Below, one piece after another: positions 1 through 64,000 of a stretch of DNA of 64,000 nucleotides (position 1 is the stretch's first letter; each line of letters starts with the position of its first letter). This DNA is from Deltaproteobacteria bacterium GWB2_55_19 (lineage in GTDB: Bacteria > Desulfobacterota > GWC2-55-46), in assembly GCA_001797465.1 (NCBI GenBank), contig MGPQ01000020.1, positions 62,001 through 126,000 on the forward strand. The letters run 5' to 3'. The notes beneath the pieces are model-generated. The model saw only the letters and a program-made list of their open reading frames with translations. It was not told the DNA's origin and ran no database searches. Both the position numbers and the translations under genes were made by a program.

Positions 1-310
1 GCTCGGGCTGTTTGTCGCCTCGTTTCTCTCGTCCCTCGAAGGGTTCAACGTCATCATGAACTTCATAATACTGCCGATGTTTTTCCTATCCGGCGCGCTC
101 TACCCGGTAGAATCTCTCCCCATGTACATAAAGATATTCTCGTTCGCCAATCCGCTCTGCTACGGCGTGGACGCGTTCAAGCACGTGCTCCTCCCGGCGC
201 AGGGGAGGCTCGCCGCCGAGTTCCCGCTCGTATTCGACATCGCGTTTACGGCGGCCTTCGCCGCGATATTCACGTTCCTCTCCGCCATCGTATTCGAGAG
301 AAAGAAGTAG
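1..310 (+). CDS. ABC-2 type transporter permease, C-terminal part (partial)
   Basis: The reading frame is open from base 2, so the gene begins before the window and only about 102 codons are seen. The visible part has three hydrophobic segments, with the run FFLSGALYPVE followed by NPLCYGVDAFK, which is the typical end of ABC-2 (DrrB/YadH-like) permeases. These are inner-membrane subunits that pair with a cytoplasmic ATPase to export drugs, polysaccharides or lipids. The ATPase gene is probably just upstream and out of view, so the substrate cannot be named. rsmI begins one base after the stop codon, suggesting co-transcription. Confidence 0.85.
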   Translation, partial: LGLFVASFLSSLEGFNVIMNFIILPMFFLSGALYPVESLPMYIKIFSFANPLCYGVDAFKHVLLPAQGRLAAEFPLVFDIAFTAAFAAIFTFLSAIVFERKK

Positions 311-311
311 C

Positions 312-1148
312 ATGGGGACACTCTTCGTCGTATCTACCCCGATCGGGAACCTTGAGGACATTACGCTCCGCGCGCTGAGAGTCCTTAAAGAGGTCGGGCT
401 CATAGCCGCCGAGGACACGCGGCATACGAAGAAGCTCCTCGCGCATTACGGCATAGGCACGCCTCTGACGAGCTACCACGAGCACAACGAGAGGGAAAAG
501 GCGAAGGAGCTCTCAGGCAAGCTCATGGACGGGGTAGATATAGCCTTGGTAACGGACGCCGGTACGCCAGGGATATCCGATCCGGGTTACAGGCTCATAC
601 GCCTTGCAATTGTTAACTCAGTGCCTGTCGTCTCTATCCCCGGTCCCTCTGCCATCATGGCCGCGCTGTCGGTATCGGGTCTCCCGTTGAACGAGTTCAC
701 TTTCAAGGGCTTCGCGCCCTCCGGAGAGGCGCGAAGGGCCTTCTTTCTTGAGATGAAAGGGACCGGCCGCACATACGCGTTTTACGAGTCCCCGGGGAGG
801 CTCAAGGATACATTGCAGGATATGGCCGCGCTCATGCCCGGAGCCGACGTCTCGATTGCGCGCGAGATGACCAAACTGCACGAAGAGGTCATAAGGGGGG
901 GCGCAACTGAAGTGCTTGATGCGCTTGCCGACAGGGAGATAAGGGGAGAGGTCGTCGTCGTGTTGCACGCGAGGGAGGAGCGGATAAGAGAGGCGGATAT
1001 GGCCTCTGAGATTGAATCGCTCCTGAAAGAAGGTTTCAGGCTTAACGACGTCGTAAAGGCGGTTGCGAAGGAATCAGGCATGCCCAGGGCCCAAGTATAC
1101 AAAGAGGCGTTGAGGGTGCAAGATACATTGAAAGGGGAGGGGAAATGA
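312..1148 (+). CDS. rsmI: 16S rRNA (cytidine(1402)-2'-O)-methyltransferase RsmI
   Basis: A 278-residue protein of the tetrapyrrole methylase fold. The N-terminus has the RsmI signature (VSTPIGNLEDITLRAL), then AAEDTRHTKKLL and DAGTPGISDPGYRLI, which form the S-adenosylmethionine and RNA binding regions. RsmI methylates the ribose of C1402 in the decoding centre of 16S rRNA. Length is normal for the family (about 280). ATG start at 312, one base after the permease stop. The 3' end overlaps the next gene by 4 bases (ATGA), which implies translational coupling. Confidence 0.96.
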   Translation: MGTLFVVSTPIGNLEDITLRALRVLKEVGLIAAEDTRHTKKLLAHYGIGTPLTSYHEHNEREKAKELSGKLMDGVDIALVTDAGTPGISDPGYRLIRLAIVNSVPVVSIPGPSAIMAALSVSGLPLNEFTFKGFAPSGEARRAFFLEMKGTGRTYAFYESPGRLKDTLQDMAALMPGADVSIAREMTKLHEEVIRGGATEVLDALADREIRGEVVVVLHAREERIREADMASEIESLLKEGFRLNDVVKAVAKESGMPRAQVYKEALRVQDTLKGEGK

Positions 1149-1450
1149 AGAAGGTACTGCTCGGGATAATAATCGGGATAGCGGTTCTGGCCGCGTTCCT
1201 CTATTTCGGCGGGGGGCGGTATTTAAGGGTATTCGGCGCCAAGACCGAGGAGGCCGGGGTTAAGCTTGAAAAGTACGAGAAAGAGATGAAGAAAGAGGCC
1301 GAGGTCCTGAAAGAGAGCGCCAGAGAGGCCGGGGAGACGATAAAGGAGAAGGCCGGGGACGCCAAAGAGGCGGTTAAGGATACCGCGGAAGGGGCGAAGG
1401 AGGCGGTTTCAAAGGCGAAGGAAGCGGCCAAGGAGTATATGCCGAAGTAG
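1145..1450 (+). CDS. Small membrane-anchored LEA-like / YtxH-like protein
   Basis: A 101-residue protein with one N-terminal membrane segment (about residues 4-22, rich in Ile, Leu, Ala, Gly). The rest, from about residue 33, is almost entirely Lys, Glu and Ala with scattered Gly, Thr and Asp. Within it, phrases such as KEKAGDAKEAVKDTAEGAKE recur in an 11-residue rhythm, as in group 3 late embryogenesis abundant (LEA) proteins and apolipophorin-like helices. I infer an anchored amphipathic helix or coiled coil facing the periplasm or cytoplasm. Function is unknown; envelope or desiccation protection is only a guess. The start overlaps the rsmI stop by 4 bases. Confidence 0.8.
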   Translation: MKKVLLGIIIGIAVLAAFLYFGGGRYLRVFGAKTEEAGVKLEKYEKEMKKEAEVLKESAREAGETIKEKAGDAKEAVKDTAEGAKEAVSKAKEAAKEYMPK

Positions 1451-1517
1451 CAGGGGCGGGTTTCGCAGCCGGTCCCCTGAAGGGTCGGAGTCTCTACATT
1501 GGTTTTCATCCGCACGC

Positions 1518-1547
1518 TTGAGCGCGCCTGGAACCGGGAATTATAAT
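1518..1547 (+). promoter_or_regulatory. Candidate sigma-70 promoter for the TPR membrane protein
   Basis: TTGAGC at 1518-1523, an 18-base spacer, then a perfect TATAAT at 1542-1547. It lies in the 195-base gap before the gene at 1646 and would give a leader of about 90 bases. The rest of the gap shows nothing else I recognise. Only sequence similarity supports it. Confidence 0.45.
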
Positions 1548-1645
1548 CTTAGACGCGAGGACCGCCTCTTGGCAAAAAAGCCCGGTATAACACGGACGCC
1601 AGCGGCTCTTATAAAGTCATAAAAGACACGCATCCATTAAAACCC

Positions 1646-3547
1646 ATGACCCCGCAAACGACCATAAACCGTTCCATTCAAGGCCCCTGGCAGGGCCGGG
1701 ATTTACTTAAAATAGCCCTCATATTCCTCGTCACATTCGCGGCGTACCTGCCGGCTGTAAAAAACGGCTACATATGGGATGACGACTCATACGTGACCGG
1801 TAATACCCTTCTGCTGACCCTCGACGGCCTGTGGAAGATATGGTTCAGCACGGAAACCCCGCAGTACTATCCTCTCGTATTCACCACCTTCTGGGTGGAA
1901 CAGCACCTCTGGGGGCTCGCCCCGGCCGGATACCATGCGACGAATATCCTCCTCCACGCCATGAATTCGACGCTTGTGTGGCTGATACTGAGGCGGCTGG
2001 ATATAAAGGGCGGCCTCTTCATAGGGTTGCTCTTCGCGCTTCATCCGGTGCATGTCGAGTCGGTCGCCTGGATAACGGAGCGGAAAAACGTGCTCTCAGG
2101 CCTCTTTTACCTCTCGGCCCTTTTGAGTTTCCTCAGCTACGAGGAACGCGCCGTTAAAAGGCATTATATCCTGTCGATTGTTTTTTTTAGCGCGGCGCTA
2201 ATGAGCAAGACCGTGACCTCCACGCTTCCAGCCGTCATACTCATCCTCAGGTGGATGCAAGGCAAGAGGATCGACCTCAGGTACGTCCGCCTGCTTTTGC
2301 CTTTTTTCGCAATAGGGTTCGCCATGAGCCTTGTTACCATTTGGTGGGAGGCGAAGATAGTCGGCGCCGAGGGCGCCGCCTGGGAGATGGGGATCGCCGA
2401 GCGCCTCATGCTCCCTGGAAGGATCGCCTTCTTTTACGCGTACAAACTGCTGGCGCCTATGGACCTTACGTTCATCTACCCGAGATGGCGGCTCGACCCG
2501 GCAGATGCGTCCCAATGGCTCTGGAGCATCGCGTTGGCTATTACACTCGCCGTGCTATGGGCCCTTAAAGGCAGGATAGGGAGACGCCCGTTTGCCGGCG
2601 CCGCGTTTTTCGTCCTGACCCTGCTCCCTGCCTTGGGTTTTTTCAAGGTCTATCCGTTCCAGTACTCGTTCGTGGCCGACCACTTTCAGTATCTGGCGAG
2701 CCTCGGCGTATTGTCCGTCGCCGGAGGGCTCGTCTTCCTTGCGTTTGAGAATACGGCGGAATGGGGAAGACCCGTCAAGACGGCCGTCCTTACAGCCGTG
2801 CTTGTCGCGCTCGGAGTCCTTACCTGGAACCAGAACCATATATACAGGGACGCGGAGACCCTCTGGAGGGACACGATAAGCAAGAACCCCGGCGCCTTCA
2901 TGGCCCACACGAACCTTGCGACCATATTGTACGGCCAGGGCCGTAACGAAGAGGCGTTCGACCATAACCTTCGCGCGCTCGCCGCAAAGCCGGATTCCGC
3001 CAACGCCCGCTATAACATCGGGCTCATATTCTTCAAGGAGGGCAGGGTCGAAGAGGCGATTGCGCAATACAGGCTCGCTATCGGATCAGACCCGGGACAT
3101 GTGATGGCGCGGATCAGCCTGGGAAAACTGCTCGCTGACGAGGGAAGGCTCGATGAGGCGCTGGTCCACTACAAAAAGGCCCTTGAGTTGGTGCCGGACC
3201 AGGTCATGACGCATAACAACATAGCAACGGTCTACGCGAAGAAAGGGCAGATTGACAAGGCAATAGAACACCTGAGGCATGTGCTCAAGATCAACCCCGA
3301 TTATACGCTCGCGCGGCAGAACCTCGGGACTATACTCTTAAGGACCGGAATGACAGGCGAGGCCGTGGAGCATTTCAGGCGCATCCTCGACGCTGACCCA
3401 GCAAACGCAAACGCTTACAACGGCATAGGAGAGGCGCTTCTGGCTGAGGGGAGGCGCCCTGAGGCAGAGGCGTATTTCAGAAAGGCGATCGAGGCCGACC
3501 CAAGGCTTGAAAAGGCCAGGGCAAACCTTAAAGAGATCGGCGGATAA
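1646..3547 (+). CDS. TMTC-like multi-spanning membrane protein with C-terminal TPR repeats
   Basis: A 633-residue protein in two halves. Residues about 20-410 hold some ten hydrophobic segments, with an acidic WDDDSYV motif soon after the first one and HPVHVESVAWITERKN later; this is the pattern of GT-C glycosyltransferase-like proteins such as the TMTC/O-mannosyltransferase group, where the acidic pair sits in the first external loop. Residues about 415-633 hold six tetratricopeptide repeats, a protein-binding superhelix. Family members use polyprenyl-linked sugars to glycosylate proteins or envelope polymers; the acceptor here is unknown. No good Shine-Dalgarno is seen before the ATG. Neighbours do not suggest a glycan pathway. 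Confidence 0.8.
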   Translation: MTPQTTINRSIQGPWQGRDLLKIALIFLVTFAAYLPAVKNGYIWDDDSYVTGNTLLLTLDGLWKIWFSTETPQYYPLVFTTFWVEQHLWGLAPAGYHATNILLHAMNSTLVWLILRRLDIKGGLFIGLLFALHPVHVESVAWITERKNVLSGLFYLSALLSFLSYEERAVKRHYILSIVFFSAALMSKTVTSTLPAVILILRWMQGKRIDLRYVRLLLPFFAIGFAMSLVTIWWEAKIVGAEGAAWEMGIAERLMLPGRIAFFYAYKLLAPMDLTFIYPRWRLDPADASQWLWSIALAITLAVLWALKGRIGRRPFAGAAFFVLTLLPALGFFKVYPFQYSFVADHFQYLASLGVLSVAGGLVFLAFENTAEWGRPVKTAVLTAVLVALGVLTWNQNHIYRDAETLWRDTISKNPGAFMAHTNLATILYGQGRNEEAFDHNLRALAAKPDSANARYNIGLIFFKEGRVEEAIAQYRLAIGSDPGHVMARISLGKLLADEGRLDEALVHYKKALELVPDQVMTHNNIATVYAKKGQIDKAIEHLRHVLKINPDYTLARQNLGTILLRTGMTGEAVEHFRRILDADPANANAYNGIGEALLAEGRRPEAEAYFRKAIEADPRLEKARANLKEIGG

Positions 3548-3624
3548 GCGCGGGGGCCGAGCAGACTGGGGGGACGTAGCCTGTTTTGAGAGACAGGCCG
3601 CTGGAACGTATCTTGGATCGCTTT

Positions 3625-4209
3625 TTACTTTTCATCCTTTATTTCGAAGCTGAATGTCGCGTCTATCGGCTCTGTCCCGATGTATATGTCACGGACAGCA
3701 AGCACAGCGCCTTCTATCCCTTCCCCGAGAGGTTTGAAGATGAGGAGCTTGGAGGTCTTTTCACCCGGGATGAGGGTTGTTGAGACGTCATAGAACCTGC
3801 CACGCAGTCCCGAGAGCTCCTTTTCCACGCCCTCCGCGTCTTTTTTTATGTCGTAGAGGTCGGTATAGTCGAGGGGTTTCAAATAGCTCGACTCGTCGTC
3901 CGTAAGGAGGGTAGTCGATGGGTCGTACCGGACCCTGACCTTCGACCTGTTCACTATCTCCATGTTGAAGACCGCGTACTTTGATTCCAATAGCTCGTCG
4001 ATCATGGCCGCGCCGCCCTTGTCCCTTACTATCCGGACGCGGACGATTATTGACTCGTTTTCGAATACGCCTTCGTTGCTCTCCCTGCGGTAGCCGGCGT
4101 CGCCCTTGTCAGCGGGAAGGAGCGCGCCGGTCTTCGGCGTTGATGAACAGCCGGAGACGGCCAGAAGGAGGACAAGCGCCGCGATGTGTATAAGGGGTTT
4201 GAAAGCCAT
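3625..4209 (-). CDS. Predicted lipoprotein of unknown function
   Basis: A 194-residue protein starting MAFKP at 4209. The first 20 residues form a lipoprotein signal peptide with lipobox AVSGC, so the mature protein should carry a lipid on Cys20. The rest alternates short hydrophobic and charged stretches (for example SKYAVFNMEIVNRS) and looks like a beta-sandwich, similar in style to proteins that stabilise or measure envelope ligands. I do not recognise a named family. An in-frame ATG exists further upstream, but it lies inside acyP and would place the signal peptide internally. The start overlaps the acyP stop by one base (TGATG), so the two are coupled. Confidence 0.75.
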   Translation of the reverse strand: MAFKPLIHIAALVLLLAVSGCSSTPKTGALLPADKGDAGYRRESNEGVFENESIIVRVRIVRDKGGAAMIDELLESKYAVFNMEIVNRSKVRVRYDPSTTLLTDDESSYLKPLDYTDLYDIKKDAEGVEKELSGLRGRFYDVSTTLIPGEKTSKLLIFKPLGEGIEGAVLAVRDIYIGTEPIDATFSFEIKDEK

Positions 4210-4499
4210 CAATATGTATTGAACCTCGTCAAGGACGTGAATTCGTCGAACTCCCCCTGAAACTCTTCCCACGCGACCCTTACATCGTCCACGCGGGCGC
4301 GTGGAGGCCCTATCCTGCACCACTCGAGGACCTTAAGCACGTCGGCCTCTTCGCCTTCGAGCAACGCCTCAACTGTCCCGTCCTGCTTGTTCTTTACCCA
4401 CCCCGAGACGTTGTGCTTATCCGCGACCTCGGCGGTGGTGGCCCTAAAGTAAACCCCCTGGACGTCCCCTTCGACTATGACATGCGCCCGTTTTTTCAT
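4209..4499 (-). CDS. acyP: Acylphosphatase
   Basis: A 96-residue protein with the whole acylphosphatase signature: GDVQGVYFRATT near the start, whose Arg binds the phosphate, and GWVKNKQDGTVEALLEG, whose Asn positions the water. It hydrolyses acyl phosphates such as carbamoyl phosphate and 1,3-bisphosphoglycerate. The start MKKRAHV at 4499 was chosen over an in-frame ATG at 4535 because family members begin within a few residues of this point. It is followed directly by the lipoprotein gene on the same strand and is divergent from trmFO. Confidence 0.93.
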   Translation of the reverse strand: MKKRAHVIVEGDVQGVYFRATTAEVADKHNVSGWVKNKQDGTVEALLEGEEADVLKVLEWCRIGPPRARVDDVRVAWEEFQGEFDEFTSLTRFNTY

Positions 4500-4631
4500 A
4501 GGTAAAACCCTATCATAAAACCTCTGTGTTGGCAACTCAGAGACAAGCGCGAGGATATATAATGCTAATTGCGGCCTTAAAATCCTTGAAGCCGCGCCGT
4601 TGCAAGGGTATTATGATTTACGGAGGCGGCA

Positions 4632-5960
4632 TTGAAAAAAGAGATAGTGATAATCGGCGGAGGGCTCGCCGGGTCTGAGGCCGCGTATCAGATACTCCAG
4701 CGCGGAGGCCGCGCGCGTATTATCGAGATGAAGCCAATAAGGTTCTCCCCGGCCCACGCGCTCCCGACATTCGCCGAGCTCGTCTGCAGTAACTCGCTTA
4801 AATCCGATTCCATCGAGAACGCCTCCGGGCTCCTGAAAGAGGAGATGCGCCTAATGTCCTCTCTTACCGTAAGGGCGGCTGAGGCGACGCGCGTCCCTGC
4901 CGGAAAGACGCTCGCGGTCGACAGGATCGCCTTCTCCCGTTTCATAACCGAGGAGTTAGAGCGCATGGGCGCTACGATAGAAAGGGAAGAGGCCGTCTCC
5001 ATGCCTGATGCAAGGCCGCTTATAATCGCCACAGGCCCGCTCACCTCTGACGCGTTCGCCGTGGCCGTCTCAGGCCTCATCGGCAGAGAAAGGCTCTTCT
5101 TCCATGACGCCGTCGCGCCGATAGTCTATAAGGATTCGATCGACTTCGAAAAGGCCTTCAGGGCCTCGCGCTACGGCAAGGGCGGCGACGACTACATAAA
5201 CTGCCCGTTTACCGAAGGAGAGTACGAAAGGTTCTACTCGGCCCTCACTACCGCCGAGGGGTTCGCGGGCCACGGGTTCGAGGGCCTAAATTACTTCGAG
5301 GGCTGTATGCCGATAGAGGAGCTTGCCAGAAGGGGGCCGAAGACGCTCCTCTTCGGCCCCATGAGGCCGGTCGGGCTGAGTGACCCGAGGACAGGGGAAC
5401 GCCCGTTCGCAGTAGTACAGCTCCGGAGGGAAAACCTTGAGGACACCATATACAACATCGTAGGCTTCCAGACGAGGATGACCATACCCGAGCAGAAGCG
5501 GGTATTGAGGCTCATACCGGGCCTTCAAAACGCGGAGTTCGCGAGGTTCGGCAAGCTCCACAGGAACAGCTACATCGATTCGCCCGCGCTCCTTCATAAG
5601 TCACTGCAGTTCAAGGGGGACGGCGGCATTTTTTTCGCCGGACAGATGACCGGGGTCGAGGGTTATGTGGAGTCGGCCGTCTCTGGGCTCCTCGCGGGCG
5701 TTAACGCGTGGAGGCTCGCAAACGGCATGGAGCCCGTCGTGCCGCCGCCGACTACCATGACCGGGGCGCTCCTGGCCCATATAACGGCGCCGTCAAAAGA
5801 CTTCCAGCCCATGAACGCTAATATGGGGCTCCTTCCGGAGATCCAGGGCAAGGACAGGAGGGAGCGCCAGGCCGAGAGGGCCTTGAATGACATGAAGGCG
5901 TGGGTCCTCGCCGGGTCCTTGCCGGACGGGCAAAATTCGTATCCAGCGCCAGAGGTTTGA
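4632..5960 (+). CDS. trmFO: Methylenetetrahydrofolate-tRNA (uracil-5)-methyltransferase TrmFO
   Basis: A 442-residue flavoprotein starting with TTG, supported by GGAGG at 4622-4626. The FAD-binding GGGLAGSEAAYQ opens the protein; LVCSNSLKSDS and the later GQMTGVEGYVESAVSGLLAG are hallmark TrmFO segments. It uses methylene-tetrahydrofolate and FADH2 to make 5-methyluridine at position 54 of tRNA. The last 15 or so residues (from about LAGSLPDG) are encoded by an intergenic repeat that begins near 5911, so the C-terminus appears to have been replaced or extended by the repeat; the family core ends before it. Confidence 0.96.
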   Translation: MKKEIVIIGGGLAGSEAAYQILQRGGRARIIEMKPIRFSPAHALPTFAELVCSNSLKSDSIENASGLLKEEMRLMSSLTVRAAEATRVPAGKTLAVDRIAFSRFITEELERMGATIEREEAVSMPDARPLIIATGPLTSDAFAVAVSGLIGRERLFFHDAVAPIVYKDSIDFEKAFRASRYGKGGDDYINCPFTEGEYERFYSALTTAEGFAGHGFEGLNYFEGCMPIEELARRGPKTLLFGPMRPVGLSDPRTGERPFAVVQLRRENLEDTIYNIVGFQTRMTIPEQKRVLRLIPGLQNAEFARFGKLHRNSYIDSPALLHKSLQFKGDGGIFFAGQMTGVEGYVESAVSGLLAGVNAWRLANGMEPVVPPPTTMTGALLAHITAPSKDFQPMNANMGLLPEIQGKDRRERQAERALNDMKAWVLAGSLPDGQNSYPAPEV

Positions 5961-6187
5961 GTTGATTATATGAGGCTCCGGATACTTTGGCCCCGCGCCG
6001 AGCGGTCCTTGCCGGACGGGCAAAGTTCGTATCGAGACGACTTGTTACTTTTGTTTCATATAGCTTCCGAAGGACTTATGTTCCGCGCCGAGCGGTCCTC
6101 GCCGGACGGGCAAATTCGTATTAGTCGGCTTTGCGTTTGAGAGCACAGAGCAACCCGATTTGAATTTGGCCCCGCGCCGAGCGGAAT
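5911..6187 (+). repeat. Dispersed repeat family, locus A (three core copies plus flanking modules)
   Basis: The core GCCGGACGGGCAAA followed by a TTCGTAT-like end occurs at about 5921-5942, 6011-6032 and 6101-6121. The second and third copies are preceded by CCGCGCCGAGCGG (5993-6005 and 6083-6095), and a further copy of that module at about 6172-6184 stands after a CCCGATTTGAATTTGG stretch. The copies are 90 bases apart. The same modules occur in reverse orientation at 39431-39695. The first copy lies inside the 3' end of trmFO; the rest fill the gap of about 270 bases before the HEAT-repeat gene, in which I see no gene. Confidence 0.85.
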
Positions 6188-6228
6188 CCCTTGAAACCGG
6201 AAGTAGAATCTGATATAGATAGGTATCT

Positions 6229-6789
6229 ATGGATAAGAGAAAAGAGATCCTCCTTTCAGCCTTGCGTGAAAAGGACGAGCCGATAAGGAAGCTCGCGGCA
6301 GACGCCCTTGAAAAGCTTGAGATAAGGTCCAAGCTCGAGCACTTTGAAAAAAAGATAGACGCCGGCGAGATGCTTGAGAAGATACGCGCTGTTTACGCCC
6401 TCGCTGACCTTAAAGGCCCCAAGGTCGCCGAACTGCTCGCCAGGGCCATGAAGGACTCGGCGGAAGACGTCCGGGCCGCGGCCGTGCGGGTGCTTGCGAA
6501 CAAGGGCGAGGTTGCGCTCCCGCTCCTCGTGGAGGCGCTTAAAGACCAGGCCCCGATAGTCGCGAGGGCCTCAGCCGACGCGCTCTCTAACTTCCACGAC
6601 GCGCGCCTTTTGGGCCCGCTCATGCAGGCTTTGAAGAACCCCGACATAGGGGTCGTAGAGAGGGCACTTGACTGTATAGGGAGGATCGGGGACAAGAGGG
6701 CTGAGGAGGCGATGGCCTTCTTCGCCGTCAAGGGCAACAGGAAGCTCCGGTCGATAGCCTTAAAGGCGCTCGGCGAGATGGACCGCTGA
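6229..6789 (+). CDS. HEAT-repeat protein
   Basis: A 186-residue, all-helical protein made of about five HEAT-like repeats of roughly 31 residues, with repeated phrases such as DVRAAAVRVLANKGEVALPLLVEAL and VVERALDCIGRIGDKRAEEAM. HEAT repeats form a curved scaffold for protein binding. There is no signal peptide, so it is probably cytoplasmic. Function is not recognisable; phycobilisome-lyase-type HEAT repeats look similar but the partner is unknown. ATG start at 6229. A terminator shared with the converging HD-GYP gene lies just downstream. Confidence 0.85.
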   Translation: MDKRKEILLSALREKDEPIRKLAADALEKLEIRSKLEHFEKKIDAGEMLEKIRAVYALADLKGPKVAELLARAMKDSAEDVRAAAVRVLANKGEVALPLLVEALKDQAPIVARASADALSNFHDARLLGPLMQALKNPDIGVVERALDCIGRIGDKRAEEAMAFFAVKGNRKLRSIALKALGEMDR

Positions 6790-6820
6790 GGCGCGCTCTG
6801 AAAAACTGATTTATGAAAAA

Positions 6821-6850
6821 AAGGCGGGACTGAAAAGTCCCGCCTTTTTT
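6821..6850. terminator. Bidirectional rho-independent terminator
   Basis: A perfect 10-bp stem (AAGGCGGGAC at 6821-6830, GTCCCGCCTT at 6837-6846) with a 6-base loop. It has A residues before it and T residues after it, so it can act on both strands, between the converging HEAT gene and HD-GYP operon. Confidence 0.9.
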
Positions 6851-6888
6851 ATAGGCCTGCAAGATAAACTCGCCACCAAACACAGGCC

Positions 6889-8226
6889 CTACACCGCCTG
6901 CGCCGCCTCTTTCTCGAAGAACGAGCCGAGGTCCGTCGATGTAGTCGCCGGGTTGACCGTGGTGACTATCTCCTTGTCTGTCGAGACCGCAATATCTACT
7001 TCATACGGGTTCTCGACGATGACTCCTTCGGAATCGTAGAGGATCTTGACTATCGGGCCTCCCTGCTTCTCTGCGTTCAGCCTCGTAACTATGCCGACCT
7101 CGTTCGTCGTGAGCCGGACCATCGTTCCGACCGGGTAGACGCCGATCATGTCGATGAAGGCCTTGAGCGTATCGGGGTTGAAGTGCCTCCCGGAGAAGTT
7201 GTTCATGACCTTTACCGCCTCGACCGGGCTGTGCGGCTGTTGGTAGACCCTGAGTGTTGTAAGCGCGTCGTAGGCGTCGGAAATCGTGATGAGCTGGCTC
7301 AGGGGATGGAGCGACGAGGTCGTCTGCGGATAGCCGGAGTGGTCGTACTTTATGTGGTGTTCGTATATGAGCCTGCCGATGGTCTCGTCGAGCCCGTCCA
7401 TGCGCTTGGCGATGTTCGAGCCCAGAAGCGGGTGCTCCTTTATCTTCTCCCATTCCTCGGAGGAAAGGCCGCCGGGTTTCCTGATGATGTTTTCTGCGAC
7501 CCCGGTCTTGCCGACGTCGTGGAGGAGGGCCGCTACCCCGACCGCGTGGAGGTCGTCCTTGGGTAGCCCCATCGCCTTTCCGAGCGAGAGGGCCATGATA
7601 GAGACGTTGACAGAGTGGTTATACAGGTAGTTATCGTAGTTTTTTATCATGGTGAGGCCGAGTATCGCGTTCTGGTCGGAGAAGACCGTCTCGGTTATCT
7701 CCTCGACTATCGCCTTTACGGGCTCGGACCTCGGTATCTTCCCCATCCTCACTTCGCCCATGACGCTCTTGACTATCTCTACCGCGCCGTTGTATATCTC
7801 GAGGACGTTCCTCTTGCCCATGGGCACGGATTTGAGCGTTATGTGGGTCACGCCTCTCGCGTGGAGCTCCCTCTGCAGTTCCTTCCCCTGTATCTGTTGG
7901 CCCGCGAGCACGTCGAAGACCGCCGAGAGCTCCTTTACGGACGTGCCTCTCTCGATGATGATGGCGTCGACGTTCTTGTCCGCGAGGTACTGGAGTATGT
8001 CGGGGTAGAGCTTGTCGGCGTCCTGAATGAGCGTATCCTCGAAAGTGAGGGTCTCGTGCACTATGCCGATGACGATGTTGTTAGCCGATTTAAGCTCGTC
8101 GGATATGAGAAGGAAGGTCTTGTTCACCGGCGCGGCTATGGCCGGGTGCCCGGGCGGGTAGAGCTTCTTGCTTTTCAGCGCCGAGTTTATTGATTTGAGA
8201 ATGAGCTCGCTTGCGTCACCGTTCAT
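6889..8226 (-). CDS. HD-GYP domain protein, predicted cyclic-di-GMP phosphodiesterase
   Basis: A 445-residue protein. Residues about 1-135 form a domain with the motif LYPPGHP at 22-28 that is also present in the upstream gene. From about residue 190 follows an HD-GYP domain: the HD pair in LLHDVGKTGV near residue 236 and HHIKYDHSGYPQ near 293-304. The GYP motif is intact, with DHSGYP in place of the more usual DGSGYP. Such domains hydrolyse cyclic di-GMP, a signal for motility and biofilm switching. No receiver or membrane segment is seen. Start 8226 (MNGDASEL) was preferred over 8280 because it leaves an 11-base overlap with the upstream gene and places the YPxGHP domain at the same offset as in its paralogue. 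Confidence 0.88.
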   Translation of the reverse strand: MNGDASELILKSINSALKSKKLYPPGHPAIAAPVNKTFLLISDELKSANNIVIGIVHETLTFEDTLIQDADKLYPDILQYLADKNVDAIIIERGTSVKELSAVFDVLAGQQIQGKELQRELHARGVTHITLKSVPMGKRNVLEIYNGAVEIVKSVMGEVRMGKIPRSEPVKAIVEEITETVFSDQNAILGLTMIKNYDNYLYNHSVNVSIMALSLGKAMGLPKDDLHAVGVAALLHDVGKTGVAENIIRKPGGLSSEEWEKIKEHPLLGSNIAKRMDGLDETIGRLIYEHHIKYDHSGYPQTTSSLHPLSQLITISDAYDALTTLRVYQQPHSPVEAVKVMNNFSGRHFNPDTLKAFIDMIGVYPVGTMVRLTTNEVGIVTRLNAEKQGGPIVKILYDSEGVIVENPYEVDIAVSTDKEIVTTVNPATTSTDLGSFFEKEAAQAV

Positions 8227-9826
8227 TTGCTTTTTTCTCTCTTCCCTCAAGGATTCTTCTGCACGCGGCGTAAAGCTCAACGGAGGCGTCCTTGCATGCC
8301 TCTTGAACAGCCTTGTATGCCTCCACGGTCCCGATCATGCCGAGCGAGTTGGCGGCGAGTATCCTTATCTCCTCGTTCGCCTTCTTGCCGAACCAGACCT
8401 TCCTGAAGAGGAGCCTCTCAAGGTACGGCACGGCCTTGACGCTCCCTATGTGGCCGAGTGCCCTGATGGCCTCTCGTTTAGGCTCGTGGGTCTCGCCGAG
8501 CGATTCCCTCCGGAGCGCTATCTCGCCGAGTATGTCCGCAACGGACGGGTCTTTCAGGACACCGAGCGAGATTATCGCCTGCGCTACTATGGAAGGGTCC
8601 TCTTCGCCGAGAGTCTTTATGAGAATCGCGGTCGCCCTCGGTCCGCCGATCTTGACGAGGCTTTTAAGGGCCTCTTTCTTGACCCTTGGCTCGGGGTTCG
8701 CGTACACCGTCTCTATGGCGTCGATCGCGGCCGGGTCCTTCAGCTCCCCAAGGAGCCCGACCATCTGCCTAATCACGTACCACTCGGGGTTGCTGAGCCT
8801 CTCCTCTACGAGCGGCCGCACCTGTTTTCCGAAGCGGACTATGAGGTTAAAGAGGTTCCGCCTCGCGACCGCGTCCCCGGAGTCTATTATGGAGTCCAGG
8901 AGCGCCCTTGCCGCGTCTTCCCCGGCGAACAGGAGTATGCTGTTGATCACCCCGCGGTGCGGCTCGTCTTTTGAAGCGAGCCTCTGCACCAGGTAAATGA
9001 TCATATCATGGTTGAGGAAAGACCTCAATCTCTCGGAGGCGAGCGTCCGCAAGTCGTCGGCGAGCCTGGGTTGAGTGGACAGGTGCTCGACGAAGACGAG
9101 GCAGGCGGGGAATATCTCGTCAAGCCTCTTTTCCATCAAGACCGCCTCGCCCTTCTCCTTAAGCCTCACGGAGAGGTCCTGATACCTGATGAAGTCCCGC
9201 TCGTCCCTTATAAGAGAAATCAGGTCAGCGAAGGTGGTCTCGTCGGCCTTTTCCTCCTCCTCCCTTGGCGCAGGGGCCTTTTCCGCCTCCTGGGACTGGG
9301 CCTCCCCGGGGGCCTCCTCCTCCTTTTTCTTCTCCTCCGCGAGTTCCTTCCTCTCCTTATCCTTTTTTTCCTCGAGTTCCCTTTTGATCTTGAGGAGGTC
9401 CTCGGGCCGCAGGGCGTTTATGAGTACGCCGGTGACATCCTTAAGGGCGAATACCGCCTCTGCCCCGCCCTGCGCAAGGAGGTCTTCGGGCTCGAGCTTG
9501 ACGATTGAGAGGAGGACCTTGAGCTCACTTACAGTGAGCCTCGGCGAGAAGGTTATCTCCTTTATGCGCCTGAAAAAGAGCTTCTTGCCGAGAGAGGCGA
9601 CCTCTGCGTTGCCGGGGGCGACGTGGGTCTTGTTGTCGTAGAAACCCTTCTGGTCTATCTTCCATTTTATTTCGCCTTGGATCTCGAGCGATTTTCTGAA
9701 GAGCAGATAGCATTTCTCAACGGACGCGTCAAGCTGAGGGTGCCCCTCAGGATAGAAATTATGCATCTTGACAGCCTTGTGGAGTTCAATTAGTATGTTT
9801 GTGTAGCTTGGGATTTCAATAGCCAT
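8216..9826 (-). CDS. HEAT-repeat protein with YPxGHP N-terminal domain
   Basis: A 536-residue protein. Residues about 8-140 resemble the N-terminal domain of the HD-GYP protein just downstream, with FYPEGHP at 24-30 and a shared C-terminal part of the domain (ELKVLLSIVK versus ELSAVFDVLA). Residues about 140-200 are a highly charged Glu/Lys/Ala linker, likely coiled coil or disordered. Residues about 250-530 contain a series of HEAT repeats (for example DPAAIDAIETVYANPEPRVK). No enzyme motif is visible. The 11-base overlap with the HD-GYP gene suggests the two products work together, probably as scaffold and phosphodiesterase. Confidence 0.82.
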   Translation of the reverse strand: MAIEIPSYTNILIELHKAVKMHNFYPEGHPQLDASVEKCYLLFRKSLEIQGEIKWKIDQKGFYDNKTHVAPGNAEVASLGKKLFFRRIKEITFSPRLTVSELKVLLSIVKLEPEDLLAQGGAEAVFALKDVTGVLINALRPEDLLKIKRELEEKKDKERKELAEEKKKEEEAPGEAQSQEAEKAPAPREEEEKADETTFADLISLIRDERDFIRYQDLSVRLKEKGEAVLMEKRLDEIFPACLVFVEHLSTQPRLADDLRTLASERLRSFLNHDMIIYLVQRLASKDEPHRGVINSILLFAGEDAARALLDSIIDSGDAVARRNLFNLIVRFGKQVRPLVEERLSNPEWYVIRQMVGLLGELKDPAAIDAIETVYANPEPRVKKEALKSLVKIGGPRATAILIKTLGEEDPSIVAQAIISLGVLKDPSVADILGEIALRRESLGETHEPKREAIRALGHIGSVKAVPYLERLLFRKVWFGKKANEEIRILAANSLGMIGTVEAYKAVQEACKDASVELYAACRRILEGREKKANER

Positions 9827-9860
9827 ATTAGCGTTTTTTCAAATGAATTTAATGAAAGTC

Positions 9861-9888
9861 ATATTAACAAAACTGGCATGATTGTCAA
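9861..9888 (-). promoter_or_regulatory. Candidate sigma-70 promoter for the HEAT/HD-GYP operon
   Basis: Read on the minus strand: TTGACA (9888-9883), a 16-base spacer, then TAATAT (9866-9861), about 35 bases before the start codon at 9826. It lies in the AT-rich divergent gap shared with radA. Confidence 0.5.
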
Positions 9889-9915
9889 TTGTAAACATCG
9901 TGTTTGACGGCCTGT

Positions 9916-11271
9916 ATGTCTAAGGCGAAGACATTCTACTCGTGCCAGTCCTGCGGCCATGTCTCCTACAAGTGGCTCGGCAGGTGTCCCGATTGTTCGG
10001 CCTGGAATACCTTTATCGAGGAGGTCGAGGCCCCGGTCTCGAAGAGGGGGGCCCCCTCGTCATCTCCCTCCGTCCCTGAGCCTATCTCGAATTTAACCAC
10101 CGAAAAGGAATTCAGGGTAAGGACCCGCATCTCGGAGCTCGACCGCGTCCTCGGCGGGGGCATGGTCCCGGGCTCGGCCATACTCATCGGAGGGGACCCC
10201 GGTATAGGCAAATCCACGCTCCTCCTGCAGGCGATGGGCACCCTCGCGGAGGCTGGAGTCAAGGTCCTCTACATCACCGGCGAGGAATCGATGAGGCAGA
10301 TACGCCTCCGGGGCGAGAGGCTCGGGGCGATCTCGGAAAACCTCATCGTCTACGCCGAGACCTCGCTTGAGAGGATACTCGACGCGCTCCCCGGCGTAAA
10401 GCCCGGCGTCATCGTAATAGACTCGGTCCAGACGATATTCACATCCGCCTTCGAGTCCTCGCCGGGGTCCGTCAGCCAGGTGAGAGAGACTTCGGCAAGG
10501 CTCATCTCGCACGCCAAGTCGATGGAAACCCCCCTCTTCCTCGTGGGACATGTCACAAAGGACGGGTCGATCGCGGGGCCGAAGGTCCTCGAGCACATGG
10601 TCGACACCGTCCTCTACTTCGAGGGCGAGAGGGGGCACCCGTTCCGGATACTCCGCGCCGTAAAGAACCGCTTCGGCTCAGTCATGGAGATAGGCGTATT
10701 CGAGATGAAGGAATCCGGTTTAATAGAGGTCACGAACCCGTCCGAAGTCTTCCTCGCCGAAAGGCCCGCTGACTCGTCCGGCTCCGCCGTGGTATCGAGC
10801 CTTGAGGGTACCCGGACGATACTCGTGGAAGTGCAGTCGCTCGTCTGCCCCACGCTCTTCGGGGTGCCCCGGAGGACGGTCGTGGGTATCGACCACAACA
10901 AGGTGATGTTGCTTGCCGCGGTCCTTGAGAAGAAGGCAGGGGTGTCGCTTGCCAACCACGACATCTTCGTAAAGGTCGCCGGAGGCATAAGGCTCGATGA
11001 GCCGGCGATTGATCTCGGTATACTCGCCTCGCTCGCCTCGAACTTCCTCGATAAACCTATCGAACCCAAGACCGTCATATTCGGTGAGGTCGGGCTCGCC
11101 GGAGAGGTGAGGGCGATAAGCCAGGTAGAGCAGAGGGTCCGTGAGGCGGAAAAGCTCGGGTTCAAGCGTTGCGTTCTTCCAAAGGACAATCTGAAGCACT
11201 TGAAGAAGAGGGGCGCTATGCGCCTTGAGGGGGTCTCCACTATAAAAGAGGCGATAGAGAAGTTCTTTTAG
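9916..11271 (+). CDS. radA: DNA repair protein RadA
   Basis: A 451-residue protein with the RadA order: N-terminal zinc finger (CQSCG then CPDC), Walker A GGDPGIGKSTL, the diagnostic KNRFGS motif, and a C-terminal Lon-like domain (GGIRLDEPAIDLGILASLASN). RadA is a RecA-like ATPase that helps branch migration and processing of recombination intermediates. An in-frame TTG at 9904 would add four residues; the ATG at 9916 gives the family's usual MxKAKTFYSCQSCG start and is preferred. It is divergent from the HEAT/HD-GYP operon. Confidence 0.96.
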   Translation: MSKAKTFYSCQSCGHVSYKWLGRCPDCSAWNTFIEEVEAPVSKRGAPSSSPSVPEPISNLTTEKEFRVRTRISELDRVLGGGMVPGSAILIGGDPGIGKSTLLLQAMGTLAEAGVKVLYITGEESMRQIRLRGERLGAISENLIVYAETSLERILDALPGVKPGVIVIDSVQTIFTSAFESSPGSVSQVRETSARLISHAKSMETPLFLVGHVTKDGSIAGPKVLEHMVDTVLYFEGERGHPFRILRAVKNRFGSVMEIGVFEMKESGLIEVTNPSEVFLAERPADSSGSAVVSSLEGTRTILVEVQSLVCPTLFGVPRRTVVGIDHNKVMLLAAVLEKKAGVSLANHDIFVKVAGGIRLDEPAIDLGILASLASNFLDKPIEPKTVIFGEVGLAGEVRAISQVEQRVREAEKLGFKRCVLPKDNLKHLKKRGAMRLEGVSTIKEAIEKFF

Positions 11272-11322
11272 TCAGGCGGTCTCAAGGAGCTCGCCTGCCT
11301 TATAGATAAGGGACTTTCGTTC

Positions 11323-11331
11323 TGGTATAAT
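11323..11331 (+). promoter_or_regulatory. Candidate extended -10 promoter
   Basis: TGGTATAAT, a perfect -10 hexamer with the TGn extension, in the gap between radA and the PgaB-like gene. No good -35 is seen, which is usual for extended -10 promoters. The leader would be about 65 bases. Confidence 0.5.
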
Positions 11332-11404
11332 TTTATGACAGCGAGCGGGATGGTTTTGGGGGTTTTCGGGCGCCCATTTGTTTTATCCATCATCGGAGGC
11401 CGTA

Positions 11405-12937
11405 TTGTTGGTGATACAGACCGGCGCATTCAAGGTAAGGGGCTTTATCCTGCCACTGTTTCTTCTCTATATTATAGTTTTTTCAGGCACGGCCCTTGCC
11501 TCTGAGAGGCCTTTTTTTACGGACCAGGGGCAGATGAGATTCGCCCGTTTCCTCATGCACGGCGGCGAGTACAGGAGCGCGGCAAGGGAGTTCTCGAGGG
11601 CCATCGAGTTTTTCCCCGGAAGCCCGTTACTCGTTGAGGCCCAGTTCGGTATATCTGAAGCGTATTACATGGCCGGGCTTTATGACAAGGCCGAAGTCCA
11701 GTTCAGGCAATTCGTCAGGAACTTCCAGGAGAGCCCACTTGCCGGGTCCGCGCTCTCTCGTCTTGACGAACTCGGATGGATGCGGGTAAGGCGCCTGCCG
11801 GTTGTTCCTCTCCCGGAGACGGCATTAAAACCCGCCAGGGGGCTTAAGGCCGTGCAGGTCATGCTCTTCGAGGGGAGGACCCTTGATGAGGTCGATGGCG
11901 AGCTTAAGGGGCTTAAATCCGCCGGGGTAGATACCGTGATCCTCCGCGTCTTTCATAACAGCGGGGACAGGTTTTACCGGTTCGTCTCTCCGGGGGATAA
12001 AAGGGGCGTATACTTCAATACCACTTCGGCCCCGGTAGTGGACGACATGCTCTCTTCCGTACTTTCTTCCGCGCACAGCCATGGGTTGAAGGTATTCGCG
12101 TGGATGACGACAAGGTACGCCGACTACGGGGCCGAGGGTGATGAAGACCTCGCATGCAGGGGCTACGACATCCGTTCCAGGTCTTTTGTACGGTGCAAGG
12201 GGCTCGACCTCTTTAACGACAGGGCGGTTGAGAGGTTAGAGCGCATCTATTCCGACCTCGCCGAGTACGAGATAGACGGGGTGCTCTTTCAGGACGACCT
12301 TGTGCTCAGGCACAACGAGGGCTTCGGGGCGCGGATGGAGGTGCTCTTTAAAAAGGATACCGGGCTTGGGATAGACCCCGAAGCGTTATATCTAAGGACA
12401 GACGGCCCGTCGGTCCACTATACGGAGCTCTTCTGGAAGTGGGCGTCGTGGAAGAACCGGAGGCTCCTTGATATAGCCGGGAGGCTCAAAACCGCTGTGG
12501 CGAAGAAGAGGCCGGACGCCAGGTTCGCCATTAATCTCATGTACGAGTCCGTAACGAACGCCCCTTTTGCCCTTGCGTGGCTCTCGCAGGACTTTTCAGA
12601 GGCGGCGCGGAGAAACTTCGACTACTATTCCATCATGGCCTACCACAGGCAGATGGGGGAGGAGCTCAAACGGGACCCTGATGAGATACGCGAGATCATT
12701 GGGCGGATGGTCGAGGACGCCTCAGCCTCGGTCGGAGCGGAGAAGGTGCTCATAAAGGTGCAGACCATAGACTGGTCCTCAGGAGAGCCGCTACCGGACG
12801 AGGAGGTCGCCGGGATATTGAATAGCGTTAAGGCGAAGGAGCGGGTCTCGCTCGCCGTCGTCCCATACAGGTTGGGCCTCCCGCTCAAAGACCTTGCCGG
12901 AGGCGGGACCGGGGACGCGGCTGTTGCATTCAAATAG
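11405..12937 (+). CDS. Exported PgaB-like glycosidase with N-terminal TPR region
   Basis: A 510-residue protein. A signal peptide (hydrophobic about residues 12-27, ending GTALA) is followed by a short TPR-like region (about 35-110: YRSAAREFSRAIEFFPGSP and DKAEVQFRQFVRNF). From about residue 140 it resembles the C-terminal glycoside hydrolase domain of PgaB, with the acidic motif DGVLFQDDLVLRHNEGFG and later INLMYES and YYSIMAYHRQMG. That domain cleaves partly deacetylated poly-N-acetylglucosamine. The PgaB deacetylase domain is absent. The start is one of two adjacent TTG codons (11405 or 11408) after GGAGG at 11395-11399. The next genes, an FNR-like regulator and a histidine kinase, follow closely. 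Confidence 0.78.
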   Translation: MLVIQTGAFKVRGFILPLFLLYIIVFSGTALASERPFFTDQGQMRFARFLMHGGEYRSAAREFSRAIEFFPGSPLLVEAQFGISEAYYMAGLYDKAEVQFRQFVRNFQESPLAGSALSRLDELGWMRVRRLPVVPLPETALKPARGLKAVQVMLFEGRTLDEVDGELKGLKSAGVDTVILRVFHNSGDRFYRFVSPGDKRGVYFNTTSAPVVDDMLSSVLSSAHSHGLKVFAWMTTRYADYGAEGDEDLACRGYDIRSRSFVRCKGLDLFNDRAVERLERIYSDLAEYEIDGVLFQDDLVLRHNEGFGARMEVLFKKDTGLGIDPEALYLRTDGPSVHYTELFWKWASWKNRRLLDIAGRLKTAVAKKRPDARFAINLMYESVTNAPFALAWLSQDFSEAARRNFDYYSIMAYHRQMGEELKRDPDEIREIIGRMVEDASASVGAEKVLIKVQTIDWSSGEPLPDEEVAGILNSVKAKERVSLAVVPYRLGLPLKDLAGGGTGDAAVAFK

Positions 12938-12945
12938 GAAGGCAT

Positions 12946-13659
12946 ATGACGATACTTTCGAATAAGGACTATATCTGCTCGCTATGCAGGTGCCACATCA
13001 GGGAGAACACGATATTCACGGGGTTGAGCGACGCCCAGCTCGACGCCTTCAAGGACGTCGTCATAATATCTTCCTTTAAAAAGAGGGAGATAGTCTATCT
13101 CGACGGCGACGAGTGCACGGGCCTTTACATCATAAGGGCCGGGAGGCTAAAACTCGTAATGTCGTCTTCCACCGGCAAGGAGCAGATAATCAATATATTG
13201 AACCCCGGGGACCTCCTGGGGTTCGAGGTCTTCTACGAGGGGAGGGCCTACAAGAACACCGCCGTCGCCATGGAGGACTCAGAGCTCTGCTATATAGAGA
13301 AGAACGCCTTTTTCAAGATCATCGAGAGGGAGCCTGATATCTCGAAGAAGCTCATCATCTCTTTAGGGAAGGAGCTGAACCACGCCTACGAGAGGATAGG
13401 GAACCTCGGGCTCCTGAACGCCAAGGAGAAGCTCGGCCATCTCTTATATACGCTCGCCGACGAATACGGCGTCAAGGCCGACGGAGGGGTGAAGCTTAAC
13501 CTGAACCTCTCCCGCCTCGAGATAGCCGAGCTCCTCGGCATCACGCAGGAGACCTCGATAAGGCTCCTCAAGTCCTTTAAGGAGGACGGCATACTGGACA
13601 TAAAGAGAAAAGAGATAGTCATAAAGTCCATGTCCAGGCTGAAAGAATTCTCCGAATAA
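12946..13659 (+). CDS. CRP/FNR-family transcription regulator, FNR-like
   Basis: A 237-residue regulator: N-terminal cysteine cluster (C11, C14, C16 in CSLCRC), a cyclic-nucleotide-binding-type beta-barrel (about 25-140), a dimer helix, and a winged helix-turn-helix (about 165-225; recognition helix in GITQETSIRLLKSF). C115 (ELCYIEK) sits where FNR has its fourth cluster ligand, so an oxygen- or NO-sensing iron-sulphur cluster is plausible. In the recognition helix the Glu and Arg of the FNR E..SR pattern are kept, but the Ser is shifted by one. ATG start with GGAAGG upstream. It sits nine bases after the PgaB-like gene and before a histidine kinase, so it may control both. Confidence 0.88.
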   Translation: MTILSNKDYICSLCRCHIRENTIFTGLSDAQLDAFKDVVIISSFKKREIVYLDGDECTGLYIIRAGRLKLVMSSSTGKEQIINILNPGDLLGFEVFYEGRAYKNTAVAMEDSELCYIEKNAFFKIIEREPDISKKLIISLGKELNHAYERIGNLGLLNAKEKLGHLLYTLADEYGVKADGGVKLNLNLSRLEIAELLGITQETSIRLLKSFKEDGILDIKRKEIVIKSMSRLKEFSE

Positions 13660-13695
13660 CCGGGCTTCCGGGCCCCGAAGGACCGCCTCGTCCAA

Positions 13696-15117
13696 ATGGC
13701 ATTTTCCATCCGCACAAGACTGACCTTCTGGTACGTTACCCTACTGACCGTGAGCCTCATAGGCTTCGGCGCGGCCTTCTCGTATTCGCTCCTCAAGATT
13801 TACATGTACAGGACCGACAACCAGATAAGCTCCGTCGCCAACATGATGGTACATACGGTCGTCAAGCCCTCGGGGCAGATGTTCCTCCCCAGGGACTTCG
13901 ATATCATACTGGAGAGGTTCTTCGGCATAAGGACCGCCGGCAACTACATACAGGTCCTCGACCCGCTGGGGCAGACAGTGGCCAGGTCTTCCAACCTCGA
14001 GTCCATGAAGCTCCCGATTACGAGGGACACCTACCACGCGGCCGTAAACGGCGCGACGACCTTCGAGATCATCCGGAACATCGGGAGGTACCCTGTAAGG
14101 GTCGTCACAAAGCCGATATTCGTGCCTGACAAGGGGCTCGTGGCCATAGTCCAGGTCGGTTCGTCCCTTGAGGAGGTCGACGAGGTCTTCCACTCGCTCG
14201 CCTACATATTTATGCTCGGGGTCGCGGCCTCAGTCGTCATAGCGGGCGCCGTCGGCTGGTTCCTCGCGAAAAAGGCCCTGAAACCCGTTTCCGAGATAAC
14301 GAAGCTCGCGAGGAAGATAGGGGCCGAGAACCTGAACGAGCGCATAACGATAGAGGTCCCGAATGACGAGATAGGTCGCCTCGCCACCACCATCAACGAG
14401 ATGTTCGGCAGGCTCGAAAAATCCTTCAAGCAGATAAAACAGTTCACCGGCGACGCCTCGCATGAGCTCAAGACCCCGCTTACGATATTGAAAGGCGAGA
14501 TGGAGATAGCGCTCCGGTCAAAGGACGGCATTGAGGCTATGCGCGAGGCCTTGAAGTCCAGCCTGGAAGAGATAGACAGGATGAACTACATCGTCCGTAA
14601 CCTCCTCGACCTCGCTAAAATGGACGTTGAGAAGGAGGCTCTGCCGAAGGAGAGCGTCGACCTCGACAGGCTCCTCAAGGAGAGGCTCGACCACTTCCGG
14701 AGGCACGCCCTTGACAGCGGCGTCGAGTTGTATATCCTGAAAAGTATCCCGGTAATCGTGCGCGGAGACAGGGTGAGGATAAGCCAGCTCTTCTCGAACC
14801 TCATGGACAACGCCATAAAGTACACGCCCCGGGGCGGCACGGTCAAGCTCTCGCTCTCCGATGAGGACGGACGCGCGGTCTTCCGGGTCATGGACACCGG
14901 GGTCGGTATATCGAAGGAGGACGCGCCTTATATATTCGACAGGTTTTACAGGGTCGACAAGGCGCGCTCCAGGGACGTGGGCGGCGCTGGGCTCGGGCTC
15001 TCCATATGCAAGGGGATAGCAGAGGCGCACGGCGGTACGCTTGAAGTTGAGAGCGCGCCGTCCAGGGGCTCGACGTTCACGCTGAAACTGCCGCTTGCCG
15101 CGGTCACGGCGGTTTGA
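13696..15117 (+). CDS. Membrane sensor histidine kinase (CusS/EnvZ-like layout)
   Basis: A 473-residue kinase. One membrane segment near residues 11-32, a periplasmic sensor domain of about 135 residues, a second membrane segment (about 168-190), HAMP, then the dimerisation box FTGDASHELKTPLTILKG with the phosphorylated His, and an ATPase domain with N (NLMDNAIKYTP), G1 (DTGVGI), F (FDRFYRVDKARS) and G2 (GGAGLGLSICKG) boxes. It autophosphorylates in response to an external signal. No response regulator lies next to it in this window; the preceding regulator has no receiver domain. The partner must be elsewhere. Confidence 0.92.
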   Translation: MAFSIRTRLTFWYVTLLTVSLIGFGAAFSYSLLKIYMYRTDNQISSVANMMVHTVVKPSGQMFLPRDFDIILERFFGIRTAGNYIQVLDPLGQTVARSSNLESMKLPITRDTYHAAVNGATTFEIIRNIGRYPVRVVTKPIFVPDKGLVAIVQVGSSLEEVDEVFHSLAYIFMLGVAASVVIAGAVGWFLAKKALKPVSEITKLARKIGAENLNERITIEVPNDEIGRLATTINEMFGRLEKSFKQIKQFTGDASHELKTPLTILKGEMEIALRSKDGIEAMREALKSSLEEIDRMNYIVRNLLDLAKMDVEKEALPKESVDLDRLLKERLDHFRRHALDSGVELYILKSIPVIVRGDRVRISQLFSNLMDNAIKYTPRGGTVKLSLSDEDGRAVFRVMDTGVGISKEDAPYIFDRFYRVDKARSRDVGGAGLGLSICKGIAEAHGGTLEVESAPSRGSTFTLKLPLAAVTAV

Positions 15118-15212
15118 GCGTTTAAATTACGATATGATTACTTTCGGGGCGTCGGAACAAAGCAGGTACGCGCAGTACGTGAGTTTTGAAATAAATGAGG
15201 AGGGCATAGTTC

Positions 15213-16241
15213 ATGAACGTTGGCATACTTACCGGAGGCGGAGACTGCCCGGGACTGAACGCCGTAATAAGGGCCGTAGTCAAGAGGGGGCATCAGTTCG
15301 GCTACGAGTTCACAGGCATCAAGGAAGGTTGGAGGGGGCTCCTCCAATCCAATACGATAAAACTCTCAAAGCAGACGGTCTCCGGGCTCCTGCCGATGGG
15401 CGGGACCATCCTCGGCACGTCGAGGACGAACCCGCTTAAGGACCCGAAGGACGCCGAGACGCTTTTTAAGAACATCGAGGCGCTCAAGCTCGACGCCATA
15501 ATAGCCATAGGCGGGGACGACACTCTTGGGGTAGCCGCAAAGCTCCACGCCAAGGGGATAAAGGTCGTGGGCGTGCCGAAGACCATAGACAACGACCTCT
15601 TTGGCACGGACTTCACCTTCGGGTTCGACACCGCCGTTTCCATCGTCACCTGGGCGCTCGACAGGCTCCACTCCACGACAGAGGCCCACCAGAGGGTCAT
15701 GGTCGTCGAGGTCATGGGCAGGCACGCTGGATGGATCGCCGTCTACGGCGGCATAGCCGGAGGCGCGGACGTAATACTTATCCCTGAGAAGCCCTTTGAC
15801 GTGGACGAGGTCTGCGCCGTAATAAAGAAGCGGAAGGAAGAGGGAAAGAACTTCAGCCTCGTCGTCGCGGCGGAGGGGGCGTACCCCAAGGAGGCTGGAG
15901 GCATGATCACTAAGGACAAGTCCCTGGACTCCTTCGGACACGCCAAGCTCGGCGGCATTGGAGAGTTCCTCGCGACCGAAATAGAGAAGAGGACCTCGCT
16001 TGAGTCCCGCTTCGTGGTCCTCGGCCACCTCCAGAGAGGCGGCACGCCCACGGCCTACGATAGGATCCTCGCCACACGCTACGGCATAGGGGCGATAGAG
16101 CTCGTGCACGCGGGTAACTTCGGACGCATGGTGGCGCTCCAGGGAAACAGAATAGTCGACATCTCGCTCGCGGAGGCGACCGCCAAGCTCAAGACCGTGG
16201 ACGCCGAGATGTACAGGATAGCGCATATATTCTTCGGGTAG
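15213..16241 (+). CDS. 6-phosphofructokinase, pyrophosphate-type by active-site residues
   Basis: A 342-residue phosphofructokinase with GILTGGGDCPGLNAVIR at the start, PKTIDND, MGRHAGWIA and LGHLQRGGTP. Enzymes using ATP normally have Gly at the two positions equivalent to E. coli 104 and 124 (GGDGS and PGTIDND). Here they are Asp103 (GGDDT) and Lys123 (PKTIDND), the residues known for pyrophosphate-dependent PFKs. The enzyme would then phosphorylate fructose 6-phosphate with PPi, reversibly. ATG start at 15213 with GAGGAGG upstream. The gene stands alone between a histidine kinase and a lipoprotein gene. The pfkA/pfp name is left open. Confidence 0.92.
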   Translation: MNVGILTGGGDCPGLNAVIRAVVKRGHQFGYEFTGIKEGWRGLLQSNTIKLSKQTVSGLLPMGGTILGTSRTNPLKDPKDAETLFKNIEALKLDAIIAIGGDDTLGVAAKLHAKGIKVVGVPKTIDNDLFGTDFTFGFDTAVSIVTWALDRLHSTTEAHQRVMVVEVMGRHAGWIAVYGGIAGGADVILIPEKPFDVDEVCAVIKKRKEEGKNFSLVVAAEGAYPKEAGGMITKDKSLDSFGHAKLGGIGEFLATEIEKRTSLESRFVVLGHLQRGGTPTAYDRILATRYGIGAIELVHAGNFGRMVALQGNRIVDISLAEATAKLKTVDAEMYRIAHIFFG

Positions 16242-16363
16242 GCGTCTTGTTTGCATTTGAATCATTTCTGCGGTCGGGGAACTTTAGCCCCGCCCTTAAA
16301 CTCAGACCATCTCACCAGCCGATCGATATAACGGTTTTGCCGTAACCCCCAAAGGGGCATGCC

Positions 16364-16831
16364 GTGAAAAACCTGTTTAAGCCGTGCATGACATTTTTCC
16401 TGATAACAGCCCTTCTGCAGGCCTGCTCAAGGCCGCCTGACGAGGAGAGGATACGCGCAAGCGTTTCGAATGCGGTCGAGGCGGCTGAGGCAAAGGACGT
16501 AAAGGCCTTCATGCGATTCATATCGAAGGAATACGCCGACGACAGGGGGAACGACTACAACGGAGTGAAGGGTATCCTCGTCTATCAGCTCCTCAGGCCA
16601 GAGCCGGTGAAGGTCTTTCTGAGGGGGCTCTCAATCGAGGTCAAGGGGGACGCCGCACTTGTCGACGCGAAGGCGATAACGATGAGGGGGAGGAATATAA
16701 AATCGCTCTCCGATATCGTGCCCGACGAGGCGGAGGCTTACAGGTTCTCGATCTTATTCAAAAATGAGTCCGGCGACTGGAAGGTGAGGTCCGCCTCATG
16801 GGAGCCGATAGGTCTGGCGGGTCTGCTCTGA
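16364..16831 (+). CDS. Predicted lipoprotein with a SnoaL/NTF2-like fold
   Basis: A 155-residue protein beginning with GTG after AAAGGGG. Residues 1-21 are a lipoprotein signal (ITALLQAC, Cys21). The mature part begins with a helix rich in Glu and Ala (ASVSNAVEAAEAKDVKAFMRFIS) followed by strands ending in GDWKVRSASWEPIG, the usual helix-then-sheet pattern of SnoaL/NTF2-like cone-shaped folds. No catalytic residues can be assigned. The 3' end overlaps the Mut7-C gene by 34 bases. The 122-base gap before it holds only weak hairpins. Confidence 0.78.
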   Translation: MKNLFKPCMTFFLITALLQACSRPPDEERIRASVSNAVEAAEAKDVKAFMRFISKEYADDRGNDYNGVKGILVYQLLRPEPVKVFLRGLSIEVKGDAALVDAKAITMRGRNIKSLSDIVPDEAEAYRFSILFKNESGDWKVRSASWEPIGLAGLL

Positions 16832-17307
16832 GCGGAGCGCCGGAGAGGCTCATAGCGGACGCCATGCTCGGAAAGCTCGCGCGCTGGCTGCGCACGCTTG
16901 GGTACGACTGCGCCTTTCTCCCCGGCATAGCCGACGACGTGCTAATCAAAAGGGCGGTTGCGGAGGGGCGAGTAATACTTACGCGCGACACATTGCTCAT
17001 CCAGCGCCGCGCCGCGCGCGGCAGAACGATATTCATCGAGAACGACAGGGTAGCCGATCAGCTCAAGGAATTATCGAAGAGGTTCGAGATAAACGCCTAC
17101 GGCTTCCTCACCCGGTGCCTGAGATGCAACGCGCCTCTTGAGCCGATGGATAAAGAGGCCGCAAGGGGGAAAGTCCCTCCTTATGTATTTGCTGTCCAGG
17201 AGAGGTTTTCGGCCTGTCCCGGATGCGGCAGGGTGTACTGGGCAGGGACGCACAGGGACAGGATGATAGAGGCGATAGAGAGTATGCTCAAGGGTGGATG
17301 GGGTTGA
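16798..17307 (+). CDS. Mut7-C domain protein (PIN-fold RNase-like, zinc ribbon)
   Basis: A 169-residue protein with the Mut7-C pattern: ADAMLGKLARWLRTLGYD near the start, ILTRDTLLIQRR in the middle (acidic residues typical of PIN-fold nucleases), and a C-terminal zinc ribbon with two Cys pairs (TRCLRCNAPLEP and ACPGCGRVYW). It may bind or cut RNA; the substrate of the bacterial family is not established. The ATG at 16798 overlaps the preceding gene by 34 bases and has AGGTGAGG upstream; the first 15 residues are less conserved-looking, so the true start may be slightly later. Confidence 0.85.
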   Translation: MGADRSGGSALSGAPERLIADAMLGKLARWLRTLGYDCAFLPGIADDVLIKRAVAEGRVILTRDTLLIQRRAARGRTIFIENDRVADQLKELSKRFEINAYGFLTRCLRCNAPLEPMDKEAARGKVPPYVFAVQERFSACPGCGRVYWAGTHRDRMIEAIESMLKGGWG

Positions 17308-17319
17308 CCTTGTTTAGCT

Positions 17320-17404
17320 CCCCTCCTTTACAAGGAGGGGACGGGGGAGGTCTGCTTTTCCCCCAAAATCACCCCACCCAACCTCCCCTTATCAAAAGGG
17401 GAGG
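17320..17404. repeat. Paired palindromic repeat (BIME-like)
   Basis: Two hairpins of related sequence lie head to head: CCCCTCCTT/AAGGAGGGG at 17320-17340 and CCTCCCCTT/AAGGGGAGG at 17382-17404, each with a 9-bp stem, joined by G-rich and C-rich strands. Related smaller palindromes lie near 25668-25688 and 43863-43880. The remaining gap to cutA holds a C-run near 17474 and no gene. Confidence 0.75.
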
Positions 17405-17522
17405 AGTTTGAAAATCCAGTTTTCGATAGGTGGGGTTTTCCAACCCTGCCTACCGCCCATTCCCTTTAAAATCCCCCCCCCAAAGATGTTAGCCTTGCCC
17501 TGAAAAATAAAGGAGGCCGTTT

Positions 17523-17843
17523 ATGGATAAGTTCGTTATCGTCTTCTCGACCGCTCTGAATGAGGATGAGGCGGCGCGTATCGGAAAGACCGTAGTCGAA
17601 GAGGGGCTCGCGGCGTGCTGTAACATAGTCCCGCGCATAAGGTCCATATACACATGGAAGGGAAAGACGTCTGACGAGGCCGAGGCGCTATCCATCTACA
17701 AGACAAGGGCCGCGCTCTTCGGAAAACTCAAGGCGCGGATAAAGGCCCTGCACGGCTACGAGGTCCCGGAGATAATCGCCATCGACATAAAGGACGGGCT
17801 CCCGGATTACCTCGCCTGGATAAACGAGGTGACAAAGGGGTAG
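17523..17843 (+). CDS. cutA: Divalent-cation tolerance protein CutA
   Basis: A 106-residue protein, full length for CutA. It shows the family's VIVFSTALNEDEAARIGKTV start, AACCNIVPRIRSIYTWKGK in the core, and a C-terminal EVPEIIAIDI. CutA is a very stable trimer linked to copper tolerance; its molecular role is still debated. ATG start with AAAGGAGG just upstream. A terminator follows closely, so this is a single-gene unit or the end of one. Confidence 0.95.
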   Translation: MDKFVIVFSTALNEDEAARIGKTVVEEGLAACCNIVPRIRSIYTWKGKTSDEAEALSIYKTRAALFGKLKARIKALHGYEVPEIIAIDIKDGLPDYLAWINEVTKG

Positions 17844-17860
17844 CGGACTTCAATGTTATC

Positions 17861-17887
17861 GAAAAGCCCCGGAGGGGCTTTTCTTTT
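17861..17887 (+). terminator. Rho-independent terminator after cutA
   Basis: Stem AAAAGCCCC (17862-17870) with GGGGCTTTT (17874-17882), a GGA loop, followed by CTTTT. It ends directly where the lepA promoter begins. Confidence 0.85.
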
Positions 17888-17914
17888 GACAAACGTAGCG
17901 CGATTACTTACAAT
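17886..17914 (+). promoter_or_regulatory. Strong sigma-70-type promoter of lepA-lepB
   Basis: Perfect TTGACA at 17886-17891, a 17-base spacer and TACAAT at 17909-17914. It sits immediately after the cutA terminator and gives a leader of about 50 bases before lepA. Confidence 0.75.
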
Positions 17915-17970
17915 GTAATATTGCGTTTTTGATGAGTTTCTAAGGACAATAGACAGGGGAACCGGACCAA

Positions 17971-19770
17971 GTGACCGATAAGAACAAGATAAGGAATTTT
18001 TCGATAATAGCCCATATAGACCACGGCAAATCAACGCTCTCGGACAGGCTCCTCGAGTACACGGGGACGATCACCAAAAGAGAGATGGTCGACCAGTTCC
18101 TCGACAAAATGGAGCTTGAGAGGGAGCGCGGCATCACCATCAAGGCCCAGACCGCGCGTCTTAATTACAAGGCCGACGACGGGGTCACCTATGTATTGAA
18201 CCTCATAGACACGCCAGGACACGTGGACTTCAGCTACGAGGTGAGCCGGTCCCTTTCCGCCTGCGAGGGGGCTATCCTCATCGTCGACGCCTCCCAGGGC
18301 GTGGAGGCCCAGACAGTCGCGCACCTATATACCGCCGTAGACGTCGGTCTCGACATATTCCCGGTCCTTAATAAAATTGACCTGCCCGCCGCGGACCCGC
18401 CGAGGATAAAGGAAGAGATAGAAGAGGTCCTCGGCATTGACGCATCAGAAGCCGTCCTCGCGAGCGCCAAGGAGGGGATAGGGATAAAGGACATCCTTGA
18501 GGCGATAGTAAAGAGGATACAGCCCCCGAAAGGCGATGAAGAGAGGCCTCTAAAGGCCCTCGTCTTCGATTCGTGGTACGACATCTACCAGGGCGTGGTC
18601 GTCCAGATAAGGGTCTTCGACGGCTGTATAAAAAGGGGGACGAAGATAAAGTTCATGGCCACAGGCAAGACCTTCGACGTCGACAAGGTCGGCGTCTTCG
18701 CTCCCGGCCCCAAGGAGATCGACTCCCTCGGCGTAGGCGAGGTCGGCTTCGTAATCGCCAACATAAAAGAGGTGAAGGAGACCAACGTCGGCGACACTAT
18801 AACCGACGCGCTCAACCCTACCGAGGAGCCTTTCCCGGGATACAAGGCGGCAAAGTCGATGGTCTTTAGCGGCCTCTATCCGGTGGACTCCGCCCAGTAT
18901 GAGAACCTCAAAGAGGCGGTCGTAAAGCTCCGTTTGAACGACTCTTCCTTTTCGTTCGAGCCGGAGACCTCTCTGGCCCTCGGCTTCGGCTTCAGGTGCG
19001 GCTTCCTGGGTCTCTTCCACATGGAGATAATACAGGAGAGGCTTGAAAGAGAATACGGGCTCGCGCTCATAACGACCGCGCCGACGGTCATTTACAGGGT
19101 GACGAAGACCGACGGGACCGTCGTCATGGTTGACAACCCCTCGAACCTGCCTTCGCCACAGTATATAAATTTTGTGGAAGAGCCGTTCATACTCGCCACC
19201 CTCCATCTGCCCGCGGAGTACCTCGGCGCGGTCCTCGCCCTCTGCGAGTCCAAAAGGGGCATACAGAGGGAGATAAAATTCTTGACCACATCGAGGGTCA
19301 TGGTCGAGTACGAGATACCTTTGAACGAGATAGTGCTCGACTTCTACGATAAGCTCAAAACCCTGTCGAAGGGCTACGCCTCGATGGACTACGACTATCT
19401 GGACTTCAGGAAGTCCGACCTCATAAAGCTCGACATACTCATAAACGGCGAGGCCGTGGACGCGCTCTCGCTCATCGTCCCGCGCGAGAGGGCGTTTGCC
19501 AGGGGCAAGGACCTCGCCGAGAAGATGAAGGAGATAATCCCGAGGCAGATGTTCGAGGTCATAATACAGGCCGCCATAGGGGCGAAGGTCATAGCGAGGG
19601 AGACGATAAAGGCCCTCAGGAAGAACGTCACGGCAAAGTGCTACGGCGGCGACATCACGAGGAAGAGGAAGCTCCTCGAGAAGCAGAAGGAAGGCAAGAA
19701 ACGCATGAAGCAGGTCGGAAGAGTGGAACTGCCGCAGGAGGCGTTCCTCGCCGTCCTTAAGGTAAGCTAA
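17971..19770 (+). CDS. lepA: Elongation factor 4 (LepA)
   Basis: A 599-residue translational GTPase, the usual length. It has G1 [11 protein letters not shown]2 [12 protein letters not shown]3 DTPGH, G4 NKID, and the LepA-specific C-terminal domain ([21 protein letters not shown]). LepA acts on the ribosome, affecting translocation and 30S assembly. GTG start at 17971. lepB follows 25 bases after the stop, an arrangement conserved in many bacteria. Confidence 0.98.
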
Positions 19771-19795
19771 AAGAAAAAGGCGGTAACAGGCGGAC

Positions 19796-20464
19796 ATGGA
19801 AGATAAAAAGGAAGAGAAGGACAAGAAGAAAAACATAAGGGAGATAGCCGAGGCGATCGTCATAGCCCTGGTGCTGGCCCTAGTCATAAGGACCTTCGTC
19901 ATACAGGCCTTCAAGATACCGTCGGGGTCTATGGAGGACACGCTCCTTGTAGGCGACCACATAGTCGTCTCCAAGTTCGCCTACGGCATACAGGTCCCGA
20001 AACCGGCTATCATAAAGGTCTTCGGCGCTTCCATCCCCTTTTTTGAGACGAAGCTCATACCGTCATGGGGCAAGGTCGAGCGCGGCGACGTCATAGTCTT
20101 CCGTTTCCCGGGCGACAGGTCGAAGGACTATATCAAAAGGGTCATAGGGCTGTCCGGAGACAGGGTAGAGCTCCGGGAGAAGGTCCTCTACCTTAACGAC
20201 GCCAGGATCGACGACCCCTGGGGCGTGAACAAAGGCGGCCTCTACGGCGAGGACACAGAGAAAAATGTCAACTTCGGCCCCTATACGGTTCCTGAAGGGA
20301 CGGTTTTTGTCATGGGAGACAACCGCGACAGGAGTTATGATTCCCGTTACTGGGGGACTGTGCCTTTCAAGGACATAAAGGGCAAGGCCTTCATCATCTA
20401 CTGGTCCTGGGACAGGGACAGCCACTGGGTGAGATTTGGCAGGCTTGGGGACATAATCCATTAG
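19796..20464 (+). CDS. lepB: Signal peptidase I
   Basis: A 222-residue membrane protease that removes signal peptides from exported proteins. A charged N-terminus of 15 residues precedes a single membrane segment (about 17-38). The catalytic Ser45 is in IPSGSMEDTL and the general-base Lys113 in DYIKRVIGL; MGDNRDRSYDSRYWG is the conserved late box. It is in an operon with lepA. Confidence 0.97.
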   Translation: MEDKKEEKDKKKNIREIAEAIVIALVLALVIRTFVIQAFKIPSGSMEDTLLVGDHIVVSKFAYGIQVPKPAIIKVFGASIPFFETKLIPSWGKVERGDVIVFRFPGDRSKDYIKRVIGLSGDRVELREKVLYLNDARIDDPWGVNKGGLYGEDTEKNVNFGPYTVPEGTVFVMGDNRDRSYDSRYWGTVPFKDIKGKAFIIYWSWDRDSHWVRFGRLGDIIH

Positions 20465-20529
20465 GCCCGTGCCTGCTTTAACCCCAAAAAACCATTGAAG
20501 GCTTCGCCTTTTGATGTTATAAGTCATGG

Positions 20530-21507
20530 ATGTTCGGCCAAGTGGATTTGTTTATCGACTACCTCGCGGTCGAGAGGAACTCCTCCCCCAATACAAGGCT
20601 CGGATACGCGAGGGATTTAAGCCAGTTTTACGCCTTTCTTAAGTCGGAGCCGCGCTGTCTCGGCCCAGGCGGGGAGGTCGATATAGAGAGGATCGACGAG
20701 CCAGCTGTCTCTGGCTTCATCTACGCGCTCTTCCGGTCCAACAAGAAGATAACGATTGCGAGGAAGCTCTCCTCGATAAGGTCTTTTTTCAGATTTCTCG
20801 TAAAGAAGGGGCTCGCAAAGGCGAACCCCGCCGAGTGCGTATCCGCCCCCAGGGTCGAAAGGTTCCTCCCGACGGTACTGACCGTCGAGGAGGCCAAATC
20901 CCTCATTGAGGCGCCCGGGAGCGCTCTGGAGGGGCAAGATGAGAGCCCTTCCATTTTAAGGGACCTCGCAATACTGGAGGTCCTTTATTCGTCTGGCATA
21001 AGGGTTTCAGAGCTTACCGGGCTGGACGCCGGCTCCGTCGATATCGAGGCCGGCACCATAAGGGTGCTTGGCAAGGGCAACAAGGAACGGATAGCCTATC
21101 TCGGCGGCCACGCTAAAGATTCGCTCCGTCTCTATATGGACAAGGAGAGGCCTTACGGCGGCGGCCCGCTCTTTATTGGCGGCAAGGTGGGGAGGGGCGG
21201 CAATGGGGGGCTGAAGGCCGGGAATAAACAGCGGCGCCTTACCCCCAGGACGGTCCAGAGGCTCGTAAAAAAGTATACGGCAACAAGCGGGATAAATAAG
21301 ACGCCTACGCCGCACTCGCTCAGGCATACGTTCGCGACGCACCTCCTGGACGCCGGAGTTGATCTCCGCTCCATACAGGAGCTCTTAGGCCACAGCAAAT
21401 TGTCGACGACCCAGAGGTACACGAAGGTCGGCGTCAAGGCGATGATGGAGGCCTATGACGCGGCCCACCCGAGGGCGCGGTCGAAGAAGCAAGGAGGATC
21501 TTTTTGA
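20530..21507 (+). CDS. xerC: Tyrosine recombinase XerC
   Basis: A 325-residue tyrosine recombinase with an N-terminal SAM-like core-binding domain (about 1-95) and a catalytic domain holding Arg (SSGIRVSEL), Lys (GKGNKER), HxxR ([13 protein letters not shown]), the second His ([10 protein letters not shown]) and the Tyr nucleophile (QRYTKV). XerC acts with XerD at dif to resolve chromosome dimers. The context xerC-hslV-hslU matches the order known from Bacillus (codV-clpQ-clpY), so it is a housekeeping gene and not a phage integrase. The last 4 bases overlap hslV. Confidence 0.93.
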
Positions 21508-22037
21508 CAACCTTCCACGGCACCACGGTCATAGCCGTAAGGCGTAACGGGTCCGTCGCCATGGCCGGGGACGGTCAGGTGACGCTCGGCTCCACGGTCG
21601 TAAAACGCGGCGCGATAAAGGTCCGCCGTATAAAAGAGAAGGTCCTTGCCGGGTTCGCCGGCTCGACAGCCGACGCGATGACGCTCTTCGACAAGTTCGA
21701 GTCGAAGTTCGATGAGACGAGGGGCAACATCACCAAGGCCGTCGTGGAGCTCGCCAAGGACTGGAGGACCGACAGGATATTAAGGCGTTTGGAAGCCTTG
21801 CTCATCGTAGCGGACAAGGACCACACCTTCATGATTTCCGGCGCAGGCGACGTCATAGAGCCCGAGGACGGCATAGCGTCCATAGGCTCAGGCGGCTCCT
21901 TCGCCGCCGCGGCGGCAAAGGTGATGATGAAGCACACTGCCTTGTCCGCGAGGGAGATAGCCGAGGAGGCCATCAGGACCGCCGCCGAGATATGCATATA
22001 CACTAACGACGAGATAACGGTAGAGGAACTCGTATAA
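21504..22037 (+). CDS. hslV: ATP-dependent protease proteolytic subunit HslV
   Basis: A 177-residue proteasome-like protease. A short leader (MTTFHG) precedes the mature N-terminus [10 protein letters not shown], whose first Thr (residue 7) is the nucleophile after self-removal of the leader. [12 protein letters not shown] and [12 protein letters not shown] are further family segments. It forms two hexameric rings capped by HslU. The TTG start at 21504 is supported by AAGGAGGA at 21491 and overlaps the xerC stop (TTGA). The 3' end overlaps hslU by one base. Confidence 0.97.
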
Positions 22038-23395
22038 TGAAAAGCTTTACGCCGAGGGAGATAGTTTCAGAACTCGACAAGTACATAATAGGCCAGAGGC
22101 AGGCCAAGAGAGCTGTGGCCATTGCGCTCCGCAACCGCTGGAGGCGCCAGCAGGTGAGGCCGGAGCTCCGAGACGAGATATCACCAAAGAACATCATCAT
22201 GATAGGCCCGACAGGCGTCGGCAAGACCGAGATATCGAGAAGGCTCGCCAAGCTCGCGGAGGCCCCGTTCATAAAGGTAGAGGCCTCGAAGTTCACGGAA
22301 GTGGGCTACGTCGGCAGAGACGTCGAGTCCATAATAAGGGACCTTGCCGAACTCGCCATCAAGATGGTAAAGGACGAGGAGAAGGCGGGCGTGCGCTTAA
22401 AGGCGAGGGACTCAGCCGAAGAGCGGTTGCTTGACTGCCTCCTTCCGCCCGTCACCGCGCCCCCGTTCCAGGCGATCGACCAGGATAGGCTCGCCAAGGA
22501 GCGGGAACTCCAGAAGTCCACGAGGGACAAGCTCCGGGCGCTCCTTCGGGAAGGCAAGCTCGACGACAGGACCGTCGAGATAGAGACCACTGAACAGCAG
22601 AAGATGCCGTCCATCGAGATACTCTCCTCCCAGGGTGTGGAGGAGATGGACATGAACCTTAAGGACATGTTCTCCAACCTCTTCCCGAAAAAGACGAGGA
22701 AGAGGAAGGTGAAGGTGCCGGAGGCATTCGAGTTTCTTACGCAGGAGGAGACCCAGCGCCTGATAGATATGGAAAAGGTCGTGAAAGAGGCTGTCGAGCG
22801 CGTAGAGCAGTCCGGTATCGTCTTCATAGACGAGATAGACAAGATCGCCGGGAGGCAGACAGGCCAGACCCCGGATATATCGAGAGAGGGCGTCCAGAGG
22901 GACCTGCTCCCCATAGTCGAGGGCTCGACGGTCAATACCAAGTACGGCATGGTGAAAACCGACCACATATTGTTTATCGCCTCAGGCGCGTTCCATGTGT
23001 CGAAGCCGTCGGACCTTATCCCCGAGTTCCAGGGGAGGTTCCCGATAAGGGTCGAGCTCGATCCACTCGGCGAGGATGAGTTCATCAGGATATTGACGGA
23101 GCCGGAAAACGCGCTCCTGAAGCAGTACAAGGCCCTCCTTGAGACCGAAGGCGTCGAGGTGACTTACACCGACGACGGGGTCCGTGAGATAGCCTCGATG
23201 GCGACGATAGTGAACGAGCGGATGGAGAACATCGGGGCGAGAAGGCTACACACCGTCATGGAACGGGTCTTTGACGAGATATCGTTCGACGCCCCGGACA
23301 TGCGGGATAAAAAGCTCGTAATCGACGGGGAATACGTGAGAAAGAGGCTCTCGGAAGTCATTAAGGACGAGGACCTCTCACGGTACATACTCTAA
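22037..23395 (+). CDS. hslU: ATP-dependent protease ATPase subunit HslU
   Basis: A 452-residue AAA+ unfoldase that feeds substrates to HslV. Walker [10 protein letters not shown], the GYVGRDVES pore loop, Walker [10 protein letters not shown], and the sensor region [17 protein letters not shown] are present. The intermediate domain (about residues 110-230) includes a charged segment. The C-terminal tail (DLSRYIL) is the peptide that inserts into HslV. Start overlaps the hslV stop (TAATG). Confidence 0.98.
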
Positions 23396-23456
23396 GGGCG
23401 CAACTGCCCGCGGATCTTCGGGGCGTTGCGCGGTATTTCCATTTTGGAGTCCGGCC

Positions 23457-24314
23457 TTGCAGAAGAACATCGAAAAAATCAGGACGCTATTCGAGTCGCT
23501 TCCTTACATAAGGAAGTTCTACGACAAGACTATCGTCATAAAGTACGGCGGCCACGCGATGACCGAGGAGCGCTTGAAAAAGTCCTTCGCGCGCGACATC
23601 GTGCTCATGAAGTACGTCGGCATAAACCCGGTCATCGTCCACGGCGGAGGGCCCCAGATAGGCGGGCTCCTTGCGCGCCTCGGTAAGGAGTCGAGGTTCG
23701 TAAAGGGCATAAGGGTCACTGACAACGAGACGATGGACGTAGTCGAGATGGTCCTCGTAGGCAAGATAAACAAGGAGATAGTCGGGCTCATAAACCACTT
23801 CGGAGGCAGGGCCGTGGGATTGGGCGGTAAGGACGGCGGGCTTATTACCGCCAGGCGCTTGAAGATCAAGGGCGAGGAGATGGGCTTTGCCGGGGACGTC
23901 GCGGCGATAGACCCGTCGGTAATAAGGACGCTTGAGGCGAATAACTTTATCCCCGTCATCGCTCCTGTCGGCGGCGGCGACGAGGGCCTTAGCTACAACA
24001 TAAACGCCGACACCGTCGCCGGAAAGATAGCGACGGCGCTGAAGGCCGAGAAACTCATATTGCTGACGGACGTCGCCGGGGTGCTTGATAAGGACAAGAA
24101 GCTCATATCGTCGCTCTCGTTGTCTGAAGCGCGCGCCCTCATCACGAAGAAGGTCGCTGTCGGCGGCATGATACCTAAGATACAGTGCTGTATGGAGGCC
24201 GTCGCCGGGGGCGTGACGACCGCGCACATCATAGACGGCAGGGTAGAGCACGCGGTCATGCTCGAGGTATTTACGGACGAAGGGGTAGGCACGGCCATCG
24301 GGCTTAAGAAGTAG
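23457..24314 (+). CDS. argB: Acetylglutamate kinase, arginine-sensitive type by N-terminus
   Basis: A 285-residue amino-acid kinase. GlyRich VIKYGGHAM and VHGGGPQI form the ATP and substrate sites; [10 protein letters not shown] and [11 protein letters not shown] are the later family boxes. It phosphorylates N-acetylglutamate, step 2 of arginine synthesis. The N-terminal helix before the core (about residues 1-25, ending [10 protein letters not shown]) is the extra helix found in hexameric, arginine-inhibited enzymes. TTG start at 23457 after GGAG. First gene of argB-argD-argF-argG. Confidence 0.96.
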
Positions 24315-24328
24315 AAAAATCCGTTATT

Positions 24329-24360
24329 GTCATTCCCGATGGCTTTTATCGGGAATCCAG
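24329..24360. repeat. REP-like palindrome
   Basis: GTCATTCCCGAT, a 7-base loop, then ATCGGGAATCCAG: a 9-bp stem (24332-24340 with 24348-24356). The same flanks (GTCATTCCCG and CGGGAATCCAG) recur at 43901-43932 around a different loop. It lies in the 80-base gap between argB and argD. Confidence 0.8.
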
Positions 24361-24394
24361 ATAGTAACAATATCTCACAAGAAAGGTCCTTTAG

Positions 24395-25588
24395 TTGACG
24401 AACGCGGAAGTTATAGCTCTTACAACAAAGCATGTGGCGAATACCTACGGCCGTTTTCCCATCTCAATTGTAAAGGGCCTGGCCGCGGAGGTCTGGGACG
24501 CCGACGGAAGGCGCTATCTCGATTTCACCTCGGGCCTCGCCGTCTGCAACCTCGGACACTGCCACCCGAAGGTCGTCGAGGCGATAAGGGCGCAGGCCGG
24601 AGAGCTCATCCACGTCTCCAACCTCTATCACATAAAGCCGCAGTCGGAGCTCGCCGAGCTTTTGACCGCGCACTCATTTGCCGACAAGGTCTTTTTCTGC
24701 AACTCGGGGGCTGAGGCGAACGAGGCCGCGATAAAGCTCGCGAGGAAGTTCTTTAGCGTCAAGGGCGAGGAGCGTTTCCAGGTGGTCACCATGGAGAAGT
24801 CCTTTCACGGCAGGACATTGGGGGCGCTCGCGGCCACGGGCCAGAAGAAGTTCCAGGCGGGCTTCGAGCCTTTGCTTGAAAAGTTCACCTATGTGCCTTT
24901 TAACGACATCGCCGCGATCAAAGGCGCGCTGAACGCCAAGACGGCGGCCGTTATGGTCGAACCCATACAGGGAGAGGGCGGGGTCAATGTACCTTCGGAC
25001 ACGTATTTGAAAGAGCTGAAGGCAGTATGCAAGGCGAACGGGACTCTCCTCATATTCGACGAGGTCCAGGTCGGCATGGGGCGCACCGGCACGCTCTTCG
25101 CTTACGAGAACTACGGCGTCGCGCCCGACATAATGACGCTCGCCAAGGGGCTCGCCGGAGGGGTGGCCATAGGCGCGATGTTGGCGACCGACGAAGTCGC
25201 TTCCGCTTTCACCCCTGGCACGCACGCGTCTACCTTTGGCGGAAACCCGCTCGCCACAGCCGCGGGGACAGCGGCCTTGAAGGTGCTCATCGAGGAAGGC
25301 GTGCTTGATAACTGCAAAAAGTCCGGCGCGTATCTTGTTCAAAGGCTTGAAGGGCTCAAAAAGGCCTTCCCCTTTATAAAAGAGATACGCGGCAAGGGGC
25401 TGATCATCGGCATGGACCTCGTTGACGGCATAAAGGGCGGGGATATCGTGAAGGACTGCCTGGCGCGCGGCCTTCTCATCAACTGCGTCGGCGACAAGAC
25501 GCTCCGCTTCATCCCGGCGCTTATCGTGGGTGAAAAAGAGATAGACGAGATGATAGGGGTGCTTACGCAGTCTTTTTCGTCTTTTTAA
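24395..25588 (+). CDS. argD: Acetylornithine aminotransferase
   Basis: A 397-residue class III PLP aminotransferase. FFCNSGAEANEAAIKLARK, the Asp of IFDEVQVGMGRTG and the PLP-binding Lys in MTLAKGLAGG are all present. It makes N2-acetylornithine from the semialdehyde in arginine synthesis; many members also act on succinyl-diaminopimelate, but a dapL gene nearby makes that unneeded here. TTG start at 24395. It lies between argB and argF. Confidence 0.95.
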   Translation: MTNAEVIALTTKHVANTYGRFPISIVKGLAAEVWDADGRRYLDFTSGLAVCNLGHCHPKVVEAIRAQAGELIHVSNLYHIKPQSELAELLTAHSFADKVFFCNSGAEANEAAIKLARKFFSVKGEERFQVVTMEKSFHGRTLGALAATGQKKFQAGFEPLLEKFTYVPFNDIAAIKGALNAKTAAVMVEPIQGEGGVNVPSDTYLKELKAVCKANGTLLIFDEVQVGMGRTGTLFAYENYGVAPDIMTLAKGLAGGVAIGAMLATDEVASAFTPGTHASTFGGNPLATAAGTAALKVLIEEGVLDNCKKSGAYLVQRLEGLKKAFPFIKEIRGKGLIIGMDLVDGIKGGDIVKDCLARGLLINCVGDKTLRFIPALIVGEKEIDEMIGVLTQSFSSF

Positions 25589-25596
25589 TTACCTTC

Positions 25597-25690
25597 CCAT
25601 CGCATCAAGGGAGTGGGGGTGGGTACGAGCGCAGGAGCTTTTTTTAAAATAGCATATTGTTTTTTTACCTCTCCCTTAATGGGAGAGGGT
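25597..25690. repeat. Palindromic intergenic repeat
   Basis: The 133-base gap between argD and argF has a hairpin CCTCTCCC/GGGAGAGG (25668-25675 with 25681-25688) followed by GTGTGG, and an imperfect TCCC/GGGA partner with GTGGGGGTGGG near 25594-25623. The layout of two facing palindromes around an AT-rich centre resembles the element at 17320-17404. No gene is seen. Confidence 0.55.
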
Positions 25691-25721
25691 GTGGTTTTGA
25701 ATACGAACAGGGAATAATTCA

Positions 25722-26636
25722 ATGCACCTTTTGCGCATAGCTGACCTTACAAAGGAAGAGATAGACGGATTGCTCGAGAGGGCCTCGGCTTTGAAGGAGA
25801 GGCACAAGAAGGGCATCCCGCACAATCCGCTCCGGGGAAAGACGCTCGGCCTCATATTCGAGAAGTCTTCCACGCGCACGCGCGTTTCGTTCGAGACCGC
25901 CATGTACCACCTCGGCGGCAACGCGATATTCATAAGCGGAAAGGATTCCCAAATCGGCAGGGGCGAGCCTATAAAAGACACCGCCCGCGTCATGTCCAGG
26001 TATGTGGACGCCATAGTCATCCGCACATTCGGGCACGAGATAATCGAGGAGTACGCTAATTATTCGTCCGTCCCGGTCATAAACGGCCTGACGGACACGC
26101 ACCACCCGTGCCAGGTGCTCGCCGACGTAATGACGGTAGTAGAAAAAAAAGGCCGCTACGACGGTCTTAAGTTTGCATGGATAGGCGACGGCAACAACAT
26201 GGCGAACTCGTGGATAGAGGCGGCCTCAGTCCTCGGCTTATCACTTACGCTCGCCTGCCCAAAGGGGTACTGGCCGCCGAAGGAATTCCTCGACAAGGTC
26301 GGCTCAACGGGTTCCGAGATAATCGTGACAGAGAGCGTGGAAGAGGCCGCTAAGGACGCGGACGTATTGAATACCGACGTCTGGGCCTCGATGGGGCAGG
26401 AAGAGGAGTCCGAAAAACGGAAAAAGGCCTTCAAGGGCTTTCAGATAAACAAGGAATTGCTGAAGCTCTCAAAAAAGGACGCGACGGTCCTCCACTGCCT
26501 CCCGGCGCACAGGGGGGAAGAGATAACAGAAGACGTACTCGAAGGGCCGCACTCCGCGGTCTGGGACGAGGCGGAAAACAGGCTCCACGTACAGAAGGCG
26601 GTTCTTGAAAAGTTGCTCGTGGAAGGCTCGAAGTAG
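25722..26636 (+). CDS. argF: Ornithine carbamoyltransferase
   Basis: A 304-residue transferase that joins carbamoyl phosphate and ornithine to give citrulline. The carbamoyl-phosphate loop FEKSSTRTRVSFE, TDTHHPCQVLAD, the ornithine-side DVWASMGQEEE and the catalytic Cys in HCLPAHRGEE are all intact. Length is normal. ATG start at 25722; argG follows 29 bases after the stop. Confidence 0.97.
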   Translation: MHLLRIADLTKEEIDGLLERASALKERHKKGIPHNPLRGKTLGLIFEKSSTRTRVSFETAMYHLGGNAIFISGKDSQIGRGEPIKDTARVMSRYVDAIVIRTFGHEIIEEYANYSSVPVINGLTDTHHPCQVLADVMTVVEKKGRYDGLKFAWIGDGNNMANSWIEAASVLGLSLTLACPKGYWPPKEFLDKVGSTGSEIIVTESVEEAAKDADVLNTDVWASMGQEEESEKRKKAFKGFQINKELLKLSKKDATVLHCLPAHRGEEITEDVLEGPHSAVWDEAENRLHVQKAVLEKLLVEGSK

Positions 26637-26665
26637 ATCTCAGATAAAAGGAAGGGCTCTCAGAG

Positions 26666-27880
26666 ATGAAGAAGGTTAAAAAAGTCGTCCTTGCGTACTC
26701 CGGCGGGCTTGATACGTCCGTCATAATGAAGTGGCTGATCGAGCGCTACGAATGCGAGTGCATAGCGTTTTCCGCGGACATCGGCCAGGGCTCCGAGTTA
26801 AAGGGTCTTAAAGAGAAGGCCCTGTCCACCGGCGCGTCCAAGATATACATAAAGGACCTCCGTGAAGAGTTCGTCTCGGACTTCGTATTCCCGATGCTCC
26901 GCGCGGCCTCCGTATACGAGGGGCATTATCTCCTCGGCACCTCCATCGCGAGGCCTTTGATAGCAAAGGCGCAGATGGAGATAGCGAAAGCGGAAAAGGC
27001 CGACAGCGTCTCGCACGGCGCGACCGGCAAGGGGAACGACCAGGTGAGGTTCGAGCTCACCTATTACGCGATAGACCCGCACATACACGTCATCGCCCCC
27101 TGGAGAGAGTGGGATATGAAGGGCAGGGCAGACCTCATACGCTACGCCAAGAGGCACGGCATACCGGTGCCGGTGACGAAGTCCAAGCCATACAGCTCAG
27201 ACAGGAACCTCTTCCACATTAGCTTCGAGGGCGGCATACTCGAAGACCCGTGGGCCGAGCCGCCGTCTGACATGTTCGTGCTGACGCGCTCCCCGGAAAA
27301 GGCCCCGGCAAAGCCGACCTATCTGGAAATTGGTTTTGAGAGCGGCGACCCGGTCTCGATAGACGGCAAGAAGCTTACGCCAGCAAGGCTCCTTGAGAGG
27401 CTTAACGAAATCGGCGGCGTAAACGGCATAGGCAGGGTCGACATGGTCGAGAGCCGATACGTCGGGATAAAATCGCGCGGCGTGTACGAGACCCCCGGCG
27501 GCACCGTCCTCCACTCGGCGAGGAGGGCGGTCGAGTCCATCACCATGGACAGGGAGCTACTGCATCTGCGCGACAGCCTCACTCAGAGGTACTCCGACCT
27601 CGTGTACAACGGCTACTGGTACTCGCCGGAGAGAAAGGCCCTTCAGGGGCTGATTGATGAGGCGACGTCCGCTGTAACGGGCATAGCGAGGATGAAGTTA
27701 TATAAGGGCAACGTGATGGTCGTCGGCAGAAAGGCCGAGGCCTCGCTCTACCGTCCTGACTTCGCGACCTTTGAGGAAGACATGGTCTACGACCAGAAGG
27801 ACGCCGAGGGGTTCATAAAGATAAACGCGCTCCGCCTTAAGATAAACGCGATGGTCGAAAAGGACCTGAAGAGGAGATAG
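26666..27880 (+). CDS. argG: Argininosuccinate synthase
   Basis: A 404-residue enzyme joining citrulline and aspartate with ATP. The P-loop-like [25 protein letters not shown], and [15 protein letters not shown] with [19 protein letters not shown] identify it. It is the last arg gene of this cluster; argH is not in the window. The next gene starts two bases after the stop. Confidence 0.98.
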
Positions 27881-27881
27881 G

Positions 27882-28658
27882 TTGAAGGTCTGCAGGTTTT
27901 CATTCGAGGGCAGGGCCTCTTACGGAATAGTGGAGAATGAAACGGTCTTCGAGGCCGACGGCGACCCGTTCAAAGAAGGCCTCTCCGGCCTTAAAAAGAA
28001 CGGCAGGAAGGCGGCGGTCTCAAGCGTTAAGCTCCTTGCCCCTTGCGAGCCGACGAAAATAGCGGCGATAGGCCTAAATTACAAGGCCCATGCGGCCGAG
28101 TTCAACAAGCCTTTGCCTGAAGAGCCGATGCTCTTCCTTAAACCCTCCACCGCCGTAATCGGCCCGGATGAGGCAATAGTCTACCCGTCGCATATGTCAC
28201 ACAGGGTCGACTACGAAGGAGAGCTCGCAATCGTTATAGGCAGGAGGGCGAAGGACGTCCCAGTTGATAAGGCGCGGGAGTACATACTCGGGTACACGTG
28301 CTTTAATGACGTCACCGCCCGGGACCTCCAGGGCAAGGACATACAGTATTCGAGGGCAAAGGGCTTCGATACATTCGCCTGCGTGGGTCCCTGGATAGAG
28401 ACGGAACTCGACCCGGGGGACCTCCGCATAACGAGTTTTCTTAATGGAGAGAAGAGGCAGGACACCTCGACCGGGGATATGATATTCGATTGCTTCAGGC
28501 TCTTGAGCTTCGTTTCATTTGTCATGACGCTCCTTCCTGGCGATATCATAGCCACCGGCACGCCATCGGGCGTGGGAAAGATGAAGCCCGGCAACACCGT
28601 AGAGGTGTCGATTGAAGGCATAGGCGTACTTAGAAATATTGTCGTTGCAAGGCAATAA
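27882..28658 (+). CDS. Fumarylacetoacetate hydrolase (FAH) family protein
   Basis: A 258-residue FAH-fold enzyme. [24 protein letters not shown] and the metal ligands (Glu-x-Glu in [11 protein letters not shown], Asp in [11 protein letters not shown]) with the end [13 protein letters not shown] are typical. Such enzymes hydrolyse, decarboxylate or tautomerise 2-oxo acids (oxaloacetate keto-enol tautomerase or acylpyruvase activity is common). The exact substrate cannot be read from sequence. TTG start two bases after argG (GAGGAGATAGG upstream), so it is co-transcribed with the arginine genes. Confidence 0.88.
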
Positions 28659-28693
28659 ATAAGATACAAGGAAAGTCAAGGAGGTAGCACCGA

Positions 28694-29932
28694 ATGCCGG
28701 AAGATTACATACAGGGGTTGTTCGCCGAGAGGATCGGCGGGGCCGCCTTCGGGACAAGCACGAAGCTCTACAAGTTCGAGAAGATAAAGAGGGCGAAGGC
28801 CGAGGCGAAGAGGGTAAGCCCCAATACGGAGCTGTTGGACTTCGGCGTGGGTGAGCCGGACGAGATGGCATTCCCTATTGTGGTAGAGGCGTTGAAGCAC
28901 GAGTGCGCCAAGCCTGAGAACAGGGGGTATTCGGATAATGGCATATTCGAGCTGAAAGAAGCCGCGGCAAAATACCTTGAAAAGGTCTATGGCGTAGCCG
29001 GCATCGACCCCGCGAAGGAGATAATACACTCCATAGGCTCGAAGCCCGCGCTCGCCATGCTCCCGGACGCGTTCATAAACTCCGGCGACGGCGTACTTAT
29101 GACCGCGCCCGGCTACCCGATCCTCGCCACCCACGCCGAGTGGAACAACGGGCGCGTGGTGAGGCTACCGTTGAAGGAGGAGAACGGCTTCCTCCCGGAC
29201 CTCGACGCCCTGACCCCGGCGGACCTCAAGGGCATAAAGCTCCTATACCTCAACTACCCGAACAACCCGACTGGCGCGACGGCTACTCCTGAATTCTTCG
29301 CCAGGGTCGTCGAGTTCGCGCGCCGGAACAGGATACTCGTAGTGCACGACGCGGCATACGCCGCGCTCTCCTACGAGGGCAGGCCGTTGAGCTTCCTGTC
29401 CGTCGAAGGCGCAAAGGAAGTGGGCATCGAGATACACTCGTTCTCAAAGGCCTTCAACATGACCGGCTGGAGGCTCGCCTTTGTCGCAGGCAACGAGCGT
29501 GCCGTAGCGGCATACGGCCACGTGAAGGACAATTACGATTCCGGCCAGTTCATCGCCATACAGAAGGCGGGGATCTACGCCCTCGACCATACGGAGATAA
29601 CCGAGAAGATATCGGCCAAGTACAAGCGGAGGTTGAAGCTCATGGTCGACGCCCTTAACGTATCCGGCTTTTCCGCCGTTATGCCGAAGGGCTCGTTCTA
29701 TATCTATGTCAGGGCCCCCAAAAGGGCGAAGAGAGGCGAGGCGTTATTCGAGACCGCCGAGGACGTCTCAGAGTTCCTCATAAGAGAGGCGCACATATCG
29801 ACCGTGCCCTGGGACGATGTGGGGAGCTATCTCCGGTTCTCGGCGACCTTCGCGGCAAAGGATAAGGACGACGAGTACAGGGTCATCGAGGAGATGAAGA
29901 AGAGGCTCAAGGCCCTGGAGCTTGAGTTCTGA
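28694..29932 (+). CDS. dapL: LL-diaminopimelate aminotransferase
   Basis: A 412-residue class I/II PLP aminotransferase. LDFGVGEPDEMAFP, the substrate-binding YPNNPTGA, the PLP Lys in HSFSKAFNMTGWRLAF and the late Arg in YLRFSATFA are present. It resembles the DapL2 group, which converts tetrahydrodipicolinate straight to LL-diaminopimelate for lysine and cell wall. Class I aminotransferases are easily confused, but the DapL-like start (ERIGGAAFGTSTKLYKFEKIK) supports the call. Start ATG at 28694 after AAGGAGG. Confidence 0.85.
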   Translation: MPEDYIQGLFAERIGGAAFGTSTKLYKFEKIKRAKAEAKRVSPNTELLDFGVGEPDEMAFPIVVEALKHECAKPENRGYSDNGIFELKEAAAKYLEKVYGVAGIDPAKEIIHSIGSKPALAMLPDAFINSGDGVLMTAPGYPILATHAEWNNGRVVRLPLKEENGFLPDLDALTPADLKGIKLLYLNYPNNPTGATATPEFFARVVEFARRNRILVVHDAAYAALSYEGRPLSFLSVEGAKEVGIEIHSFSKAFNMTGWRLAFVAGNERAVAAYGHVKDNYDSGQFIAIQKAGIYALDHTEITEKISAKYKRRLKLMVDALNVSGFSAVMPKGSFYIYVRAPKRAKRGEALFETAEDVSEFLIREAHISTVPWDDVGSYLRFSATFAAKDKDDEYRVIEEMKKRLKALELEF

Positions 29933-29933
29933 C

Positions 29934-29960
29934 AAAAAGGGCCCTTCGGGGCCCTTGCGG
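29934..29960 (+). terminator. UUCG-capped hairpin after dapL
   Basis: A perfect 8-bp stem (AAGGGCCC at 29937-29944, GGGCCCTT at 29949-29956) closed by TTCG, the very stable tetraloop, directly after the dapL stop. The T-run that follows is short (GCGGTTT), so termination may be partial; folK starts about 20 bases later. Confidence 0.6.
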
Positions 29961-29978
29961 TTTATGGGCAGGGGGCGG

Positions 29979-30470
29979 ATGGGCGAGAGGGTTTTCATAG
30001 CCATAGGGTCGAACCTCGGCGACAGGGAAGCGAACTGCCGGAGCGCGATAGAGCATCTTAAAGGCGATCCACGCGTGCGGGTCATAAAGGAGAGTGCCTT
30101 CTACGAGACCGAGCCCTGGGGCAAGACCGAACAGCCGGCGTTCATTAACGCGGCCGTTGAGATAGAGACAGACCTTGCCCCAAAGGAGCTCCTCGCGCTT
30201 TTAAAGAATATCGAAGATCGGGTCGGGAGAAAGGCGCGGGAACGCTGGGGCCCGAGGGAGATAGACCTCGATATAATCTTTTACGGCGACAGGGTCATAA
30301 AGGAAGAGGGGCTCACTATCCCTCACCCCGAGGCCCACAACCGGCGCTTCGTCATCGAGCCGATTGCGGAGATGGCCCCCGAATTTATCCACCCGGTCCT
30401 TGAGGAAAAGTTATACGACATCCTTATAAGGCTCCATAACAGGCCCGTAAGGAATGAGAGAAAAGAATGA
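29979..30470 (+). CDS. folK: 2-amino-4-hydroxy-6-hydroxymethyldihydropteridine pyrophosphokinase
   Basis: A 163-residue HPPK, normal length, for folate synthesis: transfer of pyrophosphate from ATP to 6-hydroxymethyl-dihydropterin. Motifs: FIAIGSNLGDRE at the start, YETEPWGKTEQPAFINAAVE, and RWGPREIDLDIIFYGD (two catalytic Asp) followed by PHPEAHNRRFVIEP. In-frame starts exist at 29922 and 29964, but the first would overlap dapL and add residues the family lacks. The 3' end overlaps the next gene by 4 bases (ATGA). Confidence 0.93.
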   Translation: MGERVFIAIGSNLGDREANCRSAIEHLKGDPRVRVIKESAFYETEPWGKTEQPAFINAAVEIETDLAPKELLALLKNIEDRVGRKARERWGPREIDLDIIFYGDRVIKEEGLTIPHPEAHNRRFVIEPIAEMAPEFIHPVLEEKLYDILIRLHNRPVRNERKE

Positions 30471-30742
30471 AACCCGTAATCATCCTCATAATCGTCTTCT
30501 TCGCGGTGAGGCTCCTTAAAAAAAGCCTCCAGAAGAAGACGGCCTCGATGTCCGCTTCTGAGCAGGCGGCAGGCGGCGCCCGCATCCCCAATAAAGGCGC
30601 GGAGAAGCGCGGGGAGGAGATGGTCCTTGACCCCGTGTGCGGCTCATATGTCCCGGAGAGCTCGGCCTTATCCGCGAAGAGGGGCGGCGAGACGGCTCAT
30701 TTTTGCTCGCCTGACTGCCGGGATAAGTTCTTGAACGGCTGA
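30467..30742 (+). CDS. Small membrane-anchored YHS-type metal-binding protein
   Basis: A 91-residue protein. Residues 2-15 are a hydrophobic anchor, a Lys/Ala-rich linker follows, and the C-terminus has a YHS/TRASH-like zinc site: DPVCGSYVPES then HFCSPDCRDKF. Such domains bind metals in transporters and oxygenases; as a stand-alone anchored form it is often found beside folK or other genes without known role. It overlaps folK by 4 bases and ends the operon; a terminator lies 70 bases downstream. Confidence 0.82.
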   Translation: MKPVIILIIVFFAVRLLKKSLQKKTASMSASEQAAGGARIPNKGAEKRGEEMVLDPVCGSYVPESSALSAKRGGETAHFCSPDCRDKFLNG

Positions 30743-30810
30743 AAAGCCCCTTCCATAAATCAGTTGACGCGGAGATTTTACCTTGTTATCCTAAAAAGTA
30801 CGCGTTGAGA

Positions 30811-30841
30811 GCGGGATTTTTTGCTTAAATCCCGCGTTTTT
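30811..30841 (+). terminator. Rho-independent terminator
   Basis: Stem GCGGGATTT (30811-30819) with AAATCCCGC (30827-30835), a 7-base loop and GTTTTTGTT after it. It separates the folK operon from the aldolase operon. Confidence 0.85.
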
Positions 30842-30888
30842 GTTATATTTTTACGATAAAATCAGATTGGTAAGAAGGAGGGCTCATA

Positions 30889-31692
30889 ATGGATTGGGGC
30901 ATGAAGAACCGCTTATCGAAGATCATACGGACAGAGACCGGCAGGACCGTGATGCTCGCCGTCGACCACGGGTACTTCCTGGGGCCGACTACCGGGCTTG
31001 AGTCCCCGGGCAAGACCGTAGCGCCGCTTATCCCTTACGCGGACACGCTCATGCTCACAAGGGGCGTTTTGAGGTCGTGCGTCGACGCGACAACCAACAT
31101 CCCCATAGTGCTCCGCGTATCCGGCGGCACGTCCATACTCGGCAACCTCGCCGACGAGGGGACGACCGTCTCGATGAAGGACGCGCTCCGCCTGAACGTC
31201 GCCGGTGTGGCCCTCTCCATATTCGTAGGCTCCGATCTTGAGAGAAAGACCCTTCTTGCGCTAGCCGACATCGTGAACGAGGCAGAGGAGTACGGGGTCC
31301 CGGTCCTCGCCGTCACTGCAGTCGGAAAAGAGATGGTGAGGGACGCGCGGTATCTTGGACTCGCATGCAGGATAGCGGCGGAACTCGGCGCGCACCTGGT
31401 AAAGACCTACTACTGCGACGACTTCGAGAAGGTAGTCCGGAACTGCCCTGTCCCGGTAGTCATCGCCGGCGGAAAGAAGATACCAGAGAAGGAAGCGATA
31501 GAGCTGTCCTACAACGCCGTTACAAGGGGCGCGGTAGGCGTGGACATGGGCCGTAACATATTCCAGTCCGATAACCCGGTATCCATGATAAGGACCGTAA
31601 GGGAGATAGTCCATAAGGATCTCAAACCCGACCAGGCGTGGGACATGTTCAATACGCTTGTTAACGAGAACAAGGAAAAGGCGTTCGCCTGA
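30889..31692 (+). CDS. Class I aldolase of the DhnA/LsrF family
   Basis: A 267-residue TIM-barrel protein. MDWGMKNRLSKI and GRTVMLAVDHGYFLGPTTGLE are strikingly like LsrF; the Schiff-base Lys is in HLVKTYY, and VVIAGGKKIPEKEA plus GVDMGRNIFQSDNP form the phosphate site. DhnA-family members act as fructose-bisphosphate aldolase, as archaeal ADTH synthase, or as LsrF, which thiolyses phosphorylated autoinducer-2. No lsr transport or kinase genes are near, so LsrF function is doubtful. The product overlaps an alcohol dehydrogenase gene by one base, implying a joint pathway. ATG start after AAGGAGGG. Confidence 0.85.
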   Translation: MDWGMKNRLSKIIRTETGRTVMLAVDHGYFLGPTTGLESPGKTVAPLIPYADTLMLTRGVLRSCVDATTNIPIVLRVSGGTSILGNLADEGTTVSMKDALRLNVAGVALSIFVGSDLERKTLLALADIVNEAEEYGVPVLAVTAVGKEMVRDARYLGLACRIAAELGAHLVKTYYCDDFEKVVRNCPVPVVIAGGKKIPEKEAIELSYNAVTRGAVGVDMGRNIFQSDNPVSMIRTVREIVHKDLKPDQAWDMFNTLVNENKEKAFA

Positions 31693-32714
31693 TGAGGGCC
31701 GCTTTTTATTATAACAACAGGGACGTAAGGGTGCAGGAGCTCCCTGTACCGAATATCCGCGAAGGCGAACTGCTCGTCAAGGTCGAGGCGTCCGGCATCT
31801 GCGGTAGCGACGTCATGGAGTGGTACAGGATAAAGAAGGCCCCGCTTGTATTGGGCCATGAGATAGCCGGGACCGTAACGGAGGCCGGCGCGGGCGTCAC
31901 AAAGTTCAAGGTGGGCGACAGGGTGACGGTCGCCCATCATGTGCCGTGCAACTCGTGCAGGTATTGTCTCGCCGGGAACCACTCGGTCTGCGATACGCTC
32001 CGGACGACCAATTTCGACCCCGGCGGGTTCTCCGAGTATCTGAGGGTCCCGGCGATAAATGTGGAGAGAGGCACGTTCAAACTGCCGGACTCCATGACCT
32101 TCGGCGAGGGGACTTTCTCGGAGCCTTTGGGGTGCGTGGTGCGCGGCATGCGCGCGGCGCGCTTCGAGCCGGGGAAAACCGTCCTCGTCATAGGCTCAGG
32201 CATGTCCGGGCTACTCTACATTAGGCTCGCAAAGGCCCTTGGCGCCGGGAAGATAATCGCGACCGACATAAGCGATTATAGATTGAACGCCGCTAAGGCG
32301 TCGGGCGCCGACCTTGTATTAAAGGCTGACTCAGACGTGCCGGCAGAGGTCAGAAAGTTCCTCGGCAGGCTCGCCGACATCGTAGTAGTGTGCGTGGCGC
32401 GGGACTCCGCGTTTACGCAGGCGTTAAAGTCGGTGGACAAGGGCGGAGTGGTCTCGTTTTTTGCGCCCAAGGAGCCGGGAGAGACCTTCCCCATACCGAT
32501 GTTCGACCTCTGGAGGGACAATATAACGATAGTCCACTCCTACGCCTCCCCGCCGCTCGATACGCAGACGGCGCTCGACCTCATCGAATCGAAGAGGGTG
32601 CCTGTCGAGGACCTCATCACTCACAGGCTCAAGCTGGACGAAGCCCAGGAGGGGTTCTCTCTTGCGGCCGGGGCAGGGGACTCGATAAAGGTCGTAATAG
32701 AGCCGAACCGCTGA
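31692..32714 (+). CDS. Zinc-dependent alcohol dehydrogenase (sorbitol/threonine dehydrogenase-like)
   Basis: A 340-residue medium-chain dehydrogenase. Catalytic zinc ligands: Cys in GICGSDV and His-Glu in LGHEIAG; structural zinc Cys cluster in CNSCRYCLAGNHSVC; NAD(P)-binding LVIGSGMSGLLYIRLAK followed by an acidic Asp (IIATDISDYR), which favours NAD. The substrate is probably a polyol, sugar phosphate or aldol product of the aldolase encoded just upstream, with which it overlaps by one base (TGATG). Confidence 0.9.
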   Translation: MRAAFYYNNRDVRVQELPVPNIREGELLVKVEASGICGSDVMEWYRIKKAPLVLGHEIAGTVTEAGAGVTKFKVGDRVTVAHHVPCNSCRYCLAGNHSVCDTLRTTNFDPGGFSEYLRVPAINVERGTFKLPDSMTFGEGTFSEPLGCVVRGMRAARFEPGKTVLVIGSGMSGLLYIRLAKALGAGKIIATDISDYRLNAAKASGADLVLKADSDVPAEVRKFLGRLADIVVVCVARDSAFTQALKSVDKGGVVSFFAPKEPGETFPIPMFDLWRDNITIVHSYASPPLDTQTALDLIESKRVPVEDLITHRLKLDEAQEGFSLAAGAGDSIKVVIEPNR

Positions 32715-32730
32715 GACAAGGGATCAACTG

Positions 32731-33591
32731 ATGAGAACAGGTCTTATAATAAAGGCGTCGAACCCCGAGGCCGTAAGGCTCGCTTCAGAGATAGCCGGGT
32801 GGGTCTCGGAGAGAGGTAGCGTTGCCTACGCCGACGCAGGTATCGCCGGCAGGGTCAACGGGGCGGTCTCTGTACCGATTGAGGAGTTCCCGGACGCAAT
32901 CGACGTGCTTATAGTATTGGGCGGCGACGGCACCATGATACACGCCGCGCGATTGCTCGACGGCAGGAAGGTGCCCATACTCGGGGTCAACATGGGCTCG
33001 CTCGGGTTCCTCACATCCATTACCATAAAAGAGGTCTTTCAGATCCTCGAGCGTATTATGAAGGACGACTTCGCGATAGAAGAGAGGATGATGCTCTCGG
33101 TCGTCCACACGCGGGACGGCGAGACGATATCGAAGTTCAAGGTCCTCAACGACGCGGTAATAAAGGGCGACAACGCCCGGCTCATAAGGTTGGAGACCCG
33201 CATAAACGAGGAGTACGTCAACACATACAGGGCCGACGGACTTATAGTCGCGTCCCCGACCGGCTCAACCGCCTATTCGCTCTCCGCGAACGGGCCGATA
33301 CTCTATCCGACGATTCACTCGATAATAGTCGCGCCGATATGCCCATTCAACCTGACGAACAGGCCGGTCGTCATACCTGACTGGATGACGGTCGACGTGA
33401 CAGTCGCCCCGGACCAGTCGAACGTCGAGTTGATACTCGACGGCCAGGTCGACGTCCCGCTCCTTACCAACGACACGGTGAAGATAAAAAGGGCGGAGAC
33501 CAGCGTATATCTAATTAAGTATGAGGGAAAGAGCTATTTTGATATACTCAGGGAGAGGCTTATGTGGGAGGTTAAGACGGTAAAGGTCTAA
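32731..33591 (+). CDS. nadK: NAD kinase
   Basis: A 286-residue kinase that makes NADP from NAD. The catalytic GGDGTMIHAARL, LGVNMGSLGFL, the NE/D region LNDAVIKGDNARL and the glycine-rich SPTGSTAYSLSANGPI are all intact. ATG start 16 bases after the dehydrogenase stop, so it may be read from the same promoter. It is followed by a 260-base gap full of hairpins, then recN, a common partner of nadK. Confidence 0.97.
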   Translation: MRTGLIIKASNPEAVRLASEIAGWVSERGSVAYADAGIAGRVNGAVSVPIEEFPDAIDVLIVLGGDGTMIHAARLLDGRKVPILGVNMGSLGFLTSITIKEVFQILERIMKDDFAIEERMMLSVVHTRDGETISKFKVLNDAVIKGDNARLIRLETRINEEYVNTYRADGLIVASPTGSTAYSLSANGPILYPTIHSIIVAPICPFNLTNRPVVIPDWMTVDVTVAPDQSNVELILDGQVDVPLLTNDTVKIKRAETSVYLIKYEGKSYFDILRERLMWEVKTVKV

Positions 33592-33620
33592 AAATTGTTC
33601 TTTTTCCTGATCTCTGCGTC

Positions 33621-33720
33621 AGGTCGGAAATAAAAATGCTCACATATTACCATATATGCTGCGCTTTTTATTTCCGCCCTTCCTTGACCTCAGAAAAAAT
33701 TACTAATTTTTAGAGGTGGC
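33621..33720. other. Hairpin cluster after nadK
   Basis: Two inverted repeats follow nadK. CGGAAATAAAAA (33625-33636) pairs with TTTTTATTTCCG (33665-33676), a perfect 12-bp stem around a 28-base AT-rich middle. Next, CCTC and AAAAATT pair with AATTTTT and GAGG around ACT (about 33688-33718). T-rich strands could end transcription in either direction. No gene fits here. Confidence 0.6.
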
Positions 33721-33730
33721 CTGAAATAAG

Positions 33731-33833
33731 CCCCTCTGATACCAGGGGAGCGAGGGATGAGGCGTACTTTCGTATGTACGCCGGAGTTCCGATTTGACGC
33801 CAACGAAGCAGATGGATTTTTTCACAGCCTCAT
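33731..33833. repeat. Structured intergenic repeat-like element before recN
   Basis: Three nested inverted repeats: CCCCT/AGGGG (33731-33735, 33744-33748), GGCGTAC/GTACGCC (33761-33767, 33776-33782), and outer ATGAGGC/GCCTCAT (33757-33763, 33827-33833). Between them is GACGCCAACGAAGCAGATGG. From memory, similar strings occur as scattered repeats in other proteobacterial genomes; only one copy is in this window. Confidence 0.5.
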
Positions 33834-33851
33834 GCCCTCCCGGACGACTGT

Positions 33852-35639
33852 ATGCTTTCTGAGCTTAACATCAAGGACTTCGCCATAATAGAGGGTCTCG
33901 CCCTCTCCTTCGCGCCCGGCCTCAATATTTTCACGGGAGAGACCGGCGCGGGCAAAAGCATCATCATGGACGCGATAGCGCTTATCCTCGGAGAGCGCGC
34001 TTCGAACGACCTCATAAGGTCTTCGGCGGCGGAGGCGAGGGTTGAGGCGCTCTTCGACCCGTCGCCCGCCTCGGTCGAAGGGGTGCTTAGAGAGGCCGGC
34101 ATCGAGCCTTCGGACACGCTCCTCATAAAGAGGGTCGTCCAGCGGGCCGGGAGGAACAGGATATATATAAACGGATCTCTCGCGACCATCGTCACATTGA
34201 CCGAGGTCGGCAGGCGTCTCATCGACATATACGGCCAGAGCGAGCACCAGTCGCTCACGCGCCCGGAGGAGCACGTAGAGATGCTCGATTCCTTCGGGGG
34301 GCTCAAGGGGCTACGCTCCCACATGGCCGAGCGACACAGGGACTTTCTCGCCCTCAAAAAAGAGCTTGATTCGCTTGCGGCGGAGGCCAAGGGCCTGAAG
34401 GACAGGAAGGACCTCCTCGAATACCAGCTGAAGGAGATATCCTCAGCCGGACTCAAGAAAGGCGAGGACGAGGCGTTACATAAAGAGATAGAGAGGCTCA
34501 ATCACGCCGAAAGGCTTAAAACGGCGTCCAGGATTGCCGAGCGCGAGATATACTCTGACGACGGCTCGATGGTCGAAAGGCTCGGCGCGATCGTAAAGTC
34601 TTTAAAAGACGCTGTCGCGTTCGACGAGAAGTTGAAAAAGGCGGTGGAGCCGCTTGAGTCTTCTCTCATAGGCCTTGAGGACGCCGGGGCGTTTTTGAGG
34701 GACTATTCGGACACGATCGAGGCAGACCCGGATGCGCTTGAGACCGCGCTCTCCCGGATCGACCTCATAGGGAAACTCAGGAAGAAGTACGGAGGCTCGC
34801 TCGAAGAGGTCATAAAAAAAGGGGAGGAACTCTCCGCCGAACTCGAGCTCGCTGGAGGGTCGGACGAGAGGCTGAAGGCCCTTGACGGGCTCGTAGCCGA
34901 GGCGAGAGAAAAGGCGCTCTCGGCGGCGACGGCGCTCACTGAGGCGCGCGTCAACGCGGCAAAAGAGCTTGAGGAGAGGATTGGGGAGGAACTCTCCACC
35001 CTCGGGATGAAGGACGCCGTTTTTCAGGTCTCGATGGATACCGAGAAAAACCCGGACGGCACCGTCCGCCTCAACGAGAAGGGCGCGGACAGGGTAAACT
35101 TCTTCATAGCCCCGAACAAGGGCGAGGGGTTAAAGCCGTTGTCCAGGATAGCCTCCGGAGGGGAACTCTCCCGTATAATGCTCGCCCTTAAAAGCGCGGC
35201 CTCCGCGGGGAAGGTCCCGGCGCTTGTCTTCGATGAGATAGACACAGGCGTCGGCGGCGCCATGGCGCAGGTCGTCGGGCTTAAATTAAAAGAGGTATCG
35301 AGGGGACATCAGGTCCTCTGCATCACGCACCTGCCGCAGATAGCCGCGTTCGCGGACAGACACTTCGGCGTTTCCAAGGAGACGACAAAAGAGGGCAGGA
35401 CCGTAAGCACGGTAAGGGAGCTTAAGGGGGAGGAAACGGTCGAGCAGATATCCGTCATGCTCGGCGGGCTTAAAGTGACTGAGACGACGAGGATGCACGC
35501 GGTTGAGCTAATGGACGCGGCCGCTTCGATGTCTCAAAAGGGGCTTAAAGCGACAAAGCCGCCCGCGCCGCCGGTAACAGTGACAAAGGCGCGCGCGAGA
35601 GAAAAGACGGTAAGCAAGGCTGAGAGCGGAGGGAAGTAA
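33852..35639 (+). CDS. recN: DNA repair protein RecN
   Basis: A 595-residue SMC-like ATPase for double-strand break repair. Walker A GETGAGKSIIMDA near the N-terminus, a long coiled-coil centre (about residues 160-400, rich in Lys, Glu, Leu), then the signature LSRIASGGELSRIML and Walker B ALVFDEIDTGVGG near the C-terminus. The last 30 residues (PPAPPVTVTKAR and on) are a low-complexity tail beyond the usual end. ATG start at 33852, directly after the structured gap. The next gene starts six bases after the stop. Confidence 0.96.
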   Translation: MLSELNIKDFAIIEGLALSFAPGLNIFTGETGAGKSIIMDAIALILGERASNDLIRSSAAEARVEALFDPSPASVEGVLREAGIEPSDTLLIKRVVQRAGRNRIYINGSLATIVTLTEVGRRLIDIYGQSEHQSLTRPEEHVEMLDSFGGLKGLRSHMAERHRDFLALKKELDSLAAEAKGLKDRKDLLEYQLKEISSAGLKKGEDEALHKEIERLNHAERLKTASRIAEREIYSDDGSMVERLGAIVKSLKDAVAFDEKLKKAVEPLESSLIGLEDAGAFLRDYSDTIEADPDALETALSRIDLIGKLRKKYGGSLEEVIKKGEELSAELELAGGSDERLKALDGLVAEAREKALSAATALTEARVNAAKELEERIGEELSTLGMKDAVFQVSMDTEKNPDGTVRLNEKGADRVNFFIAPNKGEGLKPLSRIASGGELSRIMLALKSAASAGKVPALVFDEIDTGVGGAMAQVVGLKLKEVSRGHQVLCITHLPQIAAFADRHFGVSKETTKEGRTVSTVRELKGEETVEQISVMLGGLKVTETTRMHAVELMDAAASMSQKGLKATKPPAPPVTVTKARAREKTVSKAESGGK

Positions 35640-35644
35640 CGGAA

Positions 35645-36139
35645 TTGGTGAGGAAGGCGGTCCTGAACGACGTCCAGGACATTTTCAATATAGTCGAGGC
35701 CTCGGCCTCCAAGGGGCTCATGCTCCACAGGGCGCTCGCGGACATCTGCGACAGCCTCCGGGATTTTTTCGTCTACGAGGAGAGCGGAGCGGTCCTCGGC
35801 GCATGCGCCATGCACATAAGCAGCGAGGACATGGGTGAGATCCGCTCGCTCGCCGTAAGGGAAGGCTCGACCGGCAGAGGCATCGGGAGGCAACTCGTCG
35901 AGGCGTGCCTGGACGAGGCGCGCTCCATAGGCCTTAAAAAGGTCTTTGCCCTTACGTACAAGACGGGCTTTTTCTCGAGGCTCGGCTTCAAGCCGATTTC
36001 CAAAGAGGTGCTTCCTCACAAGATATGGGGGGACTGCATCAAATGCGTCAAGTTCCCGAATTGCGATGAGAACGCTGTGATAATAGACTTAAGCGGGAGA
36101 ATAGCCGCGGTATTTTCCGGGAAAGAGGGGGCGGCGTAA
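35645..36139 (+). CDS. GNAT acetyltransferase, N-acetylglutamate synthase type
   Basis: A 164-residue GNAT enzyme. The acetyl-CoA loop is REGSTGRGIGRQLV, and the C-terminal part KVFALTYKTGFFSRLGFKPIS followed by LPHKIWGDCIKCVKFPNCDE is the signature of short ArgA-like N-acetylglutamate synthases. This makes N-acetylglutamate, the first arginine intermediate. ArgJ, encoded at 42595, can also make it, so the two may cover start-up and recycling. TTG start at 35645 (GTG at 35648 is possible). It couples to the next gene by TAATG. Confidence 0.87.
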   Translation: MVRKAVLNDVQDIFNIVEASASKGLMLHRALADICDSLRDFFVYEESGAVLGACAMHISSEDMGEIRSLAVREGSTGRGIGRQLVEACLDEARSIGLKKVFALTYKTGFFSRLGFKPISKEVLPHKIWGDCIKCVKFPNCDENAVIIDLSGRIAAVFSGKEGAA

Positions 36140-37500
36140 TGGACAAGGACATGAAAAGGGCGGAAGGGCAGAGGACGATAGAGGCTCTAAAGGGGCTACT
36201 AAAGGGACGCCCGGTGGAGTACGAGATATTCTTCTCCCATGACAGTGGCTTCGGGGCTGACGCGAAAGAAGGCGAGATAGACGCGCTGAAGGCCCGCTCG
36301 AACGCAGGGGTGGGCTTGAGGACCATATCAAATAACAGGCTCGGCTTCGGGTTCTCATCCGTCTTGACCTATGATGCTCTCAGCGACCTTGTGGGCAAGA
36401 CGCTCACGGGTAGCCGTGAGTCCTCGGAGGACGCCTTTCTCGGGCTCCCCGAATACGCCGCGCTCGCAAAAGACGCGGACCTCGGTGTGTATGACGAGTC
36501 ATACGACATGGCGGCCGAGGAAGAGAAGATAAGGCACGCGATCGACATAGAGGCGGCCGCTCTCTCATATGACCTGAGGGTAAAAAGGGTAAGGAAGGCC
36601 TCGTACAACGAGTCCGTCAGGTACGAGAGGATCGTGAACTCAAAGGGTGTCGACGCCGAGCACGAGGCGACATACTTTTCCGGCTCGGTCACTGCCGTAG
36701 CCGAAGAAAATGACGAGTCACAGATGGGCTGGGACATGGCGCTCGGCCATTTAAGAAAGGACGTCGACCCCGCCACAGTCGGCAGGGGCGCGGCTGAAAA
36801 CGCCGTCCGGCTCCTCGGCGCGCGGAAACTCAAATCGATAAAATGCCCGGCGATAGTCGAAAATGTCGTAGCCTGCGAGCTACTCGAAGCGCTGGCAGGC
36901 TCGTTTCTGGGCGACAATGTGGAAAAGAAGAGGTCGATGCTCATAGGCAAGGTCGGCGCGAAAATAGCAAGCGGCGCGATAAATATCTATGACGACGGCC
37001 TTAAAAAGGGCGGATGGGCGGCGTCCCCGTTCGACGGAGAGGGGGCGGGCAGGCAAAGGACCCCTCTTGTCGTAAATGGCGCCTGCCAGGGCTACCTCTA
37101 CGATACATACTGGGGGCGGAGAGCCGATCGGTCATCGACTGGCAACGCCACTCGCTCGGGCTTCAAGTCCACGCCCGGCGTGGGGATATCGAACCTCTAT
37201 ATCGAGAACGGCGCGAAGTCACTCCCTGAGCTTAAAAAAGAGCTCGGCAATGGGCTTTTTGTCACGGAAGTCCTGGGCGTACATACGATAAATACAGTGA
37301 CCGGCGACTTTTCCATCGGTGCGGCGGGCCTCTGGATAGAGAACGGCGGCTTCGCGTATCCGGTGCGCGGCCTTGCGGTCTCCGGCAACCTCCTTGACCT
37401 CTTTTCAAGGGTCGGGGCGGTAGCCTCGGATATCCGCTTCATGGGCTCGATAGGCGCACCCAGTCTTCTAATAACTGAAATCGAGGCGAGCGGGCAATGA
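36139..37500 (+). CDS. pmbA: PmbA/TldE-like metalloprotease homologue
   Basis: A 453-residue protein of the TldD/PmbA family. It has RSNAGVGLRTISNNRLGFGFSS in the N-terminal half and, later, ENVVACELLEALAGSFLGD and TPGVGISNLYIENG. The HExxxH zinc motif of TldD is absent, as expected for the TldE/PmbA partner, which is catalytically inactive alone. In E. coli the pair matures microcin B17 and helps degrade CcdA. TldD is not in this window. Starts in overlap with the acetyltransferase (TAATG) and ends in overlap with a regulator (ATGA). Confidence 0.9.
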   Translation: MDKDMKRAEGQRTIEALKGLLKGRPVEYEIFFSHDSGFGADAKEGEIDALKARSNAGVGLRTISNNRLGFGFSSVLTYDALSDLVGKTLTGSRESSEDAFLGLPEYAALAKDADLGVYDESYDMAAEEEKIRHAIDIEAAALSYDLRVKRVRKASYNESVRYERIVNSKGVDAEHEATYFSGSVTAVAEENDESQMGWDMALGHLRKDVDPATVGRGAAENAVRLLGARKLKSIKCPAIVENVVACELLEALAGSFLGDNVEKKRSMLIGKVGAKIASGAINIYDDGLKKGGWAASPFDGEGAGRQRTPLVVNGACQGYLYDTYWGRRADRSSTGNATRSGFKSTPGVGISNLYIENGAKSLPELKKELGNGLFVTEVLGVHTINTVTGDFSIGAAGLWIENGGFAYPVRGLAVSGNLLDLFSRVGAVASDIRFMGSIGAPSLLITEIEASGQ

Positions 37501-38183
37501 CGAACGAGACGAGCAAGGAAGAGAAGAAGGAATCATTGATCCGCGAGGCGCTGACAAAGAACCCGCTCTTCAACGGCCTTGAGGATTTTTACCTGAAGGA
37601 CATCACCTCCAGGGGCGAGTTCAGGACATGGCCTGAGGCGAGCCAGATAATAATCGAGGGAGAGAGCGGGGACGCGGTCTTTTTCGTCATCTCGGGGAAG
37701 GTCAAGGTGACGCTCTACGGCGAGGAAGGGCGGGAAATAGTCCTCGCGATACTCAAAGAGGGCGACATGTTCGGCGAGATGTCGATAATAGACGACAAGC
37801 CGAGGTCCGCGAACGTCGAGGCGATAACCGATCTCGAGTGCCTTGTCGTCGGAAAGACCGCCTTCCTAGATTATCTCTCTCGCCACCACAAGGTCTACAT
37901 GAGGTTCTTCGCGTACCTTACCGGGAGGCTCAGGGAAGCGACAAGGAAGATAGGCGGGCTCGCGCTCCTCGACGTCTGCGGCAGGATAGCCCACACGCTC
38001 ATCGGGATGTCCAAGACCACGCTCACCGGCGATGAGAAGGTCATTGCCATAGAGAGGCCGACGCACGAACAGCTCGCCGCTATGATAGGCTCGTCCCGCG
38101 AGGTCGTCTCCCGAGCGCTCAAGAAAATGACCCAGGAAGGCTACATCAAGATAGAAAAGGACAGGATACTGCTCTATCCTTAG
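37497..38183 (+). CDS. CRP/FNR-family transcription regulator, CRP-like
   Basis: A 228-residue regulator. The nucleotide-binding domain (about 22-140) has the phosphate cassette FGEMSIIDDKPRSANVEA, whose Glu, Arg and Ser match those that bind cyclic nucleotide in CRP. The winged helix has the recognition helix SSREVVSRALKKM, close to CRP. There is no N-terminal Cys cluster, so it differs from the FNR-like protein at 12946. It overlaps pmbA by 4 bases. Target genes are unknown. Confidence 0.9.
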   Translation: MTNETSKEEKKESLIREALTKNPLFNGLEDFYLKDITSRGEFRTWPEASQIIIEGESGDAVFFVISGKVKVTLYGEEGREIVLAILKEGDMFGEMSIIDDKPRSANVEAITDLECLVVGKTAFLDYLSRHHKVYMRFFAYLTGRLREATRKIGGLALLDVCGRIAHTLIGMSKTTLTGDEKVIAIERPTHEQLAAMIGSSREVVSRALKKMTQEGYIKIEKDRILLYP

Positions 38184-38243
38184 CCAAGGCCGCGCCATAA
38201 AGTGTAACAATCGTCAGTGCGCGTATTTATCCGTCTTTAAGCC

Positions 38244-38273
38244 TTGACAAGGCGTCCGTTGCCGTGCTAATCC
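38244..38273 (+). promoter_or_regulatory. Candidate promoter upstream of the M23 peptidase
   Basis: A perfect TTGACA at 38244-38249, then an 18-base spacer with TGC just before TAATCC (38268-38273), a weak but extended -10. A start near 38280 would give a leader of about 170 bases. Confidence 0.4.
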
Positions 38274-38279
38274 ATTCAT

Positions 38280-38450
38280 ACTCAAGGGTCTGAAGCGCAG
38301 GGGCGGGGGATGATGCCTCCGCCGGTCGCTCTCGGCGCTCAACAGGCGGAGGCCGCTCGTCAGGCCTTGTCGTTCATTGCTTTCTAAGCGCCAACCGTTT
38401 CCGATAATCGTAAATTCAATCAGCCCATTTATTAAAGGGGAGCCTATAAG
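38280..38450 (+). other. Structured leader or small RNA candidate
   Basis: The 267-base gap before the M23 peptidase holds no gene. It has a perfect 9-bp inverted repeat GCCTCCGCC (38315-38323) with GGCGGAGGC (38345-38353) around 21 bases, flanked by GC-rich strands. It matches no riboswitch, 6S or SRP RNA pattern I know. Confidence 0.35.
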
Positions 38451-39359
38451 TTGGACAGGCGTTTTCTAACATTTTTCGTTTTGACGGACGACGCCTCAAA
38501 GACCCGCCATCTCCGTCTCCCCGTGCGGCTCCTTAAGGGCCTTGGCGTAGTATCCGCGCTCGTCTTCCTCGCGCTCGCCTTTGTCATCTACGACTACGCC
38601 CGGATAAAGGGCGATAAGGCCGACCTCTTCACCCTTAAAAAGGAGAACGAGGACCAGAGGCTCGAGCTCCAGTGGTTCAGCGCCAGGATCGGTGAGATAG
38701 AGACCGAGCTCTCCAAGCTGAATATCTTTGACAGGAAGCTCCGCGCCATGGCGCGCCTCGGGACGCCCAAGGCCTCGCTCCCGGACCAGGTAACGGGCAT
38801 GGGCGGGCCGATAGAGGAAAAACCCTTGAGCTCCATCGAAGGGGCGGCCAAAGGGCTCAAAGAGGAGATGCGCTCCGATATATCGCGCCTCGAAGACGGG
38901 CTCTCAGGCCAGAAGGCGAGTTTTTCGGACTTGCATGAATATATGATAGAGCGCGCGTCGTTCATCGCCGCGACCCCGTCGATCTGGCCCGCGCGCGGCT
39001 GGGTGACATCCGCATTCGGCGAGAGGATTTCCCCTTTCTCCGGCACGCTACAGCCCCACAAGGGCATAGACATAGCTAACAGGGTCGGCACGCCGATCGT
39101 CGCCCCTGCCGACGGGGTCGTGGTAGAGGCCGTAAACGACGAGGGGCTCGGCAGAAAGATTACCGTATTCCACGGCTTCGGCTACAAGACCTCTTACGGG
39201 CATCTCTCGCAGACGTTCGTAAAGGCAGGGCAGAAGGTCAAGCGTGGAACGAAGCTCGGGCTCATGGGCAACTCCGGACGCTCCACGGGCCCGCACCTCC
39301 ATTACGAGGTCTCGCTCTCCGGCGTCCCGGTCGACCCCGCGAGGTACCTCCTGAACTGA
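38451..39359 (+). CDS. Membrane-anchored M23 (LytM) peptidase
   Basis: A 302-residue protein: cytoplasmic N-terminus, one membrane segment (about 33-48), a coiled-coil (about 58-85 and a second part near 125-150), then an M23 domain (about 185-300). Metal ligands are His and Asp in HKGIDIA and the HxH of GPHLHYEV; GYKTSYGHLS holds the remaining His. It probably cuts peptidoglycan cross-links at the outer face of the inner membrane. TTG start at 38451; AAAGGGGAG lies upstream. All catalytic residues are intact, so it is an active enzyme and not an EnvC-like activator. Confidence 0.9.
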   Translation: MDRRFLTFFVLTDDASKTRHLRLPVRLLKGLGVVSALVFLALAFVIYDYARIKGDKADLFTLKKENEDQRLELQWFSARIGEIETELSKLNIFDRKLRAMARLGTPKASLPDQVTGMGGPIEEKPLSSIEGAAKGLKEEMRSDISRLEDGLSGQKASFSDLHEYMIERASFIAATPSIWPARGWVTSAFGERISPFSGTLQPHKGIDIANRVGTPIVAPADGVVVEAVNDEGLGRKITVFHGFGYKTSYGHLSQTFVKAGQKVKRGTKLGLMGNSGRSTGPHLHYEVSLSGVPVDPARYLLN

Positions 39360-39385
39360 CGGTTCAGCCTGATTTGACCCATGAG

Positions 39386-39413
39386 CCCTTCGGAGGACCC
39401 GAAGGGTTTTTTT
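39386..39413 (+). terminator. Rho-independent terminator after the M23 gene
   Basis: Stem CCCTTCGG (39386-39393) with CCGAAGGG (39399-39406), loop AGGAC, then seven T residues. Confidence 0.92.
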
Positions 39414-39430
39414 ATGGCCGTAATCGATTG

Positions 39431-39695
39431 CCCTTGAGGCCCGCTCGGCGCGGGGCCGATTTCAAATCGGCTGCTCCGCCCCCCCGGATTCAAAGCCGTC
39501 CGATACGGATTTGCCCGTCCGGGTGCTTGGCGCACGGCCAGATTCAAATCGGGATGCTTCAGGCCCCCCGGATTCAAAGCCGTCCGATACGGATTTGCCC
39601 GTCCGGGTGCTTGGCGCACGGCCAGATTCAAATCGGGATGCTTCAGGCCCCTCGGATTCAAAGCCGTCTGATACGAATTTGCCCGTCCGGCCAGG
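39431..39695 (-). repeat. Dispersed repeat family, locus B, with 84-bp tandem array
   Basis: The modules of locus A (5911-6187) appear here in reverse orientation: CCGCTCGGCGCGGGGCCGAT (39441-39460) followed by TTCAAATCGG, then three units of CGGATTCAAAGCCGTC...TTTGCCCGTCCGG starting at 39485, 39569 and 39653, each 84 bases apart. Unit 3 has GATACGAATTTGCCCGTCC (39669-39687), matching locus A best. Since 84 is a multiple of 3, reading frames stay open on both strands, but no gene start or family resemblance is seen. Confidence 0.88.
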
Positions 39696-39708
39696 ACCAA
39701 AAAAGGTT

Positions 39709-39736
39709 TTGCCCGCCGTGGAAATATATGTATAAT
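39709..39736 (+). promoter_or_regulatory. Candidate promoter of secA
   Basis: TTGCCC (39709-39714), a 16-base spacer, and a perfect TATAAT (39731-39736) in an AT-rich stretch directly after the repeat array, about 88 bases before secA. The leader also has a small hairpin AGGGG/CCCCT near 39797-39813. Confidence 0.45.
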
Positions 39737-39823
39737 TGTGCTAATATGACAAATTGCATTTATGCCCTGATGTAAGGGTAAATATCATATATCGGAAAGG
39801 GGTTTAAGGCCCCTGGGAGAGAC

Positions 39824-42565
39824 ATGTTAAACAACCTGCTTAAGAAGGTCTTCGGCTCCAAGAACGACAGGGAGGTAAAGAGGCTTCAGCCCATCGTCGA
39901 AAAGATAAACTCCATTGAGCCGAAGATGAAGGCCATGAGCGACGAGGGGTTCAAGGACCTTACGAAGCGCTTCAAGGAAGACCTCGCCTCGGGCAAGAGC
40001 CTCGACGACATACTCCCGGAGGCCTTCGCGGCCTGCAGGGAGGCGTCATGGAGGCGCCTTAAGATGCGCCACTTCGACGTCCAGCTCATGGGCGCGATGG
40101 TGCTGAACGAAGGCAAGATATCCGAGATGAAGACCGGCGAGGGAAAGACGCTTGTAGCGACCCTTGCCCTTTACCTTAATGCCCTTATGGGAAAGGGCGC
40201 GCACCTCGTCACCGTGAACGACTACCTCGCCAAGAGGGACTCCCACTGGATGGGCGCGTTATATAACGCGCTCGGCTTGACGGTCGGCGTCATACAGCAC
40301 GAGGCGAGCTTCGTCTACGACCCCTCCCACAGGGACCCTGGAGGTTTCATACACCTGCGCCCCTGCTCGAGGAAAGAGGCATACAACGCCGACATCACCT
40401 ACGGCACGAACAACGAGTTCGGCTTCGATTATCTGCGCGACAACATGAAGTTCTCGCTCGACGAGTACGTCCAGAGGGACCTTAACTTCGCCATAGTCGA
40501 CGAGGTCGACTCGATCCTCATAGACGAGGCGAGGACCCCGCTCATAATATCCGGCCCGACCGAGGACTCGACCGACAAGTATTACACCATAAACAGGATA
40601 ATCCCCGGGCTTAATAAGGACGCCCACTACACGGTGGACGAGAAGGCGCGGCAGGTCCTCATGACCGACGAGGGGGTGGAGAAGGTCGAGGAGCTCTTAA
40701 GTCTCGGGAACCTCTACGACCCGGAGAACATCGAAACGCTCCACCACGTTAACCAGGCCCTGCGCGCGCACGTACTCTTCCACAGGGACGTCGATTACGT
40801 CGTCAAGGACAACCAGGTCATAATAGTGGACGAGTTCACCGGGAGGCTCATGCCCGGAAGGCGCTGGTCGGACGGCCTCCACCAGGCGGTCGAGGCGAAG
40901 GAGGACGCCAAGATCGAAAACGAGAACCAAACGCTCGCCACGATCACCTTCCAGAACTACTTCAGGATGTATAATAAGCTCTCAGGCATGACCGGCACCG
41001 CCGACACCGAGGCCTCGGAGTTCCACTCGATATACAACCTCGAGGTCATGATAATACCGACGAACAAGCCGCTTAAGAGGGCCGACACCACGGACCTCAT
41101 ATACAAGACCAAGAAAGAGAAGTTCAGGGCCGTCGTAAAGGAGATAGAGGAGTGGAACAGGCAGGGCAGGCCCTGCCTCGTAGGGACGATCTCCATCGAC
41201 GACTCGGAAAAGCTCTCCAAGATCCTCCACAGTAACAACATAACCCACCATGTCCTTAACGCCAAGGCCCACGAGAGGGAGGCCGAGATAGTCGCGCAGG
41301 CCGGGAGGCTCAAATCCGTCACCATCTCGACGAACATGGCCGGCAGGGGCACCGACATACTCCTCGGCGGCAACCCGGAGTACCTCGCCGTCGAGCGCGC
41401 TGGCAAGGACGACACGACGGAAGAGTACAGGGACGCGCTCGCAAAGGCGCGGGCCCTTTGCGAGGATGAAAAGCAGAAGGTCCTCGCCCTTGGCGGCCTG
41501 CACATCATAGGCACCGAGAGGCACGAGTCGCGCCGCATAGACAACCAGCTCAGGGGCCGCGCGGGCCGCCAGGGAGACCCGGGGTCTTCCAGGTTCTATC
41601 TCTCGCTCGAAGACGATCTCCTCCGTATCTTCGGGAGCGACAGGATAGCCTCCATCATGAGCAAGATAGGCATGGAAGAGGACATGCCTATCGAGCACGG
41701 GCTCGTTTCAAGGGCGATCGAGAACGCGCAGAAGAAGGTAGAGGCGCACAACTTCGACATAAGGAAGCACCTCCTTGAGTACGACGACGTCATGAACCAG
41801 CAGAGGGAGGTCGTCTACGGATACAGGAAGCAGATACTCTCCGAGGCGGGCTTGCGCGACATGGTTAAGGAGTTCACCCTGGAGGTCTCCGAGAACATAA
41901 TAAACACCCACATAGACGAGAAGGCGCACCCCGAGGACCGGGACCTGAAACCCCTCATCGATGGTCTGCACCATCAGTTCGGCGCGCAGATAACGGCGCG
42001 CGACCTCGAGTCCGTCGGCAGGGACGCGCTCGCCGGGGTAGCCGCCGACCATATGTTCAAGGCATACGCCGAGAAGGTAGCGCTCGTCGGGGATGCGCCT
42101 TTCGCGTCATTCGAAAAAGTCATAATGCTGCATACCCTCGACACCCTCTGGAAGGACCACCTCCTCTCCATGGACCACCTGAAGGGCGGCATAGGGCTTC
42201 GCGGCTACGGCCAGAAGAACCCGCTCCAGGAGTACAAGAAGGAAGGGTTCGACCTCTTCGTAGATATGATCCTCCGCTTCAAGACCGAGGTGGCCGAGAG
42301 GCTGTATAAGGTTCAGATAAGGGAGCGGGAGGAAGAGGCTGTGCCCGCGGCAACGGCCCATGCCGCTCAGACGGAAAGGACCGCGCCTGCGTCTCCCGAG
42401 AGGAGGCCGAAGCCGGAGCGTCTTAAATACAGCAGGGGCGAGGAGGAGCCGGAGGAAGAGCGGAAAGAGGCCCCGGCCACCCGCCACGGCGATAAAATTG
42501 GCAGGAACGACCTTTGCCCGTGCGGGAGCGGGCTTAAATACAAAAGATGTTGCGGATCAAAATAG
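39824..42565 (+). CDS. secA: Preprotein translocase ATPase SecA
   Basis: A 913-residue motor that pushes unfolded proteins through SecYEG. Walker [69 protein letters not shown] and [15 protein letters not shown] cover both ATPase lobes. A charged Glu/Pro linker (about 835-885) leads to a C-terminal zinc site [16 protein letters not shown], which binds SecB or ribosomes. ATG at 39824 after GGGAGAG. It is monocistronic or leads into argJ 29 bases later. Confidence 0.98.
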
Positions 42566-42594
42566 CTGGCAAAAATTGTCTTCAAGGACGATAG

Positions 42595-43851
42595 ATGGAC
42601 TTCACAAAAAATGGCGGGGCAAAGGGCGATGGTGGAGCGAGTGGCGTGAGCGGTCCGGCTGAGTACAAGCTCCCTGAATTCATCGTACCCGGGTTCAAGG
42701 CCGCAGGGGTCGTAGCCGGGATAAAGAAGAACGGCAGGAGGGACCTCGCCCTTATATTGAGCGACGTCCCAGCCTCATCAGCCGCGCTTTTCACCACCAA
42801 CAAGGTAAAGGCCGCTCCTGTCCTCCTCGGCATCGAGAGGATAAAAAAGGGGGTCTCAAGGGGGGTCGTCGTAAACAGCGGCAACGCCAACGCCTGCACC
42901 GGAAAGAACGGCATGAAAACGGCGCTCGCGATGACCTCATATATAGAGCTCGCACTCGGCTTGGAGAAAGGCGAGATACTCGTTTCATCCACAGGCGTCA
43001 TAGGCGTGCCCCTGCCTTATGAAAAGGTAGAGGCCGCTGTCCCCGCTCTCATCGCGTCCTTGAGCTACAAAGGCCTCGGCCCGGCAACAGAGGCTATAAT
43101 GACGACGGACGCCTTTCCTAAGTCTGCCGTAAGGGAAATAAAAATCGGGTCGAAGACCGTGACCATAGGCGGCATAGCCAAGGGCGCCGGCATGATATGC
43201 CCGAACATGGCGACACTCCTTTCTTATTTTATGACCGACGCGCGGATAAGGCCATCATTGCTTAAAAAGGCGCTGAAGGTCGCGGTAGACGCCTCCTTCA
43301 ACAGCATACTCGTCGATAACGACACCTCCACTAACGACACCTCGATGATATTCGCTAACGGCGTAAGCGGCGTTGAGATAAAGGACGCCACGCCCGGTTA
43401 CAGGGCGTTCCTTAAGGCGCTTACCGAAGTCTCTGTCTCGCTCGCGCAGATGATAGTAAGAGACGGCGAGGGCGCGACACGTTTCCTTGAGATAAGCGTA
43501 AAAGGCGCAGGTTCCAATAAAGACGCGAAAAAGGGCGCCAGGACCGTCGCCGAGTCACAGCTTGTGAAAACCGCCTTCTTCGGGGGCGACCCGAACTGGG
43601 GGAGGATACTCGCCGCGCTCGGCAGGGCGGGGATAGCGTTGAAAGAGGATAAGGTCTCGATCGTATTCAACGGCATCGAGGTCGTAAGGAACGGCCTCGA
43701 CACAGGCAAGGAAACTGAAGCGGCCGACGCCATAAAGACAAGGGACGTTGCGGTAGCTATCGACCTTAAGTCAGGCAAGGGGTCTGCAAAACTCTGGACA
43801 ACCGACCTCTCTTACGAGTATGTTAAGATAAACTCTGCGTACAGGACTTGA
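42595..43851 (+). CDS. argJ: Ornithine acetyltransferase ArgJ, self-cleaving
   Basis: A 418-residue protein of the ArgJ family. VNSGNANACTG, KGAGMICPNMATLLSYF and DNDTSTNDT are typical; autocleavage is expected before Thr207 (in NMATLL), which becomes the nucleophile. It moves acetyl from acetylornithine to glutamate, recycling the acetyl group; some forms also use acetyl-CoA. The first 20 residues are Gly-rich and not conserved, so the start may be later. It is away from the other arg genes. Confidence 0.95.
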   Translation: MDFTKNGGAKGDGGASGVSGPAEYKLPEFIVPGFKAAGVVAGIKKNGRRDLALILSDVPASSAALFTTNKVKAAPVLLGIERIKKGVSRGVVVNSGNANACTGKNGMKTALAMTSYIELALGLEKGEILVSSTGVIGVPLPYEKVEAAVPALIASLSYKGLGPATEAIMTTDAFPKSAVREIKIGSKTVTIGGIAKGAGMICPNMATLLSYFMTDARIRPSLLKKALKVAVDASFNSILVDNDTSTNDTSMIFANGVSGVEIKDATPGYRAFLKALTEVSVSLAQMIVRDGEGATRFLEISVKGAGSNKDAKKGARTVAESQLVKTAFFGGDPNWGRILAALGRAGIALKEDKVSIVFNGIEVVRNGLDTGKETEAADAIKTRDVAVAIDLKSGKGSAKLWTTDLSYEYVKINSAYRT

Positions 43852-43862
43852 ACCCTGTTAAG

Positions 43863-43932
43863 CCCCTCGCTAAAGAGGGGCCGGGGAGATCGGCTGAACT
43901 GTCATTCCCGCACGTTTCAAACGGGAATCCAG
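43863..43932. repeat. Two palindromes between argJ and the HEPN gene
   Basis: CCCCTC/GAGGGG (43863-43868, 43875-43880) followed by CCGGGGAG, of the family seen at 17320; then GTCATTCCCG...CGGGAATCCAG (43901-43932), the same family as 24329-24360, here with a 7-bp stem. Confidence 0.75.
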
Positions 43933-43965
43933 TATCTATAACCTTTTTAATTACAGGAGGCCAGA

Positions 43966-44388
43966 GTGGGGCTTTTAGCCAAAGAGGCTGACAGGTGGTT
44001 ACGGCAGGCGGAGTATGATCTGCGTGCCGCGGAGTGGAACCAGCAGGGAGGTTTTTTCGCCCCGGCGTGTTTCCTGGCGCAACAGAGCGCGGCGAAGTCT
44101 CTGCGCTCGTTCCTCTTCTTTAACGGCGAGGACGCGAGGGAGACCCGCTCCGTCGTCGAACTAATCGACCGCGCCATTACTTACGAAGAAGAGTTCAGGT
44201 CTTTCGTAGGGACTTCCACGAGCCTCGACATCTACTACAAGACCTCCCGGTTCCCGGACGCCATACCCGGCGGCATACCTGCGGACGTCATAACTGAAAA
44301 GGACTCGAAGGACGCGGTGAAGCAGGCCTCAGACATAATCGCCGTCGTCGAGAGGAAGCGGAAGGGCTTTCTGCCGGAGACGATGTGA
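43966..44388 (+). CDS. HEPN-domain protein, without partner
   Basis: A 140-residue all-helical protein. EADRWLRQAEYDLRAAEW followed by FFAPACFLAQQSAAKSLRSFLFF is the HEPN start. GTG start with GGAGG at 43956-43960. HEPN proteins are often RNases paired with a nucleotidyltransferase (MNT) antitoxin. No MNT gene is adjacent, and the usual His of the R-x4-6-H catalytic motif is not found; the place is taken by Arg in ETRSVVELID. It is more likely a nucleic-acid or nucleotide-binding accessory than a toxin. Confidence 0.85.
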   Translation: MGLLAKEADRWLRQAEYDLRAAEWNQQGGFFAPACFLAQQSAAKSLRSFLFFNGEDARETRSVVELIDRAITYEEEFRSFVGTSTSLDIYYKTSRFPDAIPGGIPADVITEKDSKDAVKQASDIIAVVERKRKGFLPETM

Positions 44389-44411
44389 AGAGGGTTTCGT
44401 GGTAGCGGGTA

Positions 44412-45191
44412 TTGCCGGTGCCTGACGCCCTCTTGATAGTGCCTTTTCTGTTCGGGGCTGTTGTGGGGAGTTTCCTGAACGTCTGCATCTGCCGCCTCCC
44501 GGAAGGGGTCTCCGTCGTCTTCCCGCCGTCCCGGTGTCCCGCGTGCGGGGCGGGCATCCCCTTCTATTATAATATCCCGATACTCGGCTGGTTCATCCTC
44601 AGGGGCCGTTCCGCCTGTTGCGGTGCTCCCCTTTCTTTCAAGTATCCGCTCATCGAGGCCGTGACCGCGGTCTTCGCAGTCCTCCTTGCCGTAAGGTTCG
44701 GATACGGGGCCGAGCTCTTCGTCTACTTCACATTTGTCTCAGCGCTCATCGTCGTCACCTTCATCGATCTCAAGCACCAGATAATCCCGGACGTCATCAG
44801 CCTCCCCGGCATCGCCGTAGGGCTCATTCTGTCGTGGGTCATGCCCGTCGGCATAGTCGACGCGCTCATTGGCGTTGCCATTGGAGGAGGCATACTTTTC
44901 GGCATAGCCGCGGCCTACCTCCTCCTTACCGGCCAGGACGGCATGGGAGGCGGCGACATAAAACTCCTCGCCATGATAGGCGCCTTTCTCGGGTGGAAGG
45001 GTGTTATCGTGACGCTCCTTCTTGGGTCGTTCCTCGGGGCGGCGACAGGCGTCATTTTCATGGTCTTTGCCGGAAAGGGGGCGAAGTTCCCCATACCCTT
45101 CGGGCCGTTCCTCGCCGCAGGGGCGCTCGCGTACCTATTTTTCGGTGAAGAGCTCATTAACTGGTACATAATAAGGGCCGTCGGTCCTTAA
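44412..45191 (+). CDS. pilD: Prepilin peptidase / N-methyltransferase PilD
   Basis: A 259-residue inner-membrane aspartyl protease that cuts and methylates prepilins. The methylase-side start FGAVVGSFLNVCICRLPEG and the aspartates D119 (FIDLKHQIIPD) and D182 (GGGDIKLL) are intact, with about seven membrane segments. The usual two CxxC pairs are changed: C42 and C45 are present, but the second pair is C69-C70 side by side. TTG start at 44412 (or GTG at 44418). It precedes the pilS-pilR pair and the prepilin cluster, as expected. Confidence 0.95.
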   Translation: MPVPDALLIVPFLFGAVVGSFLNVCICRLPEGVSVVFPPSRCPACGAGIPFYYNIPILGWFILRGRSACCGAPLSFKYPLIEAVTAVFAVLLAVRFGYGAELFVYFTFVSALIVVTFIDLKHQIIPDVISLPGIAVGLILSWVMPVGIVDALIGVAIGGGILFGIAAAYLLLTGQDGMGGGDIKLLAMIGAFLGWKGVIVTLLLGSFLGAATGVIFMVFAGKGAKFPIPFGPFLAAGALAYLFFGEELINWYIIRAVGP

Positions 45192-45288
45192 GCGGAGGGG
45201 GCGATGGGCCCGCAAGGCGTTTATGCGGCTCGTGTAGGAATTGGCGGAAGACGCCTGATCCCCGGGAAAGCCGGACTAAGGACCAGTT

Positions 45289-46821
45289 ATGAGCGGTCTT
45301 AAGATGAAGCGCCAGCTTGGCATAAGGTTTCAGCTCATCGCCGGGATAGTCATCATGACGCTCTCCGGCATCGTCCTCATCGGGGCCTTGAGCGCGGTCA
45401 TCATCGAGAGGACGGCCTTCAATTGGAAGGTGAACGAGGCCGAGAGGCTCGTCTCCTTCCTCCGCGCATCTTACCCATCCGAGACCGTTGACCCGTCTAT
45501 CGGCTACCGCCATTTTGTCAGGACTTTGAAGGAGTTTGGCGCGGCCGAATACGCCATAGTCGGCCCCGGCGGGCGCCTCCTCGCCGGGGAGGCGAAGAAG
45601 CGCGAGTACGACGGCGGGGATGTCGTCTATTCAGGTGAGTCTCTGACTATCAAGAGGCTCGGGGGCGGGTGGTTCCGCGGCATGGGGGACGCCCTCCACG
45701 TTACCGCGCGGCTTAAGCAGTCCGGGAAGGACGGATACATGACCTTCACGCTGCCCCTCTCAGGCGCGAGCGAGGACCTCTCCAGGGTCAGGAGGTTCCT
45801 CCTGATATACGCCCTCCTCGACGCCGTCGTTATCGTCGTCTTCGGCGCCTATTTCCTCTCCCGCTACATAGTCGCCCCGATAAGGGCGCTCGACAAGGCG
45901 GCTACCCGCATAGCCGGAGGCAACCTGGATGAGAGGGCCGAAGCTCATGTCGATAACGAGGTCGGGTCCCTTGCCGCGTCCTTCAATACAATGGCCGATA
46001 GGCTCTCATCCGAGATTAAGAGCCTCGAGCGGGCGAACGAGGAGCTCAACACCGCGCAGGAGGAGTTGCTGCGATCTTCCACGCTCGCGGTCGTCGGAAG
46101 GCTCGCGGCGGGGATCGCCCACGAGGTAGGCAACCCGCTCGGCGCGGTCAACGGCTACCTCGACATCCTCGCCAGGGGCGGCTTGAGCAAAGACGAGGAA
46201 AGGGATATCCTTGAGAGGAGCGTAAGGGAGGTCTCCCGCATCGACTTCATCGTAAGGGAATTCCTTGAGATATCGAGGCCCGCTTCCCGCCCGCTTGAGC
46301 CTGTCGACATGAACTCGGTCGTAAGGGAGACTGTTACGACGCTTGAGGCGCACAAAGATTTCAGGGGAATAGACACGGCCTTTGTGTTAAAAGAGGGACT
46401 GCCTCCGGTTTTGATCGACGCGAGGAAGCTCCGGCAGGTATTCATGAACATACTCATGAACGCGGCCCATTCTTTCGCCGGCGTCGAGGGCGCAAAAAAG
46501 GTGACGATAGAGTCCGGGACCGAGACGAGGACAGTTGCGAGGAGGAGACGCAGGGACGACCCCCGGTTCTCGCCCTCTCCTGAAAGGGATTTTGTCTTCG
46601 TCCGCGTAACCGACATGGGCTCCGGCGTCAGCACGGAGGCCGCCTCCAGGATATTCGAGCCTTTCTACACGACCAAGGGGCCGTCCATGGGCACGGGGCT
46701 CGGGTTGTTCGTATCGCAGTCGATAATAAATACGTACGGCGGGGAGATAACGCTTTCGTCAAGCGAGGGCGCCGGGGCGTCGTTTACGGTCTCGCTTCCC
46801 GTCCCCGTTGAAAAGGCGTAA
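45289..46821 (+). CDS. Sensor histidine kinase, PilS/NtrB-like
   Basis: A 510-residue kinase: a membrane segment near 18-40, a periplasmic domain of about 125 residues, a second membrane segment near 172-192, HAMP, then RLAAGIAHEVGNPLGAVNGYL with the phosphorylated His and an ATPase domain (NILMNAAHSF, DMGSGV, MGTGLGLFV). The HEVGNPL box and lack of a CA-lid insertion resemble NtrB-type kinases that signal to sigma-54 activators. The partner is the response regulator 12 bases downstream. Together they probably sense membrane or pilin status. Confidence 0.92.
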   Translation: MSGLKMKRQLGIRFQLIAGIVIMTLSGIVLIGALSAVIIERTAFNWKVNEAERLVSFLRASYPSETVDPSIGYRHFVRTLKEFGAAEYAIVGPGGRLLAGEAKKREYDGGDVVYSGESLTIKRLGGGWFRGMGDALHVTARLKQSGKDGYMTFTLPLSGASEDLSRVRRFLLIYALLDAVVIVVFGAYFLSRYIVAPIRALDKAATRIAGGNLDERAEAHVDNEVGSLAASFNTMADRLSSEIKSLERANEELNTAQEELLRSSTLAVVGRLAAGIAHEVGNPLGAVNGYLDILARGGLSKDEERDILERSVREVSRIDFIVREFLEISRPASRPLEPVDMNSVVRETVTTLEAHKDFRGIDTAFVLKEGLPPVLIDARKLRQVFMNILMNAAHSFAGVEGAKKVTIESGTETRTVARRRRRDDPRFSPSPERDFVFVRVTDMGSGVSTEAASRIFEPFYTTKGPSMGTGLGLFVSQSIINTYGGEITLSSSEGAGASFTVSLPVPVEKA

Positions 46822-46833
46822 GGACATGAGGGG

Positions 46834-48231
46834 ATGAGGATACTCATCATAGACGACGAAGACTCGATGCGCCACATGCTCTCGGTGATCCTGAAGCGCG
46901 AGGGCTATGAGCCGGTCTCGGTCGCCGAGGCCGCGAAGGCGCTCGATCTCCTTGAGGCCGACGACTTCGACTTCATACTCTGCGACATAAAGATGCCTGG
47001 CCTCGACGGGCTCTCGTTCCTCAAGGCCCTGAAGGACAGGGGGCTTGCGCGCACAGTCATCATGATGAGCGCCTACGGGACGTTCGAAACGGCTCTCGAG
47101 TGCATGAAGCTCGGCGCCTACGACTATATCTCAAAGCCGTTCAAGGCCGACGAGATAGTGCTGACGGTCAAAAAGGCCGAGGAGAGGGAGAAGCTCAAGA
47201 GGGAGAATACGCGCCTTAAGGCGGATGCGCTCGAAGAGTACGACTTTACGAACATATTTACGATTGACGGGAATATGCTCTCCATACTCGGCCTCGTTCG
47301 GAAGGTCGCGGATTACACCACCTCAGTCCTCATACTCGGGGAATCCGGCACCGGCAAGGAGCTCGTCGCCAGGGCCATACACTACGGTGGACAGAGGGCG
47401 CAGAAACCCTTTGTAACCGTCAACTGCGGGGCGATCCCCGGCGCGCTCCTTGAGAGCGAGCTCTTCGGGCACGTGAAGGGGGCGTTTACCGACGCGCACA
47501 GGACCAAGACAGGGCTCTTCCAGGAGGCAAACGGCGGGACGATATTCTTAGACGAGGTGGGGGAACTCCCGATGGAGCTCCAGGTGAAACTGCTCCGCGT
47601 ACTTCAGGAGGGGGAAATAAGGAAGGTCGGGGACACAAAGTCGGCCAAGGTAGACGCGCGGGTCGTAGCCGCGACCATTAAGGACCTGAAAGACGAGATA
47701 CGAAAGGGGGCGTTCAGGGAGGACCTCTATTACAGGCTGAACGTCATAGAGATAAAGCTCCCGACGCTACGTGAGAGGCCCTTTGACATACCCGGGCTCG
47801 CCGCGCGCTTCGTCGAAAAGTATTCAAGGAAGTTCGGCAAGCCTCCGAAGAGGGTATCGGAGGAGGCGTTAGCGATTCTCGCCGGGTATGCATGGCCGGG
47901 GAACATCCGGGAGCTTGAGAACGTGATTGAGCGGGCTATGATACTCGAGGAGACCGATACCATCAGGCCTAAGTCCCTGCCCATAGCCGGGCCGAACGCA
48001 GGGGGCAGGGCGTCATTGCAGGCGGCCGATGCCCTGGAGAGCCAGCTTTCGTCCGCTACGCCGCGCCGACCCTCAGACGACCTCTCCATCAAGCGCGCCC
48101 AGGAGGCGATGGAGAAAGACCTTATAAAAAGGGCGCTGGAAAGGACCCGCAACAACAAGACAAAGGCCGCAGAGATACTGGAAATAAGCCACAGGGCCCT
48201 CCTCTACAAGATAAAAAATTATGGACTATGA
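46834..48231 (+). CDS. Sigma-54-dependent response regulator, PilR/NtrC-like
   Basis: A 465-residue regulator: receiver (phospho-acceptor D51 in LCDIKMPG), AAA+ domain (Walker A GESGTGKEL, GAFTDA loop in place of the usual GAFTGA, and DEVGELPMELQVKLLRVLQ), and a C-terminal Fis-type helix-turn-helix (NNKTKAAEILEISHRALLYKI). The GAFT loop contacts sigma-54. A good sigma-54 promoter lies directly downstream before the pilin genes, a likely target. The stop codon is inside the terminator stem. Confidence 0.94.
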   Translation: MRILIIDDEDSMRHMLSVILKREGYEPVSVAEAAKALDLLEADDFDFILCDIKMPGLDGLSFLKALKDRGLARTVIMMSAYGTFETALECMKLGAYDYISKPFKADEIVLTVKKAEEREKLKRENTRLKADALEEYDFTNIFTIDGNMLSILGLVRKVADYTTSVLILGESGTGKELVARAIHYGGQRAQKPFVTVNCGAIPGALLESELFGHVKGAFTDAHRTKTGLFQEANGGTIFLDEVGELPMELQVKLLRVLQEGEIRKVGDTKSAKVDARVVAATIKDLKDEIRKGAFREDLYYRLNVIEIKLPTLRERPFDIPGLAARFVEKYSRKFGKPPKRVSEEALAILAGYAWPGNIRELENVIERAMILEETDTIRPKSLPIAGPNAGGRASLQAADALESQLSSATPRRPSDDLSIKRAQEAMEKDLIKRALERTRNNKTKAAEILEISHRALLYKIKNYGL

Positions 48232-48252
48232 AAAAAGTTCATAGTTTTTTTG
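48225..48252 (+). terminator. Terminator overlapping the pilR-like stop codon
   Basis: ACTATGAA (48225-48232) pairs with TTCATAGT (48238-48245), loop AAAAG, then TTTTTT. The TGA stop (48229-48231) is inside the 5' arm, which separates the regulator genes from the pilin operon. Confidence 0.85.
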
Positions 48253-48294
48253 GCCTCTTGAAATTTTAAATCAGGAAAATCAGCTGGTTACACT

Positions 48295-48310
48295 TGGCAT
48301 ATTAATTGCT
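48295..48310 (+). promoter_or_regulatory. Sigma-54 promoter of the prepilin operon
   Basis: TGGCATATTAATTGCT: GG at -24 and GC at -12 are exactly 12 bases apart, and TGGCA and TTGCT match the sigma-54 consensus. The start site would be about 48320, 17 bases before the first pilin ATG. Confidence 0.8.
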
Positions 48311-48336
48311 TCTTATTAAGGCAGAGGTGTTGACGT

Positions 48337-48819
48337 ATGTCTATAAAAGATGATTCGGGTATCTCATTGGCTGAGCTCCTTGTGGTGATAGCGTTGATGG
48401 GCGTAATAACCGTCATTGCCGTACCCGCGATAGTAGGCCAGATGTCGCATTTGAGGCTTACGAGCTCGGTAAGGGACATTTCTACCGAGCTGAACGCCGC
48501 GAGGCTCAAGGCCATATCCAATAACACCATGTACAGGGTCCAGTTTACGCTCAACTCCGGCGCCGCCGATACGTACAGGCTCTACGTCTACGACGCGACC
48601 CTGGACTCCTGGTCGGCCGAGACTTCGAGGACGACGAGGTCTCTTGAGGGCGGGATAAACATAAGCACTCCCTCCGCTGACTTCAATGTGGACTTCCGCC
48701 CGAACGGGTCTTCGACCGGGGCCTCCATATGCGTTGACAACACCGGGACCTCCGGCGACAGGATGGAGGTCACGGCGCAGACTTCAACAGGCATGATAAC
48801 GATTACTACAGGGTGCTGA
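48337..48819 (+). CDS. Minor prepilin, FimT/GspH-like
   Basis: A 160-residue prepilin. A short leader MSIKDDSG is cut before Ile in G-ISLAELLVVIALMG; Glu at +5 is present. A GspH-type C-terminal domain follows (RDISTELNAARLKAISNNTMYRVQF, then strands). Ile at +1 instead of Phe is less common but accepted by PilD. First gene after the sigma-54 promoter. Confidence 0.9.
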   Translation: MSIKDDSGISLAELLVVIALMGVITVIAVPAIVGQMSHLRLTSSVRDISTELNAARLKAISNNTMYRVQFTLNSGAADTYRLYVYDATLDSWSAETSRTTRSLEGGINISTPSADFNVDFRPNGSSTGASICVDNTGTSGDRMEVTAQTSTGMITITTGC

Positions 48820-48821
48820 AA

Positions 48822-49307
48822 ATGGGTAAGCGCGGGTTCACTCTTATAGAAGTCCTTATTGCGATGACCATACTTTCCATTGGCATACTCGGGGTAGCCG
48901 GGCTCGCCGGGACGGTCATCAGGTCATCGGGTTACAGCCAGGCGCTCACTCAGGCGACCAACATAGCCCAGGAAAAGCTCGAGACGCTCGTAAGCGTTGA
49001 CTTTTCCAACATACAGGCTACCGACACCGCCACCGCGCGCACTGACTTGAGGAGGACCTGCACGCAGACCGACTTTACCGCCTCAAAACCCGTATACACA
49101 TGCGTGCCCACGACCGCCACAGTGACCGTCGGCGGCAAATCATATACCTGGGGATACACCGTCTCATACGTAGACCTTGACGCAAGCGGCACGGCAAGCG
49201 AGAACTCGGACGGACTGAAGAGGATAGACCTTACCGTATCCTGGACAGACGCCGTCTGGAGGGCTACAAAGAGCATCACGGCCGTAACCATGAGGACGAG
49301 GGGTTAA
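48822..49307 (+). CDS. Minor prepilin, PilV-like
   Basis: A 161-residue prepilin with leader MGKRG cut before FTLIEVLIAMTILSIGILG; Glu +5 present. The C-terminal domain has one Cys pair (RRTCTQTDF and YTCVPT). A GTG at 48813 would make three extra residues and overlap the previous stop; ATG at 48822 has AGGGTG upstream and gives a leader typical of PilV. It sits 4 bases before the giant pilin gene. Confidence 0.9.
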   Translation: MGKRGFTLIEVLIAMTILSIGILGVAGLAGTVIRSSGYSQALTQATNIAQEKLETLVSVDFSNIQATDTATARTDLRRTCTQTDFTASKPVYTCVPTTATVTVGGKSYTWGYTVSYVDLDASGTASENSDGLKRIDLTVSWTDAVWRATKSITAVTMRTRG

Positions 49308-49311
49308 TACT

Positions 49312-52300
49312 ATGAAGAACTGCGGCAAGGGCCTGACAGGAAGACGGACCGGGGCGGCGCGCGGCGCTGACCGCGGCTTCACGGTAGTGGAACTGATCAT
49401 ATCGATGTTCATAGTCGGGATAGTCGCCGCGGCTATTTTCACGCTCTACAACTCTTTTTACAGCGCGACCCGCTCGCAGGACCTGCTTTTGGAGGCTCAG
49501 CAGAACGCGAGGGTCGGCATAGACCTCATGGAAAGAGAGCTCGTCAACGCGGGCTACGACGCCGGCACCGCCGACATCTTAACCGAGGCGACGGCTAACT
49601 CCGTGGAGTTCACATACACCGACCCGTCCGACAATACGACCGTAAGCCCGACCGCGGGGCAGAGGCTCAAGGTCAAGTACTCGCTCAGTACCGAGGCAGG
49701 CATCCAGTACCTGCAGAGGACCGAGAAGGTCATGCCCGACGGCACCCCGGCCACCGAGAAGGTCATACCGTACGTCGACCAGTCCGGTGGTCTCACCCTG
49801 ACCTATTACGACGTCGACGGCGCACTGATAGACTACACCAGCATTGACGACGCAGGCGAGCAGTCGAACAGGAACGGCATTAAGTTCATTTCCGTCAGCC
49901 TGAAGACTACCGCAAAGGCCGCCGTGCAGGGCACTTCAGAGGTCAAGACGTTTACGCTCGACACGCACGTGATGCTCCGGAACATCGGGGTAGGCGCAAC
50001 GTCCGCTGATACGACCGCCCCGGCGGCCCCGACCGGCGTCCAGGTCAGGGACCCGGGGATATGCGCCAGGCTCAAGGTCAAGTGGACGAAGAACTCCGAG
50101 GGAGACATCGCCGGTTATAGGATATATTACGGGTCCGCGACCGGCACGTACACGGGCATACTCAACGTCCCGACGACTGTGCTCACCGGCTCGACCTACT
50201 CCTGCACGACCGTCTCCAGCACGATCGAGTGCACGATATTCCCGACGTCCCCGTCGCTCACCTATACGCCGTCCGACCCGTCGGGCGGGTCAGGCGCCAC
50301 GTACTTTATCGCTGTCAAGGCCTACGACAACTCCTATAATTACAGCGAGTATTCCTCCGAGGTGTCAGGGAGCCCGGCTACGAGCAACGCGACATTCGAC
50401 ACCGGCTCCGACGACTCCACCCTGAACCCGGTGAAACCAGCGGTCGTAACCGGCCTTTCCGCCGTTGACGGCGCAACCGACGGGCAGGTGGCGCTTTCGT
50501 GGAGCGCGTACAATACTACGGACAACCCGGACGTCGTGGGCTTCAGGATATACAGGTCCACTGCCCCGTTCACGGCCTATCCTGTGGACCCGGCGTCCGC
50601 CGGCATAGACTGGATAGCCGGAGAGCCCGGGAGCGGCAAGCCCGAGATCTCGCAGACCTCGACCGCTTATACCGACGTCGGCCCGAGTCTTGCTGGTTGC
50701 ACGGTCTACTACTACGCCATAGCCCCGGTCAACTGCGACGCTACACTCATATCGGACAGCGGCGGCGACCCGGACAGCGAGAAATACCTCCAGACCAACT
50801 ACGCGGCTACCTGCGGCAACGGCTCGACCGCCTGCACGCCGGGCACCGGGTTCTCCGCCGTCTCGGGGTCGGACACGGCCCCGAACGAGACGACGGCCCC
50901 TGACGCGCCTGTCATAGACGCGAGGGCCGGATGGAAGAGGGTCGCGCTCTCGCTCACTCAGCCCGCGTCCACTGACCTCGACCAGACATGCTTTTATGAG
51001 AACGACAGCGCCACGTACCCGGCGCTCCTTACCGACACCGGGTCCTACCCGAAGGTGAGCAATTGTTATCAGGTGAACACCGGCTCGACCCCTAACGCGA
51101 GGCTCGTGCCGGATTCCGGAGGCATATTCACTTCTTCCGAGCTTGCACCGGGGCAGTCCACGTCCTTCTGGCACGATTCCATGACCGTCGAGGACCCTGG
51201 GACGCCGTCTCTCGCCGAGACAGGGACTTATTCATACAGGGCCGTCTCGTTCGATCTCTGCGGCAACGGCTCGCCGTACACGAGCGCGCAGGCGACTACC
51301 ATACTCTGCGGCGAGGACCCGGCCTCCGGCGAAAAACCGCCTGCGGTGACAGCTGTCTCGGCCTCGTGCTGTTCGAACCCGGTCTCCCTAACGTGGACGG
51401 GCGTTCCCAGCGATACCGGCTCGCCGTCCACGCCGACGAACCCCTACGACCTCGCGGGATACAGGGTGTTCAGGTCGACGTCAGTGGACTTTACCGGCTC
51501 GACGATGGTCTCGGGTGCCGCGCCGTACTGGGGCTCGACATACAGCGACACGTCGGTATCCGACGGCGGGACGTACTATTACAGGATAGTCTCCACCGAT
51601 TGCCCGTACGAGAGGAACAACCCCTCGGAGGCGACGATAAAGAGCGACATGCTGAGCGGGTATCTCAATTCCGTAACCGTTGGGCCGGTGACGCCCGGGC
51701 AGATAGACAGGGATGAGAAGTGCGAGGACCCGGTCGCGCCGACCGACAACTCATGCACAAAGGACGACCACAGGGAGGCGCTGACCGGCGTTGACGTCAA
51801 CAACTCGACTGGGACCGGCAACAGCACTACTACGCCGAAGAGCGAGTACACCCACGAGACCGTTACCATGTACTTGAGCAACACCGCCGCCGGCGCGATG
51901 ACCATCCAGAACATTAGCGTAAGCTGGGTCAACTCAGGCGCGTACCTGCGGGAGATAAAGATCGGAGGCGGAAGGAGCGGCATCACCGCAATCGATACCA
52001 ACATAGCCGCTGGCGCGACAGCCACAGTGACCGGCAACGACCCTTACACCAGGGCGGTTACTGACGCTACCATCACCACAGGGACGATAACGGCAGGGGC
52101 CCGTTATGTCCCCATAACCTTCAAGTTCAAGGACGCGAGCGACTCAGCCGTCGACATGCGTGACGACCAGCTGTTGATAACGATCAAGGCCCGGAACGAC
52201 AGCACCTCCACCACACAGTGCCTGTCGTACATGACCGTTTCCAGGGGCCTCGAAGGGGTCTCCGTGCCGTTCGGCCCGTCGATATCCGCGACCCAGCAGG

Positions 52301-53730
52301 ACAAACCGGCCTCCCCGACCTTCAGTTATGCCGTCCCCGGGTCGTCCGGCAGTAACACCGTGCCTTCCGGCTCTGTTGCGCCGATAGAGGCGCCCTCGAG
52401 CGTTACGGTCACGGTCTCGGCGAGCATACAGGGCAATACGACCAACCAGGCTACGGGCCTTAAAGTGGCGGTCTCGTCGGCTACACTCTATTACAAGGCC
52501 ACGGCAAATACAGTCACCACGGCGCCTACCTCAGGGTATACATCGGTCTCGATGACGAACGCGAGCGGCAATACATGGACCGGCGCCATTCCGGCGAACG
52601 ACGGGTTCAGGCTCTGGTATTACATAGTCGCCAAGGACGCGGACGGCAACTGGGACCGCGACCCTGAGAAGACCGAGGGGGCCTATGTCTATGACCAGGG
52701 CGAGTTCGACGTATGCCTTGTAACCCCTAACGCGCCGACGAGCCTACAGGCCTCGCCGAGCGGGTCCGACGTGGCCCTTGTCTGGACCGCGCCGACCACA
52801 TACACGAACGGCGCTACTATCGACACCGGGCTCGACCCGATACAGTACAGGATATACAGGGGAGGGACGCAGATAGGGTCGGACCAGGCAGGGACGACTT
52901 ATTCCGACACGGGCCTCGCCAACGGCGTCTACGGCTACTATGTGAAGGCGATAAACTCCTGCGCCGACCCGTCGCCGAACGTCAGCGCTGAGTCCAACAC
53001 GGCCTCTGCGTGCGTCGGGGCCACCGGACAGGCGACCATTACAGTCACCCCCACGTCCATTTACAGGGGGGAGAGCTATACCGTCACAATAGTAGACTGC
53101 CTCGCCATAAACGGCGCGTACTCGGCTACGACTGAAGTCATAAACACGTCGAGCGGCTTTACCGGGTTTACGAACACATCCACCGCGCCCGGCTCCTACA
53201 ACCCGACGATAACCGAGACCGGCCCGGCGACCGGCACGTTCACCAAGACCATTACGACGACGAGCGACGTGACTGACTCAACAAAGCTCCTGACGCTCGC
53301 TACAGACACCGTGACCGTCACCTACCCGTATGCGAGTCCGTCGTCCAGGACCGTAAGCGTCGTAGTTGACCCGTGCACGAACACCCCGAAGGCCCCGACG
53401 GGCTTCACCGGGACGATTGTAAGCAACAACGCGAACCTCTCGTGGACGGCGGTCACGCAGAACACCGACAACTCGGCGATAACCGACCTCGTTGGATACA
53501 AGATATACGAGAGGGTCTGCGCCAAGAACAAGACCAACTGCACAGGCTCCGACATAGTCGCGGAGTGGTTTCTGAGGACTACGGTAGCGGCCGGCACGAC
53601 TACGGCGAGCCTCGGGCCGGACCAGGGCGCATGGAACCAGAGGATATACTACTTCAAGGCGACGGCGTACGACTCCTGTTCAACGCCGGTGGAGAGCGCC
53701 TACTCATCCACTTGGAACGAGACAAACTGA
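49312..53730 (+). CDS. Giant PilW-like prepilin fused to fibronectin type III modules
   Basis: A 1472-residue protein. A 22-residue leader ends in G before FTVVELIISMFIVGIVAA (Glu +5), as in PilW, and the pilin part reaches about residue 230 (EAQQNARVGIDLMERELVNAG is typical PilW). Then come FN3-like modules at about 235-352, 374-500, 530-665, 677-784, 1142-1237 and 1360-1472, many opening with APTG or APDAP and including GYRIYYG or GYRVFRS. Between 785 and 1135, and 1238-1355, are other beta-rich, Ser/Thr-rich parts. Usual PilW proteins are 200-350 residues. There is a regular supply of Cys in pairs. It should be inserted near the pilus tip, and could bind carbohydrate or protein. Confidence 0.88.
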   Translation: MKNCGKGLTGRRTGAARGADRGFTVVELIISMFIVGIVAAAIFTLYNSFYSATRSQDLLLEAQQNARVGIDLMERELVNAGYDAGTADILTEATANSVEFTYTDPSDNTTVSPTAGQRLKVKYSLSTEAGIQYLQRTEKVMPDGTPATEKVIPYVDQSGGLTLTYYDVDGALIDYTSIDDAGEQSNRNGIKFISVSLKTTAKAAVQGTSEVKTFTLDTHVMLRNIGVGATSADTTAPAAPTGVQVRDPGICARLKVKWTKNSEGDIAGYRIYYGSATGTYTGILNVPTTVLTGSTYSCTTVSSTIECTIFPTSPSLTYTPSDPSGGSGATYFIAVKAYDNSYNYSEYSSEVSGSPATSNATFDTGSDDSTLNPVKPAVVTGLSAVDGATDGQVALSWSAYNTTDNPDVVGFRIYRSTAPFTAYPVDPASAGIDWIAGEPGSGKPEISQTSTAYTDVGPSLAGCTVYYYAIAPVNCDATLISDSGGDPDSEKYLQTNYAATCGNGSTACTPGTGFSAVSGSDTAPNETTAPDAPVIDARAGWKRVALSLTQPASTDLDQTCFYENDSATYPALLTDTGSYPKVSNCYQVNTGSTPNARLVPDSGGIFTSSELAPGQSTSFWHDSMTVEDPGTPSLAETGTYSYRAVSFDLCGNGSPYTSAQATTILCGEDPASGEKPPAVTAVSASCCSNPVSLTWTGVPSDTGSPSTPTNPYDLAGYRVFRSTSVDFTGSTMVSGAAPYWGSTYSDTSVSDGGTYYYRIVSTDCPYERNNPSEATIKSDMLSGYLNSVTVGPVTPGQIDRDEKCEDPVAPTDNSCTKDDHREALTGVDVNNSTGTGNSTTTPKSEYTHETVTMYLSNTAAGAMTIQNISVSWVNSGAYLREIKIGGGRSGITAIDTNIAAGATATVTGNDPYTRAVTDATITTGTITAGARYVPITFKFKDASDSAVDMRDDQLLITIKARNDSTSTTQCLSYMTVSRGLEGVSVPFGPSISATQQDKPASPTFSYAVPGSSGSNTVPSGSVAPIEAPSSVTVTVSASIQGNTTNQATGLKVAVSSATLYYKATANTVTTAPTSGYTSVSMTNASGNTWTGAIPANDGFRLWYYIVAKDADGNWDRDPEKTEGAYVYDQGEFDVCLVTPNAPTSLQASPSGSDVALVWTAPTTYTNGATIDTGLDPIQYRIYRGGTQIGSDQAGTTYSDTGLANGVYGYYVKAINSCADPSPNVSAESNTASACVGATGQATITVTPTSIYRGESYTVTIVDCLAINGAYSATTEVINTSSGFTGFTNTSTAPGSYNPTITETGPATGTFTKTITTTSDVTDSTKLLTLATDTVTVTYPYASPSSRTVSVVVDPCTNTPKAPTGFTGTIVSNNANLSWTAVTQNTDNSAITDLVGYKIYERVCAKNKTNCTGSDIVAEWFLRTTVAAGTTTASLGPDQGAWNQRIYYFKATAYDSCSTPVESAYSSTWNETN

Positions 53731-53741
53731 CCGGGGGCCTT

Positions 53742-55031
53742 ATGAAGATGCCTGAGACGACCAATAAGGGAGACAAGACGGGGCAGGAGGGGTTTGTCCT
53801 GATACTCGCCCTCGTCACCATGCTCGCGATGACGCTCATCGGTTTGAGCGTCATCATGAGCTCTACGACCGACCTTCAGCTCGCGAGGAACGACCGCGAC
53901 GCCAAGCTCGCGTTCCAGCTCGCCGAGGCCGGCATAAACGAGGCCTCCGCGAGGCTCCACCTGTCGTCCTCCAACGCCAGGTATGTAGGCGAGGTCGAGG
54001 GCGAATCCGGTTACAGGACTGTAAGCTGGAACGCCGCCAACGCGCTCGGCAAGGACTTCGGCTACAACGTCGGCGGCAACAGGAACAGCGCGGACAACCT
54101 CAACTACACGGTCAACATAAGCTATCTTGTCGAGGGCAACACGGAGAACTACTGCGACAGCAACAACACCGCCGACAACGCCCCCTTGACCGCGACGGTC
54201 CCGCCGGCTAGTTGCCCCAACAGCCCGGCGGAGGTCGTGATGTACGGCCAGGACTTTAACCTCGACGCGAGCTTGACGTATATCGAGTACGGTCTGCTCC
54301 CGGTCTATGAGATTACCTCCACTGGCACCTCCAACGGCGTGACAAGGACGGTAGTAGCCTACCTCGGCGAGAGCAACCTGAATACCGACTCTCAGTACCC
54401 GATATTCACCAACGGATGCGTGGACGCGAGCGGCGTACCCAATACCCTCACAGGCGACCCGTCGGTGCCGGGTAGCGACGTCGTCATGCAGGCGACCGGG
54501 TGCGCGTGCGACCCTCAGCTGAGCCTCTCATGCAGTACAAGCACCGACCCGGTGGACATGAACACATATTTAGGCGACACGCTCGCCAACATCGCGACCT
54601 ACTCCGACGAGTACCACTCGTGCAAGAGCGCGGGATGCAATACCGCCGGGGACGACATCCCCTCGAACGGCAGGCTCGATAACGGCGTCGTCCAGAACTG
54701 GGAGGGTGCCGACCCGACCGAGGGGGTGCTCCTCTTTATCGACAACTCCGGCGGCGAGGACGCCACGATAGGCGGCAACGTCAGCGGCGAGGGGATACTC
54801 ATCGTTACCGGCAACCTCTCCATAAGCGGCAACATCACCTGGGAGGGGCTCATCTACGTACTCGGGACCCTTACGGTCTCGGGCACTGTGGACGTCCACG
54901 AGGGGGGGATGATGACAGGATCGACCGTGCTCCTTAACGGCAACGTCACCGTAAACTACGACAGGGAAGAGCTCCTTGAGATGTCGAGGCAGACGTCCAC
55001 CTCGGCGAAGATAGTCTGGAAGAGGCTCTGA
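53742..55031 (+). CDS. PilX-like prepilin with a large ectodomain
   Basis: A 429-residue protein. The leader ends EG before FVLILALVTMLAMTLIGLSVI, the PilX_N pattern; +5 is Leu and not Glu, as in PilX and GspK tip-type pseudopilins. LAFQLAEAGINEASARL follows. The ectodomain (about 100-300) is Asn- and Cys-rich; residues about 325-400 are a run of short turns with Gly-Asn (GGNVSGEGILIVTGNLSISGN), resembling a beta-helix. The reading frame is open far upstream, but the ATG at 53742 after GGGGGCC is the only start that gives a prepilin leader. A strong terminator follows. Confidence 0.88.
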   Translation: MKMPETTNKGDKTGQEGFVLILALVTMLAMTLIGLSVIMSSTTDLQLARNDRDAKLAFQLAEAGINEASARLHLSSSNARYVGEVEGESGYRTVSWNAANALGKDFGYNVGGNRNSADNLNYTVNISYLVEGNTENYCDSNNTADNAPLTATVPPASCPNSPAEVVMYGQDFNLDASLTYIEYGLLPVYEITSTGTSNGVTRTVVAYLGESNLNTDSQYPIFTNGCVDASGVPNTLTGDPSVPGSDVVMQATGCACDPQLSLSCSTSTDPVDMNTYLGDTLANIATYSDEYHSCKSAGCNTAGDDIPSNGRLDNGVVQNWEGADPTEGVLLFIDNSGGEDATIGGNVSGEGILIVTGNLSISGNITWEGLIYVLGTLTVSGTVDVHEGGMMTGSTVLLNGNVTVNYDREELLEMSRQTSTSAKIVWKRL

Positions 55032-55117
55032 CGGTCACTGTGATTGGAAGCCATTACGTTCCGCGCCGTCACGCGTTTTGAGCGCATTCTCCTGAAAGCT
55101 GAAAGTGTAATAAACCG

Positions 55118-55159
55118 CATGGGCCGCCGGGCTTTTCGCCCGGCGGCCCATGTTTTTTT
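55118..55159 (+). terminator. Strong rho-independent terminator of the prepilin operon
   Basis: A perfect 15-bp stem (55118-55132 with 55138-55152), loop TTTTC, and a seven-T run after it. One of the strongest in the window. Confidence 0.95.
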
Positions 55160-55255
55160 GATTTCCTTAAAGTTTCCCATCGTTGCCCCGATATATAAAC
55201 AGTGGCTTCAATTAGCGCCAAATTATATATAATTATGATAATTTAAAAAAATGTA

Positions 55256-55284
55256 TTGACAATTTTGACATATTGGAATAGATT
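55256..55284 (+). promoter_or_regulatory. Strong promoter of the xre-pilMNOPQ operon
   Basis: Perfect TTGACA (55256-55261), a 17-base spacer and TAGATT (55279-55284). A long A/T tract (about 55220-55252) just upstream could serve as an UP element. The leader is about 75 bases; the gap of 55160-55366 holds nothing else clear. Confidence 0.7.
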
Positions 55285-55366
55285 TCAATTAAATTGCCCA
55301 GGCCTTTGCGGGATTGCCGGAAACTTTTAAAAATTCCATTTAAGTTGTGACTTTAGTGCTTGCCAT

Positions 55367-55564
55367 ATGGCCAGAAATAAACTAAAAAATATACGAGAGA
55401 ACCTGCTTCTGAGCAAATCCGAACTCGCTCGCAAGGCAGGCATCTCGCCGCTTACCGTAGACAGGATAGAGCGCGGCTTCCCATGCAGGGTGGACACCAA
55501 GAGGAAGATAATACACGCTCTGGGGCTGAAGGTAACGGACAAGGGAAAGGTCTTTACGGACTGA
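55367..55564 (+). CDS. Small XRE-family helix-turn-helix protein
   Basis: A 65-residue protein that is a complete XRE helix-turn-helix and little more: IRENLLLSKSELARKAGISPLTVDRIERG is the two-helix core, followed by a helix with KRKIIHALGL. It likely binds DNA as a dimer. It lies 10 bases before pilM and right after the operon promoter, so autoregulation of the pilus operon is likely but unproven. Confidence 0.9.
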   Translation: MARNKLKNIRENLLLSKSELARKAGISPLTVDRIERGFPCRVDTKRKIIHALGLKVTDKGKVFTD

Positions 55565-55574
55565 CCGGGGGTAT

Positions 55575-56633
55575 ATGAATCTGCCGTTTTTGAAGAAAAA
55601 GGACGCCGTCGCCTTCGACATAGGCTCCAATTCCATAAAGCTCGTCCAGATGAGCCAGACAAAGAAGGGATGGGAGCTTACCAAGCTCGGCATGGCCGAA
55701 CTCCCGCCCGAGGCGATCGTCGACGGCTCCATAATCGACTCCATGACGGTCACAAACACGCTTAAGGACCTCATCAGGGAGCACGGGGTCAAGGTCAAGG
55801 ACGCCGTCTCCTCGCTCACCGGACACTCAGTCATCATAAAAAAAGTCAGTTTCCCCGCCATGTCCGAGGAAGAGCTCGCCGATTCCATCCAGTGGGAGGC
55901 CGAGCAGTACATCCCGTTCCCGATAACCGACGTCAACATCGATTTTCAGATACTCGGCGCCGACACCGAGGGCAGGGGCCAGATGGACGTAATGCTGGTC
56001 GCGGTCAAGAAGGACGTCATAAACGACTATACGAACGTCATCAAGGAGGCGGGGTTGAACCCCGTCGTCATCGACGTCGACTCCTTCGCACTCGAGAACA
56101 TGATGGAGATAAACTACCCGGTGGCCCCAGGCGAGAACATCGCGATGGTGAACATCGGCGCCTCCATCACCTCCATAAGCGTCATATTCGCCGGGCTCAC
56201 CATATTCACCCGTTCGATACCGATGGGCGGCAACCAGTTCACCGAAGAGATACAGAGACAGCTTAACGTGAGTTTCAAGGACGCCGAGGAGATGAAGACC
56301 GGGAAGAAGGCAGAGGGCGAGACGCCGATAGCCCCGGCTGTCGAGTCTATCGCCTCGAACCTCACCTTCGAGGTGAAGAGGTCGCTGGACTTTTTCCTCG
56401 GCGGCTCCCAGGGTTCTTACGTCAGCAAGATATACCTCTCCGGCGGCGGCTCGCTGGCGCCGGGGCTTAAGGACCTCATGCAGGAGAAGACCACCATCCC
56501 GGCGGAAGTGGTGAACCCGTTCAAGAATGTTGAGGCCAACCCCAAGCACTTCGACAAGGAAAAGCTCAAGGACTCGGCCCCGTTCTTCGCAGTGGCCGTG
56601 GGGCTTGCCACGCGGAGGTTCGCAGACAGATGA
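55575..56633 (+). CDS. pilM: Type IV pilus assembly ATPase-like protein PilM
   Basis: A 352-residue actin-fold protein. AFDIGSNSIKLVQM is the phosphate-1 region, VNIGASITSISV the second, and YLSGGGSLAPGLKDLM the adenosine site. PilM sits in the cytoplasm and binds the PilN N-terminal tail, linking the motor to the periplasmic ring. Its 3' end overlaps pilN by 4 bases. Confidence 0.97.
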   Translation: MNLPFLKKKDAVAFDIGSNSIKLVQMSQTKKGWELTKLGMAELPPEAIVDGSIIDSMTVTNTLKDLIREHGVKVKDAVSSLTGHSVIIKKVSFPAMSEEELADSIQWEAEQYIPFPITDVNIDFQILGADTEGRGQMDVMLVAVKKDVINDYTNVIKEAGLNPVVIDVDSFALENMMEINYPVAPGENIAMVNIGASITSISVIFAGLTIFTRSIPMGGNQFTEEIQRQLNVSFKDAEEMKTGKKAEGETPIAPAVESIASNLTFEVKRSLDFFLGGSQGSYVSKIYLSGGGSLAPGLKDLMQEKTTIPAEVVNPFKNVEANPKHFDKEKLKDSAPFFAVAVGLATRRFADR

Positions 56634-57202
56634 TCCGCATAAACCTCCTGCCCGTAAGGGCCGCAAAGAAAAAGGAATCGCTCCGGTTCCAGCTGACGGT
56701 AGCCGGTCTCGTGAGTTTTCTCGTCATCGTACTGGCCCTCGGCGCGTACTTTACGGTGAGGAACGAGGCGGGCGGGCTGAAGGACCAGCTGGCGCAGGGC
56801 GAACAGGAGATCTCGGAGCTTAAAAAGAAGATAGGCGAGCTCTCGAAGATAAAAGAGCAGAAGAGGATAGTAGAGGAGAAACTGAAGGTCATAACCAGTC
56901 TCGAGGCCGCGAGGACCGGCCCTGTCGAGCTCTTCAGGAAGATAGGCGAGGCCATACCTGAGAGGGCCTGGCTCGCCTCCATGAAGGACGAGGGGGCGGC
57001 TGTCGTCGTCAAGGGCTACGCCTCCGACGACGAGGTGGTCGCGGACTTCATGAGGGGGCTTCAGAAGTTCAAGGACCTCGGGGTGGTCGAGCTGGAGGTC
57101 GCCCAGAGGCTGATCGAGAAGGAAACCGGCTCGGACCTCGTGGGCTTCACCATAAGGCTCGAGAAGACGATCGAGAAGCCCCAGCCCAAGGAGAAGAAAT
57201 AA
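56630..57202 (+). CDS. pilN: Type IV pilus alignment protein PilN
   Basis: A 190-residue inner-membrane protein. It starts MIRINLLPVRAAKKKE, the conserved INLLP tail bound by PilM, then a membrane segment (about 24-44), a coiled coil (about 48-85) and a ferredoxin-like periplasmic domain (WLASMKDEGAAVVVKGYA). It forms a heterodimer with PilO. Confidence 0.96.
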   Translation: MIRINLLPVRAAKKKESLRFQLTVAGLVSFLVIVLALGAYFTVRNEAGGLKDQLAQGEQEISELKKKIGELSKIKEQKRIVEEKLKVITSLEAARTGPVELFRKIGEAIPERAWLASMKDEGAAVVVKGYASDDEVVADFMRGLQKFKDLGVVELEVAQRLIEKETGSDLVGFTIRLEKTIEKPQPKEKK

Positions 57203-57203
57203 C

Positions 57204-57812
57204 ATGGCCCTTGCGCTGCCTAAGATAAATCCGGAAATAATAATGAAGCTCCCGCTCCCGAAGCGGGCGGCGATACTCGCGGCGGTGAACGTCGTGGTCG
57301 TCGGGCTCATCTACTGGTTCCTCATAGGCCCCAAGTACGCTGAGGTCAAGGACCTCCGCGTACAGCTCCAGGACCTGAACGTCAAGCTGAACGAGAACAG
57401 GCAGATAGCCGCCGACATCCCGAAGTTCATTCAGGAAAAGGACGAGATGGAGCAGAAACTCAAGGCCGCGGTCGCCCAGCTCCCGAACGAAAAGGAGATC
57501 CCCGACCTCATAGACAGCATAAGCGAGGCCGGGCAGAGGGCGGGCCTCAAAATACTGCTCTTTAAGCCCGAACGCGAGAACAAGAAGGGCTTTTACGCGG
57601 AGGTGCCGGTCTCGATGATGGTGGAGGGCAGGTTTGAGAGCCTCTACGACTTCAGCGACAAGGTAGGCAAGCTCCCGAGGATAGTGAACATCAGCGGCAT
57701 GGACATATTATCGATTGCGCACAAGAACAGGATCCCACAGCTCAAAGCGAACTTCACGTCCACGACCTTCAGGTTCATACCGATGCAGGGCGAAGGAGAG
57801 CCTAAGAAATAA
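57204..57812 (+). CDS. pilO: Type IV pilus alignment protein PilO
   Basis: A 202-residue protein with one membrane segment (about 27-44, ILAAVNVVVVGLIYWFLIG), a coiled coil (about 48-90) and a C-terminal ferredoxin-like domain (VPVSMMVEGRFESLYDFSDKVGKLPRI, residues about 130-155). It starts one base after the pilN stop and overlaps pilP by one base (TAATG). Confidence 0.95.
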   Translation: MALALPKINPEIIMKLPLPKRAAILAAVNVVVVGLIYWFLIGPKYAEVKDLRVQLQDLNVKLNENRQIAADIPKFIQEKDEMEQKLKAAVAQLPNEKEIPDLIDSISEAGQRAGLKILLFKPERENKKGFYAEVPVSMMVEGRFESLYDFSDKVGKLPRIVNISGMDILSIAHKNRIPQLKANFTSTTFRFIPMQGEGEPKK

Positions 57813-58333
57813 TGGCAAGGAGATTCGTAATACTCTTTTTAGCGGCGTCCCTCTCGCTCGCGATTACGGCCTGCAAGAAGGAAGAGCCCAAGCCGGAAGA
57901 GCCCATTAAAAAGGCCCAGCCTGCGGCGCAGGCCGCCCCGCAGGCCGCCCCAGCTTCGATAGACGCATCAGCGAAGGCGGATGCGAGTGTAGAGGCCTCC
58001 AGGCGCAGGAACCCGTTCCAGAGCCACATCCTTCTGCTCCGCGGGACCGCGGACGGCCCGAGGAAGATAAAGGGGCCGCTCGAATGCTGCGAGCTGGCCC
58101 TCTTCAAGGTGCACGCAATAGTAGCCGCCAGAGACGGCGCGTTCGCGCTCGCGCAGGCCCCCGACGGCAAGAGGTATGTCGTAAGGAAGGGCGACGTCAT
58201 CGGCACCAAGGAAGGCAAGGTCATAAAGATAGACGGCAGGGCGATAACGGTAAGGGAGTTCACGAGGGACCAGGAAGGCAAGGTCATCTCGACAGATGAC
58301 ACCGATTTGAAGCTCCCTGCCGAAAGGAGATAG
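57812..58333 (+). CDS. pilP: Type IV pilus lipoprotein PilP
   Basis: A 173-residue lipoprotein (signal ending LAITAC, Cys20). A Pro/Ala/Lys-rich linker (about 22-60) leads to a beta-domain with PLECCELALFKVHAIVAARDGAFALAQAPDGKRYVVRKGD, the PilP domain that links PilNO to the PilQ secretin. A Cys pair (CC in LECCEL) is unusual but may be structural. Confidence 0.94.
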   Translation: MARRFVILFLAASLSLAITACKKEEPKPEEPIKKAQPAAQAAPQAAPASIDASAKADASVEASRRRNPFQSHILLLRGTADGPRKIKGPLECCELALFKVHAIVAARDGAFALAQAPDGKRYVVRKGDVIGTKEGKVIKIDGRAITVREFTRDQEGKVISTDDTDLKLPAERR

Positions 58334-58409
58334 CCGTCCGGCACGGCCGCGGTCAGTTGTTTTTTTCGTTTTCCGGTTTGATCCAAGTAAGAGAAGCTCT
58401 GGAGGGCTT

Positions 58410-61217
58410 ATGCGTATGACAGACGATCGGTTGAGGCACGGCCTCATCGGCTCCATCCTTGCCGGCGCGCTTATCTTCACTGGTTGCGCCTCAACGGGGC
58501 CGAAGGACATAAAGGGGGACGTCGCGCCATCGAGCGTAGCCGGGGCTCCTGAGCCCCAAAAAGAGGCGGCCGCCCCGAACGTCGTCTCTGTCGAGTACAT
58601 AAACGTAGTCGGCGACGGCGACAGGGTCATGATAGCCACGACCGGGCCCGTCAAGTTTACGGCCTTCAGGCTATCCGAGCCCTCAAGGCTCATACTCGAC
58701 CTCCCGGGCGTCAACCTCGACAAGGTCCCGGCCTCTCTCTCCGTGAACAACGCGTTCGTTGGAGAGATAACGTCGGCGACCTACGGGGAAGGCAAGGACA
58801 TAGGCAGGGTCGTCATAGGGCTTAAGGACGGGGTCGACCACGACGTCAAATCCGGCGATAACAGCATACTCGTCAGCCTCGCCGCCCCTGTTTCAGCCGT
58901 TGCCCTCCAGCCCGTTGCTGAGACGGTGAAGGCCCCGGCGCAGGCCGCACTTGTTGAGCCGATAAAGGTCGAAGACCTTGCCCCCCAGGCGAAGCCGATG
59001 AAGCAGGCCTCAGCCGTCGTCAGGGTGGCCGAGTCAAGGGACGGAGAGAACACCGTCATAAGGATAGTGAGCGACGGGCTTCTCGGGAATTACAGCACGT
59101 TCGATCTGGACAGCCCCGGGAGGATCGTCATAGACGTCTGGGATGTGGACAGTTCCATCGGCAAGGACGTGGTAAGGCTTGAAGGAAAGTATCTCAAGAC
59201 CGTAAGGGTCGGGACCCACGCCGACAAGGCGCGTTTCGTCTTTGACGCGGCGGGTAAGAAGCTCCAGCCCCATTCGATAAAGCGCGTAGACGGCGAGATA
59301 GTCGTCACGATCGGGCCGAAGGTCGTGCCTGTCGTTGACGAGGCCGCGATGCCGTCCAGAAAGCCAGTCAAAAAGGCCGAGCAGGTAAAGACGGCCAAGG
59401 CGGAGAAAAACGCGGAAACTAAGAAGGAGGCCGCGGAGGCCCAGAAGGCCGCTGTGGCCGTAAGCGTTGTTGAGGGACCGAAGGCCGAGCCGGAAAAGAC
59501 CGTTGAAAAGGCCGTAACGCCCGAGAATGCATTAAGGGTCGAGAAGGTCGAGTTCAGGCGCGTCGAAGGCGCGGGCGCTCTCTCCATAGCCACGAACGCG
59601 AAGGCCGAGTACGATGTGAAAGAGTCCGCGGACGGCATGACCGTTACGATAGACATCAAGGGCGCTACAATCTCCGAGGAGCTTACAAGGACGCTGGACG
59701 CCGGAAAGCTCAATACCCCGGTCGCGACCGTCAGCTCGTTCCAGGGCGCCGCTGAGCCCAAAGAGGTCCGCGTAATAGTGAAGCTCAGGGAAAAGGCCCC
59801 GTACACGGTAACGGACGGGGACGGCACGCTTAAACTGAATTTCGCTGCGACAGCCGCCGAGACGGCGCCGGCTGTAAAGGCGCAGTCCGAAGCGGATAAA
59901 CCGGCGGATAAGGAAGCTCCCCTTCTGGCTGATAAGCGCGAGTACACGGGCGCTAAGATAGACCTCGACATGATGGACGCTAACGTCAGCGACGTGCTCC
60001 GTCTCCTTGCCGAGATAAGCAACATGAACATCATAGCCTCAGACGACGTAAAGGGCACGATATCGCTACGGCTCAAAAATGTGCCGTGGGACCAGGCCTT
60101 TGACATAATACTCCGTTCGAAGGACTTGGACAGCGTCCAGGAGGGCAACGTCATAAGGGTCGCCCCGGCCACCAAGATAAGGCTGGAGAAGGAATCCGTC
60201 CTGGCCTCCCGCAAGGCGCAGGAGAAGCTTGAGAACCTCGACACTCACTTCATCCCCATCAACTACGCCACGTCCACCGACCTCATAAAGTCGGTCCAGA
60301 GCGTGCTTACCGAAAGGGGAACGGTCACTAACGACATCAGGACGAACACCATCATAGTAAAGGACATCAAGGCCGGGGTCGAGGCGGCGAAAAACCTCAT
60401 CACCAAGCTCGACACCGCGATACCGCAGGTCCTTATAGAGGCGCGGATAGTAGAGGCCTCAACGAGCTTCGCCAGGGACTTAGGGATACAGTGGGGCCTT
60501 GATTACGGCACCGGCGGCTCCACCTCGACGCAGACTTTCGGATCGAGCGGCACGACCGGCCAGGCGACCGACAGGATGCAGACGCCGAACTCGAACATAC
60601 AGGTCTCCGGCGCAGACCAGTACGCTGTTAACCTCCCGGCCTCCGGCAACGCAGGCACGCTCGGCGCGCTCGGTTTCCTCCTCGGCAGCGCCGGTTCCAA
60701 TCCGTTCCTTCTGGACTTGAGGCTCTCGGCCGGCGAGTCTGAAGGAAGGCTCAAGACCATATCGAGGCCGAGGATCACGACGATGGACAACAAGGAGGCG
60801 AAGATCGAGCAGGGCGAGTCCATCCCCTTCGAGACGACCTCGTCGGCCGGCACCGCAACGACGTTCATCGACGCGAACTTAAGCCTGACCGTCACGCCCC
60901 ACATAACGCCTGACGGGTCGGTCCTCATGAAGATAAAGGCGTCGAGAAACTCCATAGGCACGTTCAGGACCTCAGGCGGAGAGCCTTCGATAAACAAGAA
61001 GGAGTCCTCTACCGAGGTCCTCGTGAGGGACGGCGAGACGACCGTCATAGGCGGGATAGTGATAACGGATAAGAGCGATTCCGATCAGGGCATACCGTAC
61101 CTCCAGGACATCCCGCTCATCGGATGGCTCTTCAAGTCCAAGTCCGTCTCCGACTCCCAGACCGAGCTCCTTATCTTCATAACCCCTACCATCATAAAAG
61201 ACAAGATCAAGGCCTGA
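58410..61217 (+). CDS. pilQ: Type IV pilus secretin PilQ with three AMIN domains and a lipobox
   Basis: A 935-residue outer-membrane channel. The signal has a lipobox (IFTGC, Cys26), so the N-terminus may be lipidated. Three AMIN-like domains (about 60-155, 205-310, 375-480) bind peptidoglycan; a Lys/Ala/Glu-rich linker lies between the second and third. Then come an STN/N0 domain (about 515-590), an N1-type domain (about 610-680) and the secretin core (about 690-930; GDGETTVIGGIV near the end, then PLIGWLFKS). Two AMIN domains are common; three are more than usual. A 76-base gap with a T-run separates it from pilP. Confidence 0.95.
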   Translation: MRMTDDRLRHGLIGSILAGALIFTGCASTGPKDIKGDVAPSSVAGAPEPQKEAAAPNVVSVEYINVVGDGDRVMIATTGPVKFTAFRLSEPSRLILDLPGVNLDKVPASLSVNNAFVGEITSATYGEGKDIGRVVIGLKDGVDHDVKSGDNSILVSLAAPVSAVALQPVAETVKAPAQAALVEPIKVEDLAPQAKPMKQASAVVRVAESRDGENTVIRIVSDGLLGNYSTFDLDSPGRIVIDVWDVDSSIGKDVVRLEGKYLKTVRVGTHADKARFVFDAAGKKLQPHSIKRVDGEIVVTIGPKVVPVVDEAAMPSRKPVKKAEQVKTAKAEKNAETKKEAAEAQKAAVAVSVVEGPKAEPEKTVEKAVTPENALRVEKVEFRRVEGAGALSIATNAKAEYDVKESADGMTVTIDIKGATISEELTRTLDAGKLNTPVATVSSFQGAAEPKEVRVIVKLREKAPYTVTDGDGTLKLNFAATAAETAPAVKAQSEADKPADKEAPLLADKREYTGAKIDLDMMDANVSDVLRLLAEISNMNIIASDDVKGTISLRLKNVPWDQAFDIILRSKDLDSVQEGNVIRVAPATKIRLEKESVLASRKAQEKLENLDTHFIPINYATSTDLIKSVQSVLTERGTVTNDIRTNTIIVKDIKAGVEAAKNLITKLDTAIPQVLIEARIVEASTSFARDLGIQWGLDYGTGGSTSTQTFGSSGTTGQATDRMQTPNSNIQVSGADQYAVNLPASGNAGTLGALGFLLGSAGSNPFLLDLRLSAGESEGRLKTISRPRITTMDNKEAKIEQGESIPFETTSSAGTATTFIDANLSLTVTPHITPDGSVLMKIKASRNSIGTFRTSGGEPSINKKESSTEVLVRDGETTVIGGIVITDKSDSDQGIPYLQDIPLIGWLFKSKSVSDSQTELLIFITPTIIKDKIKA

Positions 61218-61234
61218 CGGCCTCTCTTTAAAAC

Positions 61235-61268
61235 AAAAAAAAGCACCCCGGAAGGGGTGCTTTTTTTT
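61235..61268 (+). terminator. Rho-independent terminator after pilQ
   Basis: AAAAAAAAGCACCCC pairs with GGGGTGCTTTTTTTT around GGAA; the GC core is 61243-61249 with 61254-61260, followed by a long T-run. It can work on both strands. Confidence 0.93.
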
Positions 61269-61339
61269 GTTTTTTTCTCCCCTACTGTGTTATGTTAAAA
61301 AACGGTAAAAGGAAAAAATCCCGCGTTGGATAAGGTATA

Positions 61340-62542
61340 ATGCTGAAGTTTCTGACCGCAGGCGAATCACATGGAAAAAGCCTTACGGCGATTGTGGAGG
61401 GCGCGCCTTCGGGCCTGCCCATCTCTCCCGCCGGGATAGACGCCGACCTTGCCAGGAGGCAAGGCGGCTACGGCAGGGGCGGCAGGATGAAGATAGAGAC
61501 GGACGGCGTTGAGATAACCGCCGGCGTCCGGCACGGGCTTACGCTCGGGTCCCCCATCGCGCTTATCATAAGGAACAGGGACTGGGAGAACTGGGCGGAC
61601 GTCATGTCTCCAACGCCGTCTCCGGGCTACGATGAGTCGCGGGCGGTAACGAAGCCGAGGCCAGGGCACGCGGACTTGTCCGGCGGCCTCAAATACGACC
61701 ACAGGGACCTGCGGAACGTTCTCGAGAGGTCGAGCGCGAGAGAGACCGCCGCGAGGGTAGCGGCAGGGGCGGTTGCCAGGCGCCTCCTCGACGAGTTCGG
61801 GATAAAGGTATACAGCTGGGTGACCGGCATCGGCGGCGTGGAATGGCAGAGGAGGGGCAACGCCCCTTTCGACAAGATATTTGACGGCGCCGAGGCGTCG
61901 GTTGTGAGGTGTCCCGACAAAAAGGCCTCCAGGGAGATGGTCGCGGCGATAGACCGCGCCAAAAAGGCGGGGGACAGCCTCGGGGGCGTATTCGAGGTCG
62001 TAGTCGCCGGCGTGCCGCCGGGGCTCGGGAGCCATGTCCAGTGGGACAGGAAGCTCGACGGGTCTCTTGCACGCGCGCTCATGTCCATTCAGGCGATAAA
62101 GGGCGTTGAGGTAGGCACAGGCTTCGGCGCAGGCGCTACCCCAGGCTCAAGGGTCCACGACGAGATATTCTACGGGAGAAAGGCGGATGCGGCGAAGGGT
62201 TCATATTGGCCAGCGCCCGGGGGTTTTTTCAGGAAGACGAACAACGCGGGCGGCATAGAAGGCGGGATGTCGAACGGAGAGTCCATAGTGCTCCGGGCCG
62301 TCATGAAGCCGATACCGACGCTCTATAAGCCGCTTAAGTCCGTTGACATAGCCACAAAGGAGCCGTTCAAGGCGTCTATCGAGAGGTCGGACGTCTGCGC
62401 GGTCCCAGCCGCGGCAATCGTCGCCGAGTCTGCGGTCGCCTTCGAGGTGGCAAGAGAGTTCCTTATAAAATTCGGCGGTGACTCGGTAAAGGAAATTGAA
62501 AGGAATTACAGGGGCTACCTCGGCCAGATAGCCCGTTACTGA
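61340..62542 (+). CDS. aroC: Chorismate synthase
   Basis: A 400-residue enzyme for the last step of the shikimate route, needing reduced [52 protein letters not shown] and [17 protein letters not shown] are the family signatures. TATAAT at 61336-61341 overlaps the start codon but has no -35; AAGG lies 4 bases before ATG. aroK and aroB follow. Confidence 0.97.
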
Positions 62543-62638
62543 TCGCCGTGGCGGTAGTAGAGGCCAGGCCGGGGGCGCGCGGATCACGCCTTTTTTCCAT
62601 TGCGGTCCGTGGCGTTCCGTAGAGAGTTGACGGAGAAT

Positions 62639-63166
62639 ATGAATATCGTCCTGACCGGCTTTATGGGTACCGGCAAATCGACTGTCGGGAGGCTCCTTTC
62701 AAGGGAACTCGGGCTCAGGTTCATGGACCTGGATGAGCTTATCGAGAGGGAGGCGTCCCTTGAGGTAAAGGACATCTTCGAGGTCCACGGCGAGGCGCGC
62801 TTTCGTGAACTTGAGAGCGCGGTCATTGAGCGGCTCTACACCGGCGCGTACGGCAACGGAATAATCATCTCGACCGGCGGCGGCGCAATCCTGAACGAGA
62901 GGAACAGGGCGCTTCTGAAATCCTTCGGAAAGGTCGTTTGTCTAAGGGCTTCGGTCGACGAGATATTGAAGAGGGTGGGGGAAAGGACTGACAGGCCCCT
63001 CCTTGCGAGGCCTGACAAGAGAGAGACGATAGAGAGGCTCCTTAAGGAGCGCGACGATGCTTACGGGGACTCGGATATTTCCATAGACACTACCGCTCTT
63101 TCCATAGAGCAGGTGGTTGCGAGGGTCGTGTCTTTTGTTGAAACATCCGCAAAAACGCCGAGTTAA
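62639..63166 (+). CDS. aroK: Shikimate kinase
   Basis: A 175-residue P-loop kinase. MNIVLTGFMGTGKSTVGRLLS has the Walker A, FMDLDELIEREA the shikimate-binding Asp, GGGAIL and the lid segment RTDRPLLARPDKRETIERLLKER, whose first Arg pairs bind ATP and shikimate. The frame is open from 62600; ATG at 62639 gives the normal length, although GGAG is close to it. A TTG at 62627 is possible. Confidence 0.95.
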   Translation: MNIVLTGFMGTGKSTVGRLLSRELGLRFMDLDELIEREASLEVKDIFEVHGEARFRELESAVIERLYTGAYGNGIIISTGGGAILNERNRALLKSFGKVVCLRASVDEILKRVGERTDRPLLARPDKRETIERLLKERDDAYGDSDISIDTTALSIEQVVARVVSFVETSAKTPS

Positions 63167-63195
63167 GATAAAAGCCTGATGGAGAGGATGAAAAG

Positions 63196-64000
63196 ATGAG
63201 AACCTTGAGCGTCGACCTTGGCGAGAGGTCATACCCGATTGTCATCAAGCGGGGGCTCCTTTCAGAGGTCGGGTCCAGGGTAATTGGTCTCGGGTTCAAC
63301 GGCAGGGTAGCGGTTGTGACTAACCCGACGATAGCCAACCTTTACGCCGACAGGGTCATGAAGGGGCTGAAGGGCGCGGGGCTGAACCCGGCGCTCATCA
63401 CCATCCCTGACGGCGAGGAGTTCAAGTCGCTTAACGAGGCCGGTAAAGTATACGACGGACTTGTCAGGCACAGGATGGAGCGGTCTTCCGCCATAATAGC
63501 GCTCGGCGGCGGGGTCATAGGCGACATGGCGGGGTTTGTCGCCGCTACTTACCTCCGGGGAGTGCCCTATGTCCAGATCCCGACTACGCTCCTTGCCCAG
63601 GTAGACAGCTCAGTCGGCGGAAAGACCGCCGTGAACCACCCGTCCGGCAAGAACCTCATAGGCGCGTTCTACCAGCCGAAGGCCGTATTTATCGACCCGG
63701 ACGTCCTGAGGACGCTCCCTGAAAGGGAGCTAAAGGCCGGGATGGCCGAGGTCGTCAAATACGGCGTCATCTGGGACGAGGGGTTCTTCGGATTTCTTGA
63801 GAAGAACTCCGGCGTAATTTATTCGATAGGCAGGGAAACGACGCACGCCATAGAGCGCTCATGCGAGATAAAGGCGGAGGTCGTCGGAAAGGACGAGACC
63901 GAAAGCGGCTTAAGGTCCATTTTGAACCTCGGCCATACCTTCGGCCACGCCATAGAGGCGGTCTCCGGGTACGGCACATACAGACACGGGGAGGCGGTCT
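63196..64000 (+). CDS. aroB: 3-dehydroquinate synthase (partial, cut by window end)
   Basis: The first 268 codons are in the window; the stop is beyond 64000. IALGGGVIGDMAGFVAATYLRG, PTTLLAQVDSSVGGKTAVNHPSGKNLIG and the zinc ligand region NLGHTFGHAIEA identify AroB, which cyclises DAHP to 3-dehydroquinate using NAD and a divalent metal. GGAGAGG at 63181 precedes the ATG by 8 bases. Its presence argues that aromatic synthesis begins by the normal DAHP route. Confidence 0.97.
   Translation, partial: MRTLSVDLGERSYPIVIKRGLLSEVGSRVIGLGFNGRVAVVTNPTIANLYADRVMKGLKGAGLNPALITIPDGEEFKSLNEAGKVYDGLVRHRMERSSAIIALGGGVIGDMAGFVAATYLRGVPYVQIPTTLLAQVDSSVGGKTAVNHPSGKNLIGAFYQPKAVFIDPDVLRTLPERELKAGMAEVVKYGVIWDEGFFGFLEKNSGVIYSIGRETTHAIERSCEIKAEVVGKDETESGLRSILNLGHTFGHAIEAVSGYGTYRHGEAV

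Follow-up and report, generated by a model that had tools for sequence, protein, structure and literature searches.

A giant modular PilW as a candidate alternative to PilY1 at the tip of a diderm type IVa pilus

Introduction

What occupies the tip of a diderm type IVa pilus when the usual tip adhesin PilY1, regarded as a core and priming-essential component, is undetectable? The question is raised by the pilus operon in a 64,000-nucleotide stretch of contig MGPQ01000020.1 of Deltaproteobacteria bacterium GWB2_55_19 (hereafter, the window), in which the minor pilin PilW reaches 1,472 residues. In type IVa pili, priming and capping fall to the minor pilins and PilY1 (PMC7541494); S. sanguinis has no PilY1, and there the effectors at the tip are modular pilins (PMC9934059). 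Here, we report the architecture, conservation and genomic context of this giant PilW.

Results

Giant PilW contains a complete pilin module

An earlier note on this DNA had described a single unbroken frame, and it is indeed open over 1,472 codons. Its N-terminal part is organized as follows.

49312 to 53730, + strand: giant modular prepilin PilW, 1,472 aa (open frame; orthologues)
49312 to 49377, + strand: class III leader peptide, aa 1-22, cleavage between G22 and F23, Glu +5 at aa 27 (PF07963; G22 and E27 invariant)
49378 to 50001, + strand: pilin module, aa 23-230, helix 25-82 plus beta-sheet (AlphaFold; hhalign to short PilW)

The leader, MKNCGKGLTGRRTGAARGADRG with FTVVE after the cleavage site, has Phe at +1 and Glu at +5, and Pfam N_methyl matched aa 20-43 (E=7.7e-6), passing its own cutoff; both results confirmed the class III leader proposed in the earlier note. 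N_methyl matched all 20 aligned orthologues, and Gly22 and Glu27 were invariant in the orthologue alignment. AlphaFold modelled the N-terminus as a single long helix (25-82) followed by a pilin-like sheet (90-221). Giant PilW thus has the class III leader, Gly at -1, Glu +5 and hydrophobic N-terminal helix of a pilin. Residues 22-224 aligned with an entire ordinary PilW of ~300 residues (hhalign 99.5%, E=2e-22), so the first 230 residues had been correctly called PilW-like; judged by this alignment, the pilin module is the equivalent of a complete short PilW. The PilW-homologous head and an operon shared with FimT/FimU, PilV and PilX identify the protein as a PilW, and a full pilin module followed by non-pilin modules in a single chain makes it a modular pilin. 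Full-length orthologues (35-76% identity) were found in about 20 relatives from independent assemblies, one of them a single-contig genome. The gene is therefore not the fusion artefact of assembly that the earlier note had considered.

Nine modules follow the pilin part

The extension beyond the pilin part (~1,240 residues) holds six FN3-like modules, of which one has weak support, as well as three beta modules unrelated to them.

50008 to 50382, + strand: FN3-like D1, aa 233-357 (hhalign to D9, E 1.6e-10; Foldseek FN3)
50425 to 50880, + strand: FN3-like D2, aa 372-523 (hhalign to D4 and D9, E about 1e-10)
50887 to 51315, + strand: FN3-like D3, aa 526-668, weakest by sequence (hhalign to D9 69%, E 4e-5; modelled beta-sandwich, AlphaFold)
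51316 to 51615, + strand: FN3-like D4, aa 669-768 (hhalign to D9, E 7e-12)
51853 to 52206, + strand: beta-rich D5, aa 848-965, non-FN3 by sequence (AlphaFold; no hhalign match to the FN3 modules)
52381 to 52719, + strand: beta-rich D6, aa 1024-1136, non-FN3 by sequence (AlphaFold; hhalign)
52720 to 53016, + strand: FN3-like D7, aa 1137-1235 (hhalign to D9, E 1e-15)
53017 to 53373, + strand: beta-rich D8, aa 1236-1354, lowest conservation over all orthologues (AlphaFold; hhalign; conservation)
53374 to 53727, + strand: FN3-like D9, aa 1355-1472 (hhalign; pLDDT about 86-93)

D1, D2, D4, D7 and D9 were mostly homologous to one another (pairwise hhalign E down to 1e-15; some pairs ~1e-4), and D3 was a weak sixth member, with best hhalign probabilities of 69% and 59%. 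In Foldseek, the first half of the protein matched FN3 tandems of contactin and fibronectin (E about 1e-15 to 1e-12). Pfam fn3 stayed below threshold in the window's giant PilW itself; it matched 7 of 20 orthologues (best 3.7e-7), and a distant orthologue was matched at 1.5e-17. The count of six FN3-like modules in the earlier note therefore stands by fold and profile, with five clear and D3 weak (hhalign, Foldseek, AlphaFold). A PDB sequence search with giant PilW gave no matches, and no domain with a known ligand-binding or catalytic function was detected in it. Most added modules were 58-74% identical among close orthologues versus 52% for the pilin part; the best conserved included FN3 modules, and 11 cysteines were invariant. 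FN3 frequently serves merely as a spacer. A calcium-binding reading of the conserved DADGNWDRDPE was dropped because the stretch is also compatible with an ordinary Ig/FN3-type strand motif.

The operon encodes a long PilX

Giant pilW is grouped with fimT, pilV and pilX between pilDSR and pilMNOPQ.

44412 to 48231, + strand: pilD prepilin peptidase, pilS and pilR, the left flank of the slot
48337 to 48819, + strand: FimT/GspH-type minor pilin (PF12019)
48813 to 49307, + strand: PilV (TIGR02523, 53.2 bits, cutoff 52.2)
53742 to 55031, + strand: long PilX, 429 aa, PilX_N plus a weak bactofilin-like C-terminal region (PF14341, E 7e-12; PF04519, E 0.006, sub-threshold)
55575 to 61217, + strand: pilM, pilN, pilO, pilP and pilQ (AMIN plus secretin), the right flank of the slot

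The long PilX has no Glu +5, and in the slot table it accompanies giant PilW wherever its gene is visible. PilB-type and PilT-type ATPases were found in the source genome.

PilY1 is undetectable in the source genome, and its cassette alternates with the giant-PilW cassette in the slot

The earlier note had reported PilY1 missing here, and it was undetectable in the 100%-complete source genome, both by family search and with a congener's PilY1 protein as the query. Poor HMM sensitivity was rejected as the reason, since the congener query was positive in genomes G002 and G018. PF05567, the C-terminal PilY1 beta-propeller, had no match in giant PilW and matched the PilY1 proteins of relatives. 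PilY1/PilC is a non-pilin encoded beside PilV, PilW and PilX; giant PilW has its own prepilin leader.

Among 43 anchored pilDSR/pilMNOPQ slots of the class, 23 held a giant-PilW cassette (fimT-pilV-giant pilW-long pilX), 20 held a PilY1 cassette (pilV-short pilW-short pilX-pilY1) and none held both; G027 was left out because its contig carries neither pilD/S/R nor pilM. In G018 and G009, which belong to the same genus, the slot flanks were 89-91% identical and the cassettes non-homologous, and the slot cassette of G018 resembled the unlinked PilY1 cassette of G009 (80% over 6.6 kb). On the pilM tree, the cassette state required 11 changes, at least 7 of them forced by well-supported branches alone. 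Phylogenetically independent pairs numbered six, below the number needed for 0.05, and this comparison is partly circular, since any genome scored as PilY1-slot necessarily has PilY1.

Genome-wide, the negative association between giant PilW and PilY1 was weak within the class (Fisher p=0.06). Giant PilW without PilY1 was found in fourteen class genomes that are at least 90% complete. Seven relatives, two of them congeneric with the source, carried giant PilW together with an unlinked PilY1 cassette, which usually adjoins its own PilR/NtrC-like gene. Strict genome-wide exclusion or replacement of PilY1 was therefore rejected. The earlier proposal that the FN3 part replaces PilY1 is supported at the locus and in the source genome and fails as a strict genome-wide rule; the pilY1 gene elsewhere, which the note had named as an objection, exists in congeners and was not detected in the source genome. 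A type IVa slot can also lack both giant PilW and PilY1; some relatives have neither, among them G055, which has a 260-residue PilW and no PilY1.

Across the phylum, PilY1 was present in 2 of 15 giant-PilW genomes versus 92 of 118 other PilW-matching genomes (Fisher p=1.5e-6, phylogeny ignored), and it was not detected in any searched giant-PilW genome outside the class. Unrelated giant PilWs of other families carried Big_2, Big_1/invasin-D3-like, H-type lectin and laminin-G-like modules. A hidden PilY1 propeller was rejected at the Pfam level in those tested.

Discussion

We propose, with a probability of roughly 0.6, that giant PilW is a modular minor pilin that takes the place of PilY1 in an alternative diderm tip complex. 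In this model, a complete PilW whose FN3-like and further beta modules add ~1,240 residues would join FimT, PilV and the long PilX in an alternative complex that primes a retractile type IVa pilus and forms its tip. Giant PilW would pass through the PilQ secretin with the assembled pilus, and the module string is predicted to be displayed at the tip. Its outward-facing job, most likely adhesion, would be the one that PilY1 performs when the alternative cassette fills the slot. The data show how giant PilW is built and conserved, the operon it belongs to, the interchange of cassettes and the absence of PilY1; its position at the tip, its part in priming, its adhesive function and its ligand we infer. 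Speaking against this reading are the seven class genomes with both proteins, the weak association within the class and the small number of independent pairs, G055 with neither protein, the negative search for a ligand-binding or catalytic domain, and the presence of FN3, a frequent spacer, among the best-conserved modules.

A wider proposal, which we hold tentatively and rate somewhat short of even, is that giant modular PilW and long PilX together replace the whole PilW-PilX-PilY1 set of the diderm type IVa pilus and are exchangeable with it. Tips would evolve by whole-cassette swaps into one core-operon slot, and the solution of a giant PilW with adhesin-type modules and no PilY1 would have more than one origin within the phylum.

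The extension may instead fill only the structural role of PilY1, completing the PilX/PilW tip complex (e.g. by strand donation) or plugging the secretin and stopping retraction, and bind no outside ligand. PilY1 is required for priming and plugs at the secretin (PMC7541494), conservation of the beta-strand complementation between PilX and PilY1 has been predicted (PMC13190605), and PilX in the giant-PilW cassette is likewise altered and longer. However, ~1,240 residues greatly exceed what a plug or a donated strand requires, the short PilW of G055 suffices without PilY1, and unrelated giant PilWs bear lectin-type and Ig-type modules; we consider a purely structural role unlikely. It is less probable again that giant PilW adds to PilY1 instead of substituting for it, the two being optional tip sets and the giant one an extra tip for particular environments, and that the loss of PilY1 here is incidental. 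Several tip clusters do serve one machine in M. xanthus (PMC7541494), and the seven relatives keep both sets, with the PilY1 cassette usually near its own regulator gene, but the fourteen class genomes with giant PilW alone and the giant-PilW genomes searched outside the class, none with detectable PilY1, argue against it. The module string might also be proteolytically released or retained on the cell surface as a secreted or matrix protein, with the pilin part as an export anchor only. FN3 strings are frequent in secreted bacterial proteins; yet the pilin part is in frame with the tail in every full-length orthologue and the operon is shared with minor pilins and the pilus machine, which makes this very improbable. 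The orthologues already refute both a fusion made during assembly and a long frame arisen by chance.

If whole clades do use giant modular PilW instead, the priming role of PilY1 must be replaceable. This replaceability can be tested directly in the G018/G009 pair, where the swap has occurred naturally, and cassette comparison would reveal the minimal needs of a tip complex, notably what completes PilX without PilY1.

The earlier note had called this an undescribed system, which is too strong because modular pilins, FN3-bearing ones included, have been described (PMC8179133). We searched the literature for giant PilW and for diderm tip complexes lacking PilY1 and came upon no direct description, although one may exist. 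Giant PilW most likely follows the known modular-pilin principle of S. sanguinis PilB and PilC, in which a functional module is grafted C-terminally onto a pilin module with a class III leader and an adhesive tip effector role is proposed where PilY1 is absent (PMC8179133, PMC9934059). Those pilins are from a monoderm and have one grafted module each (vWA or lectin) (PMC8179133, PMC9934059), whereas giant PilW belongs to a diderm type IVa pilus, has nine modules, is much larger and occupies a slot that in relatives can hold a PilY1 cassette instead. The FN3-bearing modular pilins of InterPro (IPR003961) share the N-methylation pilin start and FN3 domain(s); they are within the 15 commonest modular-pilin architectures, listed only as an architecture of unclear function, and the most extreme multi-module pilin quoted has 860 residues versus 1,472 here (PMC8179133). 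Thermus ComZ and ETEC CofB are likewise minor pilins with extra beta modules and a proposed tip position, but their modules differ from those of giant PilW, CofB presents a separate adhesin and ComZ is linked to DNA binding (PMC8179133). PilY1/PilC with FimU-PilV-PilW-PilX matches giant PilW in operon position, minor-pilin partners and large multi-module design; it differs in its beta-propeller and in being a separate non-pilin that binds PilX, whereas giant PilW is attached through its own pilin helix (PMC7541494, PMC13190605).

A complete PilW with an appended FN3-like tail

Giant PilW and its PilX partner are encoded by adjacent genes.

49312-53730, + strand: giant pilW, one uninterrupted frame of 1,472 codons
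53742-55031: unusually long PilX of 429 aa; its C-terminal region is weakly bactofilin-like

Giant PilW has a class III prepilin leader (cleavage between G22 and F23, Glu +5) and matched PF07963 (E=7.7e-6). The earlier note counted six FN3-like modules, a count that the analysis upheld with one module weakly supported. In the AlphaFold model of residues 1-775 (20 natural sequences, mean pLDDT 77), a 58-residue helix is followed by a pilin-type sheet and then by beta-sandwiches in a row; residues 668-1472 gave more beta modules and two low-confidence linkers (mean pLDDT 73); because pTM was low, the models do not fix the relative placement of the modules. Among the tail modules, numbered in order, profile comparison found D1, D2, D4, D7 and D9 homologous to one another and D3 weakly so; D5, D6 and D8 had no homology to these FN3-like modules by the same comparison. 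Foldseek matched the models to FN3 tandems, with low whole-model TM-scores, as expected for flexible, multi-domain chains; these matches and the presence of Pfam fn3 in orthologues are the grounds for calling the homologous tail modules FN3. In a profile alignment, the pilin module (22-224) matched ordinary PilW along their full length (99.5%, E=2e-22), indicating that giant PilW is a complete PilW with an appended tail; both end alike, at '-LRN'. Eleven cysteines were invariant, and identity among close orthologues was 58-74% in the tail versus 52% in the pilin head. The well-conserved tail argues against rapid diversification.

Operon and descent

The gene order was pilD-pilS-pilR-fimT-pilV-pilW-pilX-(small HTH)-pilM-N-O-P-Q-aroC, with giant pilW in the pilW place, on a 209 kb contig of a 2.6 Mb genome (G000; completeness rating 100%). 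The window covers 62001-126000 of that contig. The small ORF between pilX and pilM (55367-55564) is XRE-type HTH by eye. PilB-type and PilT-type ATPases were both present. There are four PilB/GspE-type ATPases, and several further prepilin clusters lie on contigs G000:C12 and G000:C17 (loci L071-L082, L184-L191); judged from these genes, the genome has at least two type IV filament systems.

Most genera of the same family had orthologues, as did several further families within the class; the named records were uncultured 'Deltaproteobacteria' MAGs, many from groundwater (e.g. GWA2_55_10, UBA5799). Three more genomes, in family f26, had full-length orthologues (1,386-1,407 residues), adjoining fimT, pilV and long pilX where neighbours were visible. 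The giant PilW tree broadly had the topology of the pilM tree, indicating mostly vertical descent.

Two cassettes interchange at one slot

We extracted the regions around pilQ, pilD/S/R, and giant PilW or PilY1 from genomes of the class and scored their gene content. Two cassettes were found at the same chromosomal place, the slot between pilD/S/R and pilMNOPQ. Cassette A, somewhat variable, was pilV-pilW (~300 aa)-pilX (~150-220 aa)-pilY1 (~940-1,860 aa)-two small genes-fimT; cassette B was fimT-pilV-giant pilW (1,073-1,895 aa)-long pilX (about 400-560 aa). Long PilX went with giant PilW wherever both were visible, and short PilX with PilY1. Among cassettes with a physical link to pilD/S/R or pilM, the slot held B in 23 genomes, A in 20 and both in none. 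A third state occurred in G055, where a 260-residue PilW (L069 8630-9409) and a long PilX share the operon and PilY1 was undetectable, leaving a slot with neither tip effector. On the pilM tree, which includes one B state from an unanchored contig (G027), the A/B state changed 11 times, with at least 7 changes forced by well-supported branches alone. Directly upstream of pilD in the window is a 140-residue ORF (43966-44388), HEPN-like by eye; an ORF of ~140 residues is found there in many relatives, with either cassette.

The cleanest contrast was between two genomes of one genus, G018 (A) and G009 (B). Their flanks share 89-91% DNA identity to ~120 bases past pilR and again from ~400 bases before pilM, and no alignment could be made across the part in between; the stretch upstream of pilM is part of the conserved flank. 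The G018 slot cassette matched, at 80% over 6.6 kb, the unlinked PilY1 cassette of G009, ~745 kb from that genome's slot, and on the PilY1 tree the G018 slot copy grouped among unlinked copies of its genus. The simplest reading of these comparisons is that a cassette was moved or exchanged at the slot.

PilY1 in genomes with giant PilW

The earlier note proposed that the FN3 part replaces PilY1, a claim that a co-expressed pilY1 gene elsewhere in the genome would contradict. PilY1 was found in G000 neither by the PF05567 profile nor with a congener's PilY1 as query, a search validated by positives in G002 and G018. Replacement holds for the slot but not for every genome: in seven genomes of the class, cassette B coexists with a cassette A that is not linked to it and that mostly has a PilR-like regulator next to it, which suggests a second tip set under separate control. 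The unlinked cassettes at L062, L064, L065, L066 and L067 adjoin a PilR/NtrC-like regulator gene.

In the phylum survey, PilY1 was present in 150/297 genomes. It occurred in 2 of the 15 genomes whose PilW-type prepilin has an open frame of 1,000 residues or more and in 92 of 118 other PilW-matching genomes (Fisher p=1.5e-6, from hand counts, with about five families supplying the giant frames and relatedness ignored). A prepilin leader is clear at the start of most, though not all, giant frames at the loci read.

Giant PilWs of families f33, f56 and f96, and a second f26 gene, had only the pilin start in common with that of G000. Their modules were Big_2, Big_1/invasin-D3-like, H-type lectin (E=1.4e-9 in G082) and a laminin-G-like stretch. 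PilY1 was found in 0/13 searched genomes of these four families, even at E<=0.1 (one of them, G175, holds a fragment only). These unrelated modules and the missing PilY1 hint at convergence. The recognisable binding modules are also the best indirect argument that the G000-type tail is an effector and not a plug. At L173 6328-12114, L177 6817-13095, L179 518-6043 and L172 3903-8942 lie giant PilW-type prepilins that are 1,680-2,093 residues long and carry Big, lectin or laminin-G-like modules; several adjoin giant PilX-like proteins (~640-780 residues), and PilY1 was not found in their genomes.

Comparison with known systems

T4aP priming and capping involve minor pilins together with PilY1 (PMC7541494); where PilY1 is absent, modular pilins act as tip effectors (PMC9934059). 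We infer that giant PilW, FimT, PilV and long PilX would form a tip complex from which the FN3 string juts and may bind a surface. Long PilX has no Glu +5, a trait it shares with PilX/GspK-type top subunits (PMC7541494).

By its architecture, giant PilW qualifies both as a modular pilin and as a PilW, and it does not belong to PilY1. The earlier note's view of a candidate undescribed system must be narrowed, since FN3-bearing modular pilins are already tallied in InterPro as IPR003961 (PMC8179133); what appears new is the alternation of a giant modular PilW with a PilY1 cassette at a diderm core T4aP locus, of which we found no description in the open-licence literature. The most extreme of the multi-module modular pilins quoted has 860 residues (PMC8179133), compared with 1,472 for giant PilW.
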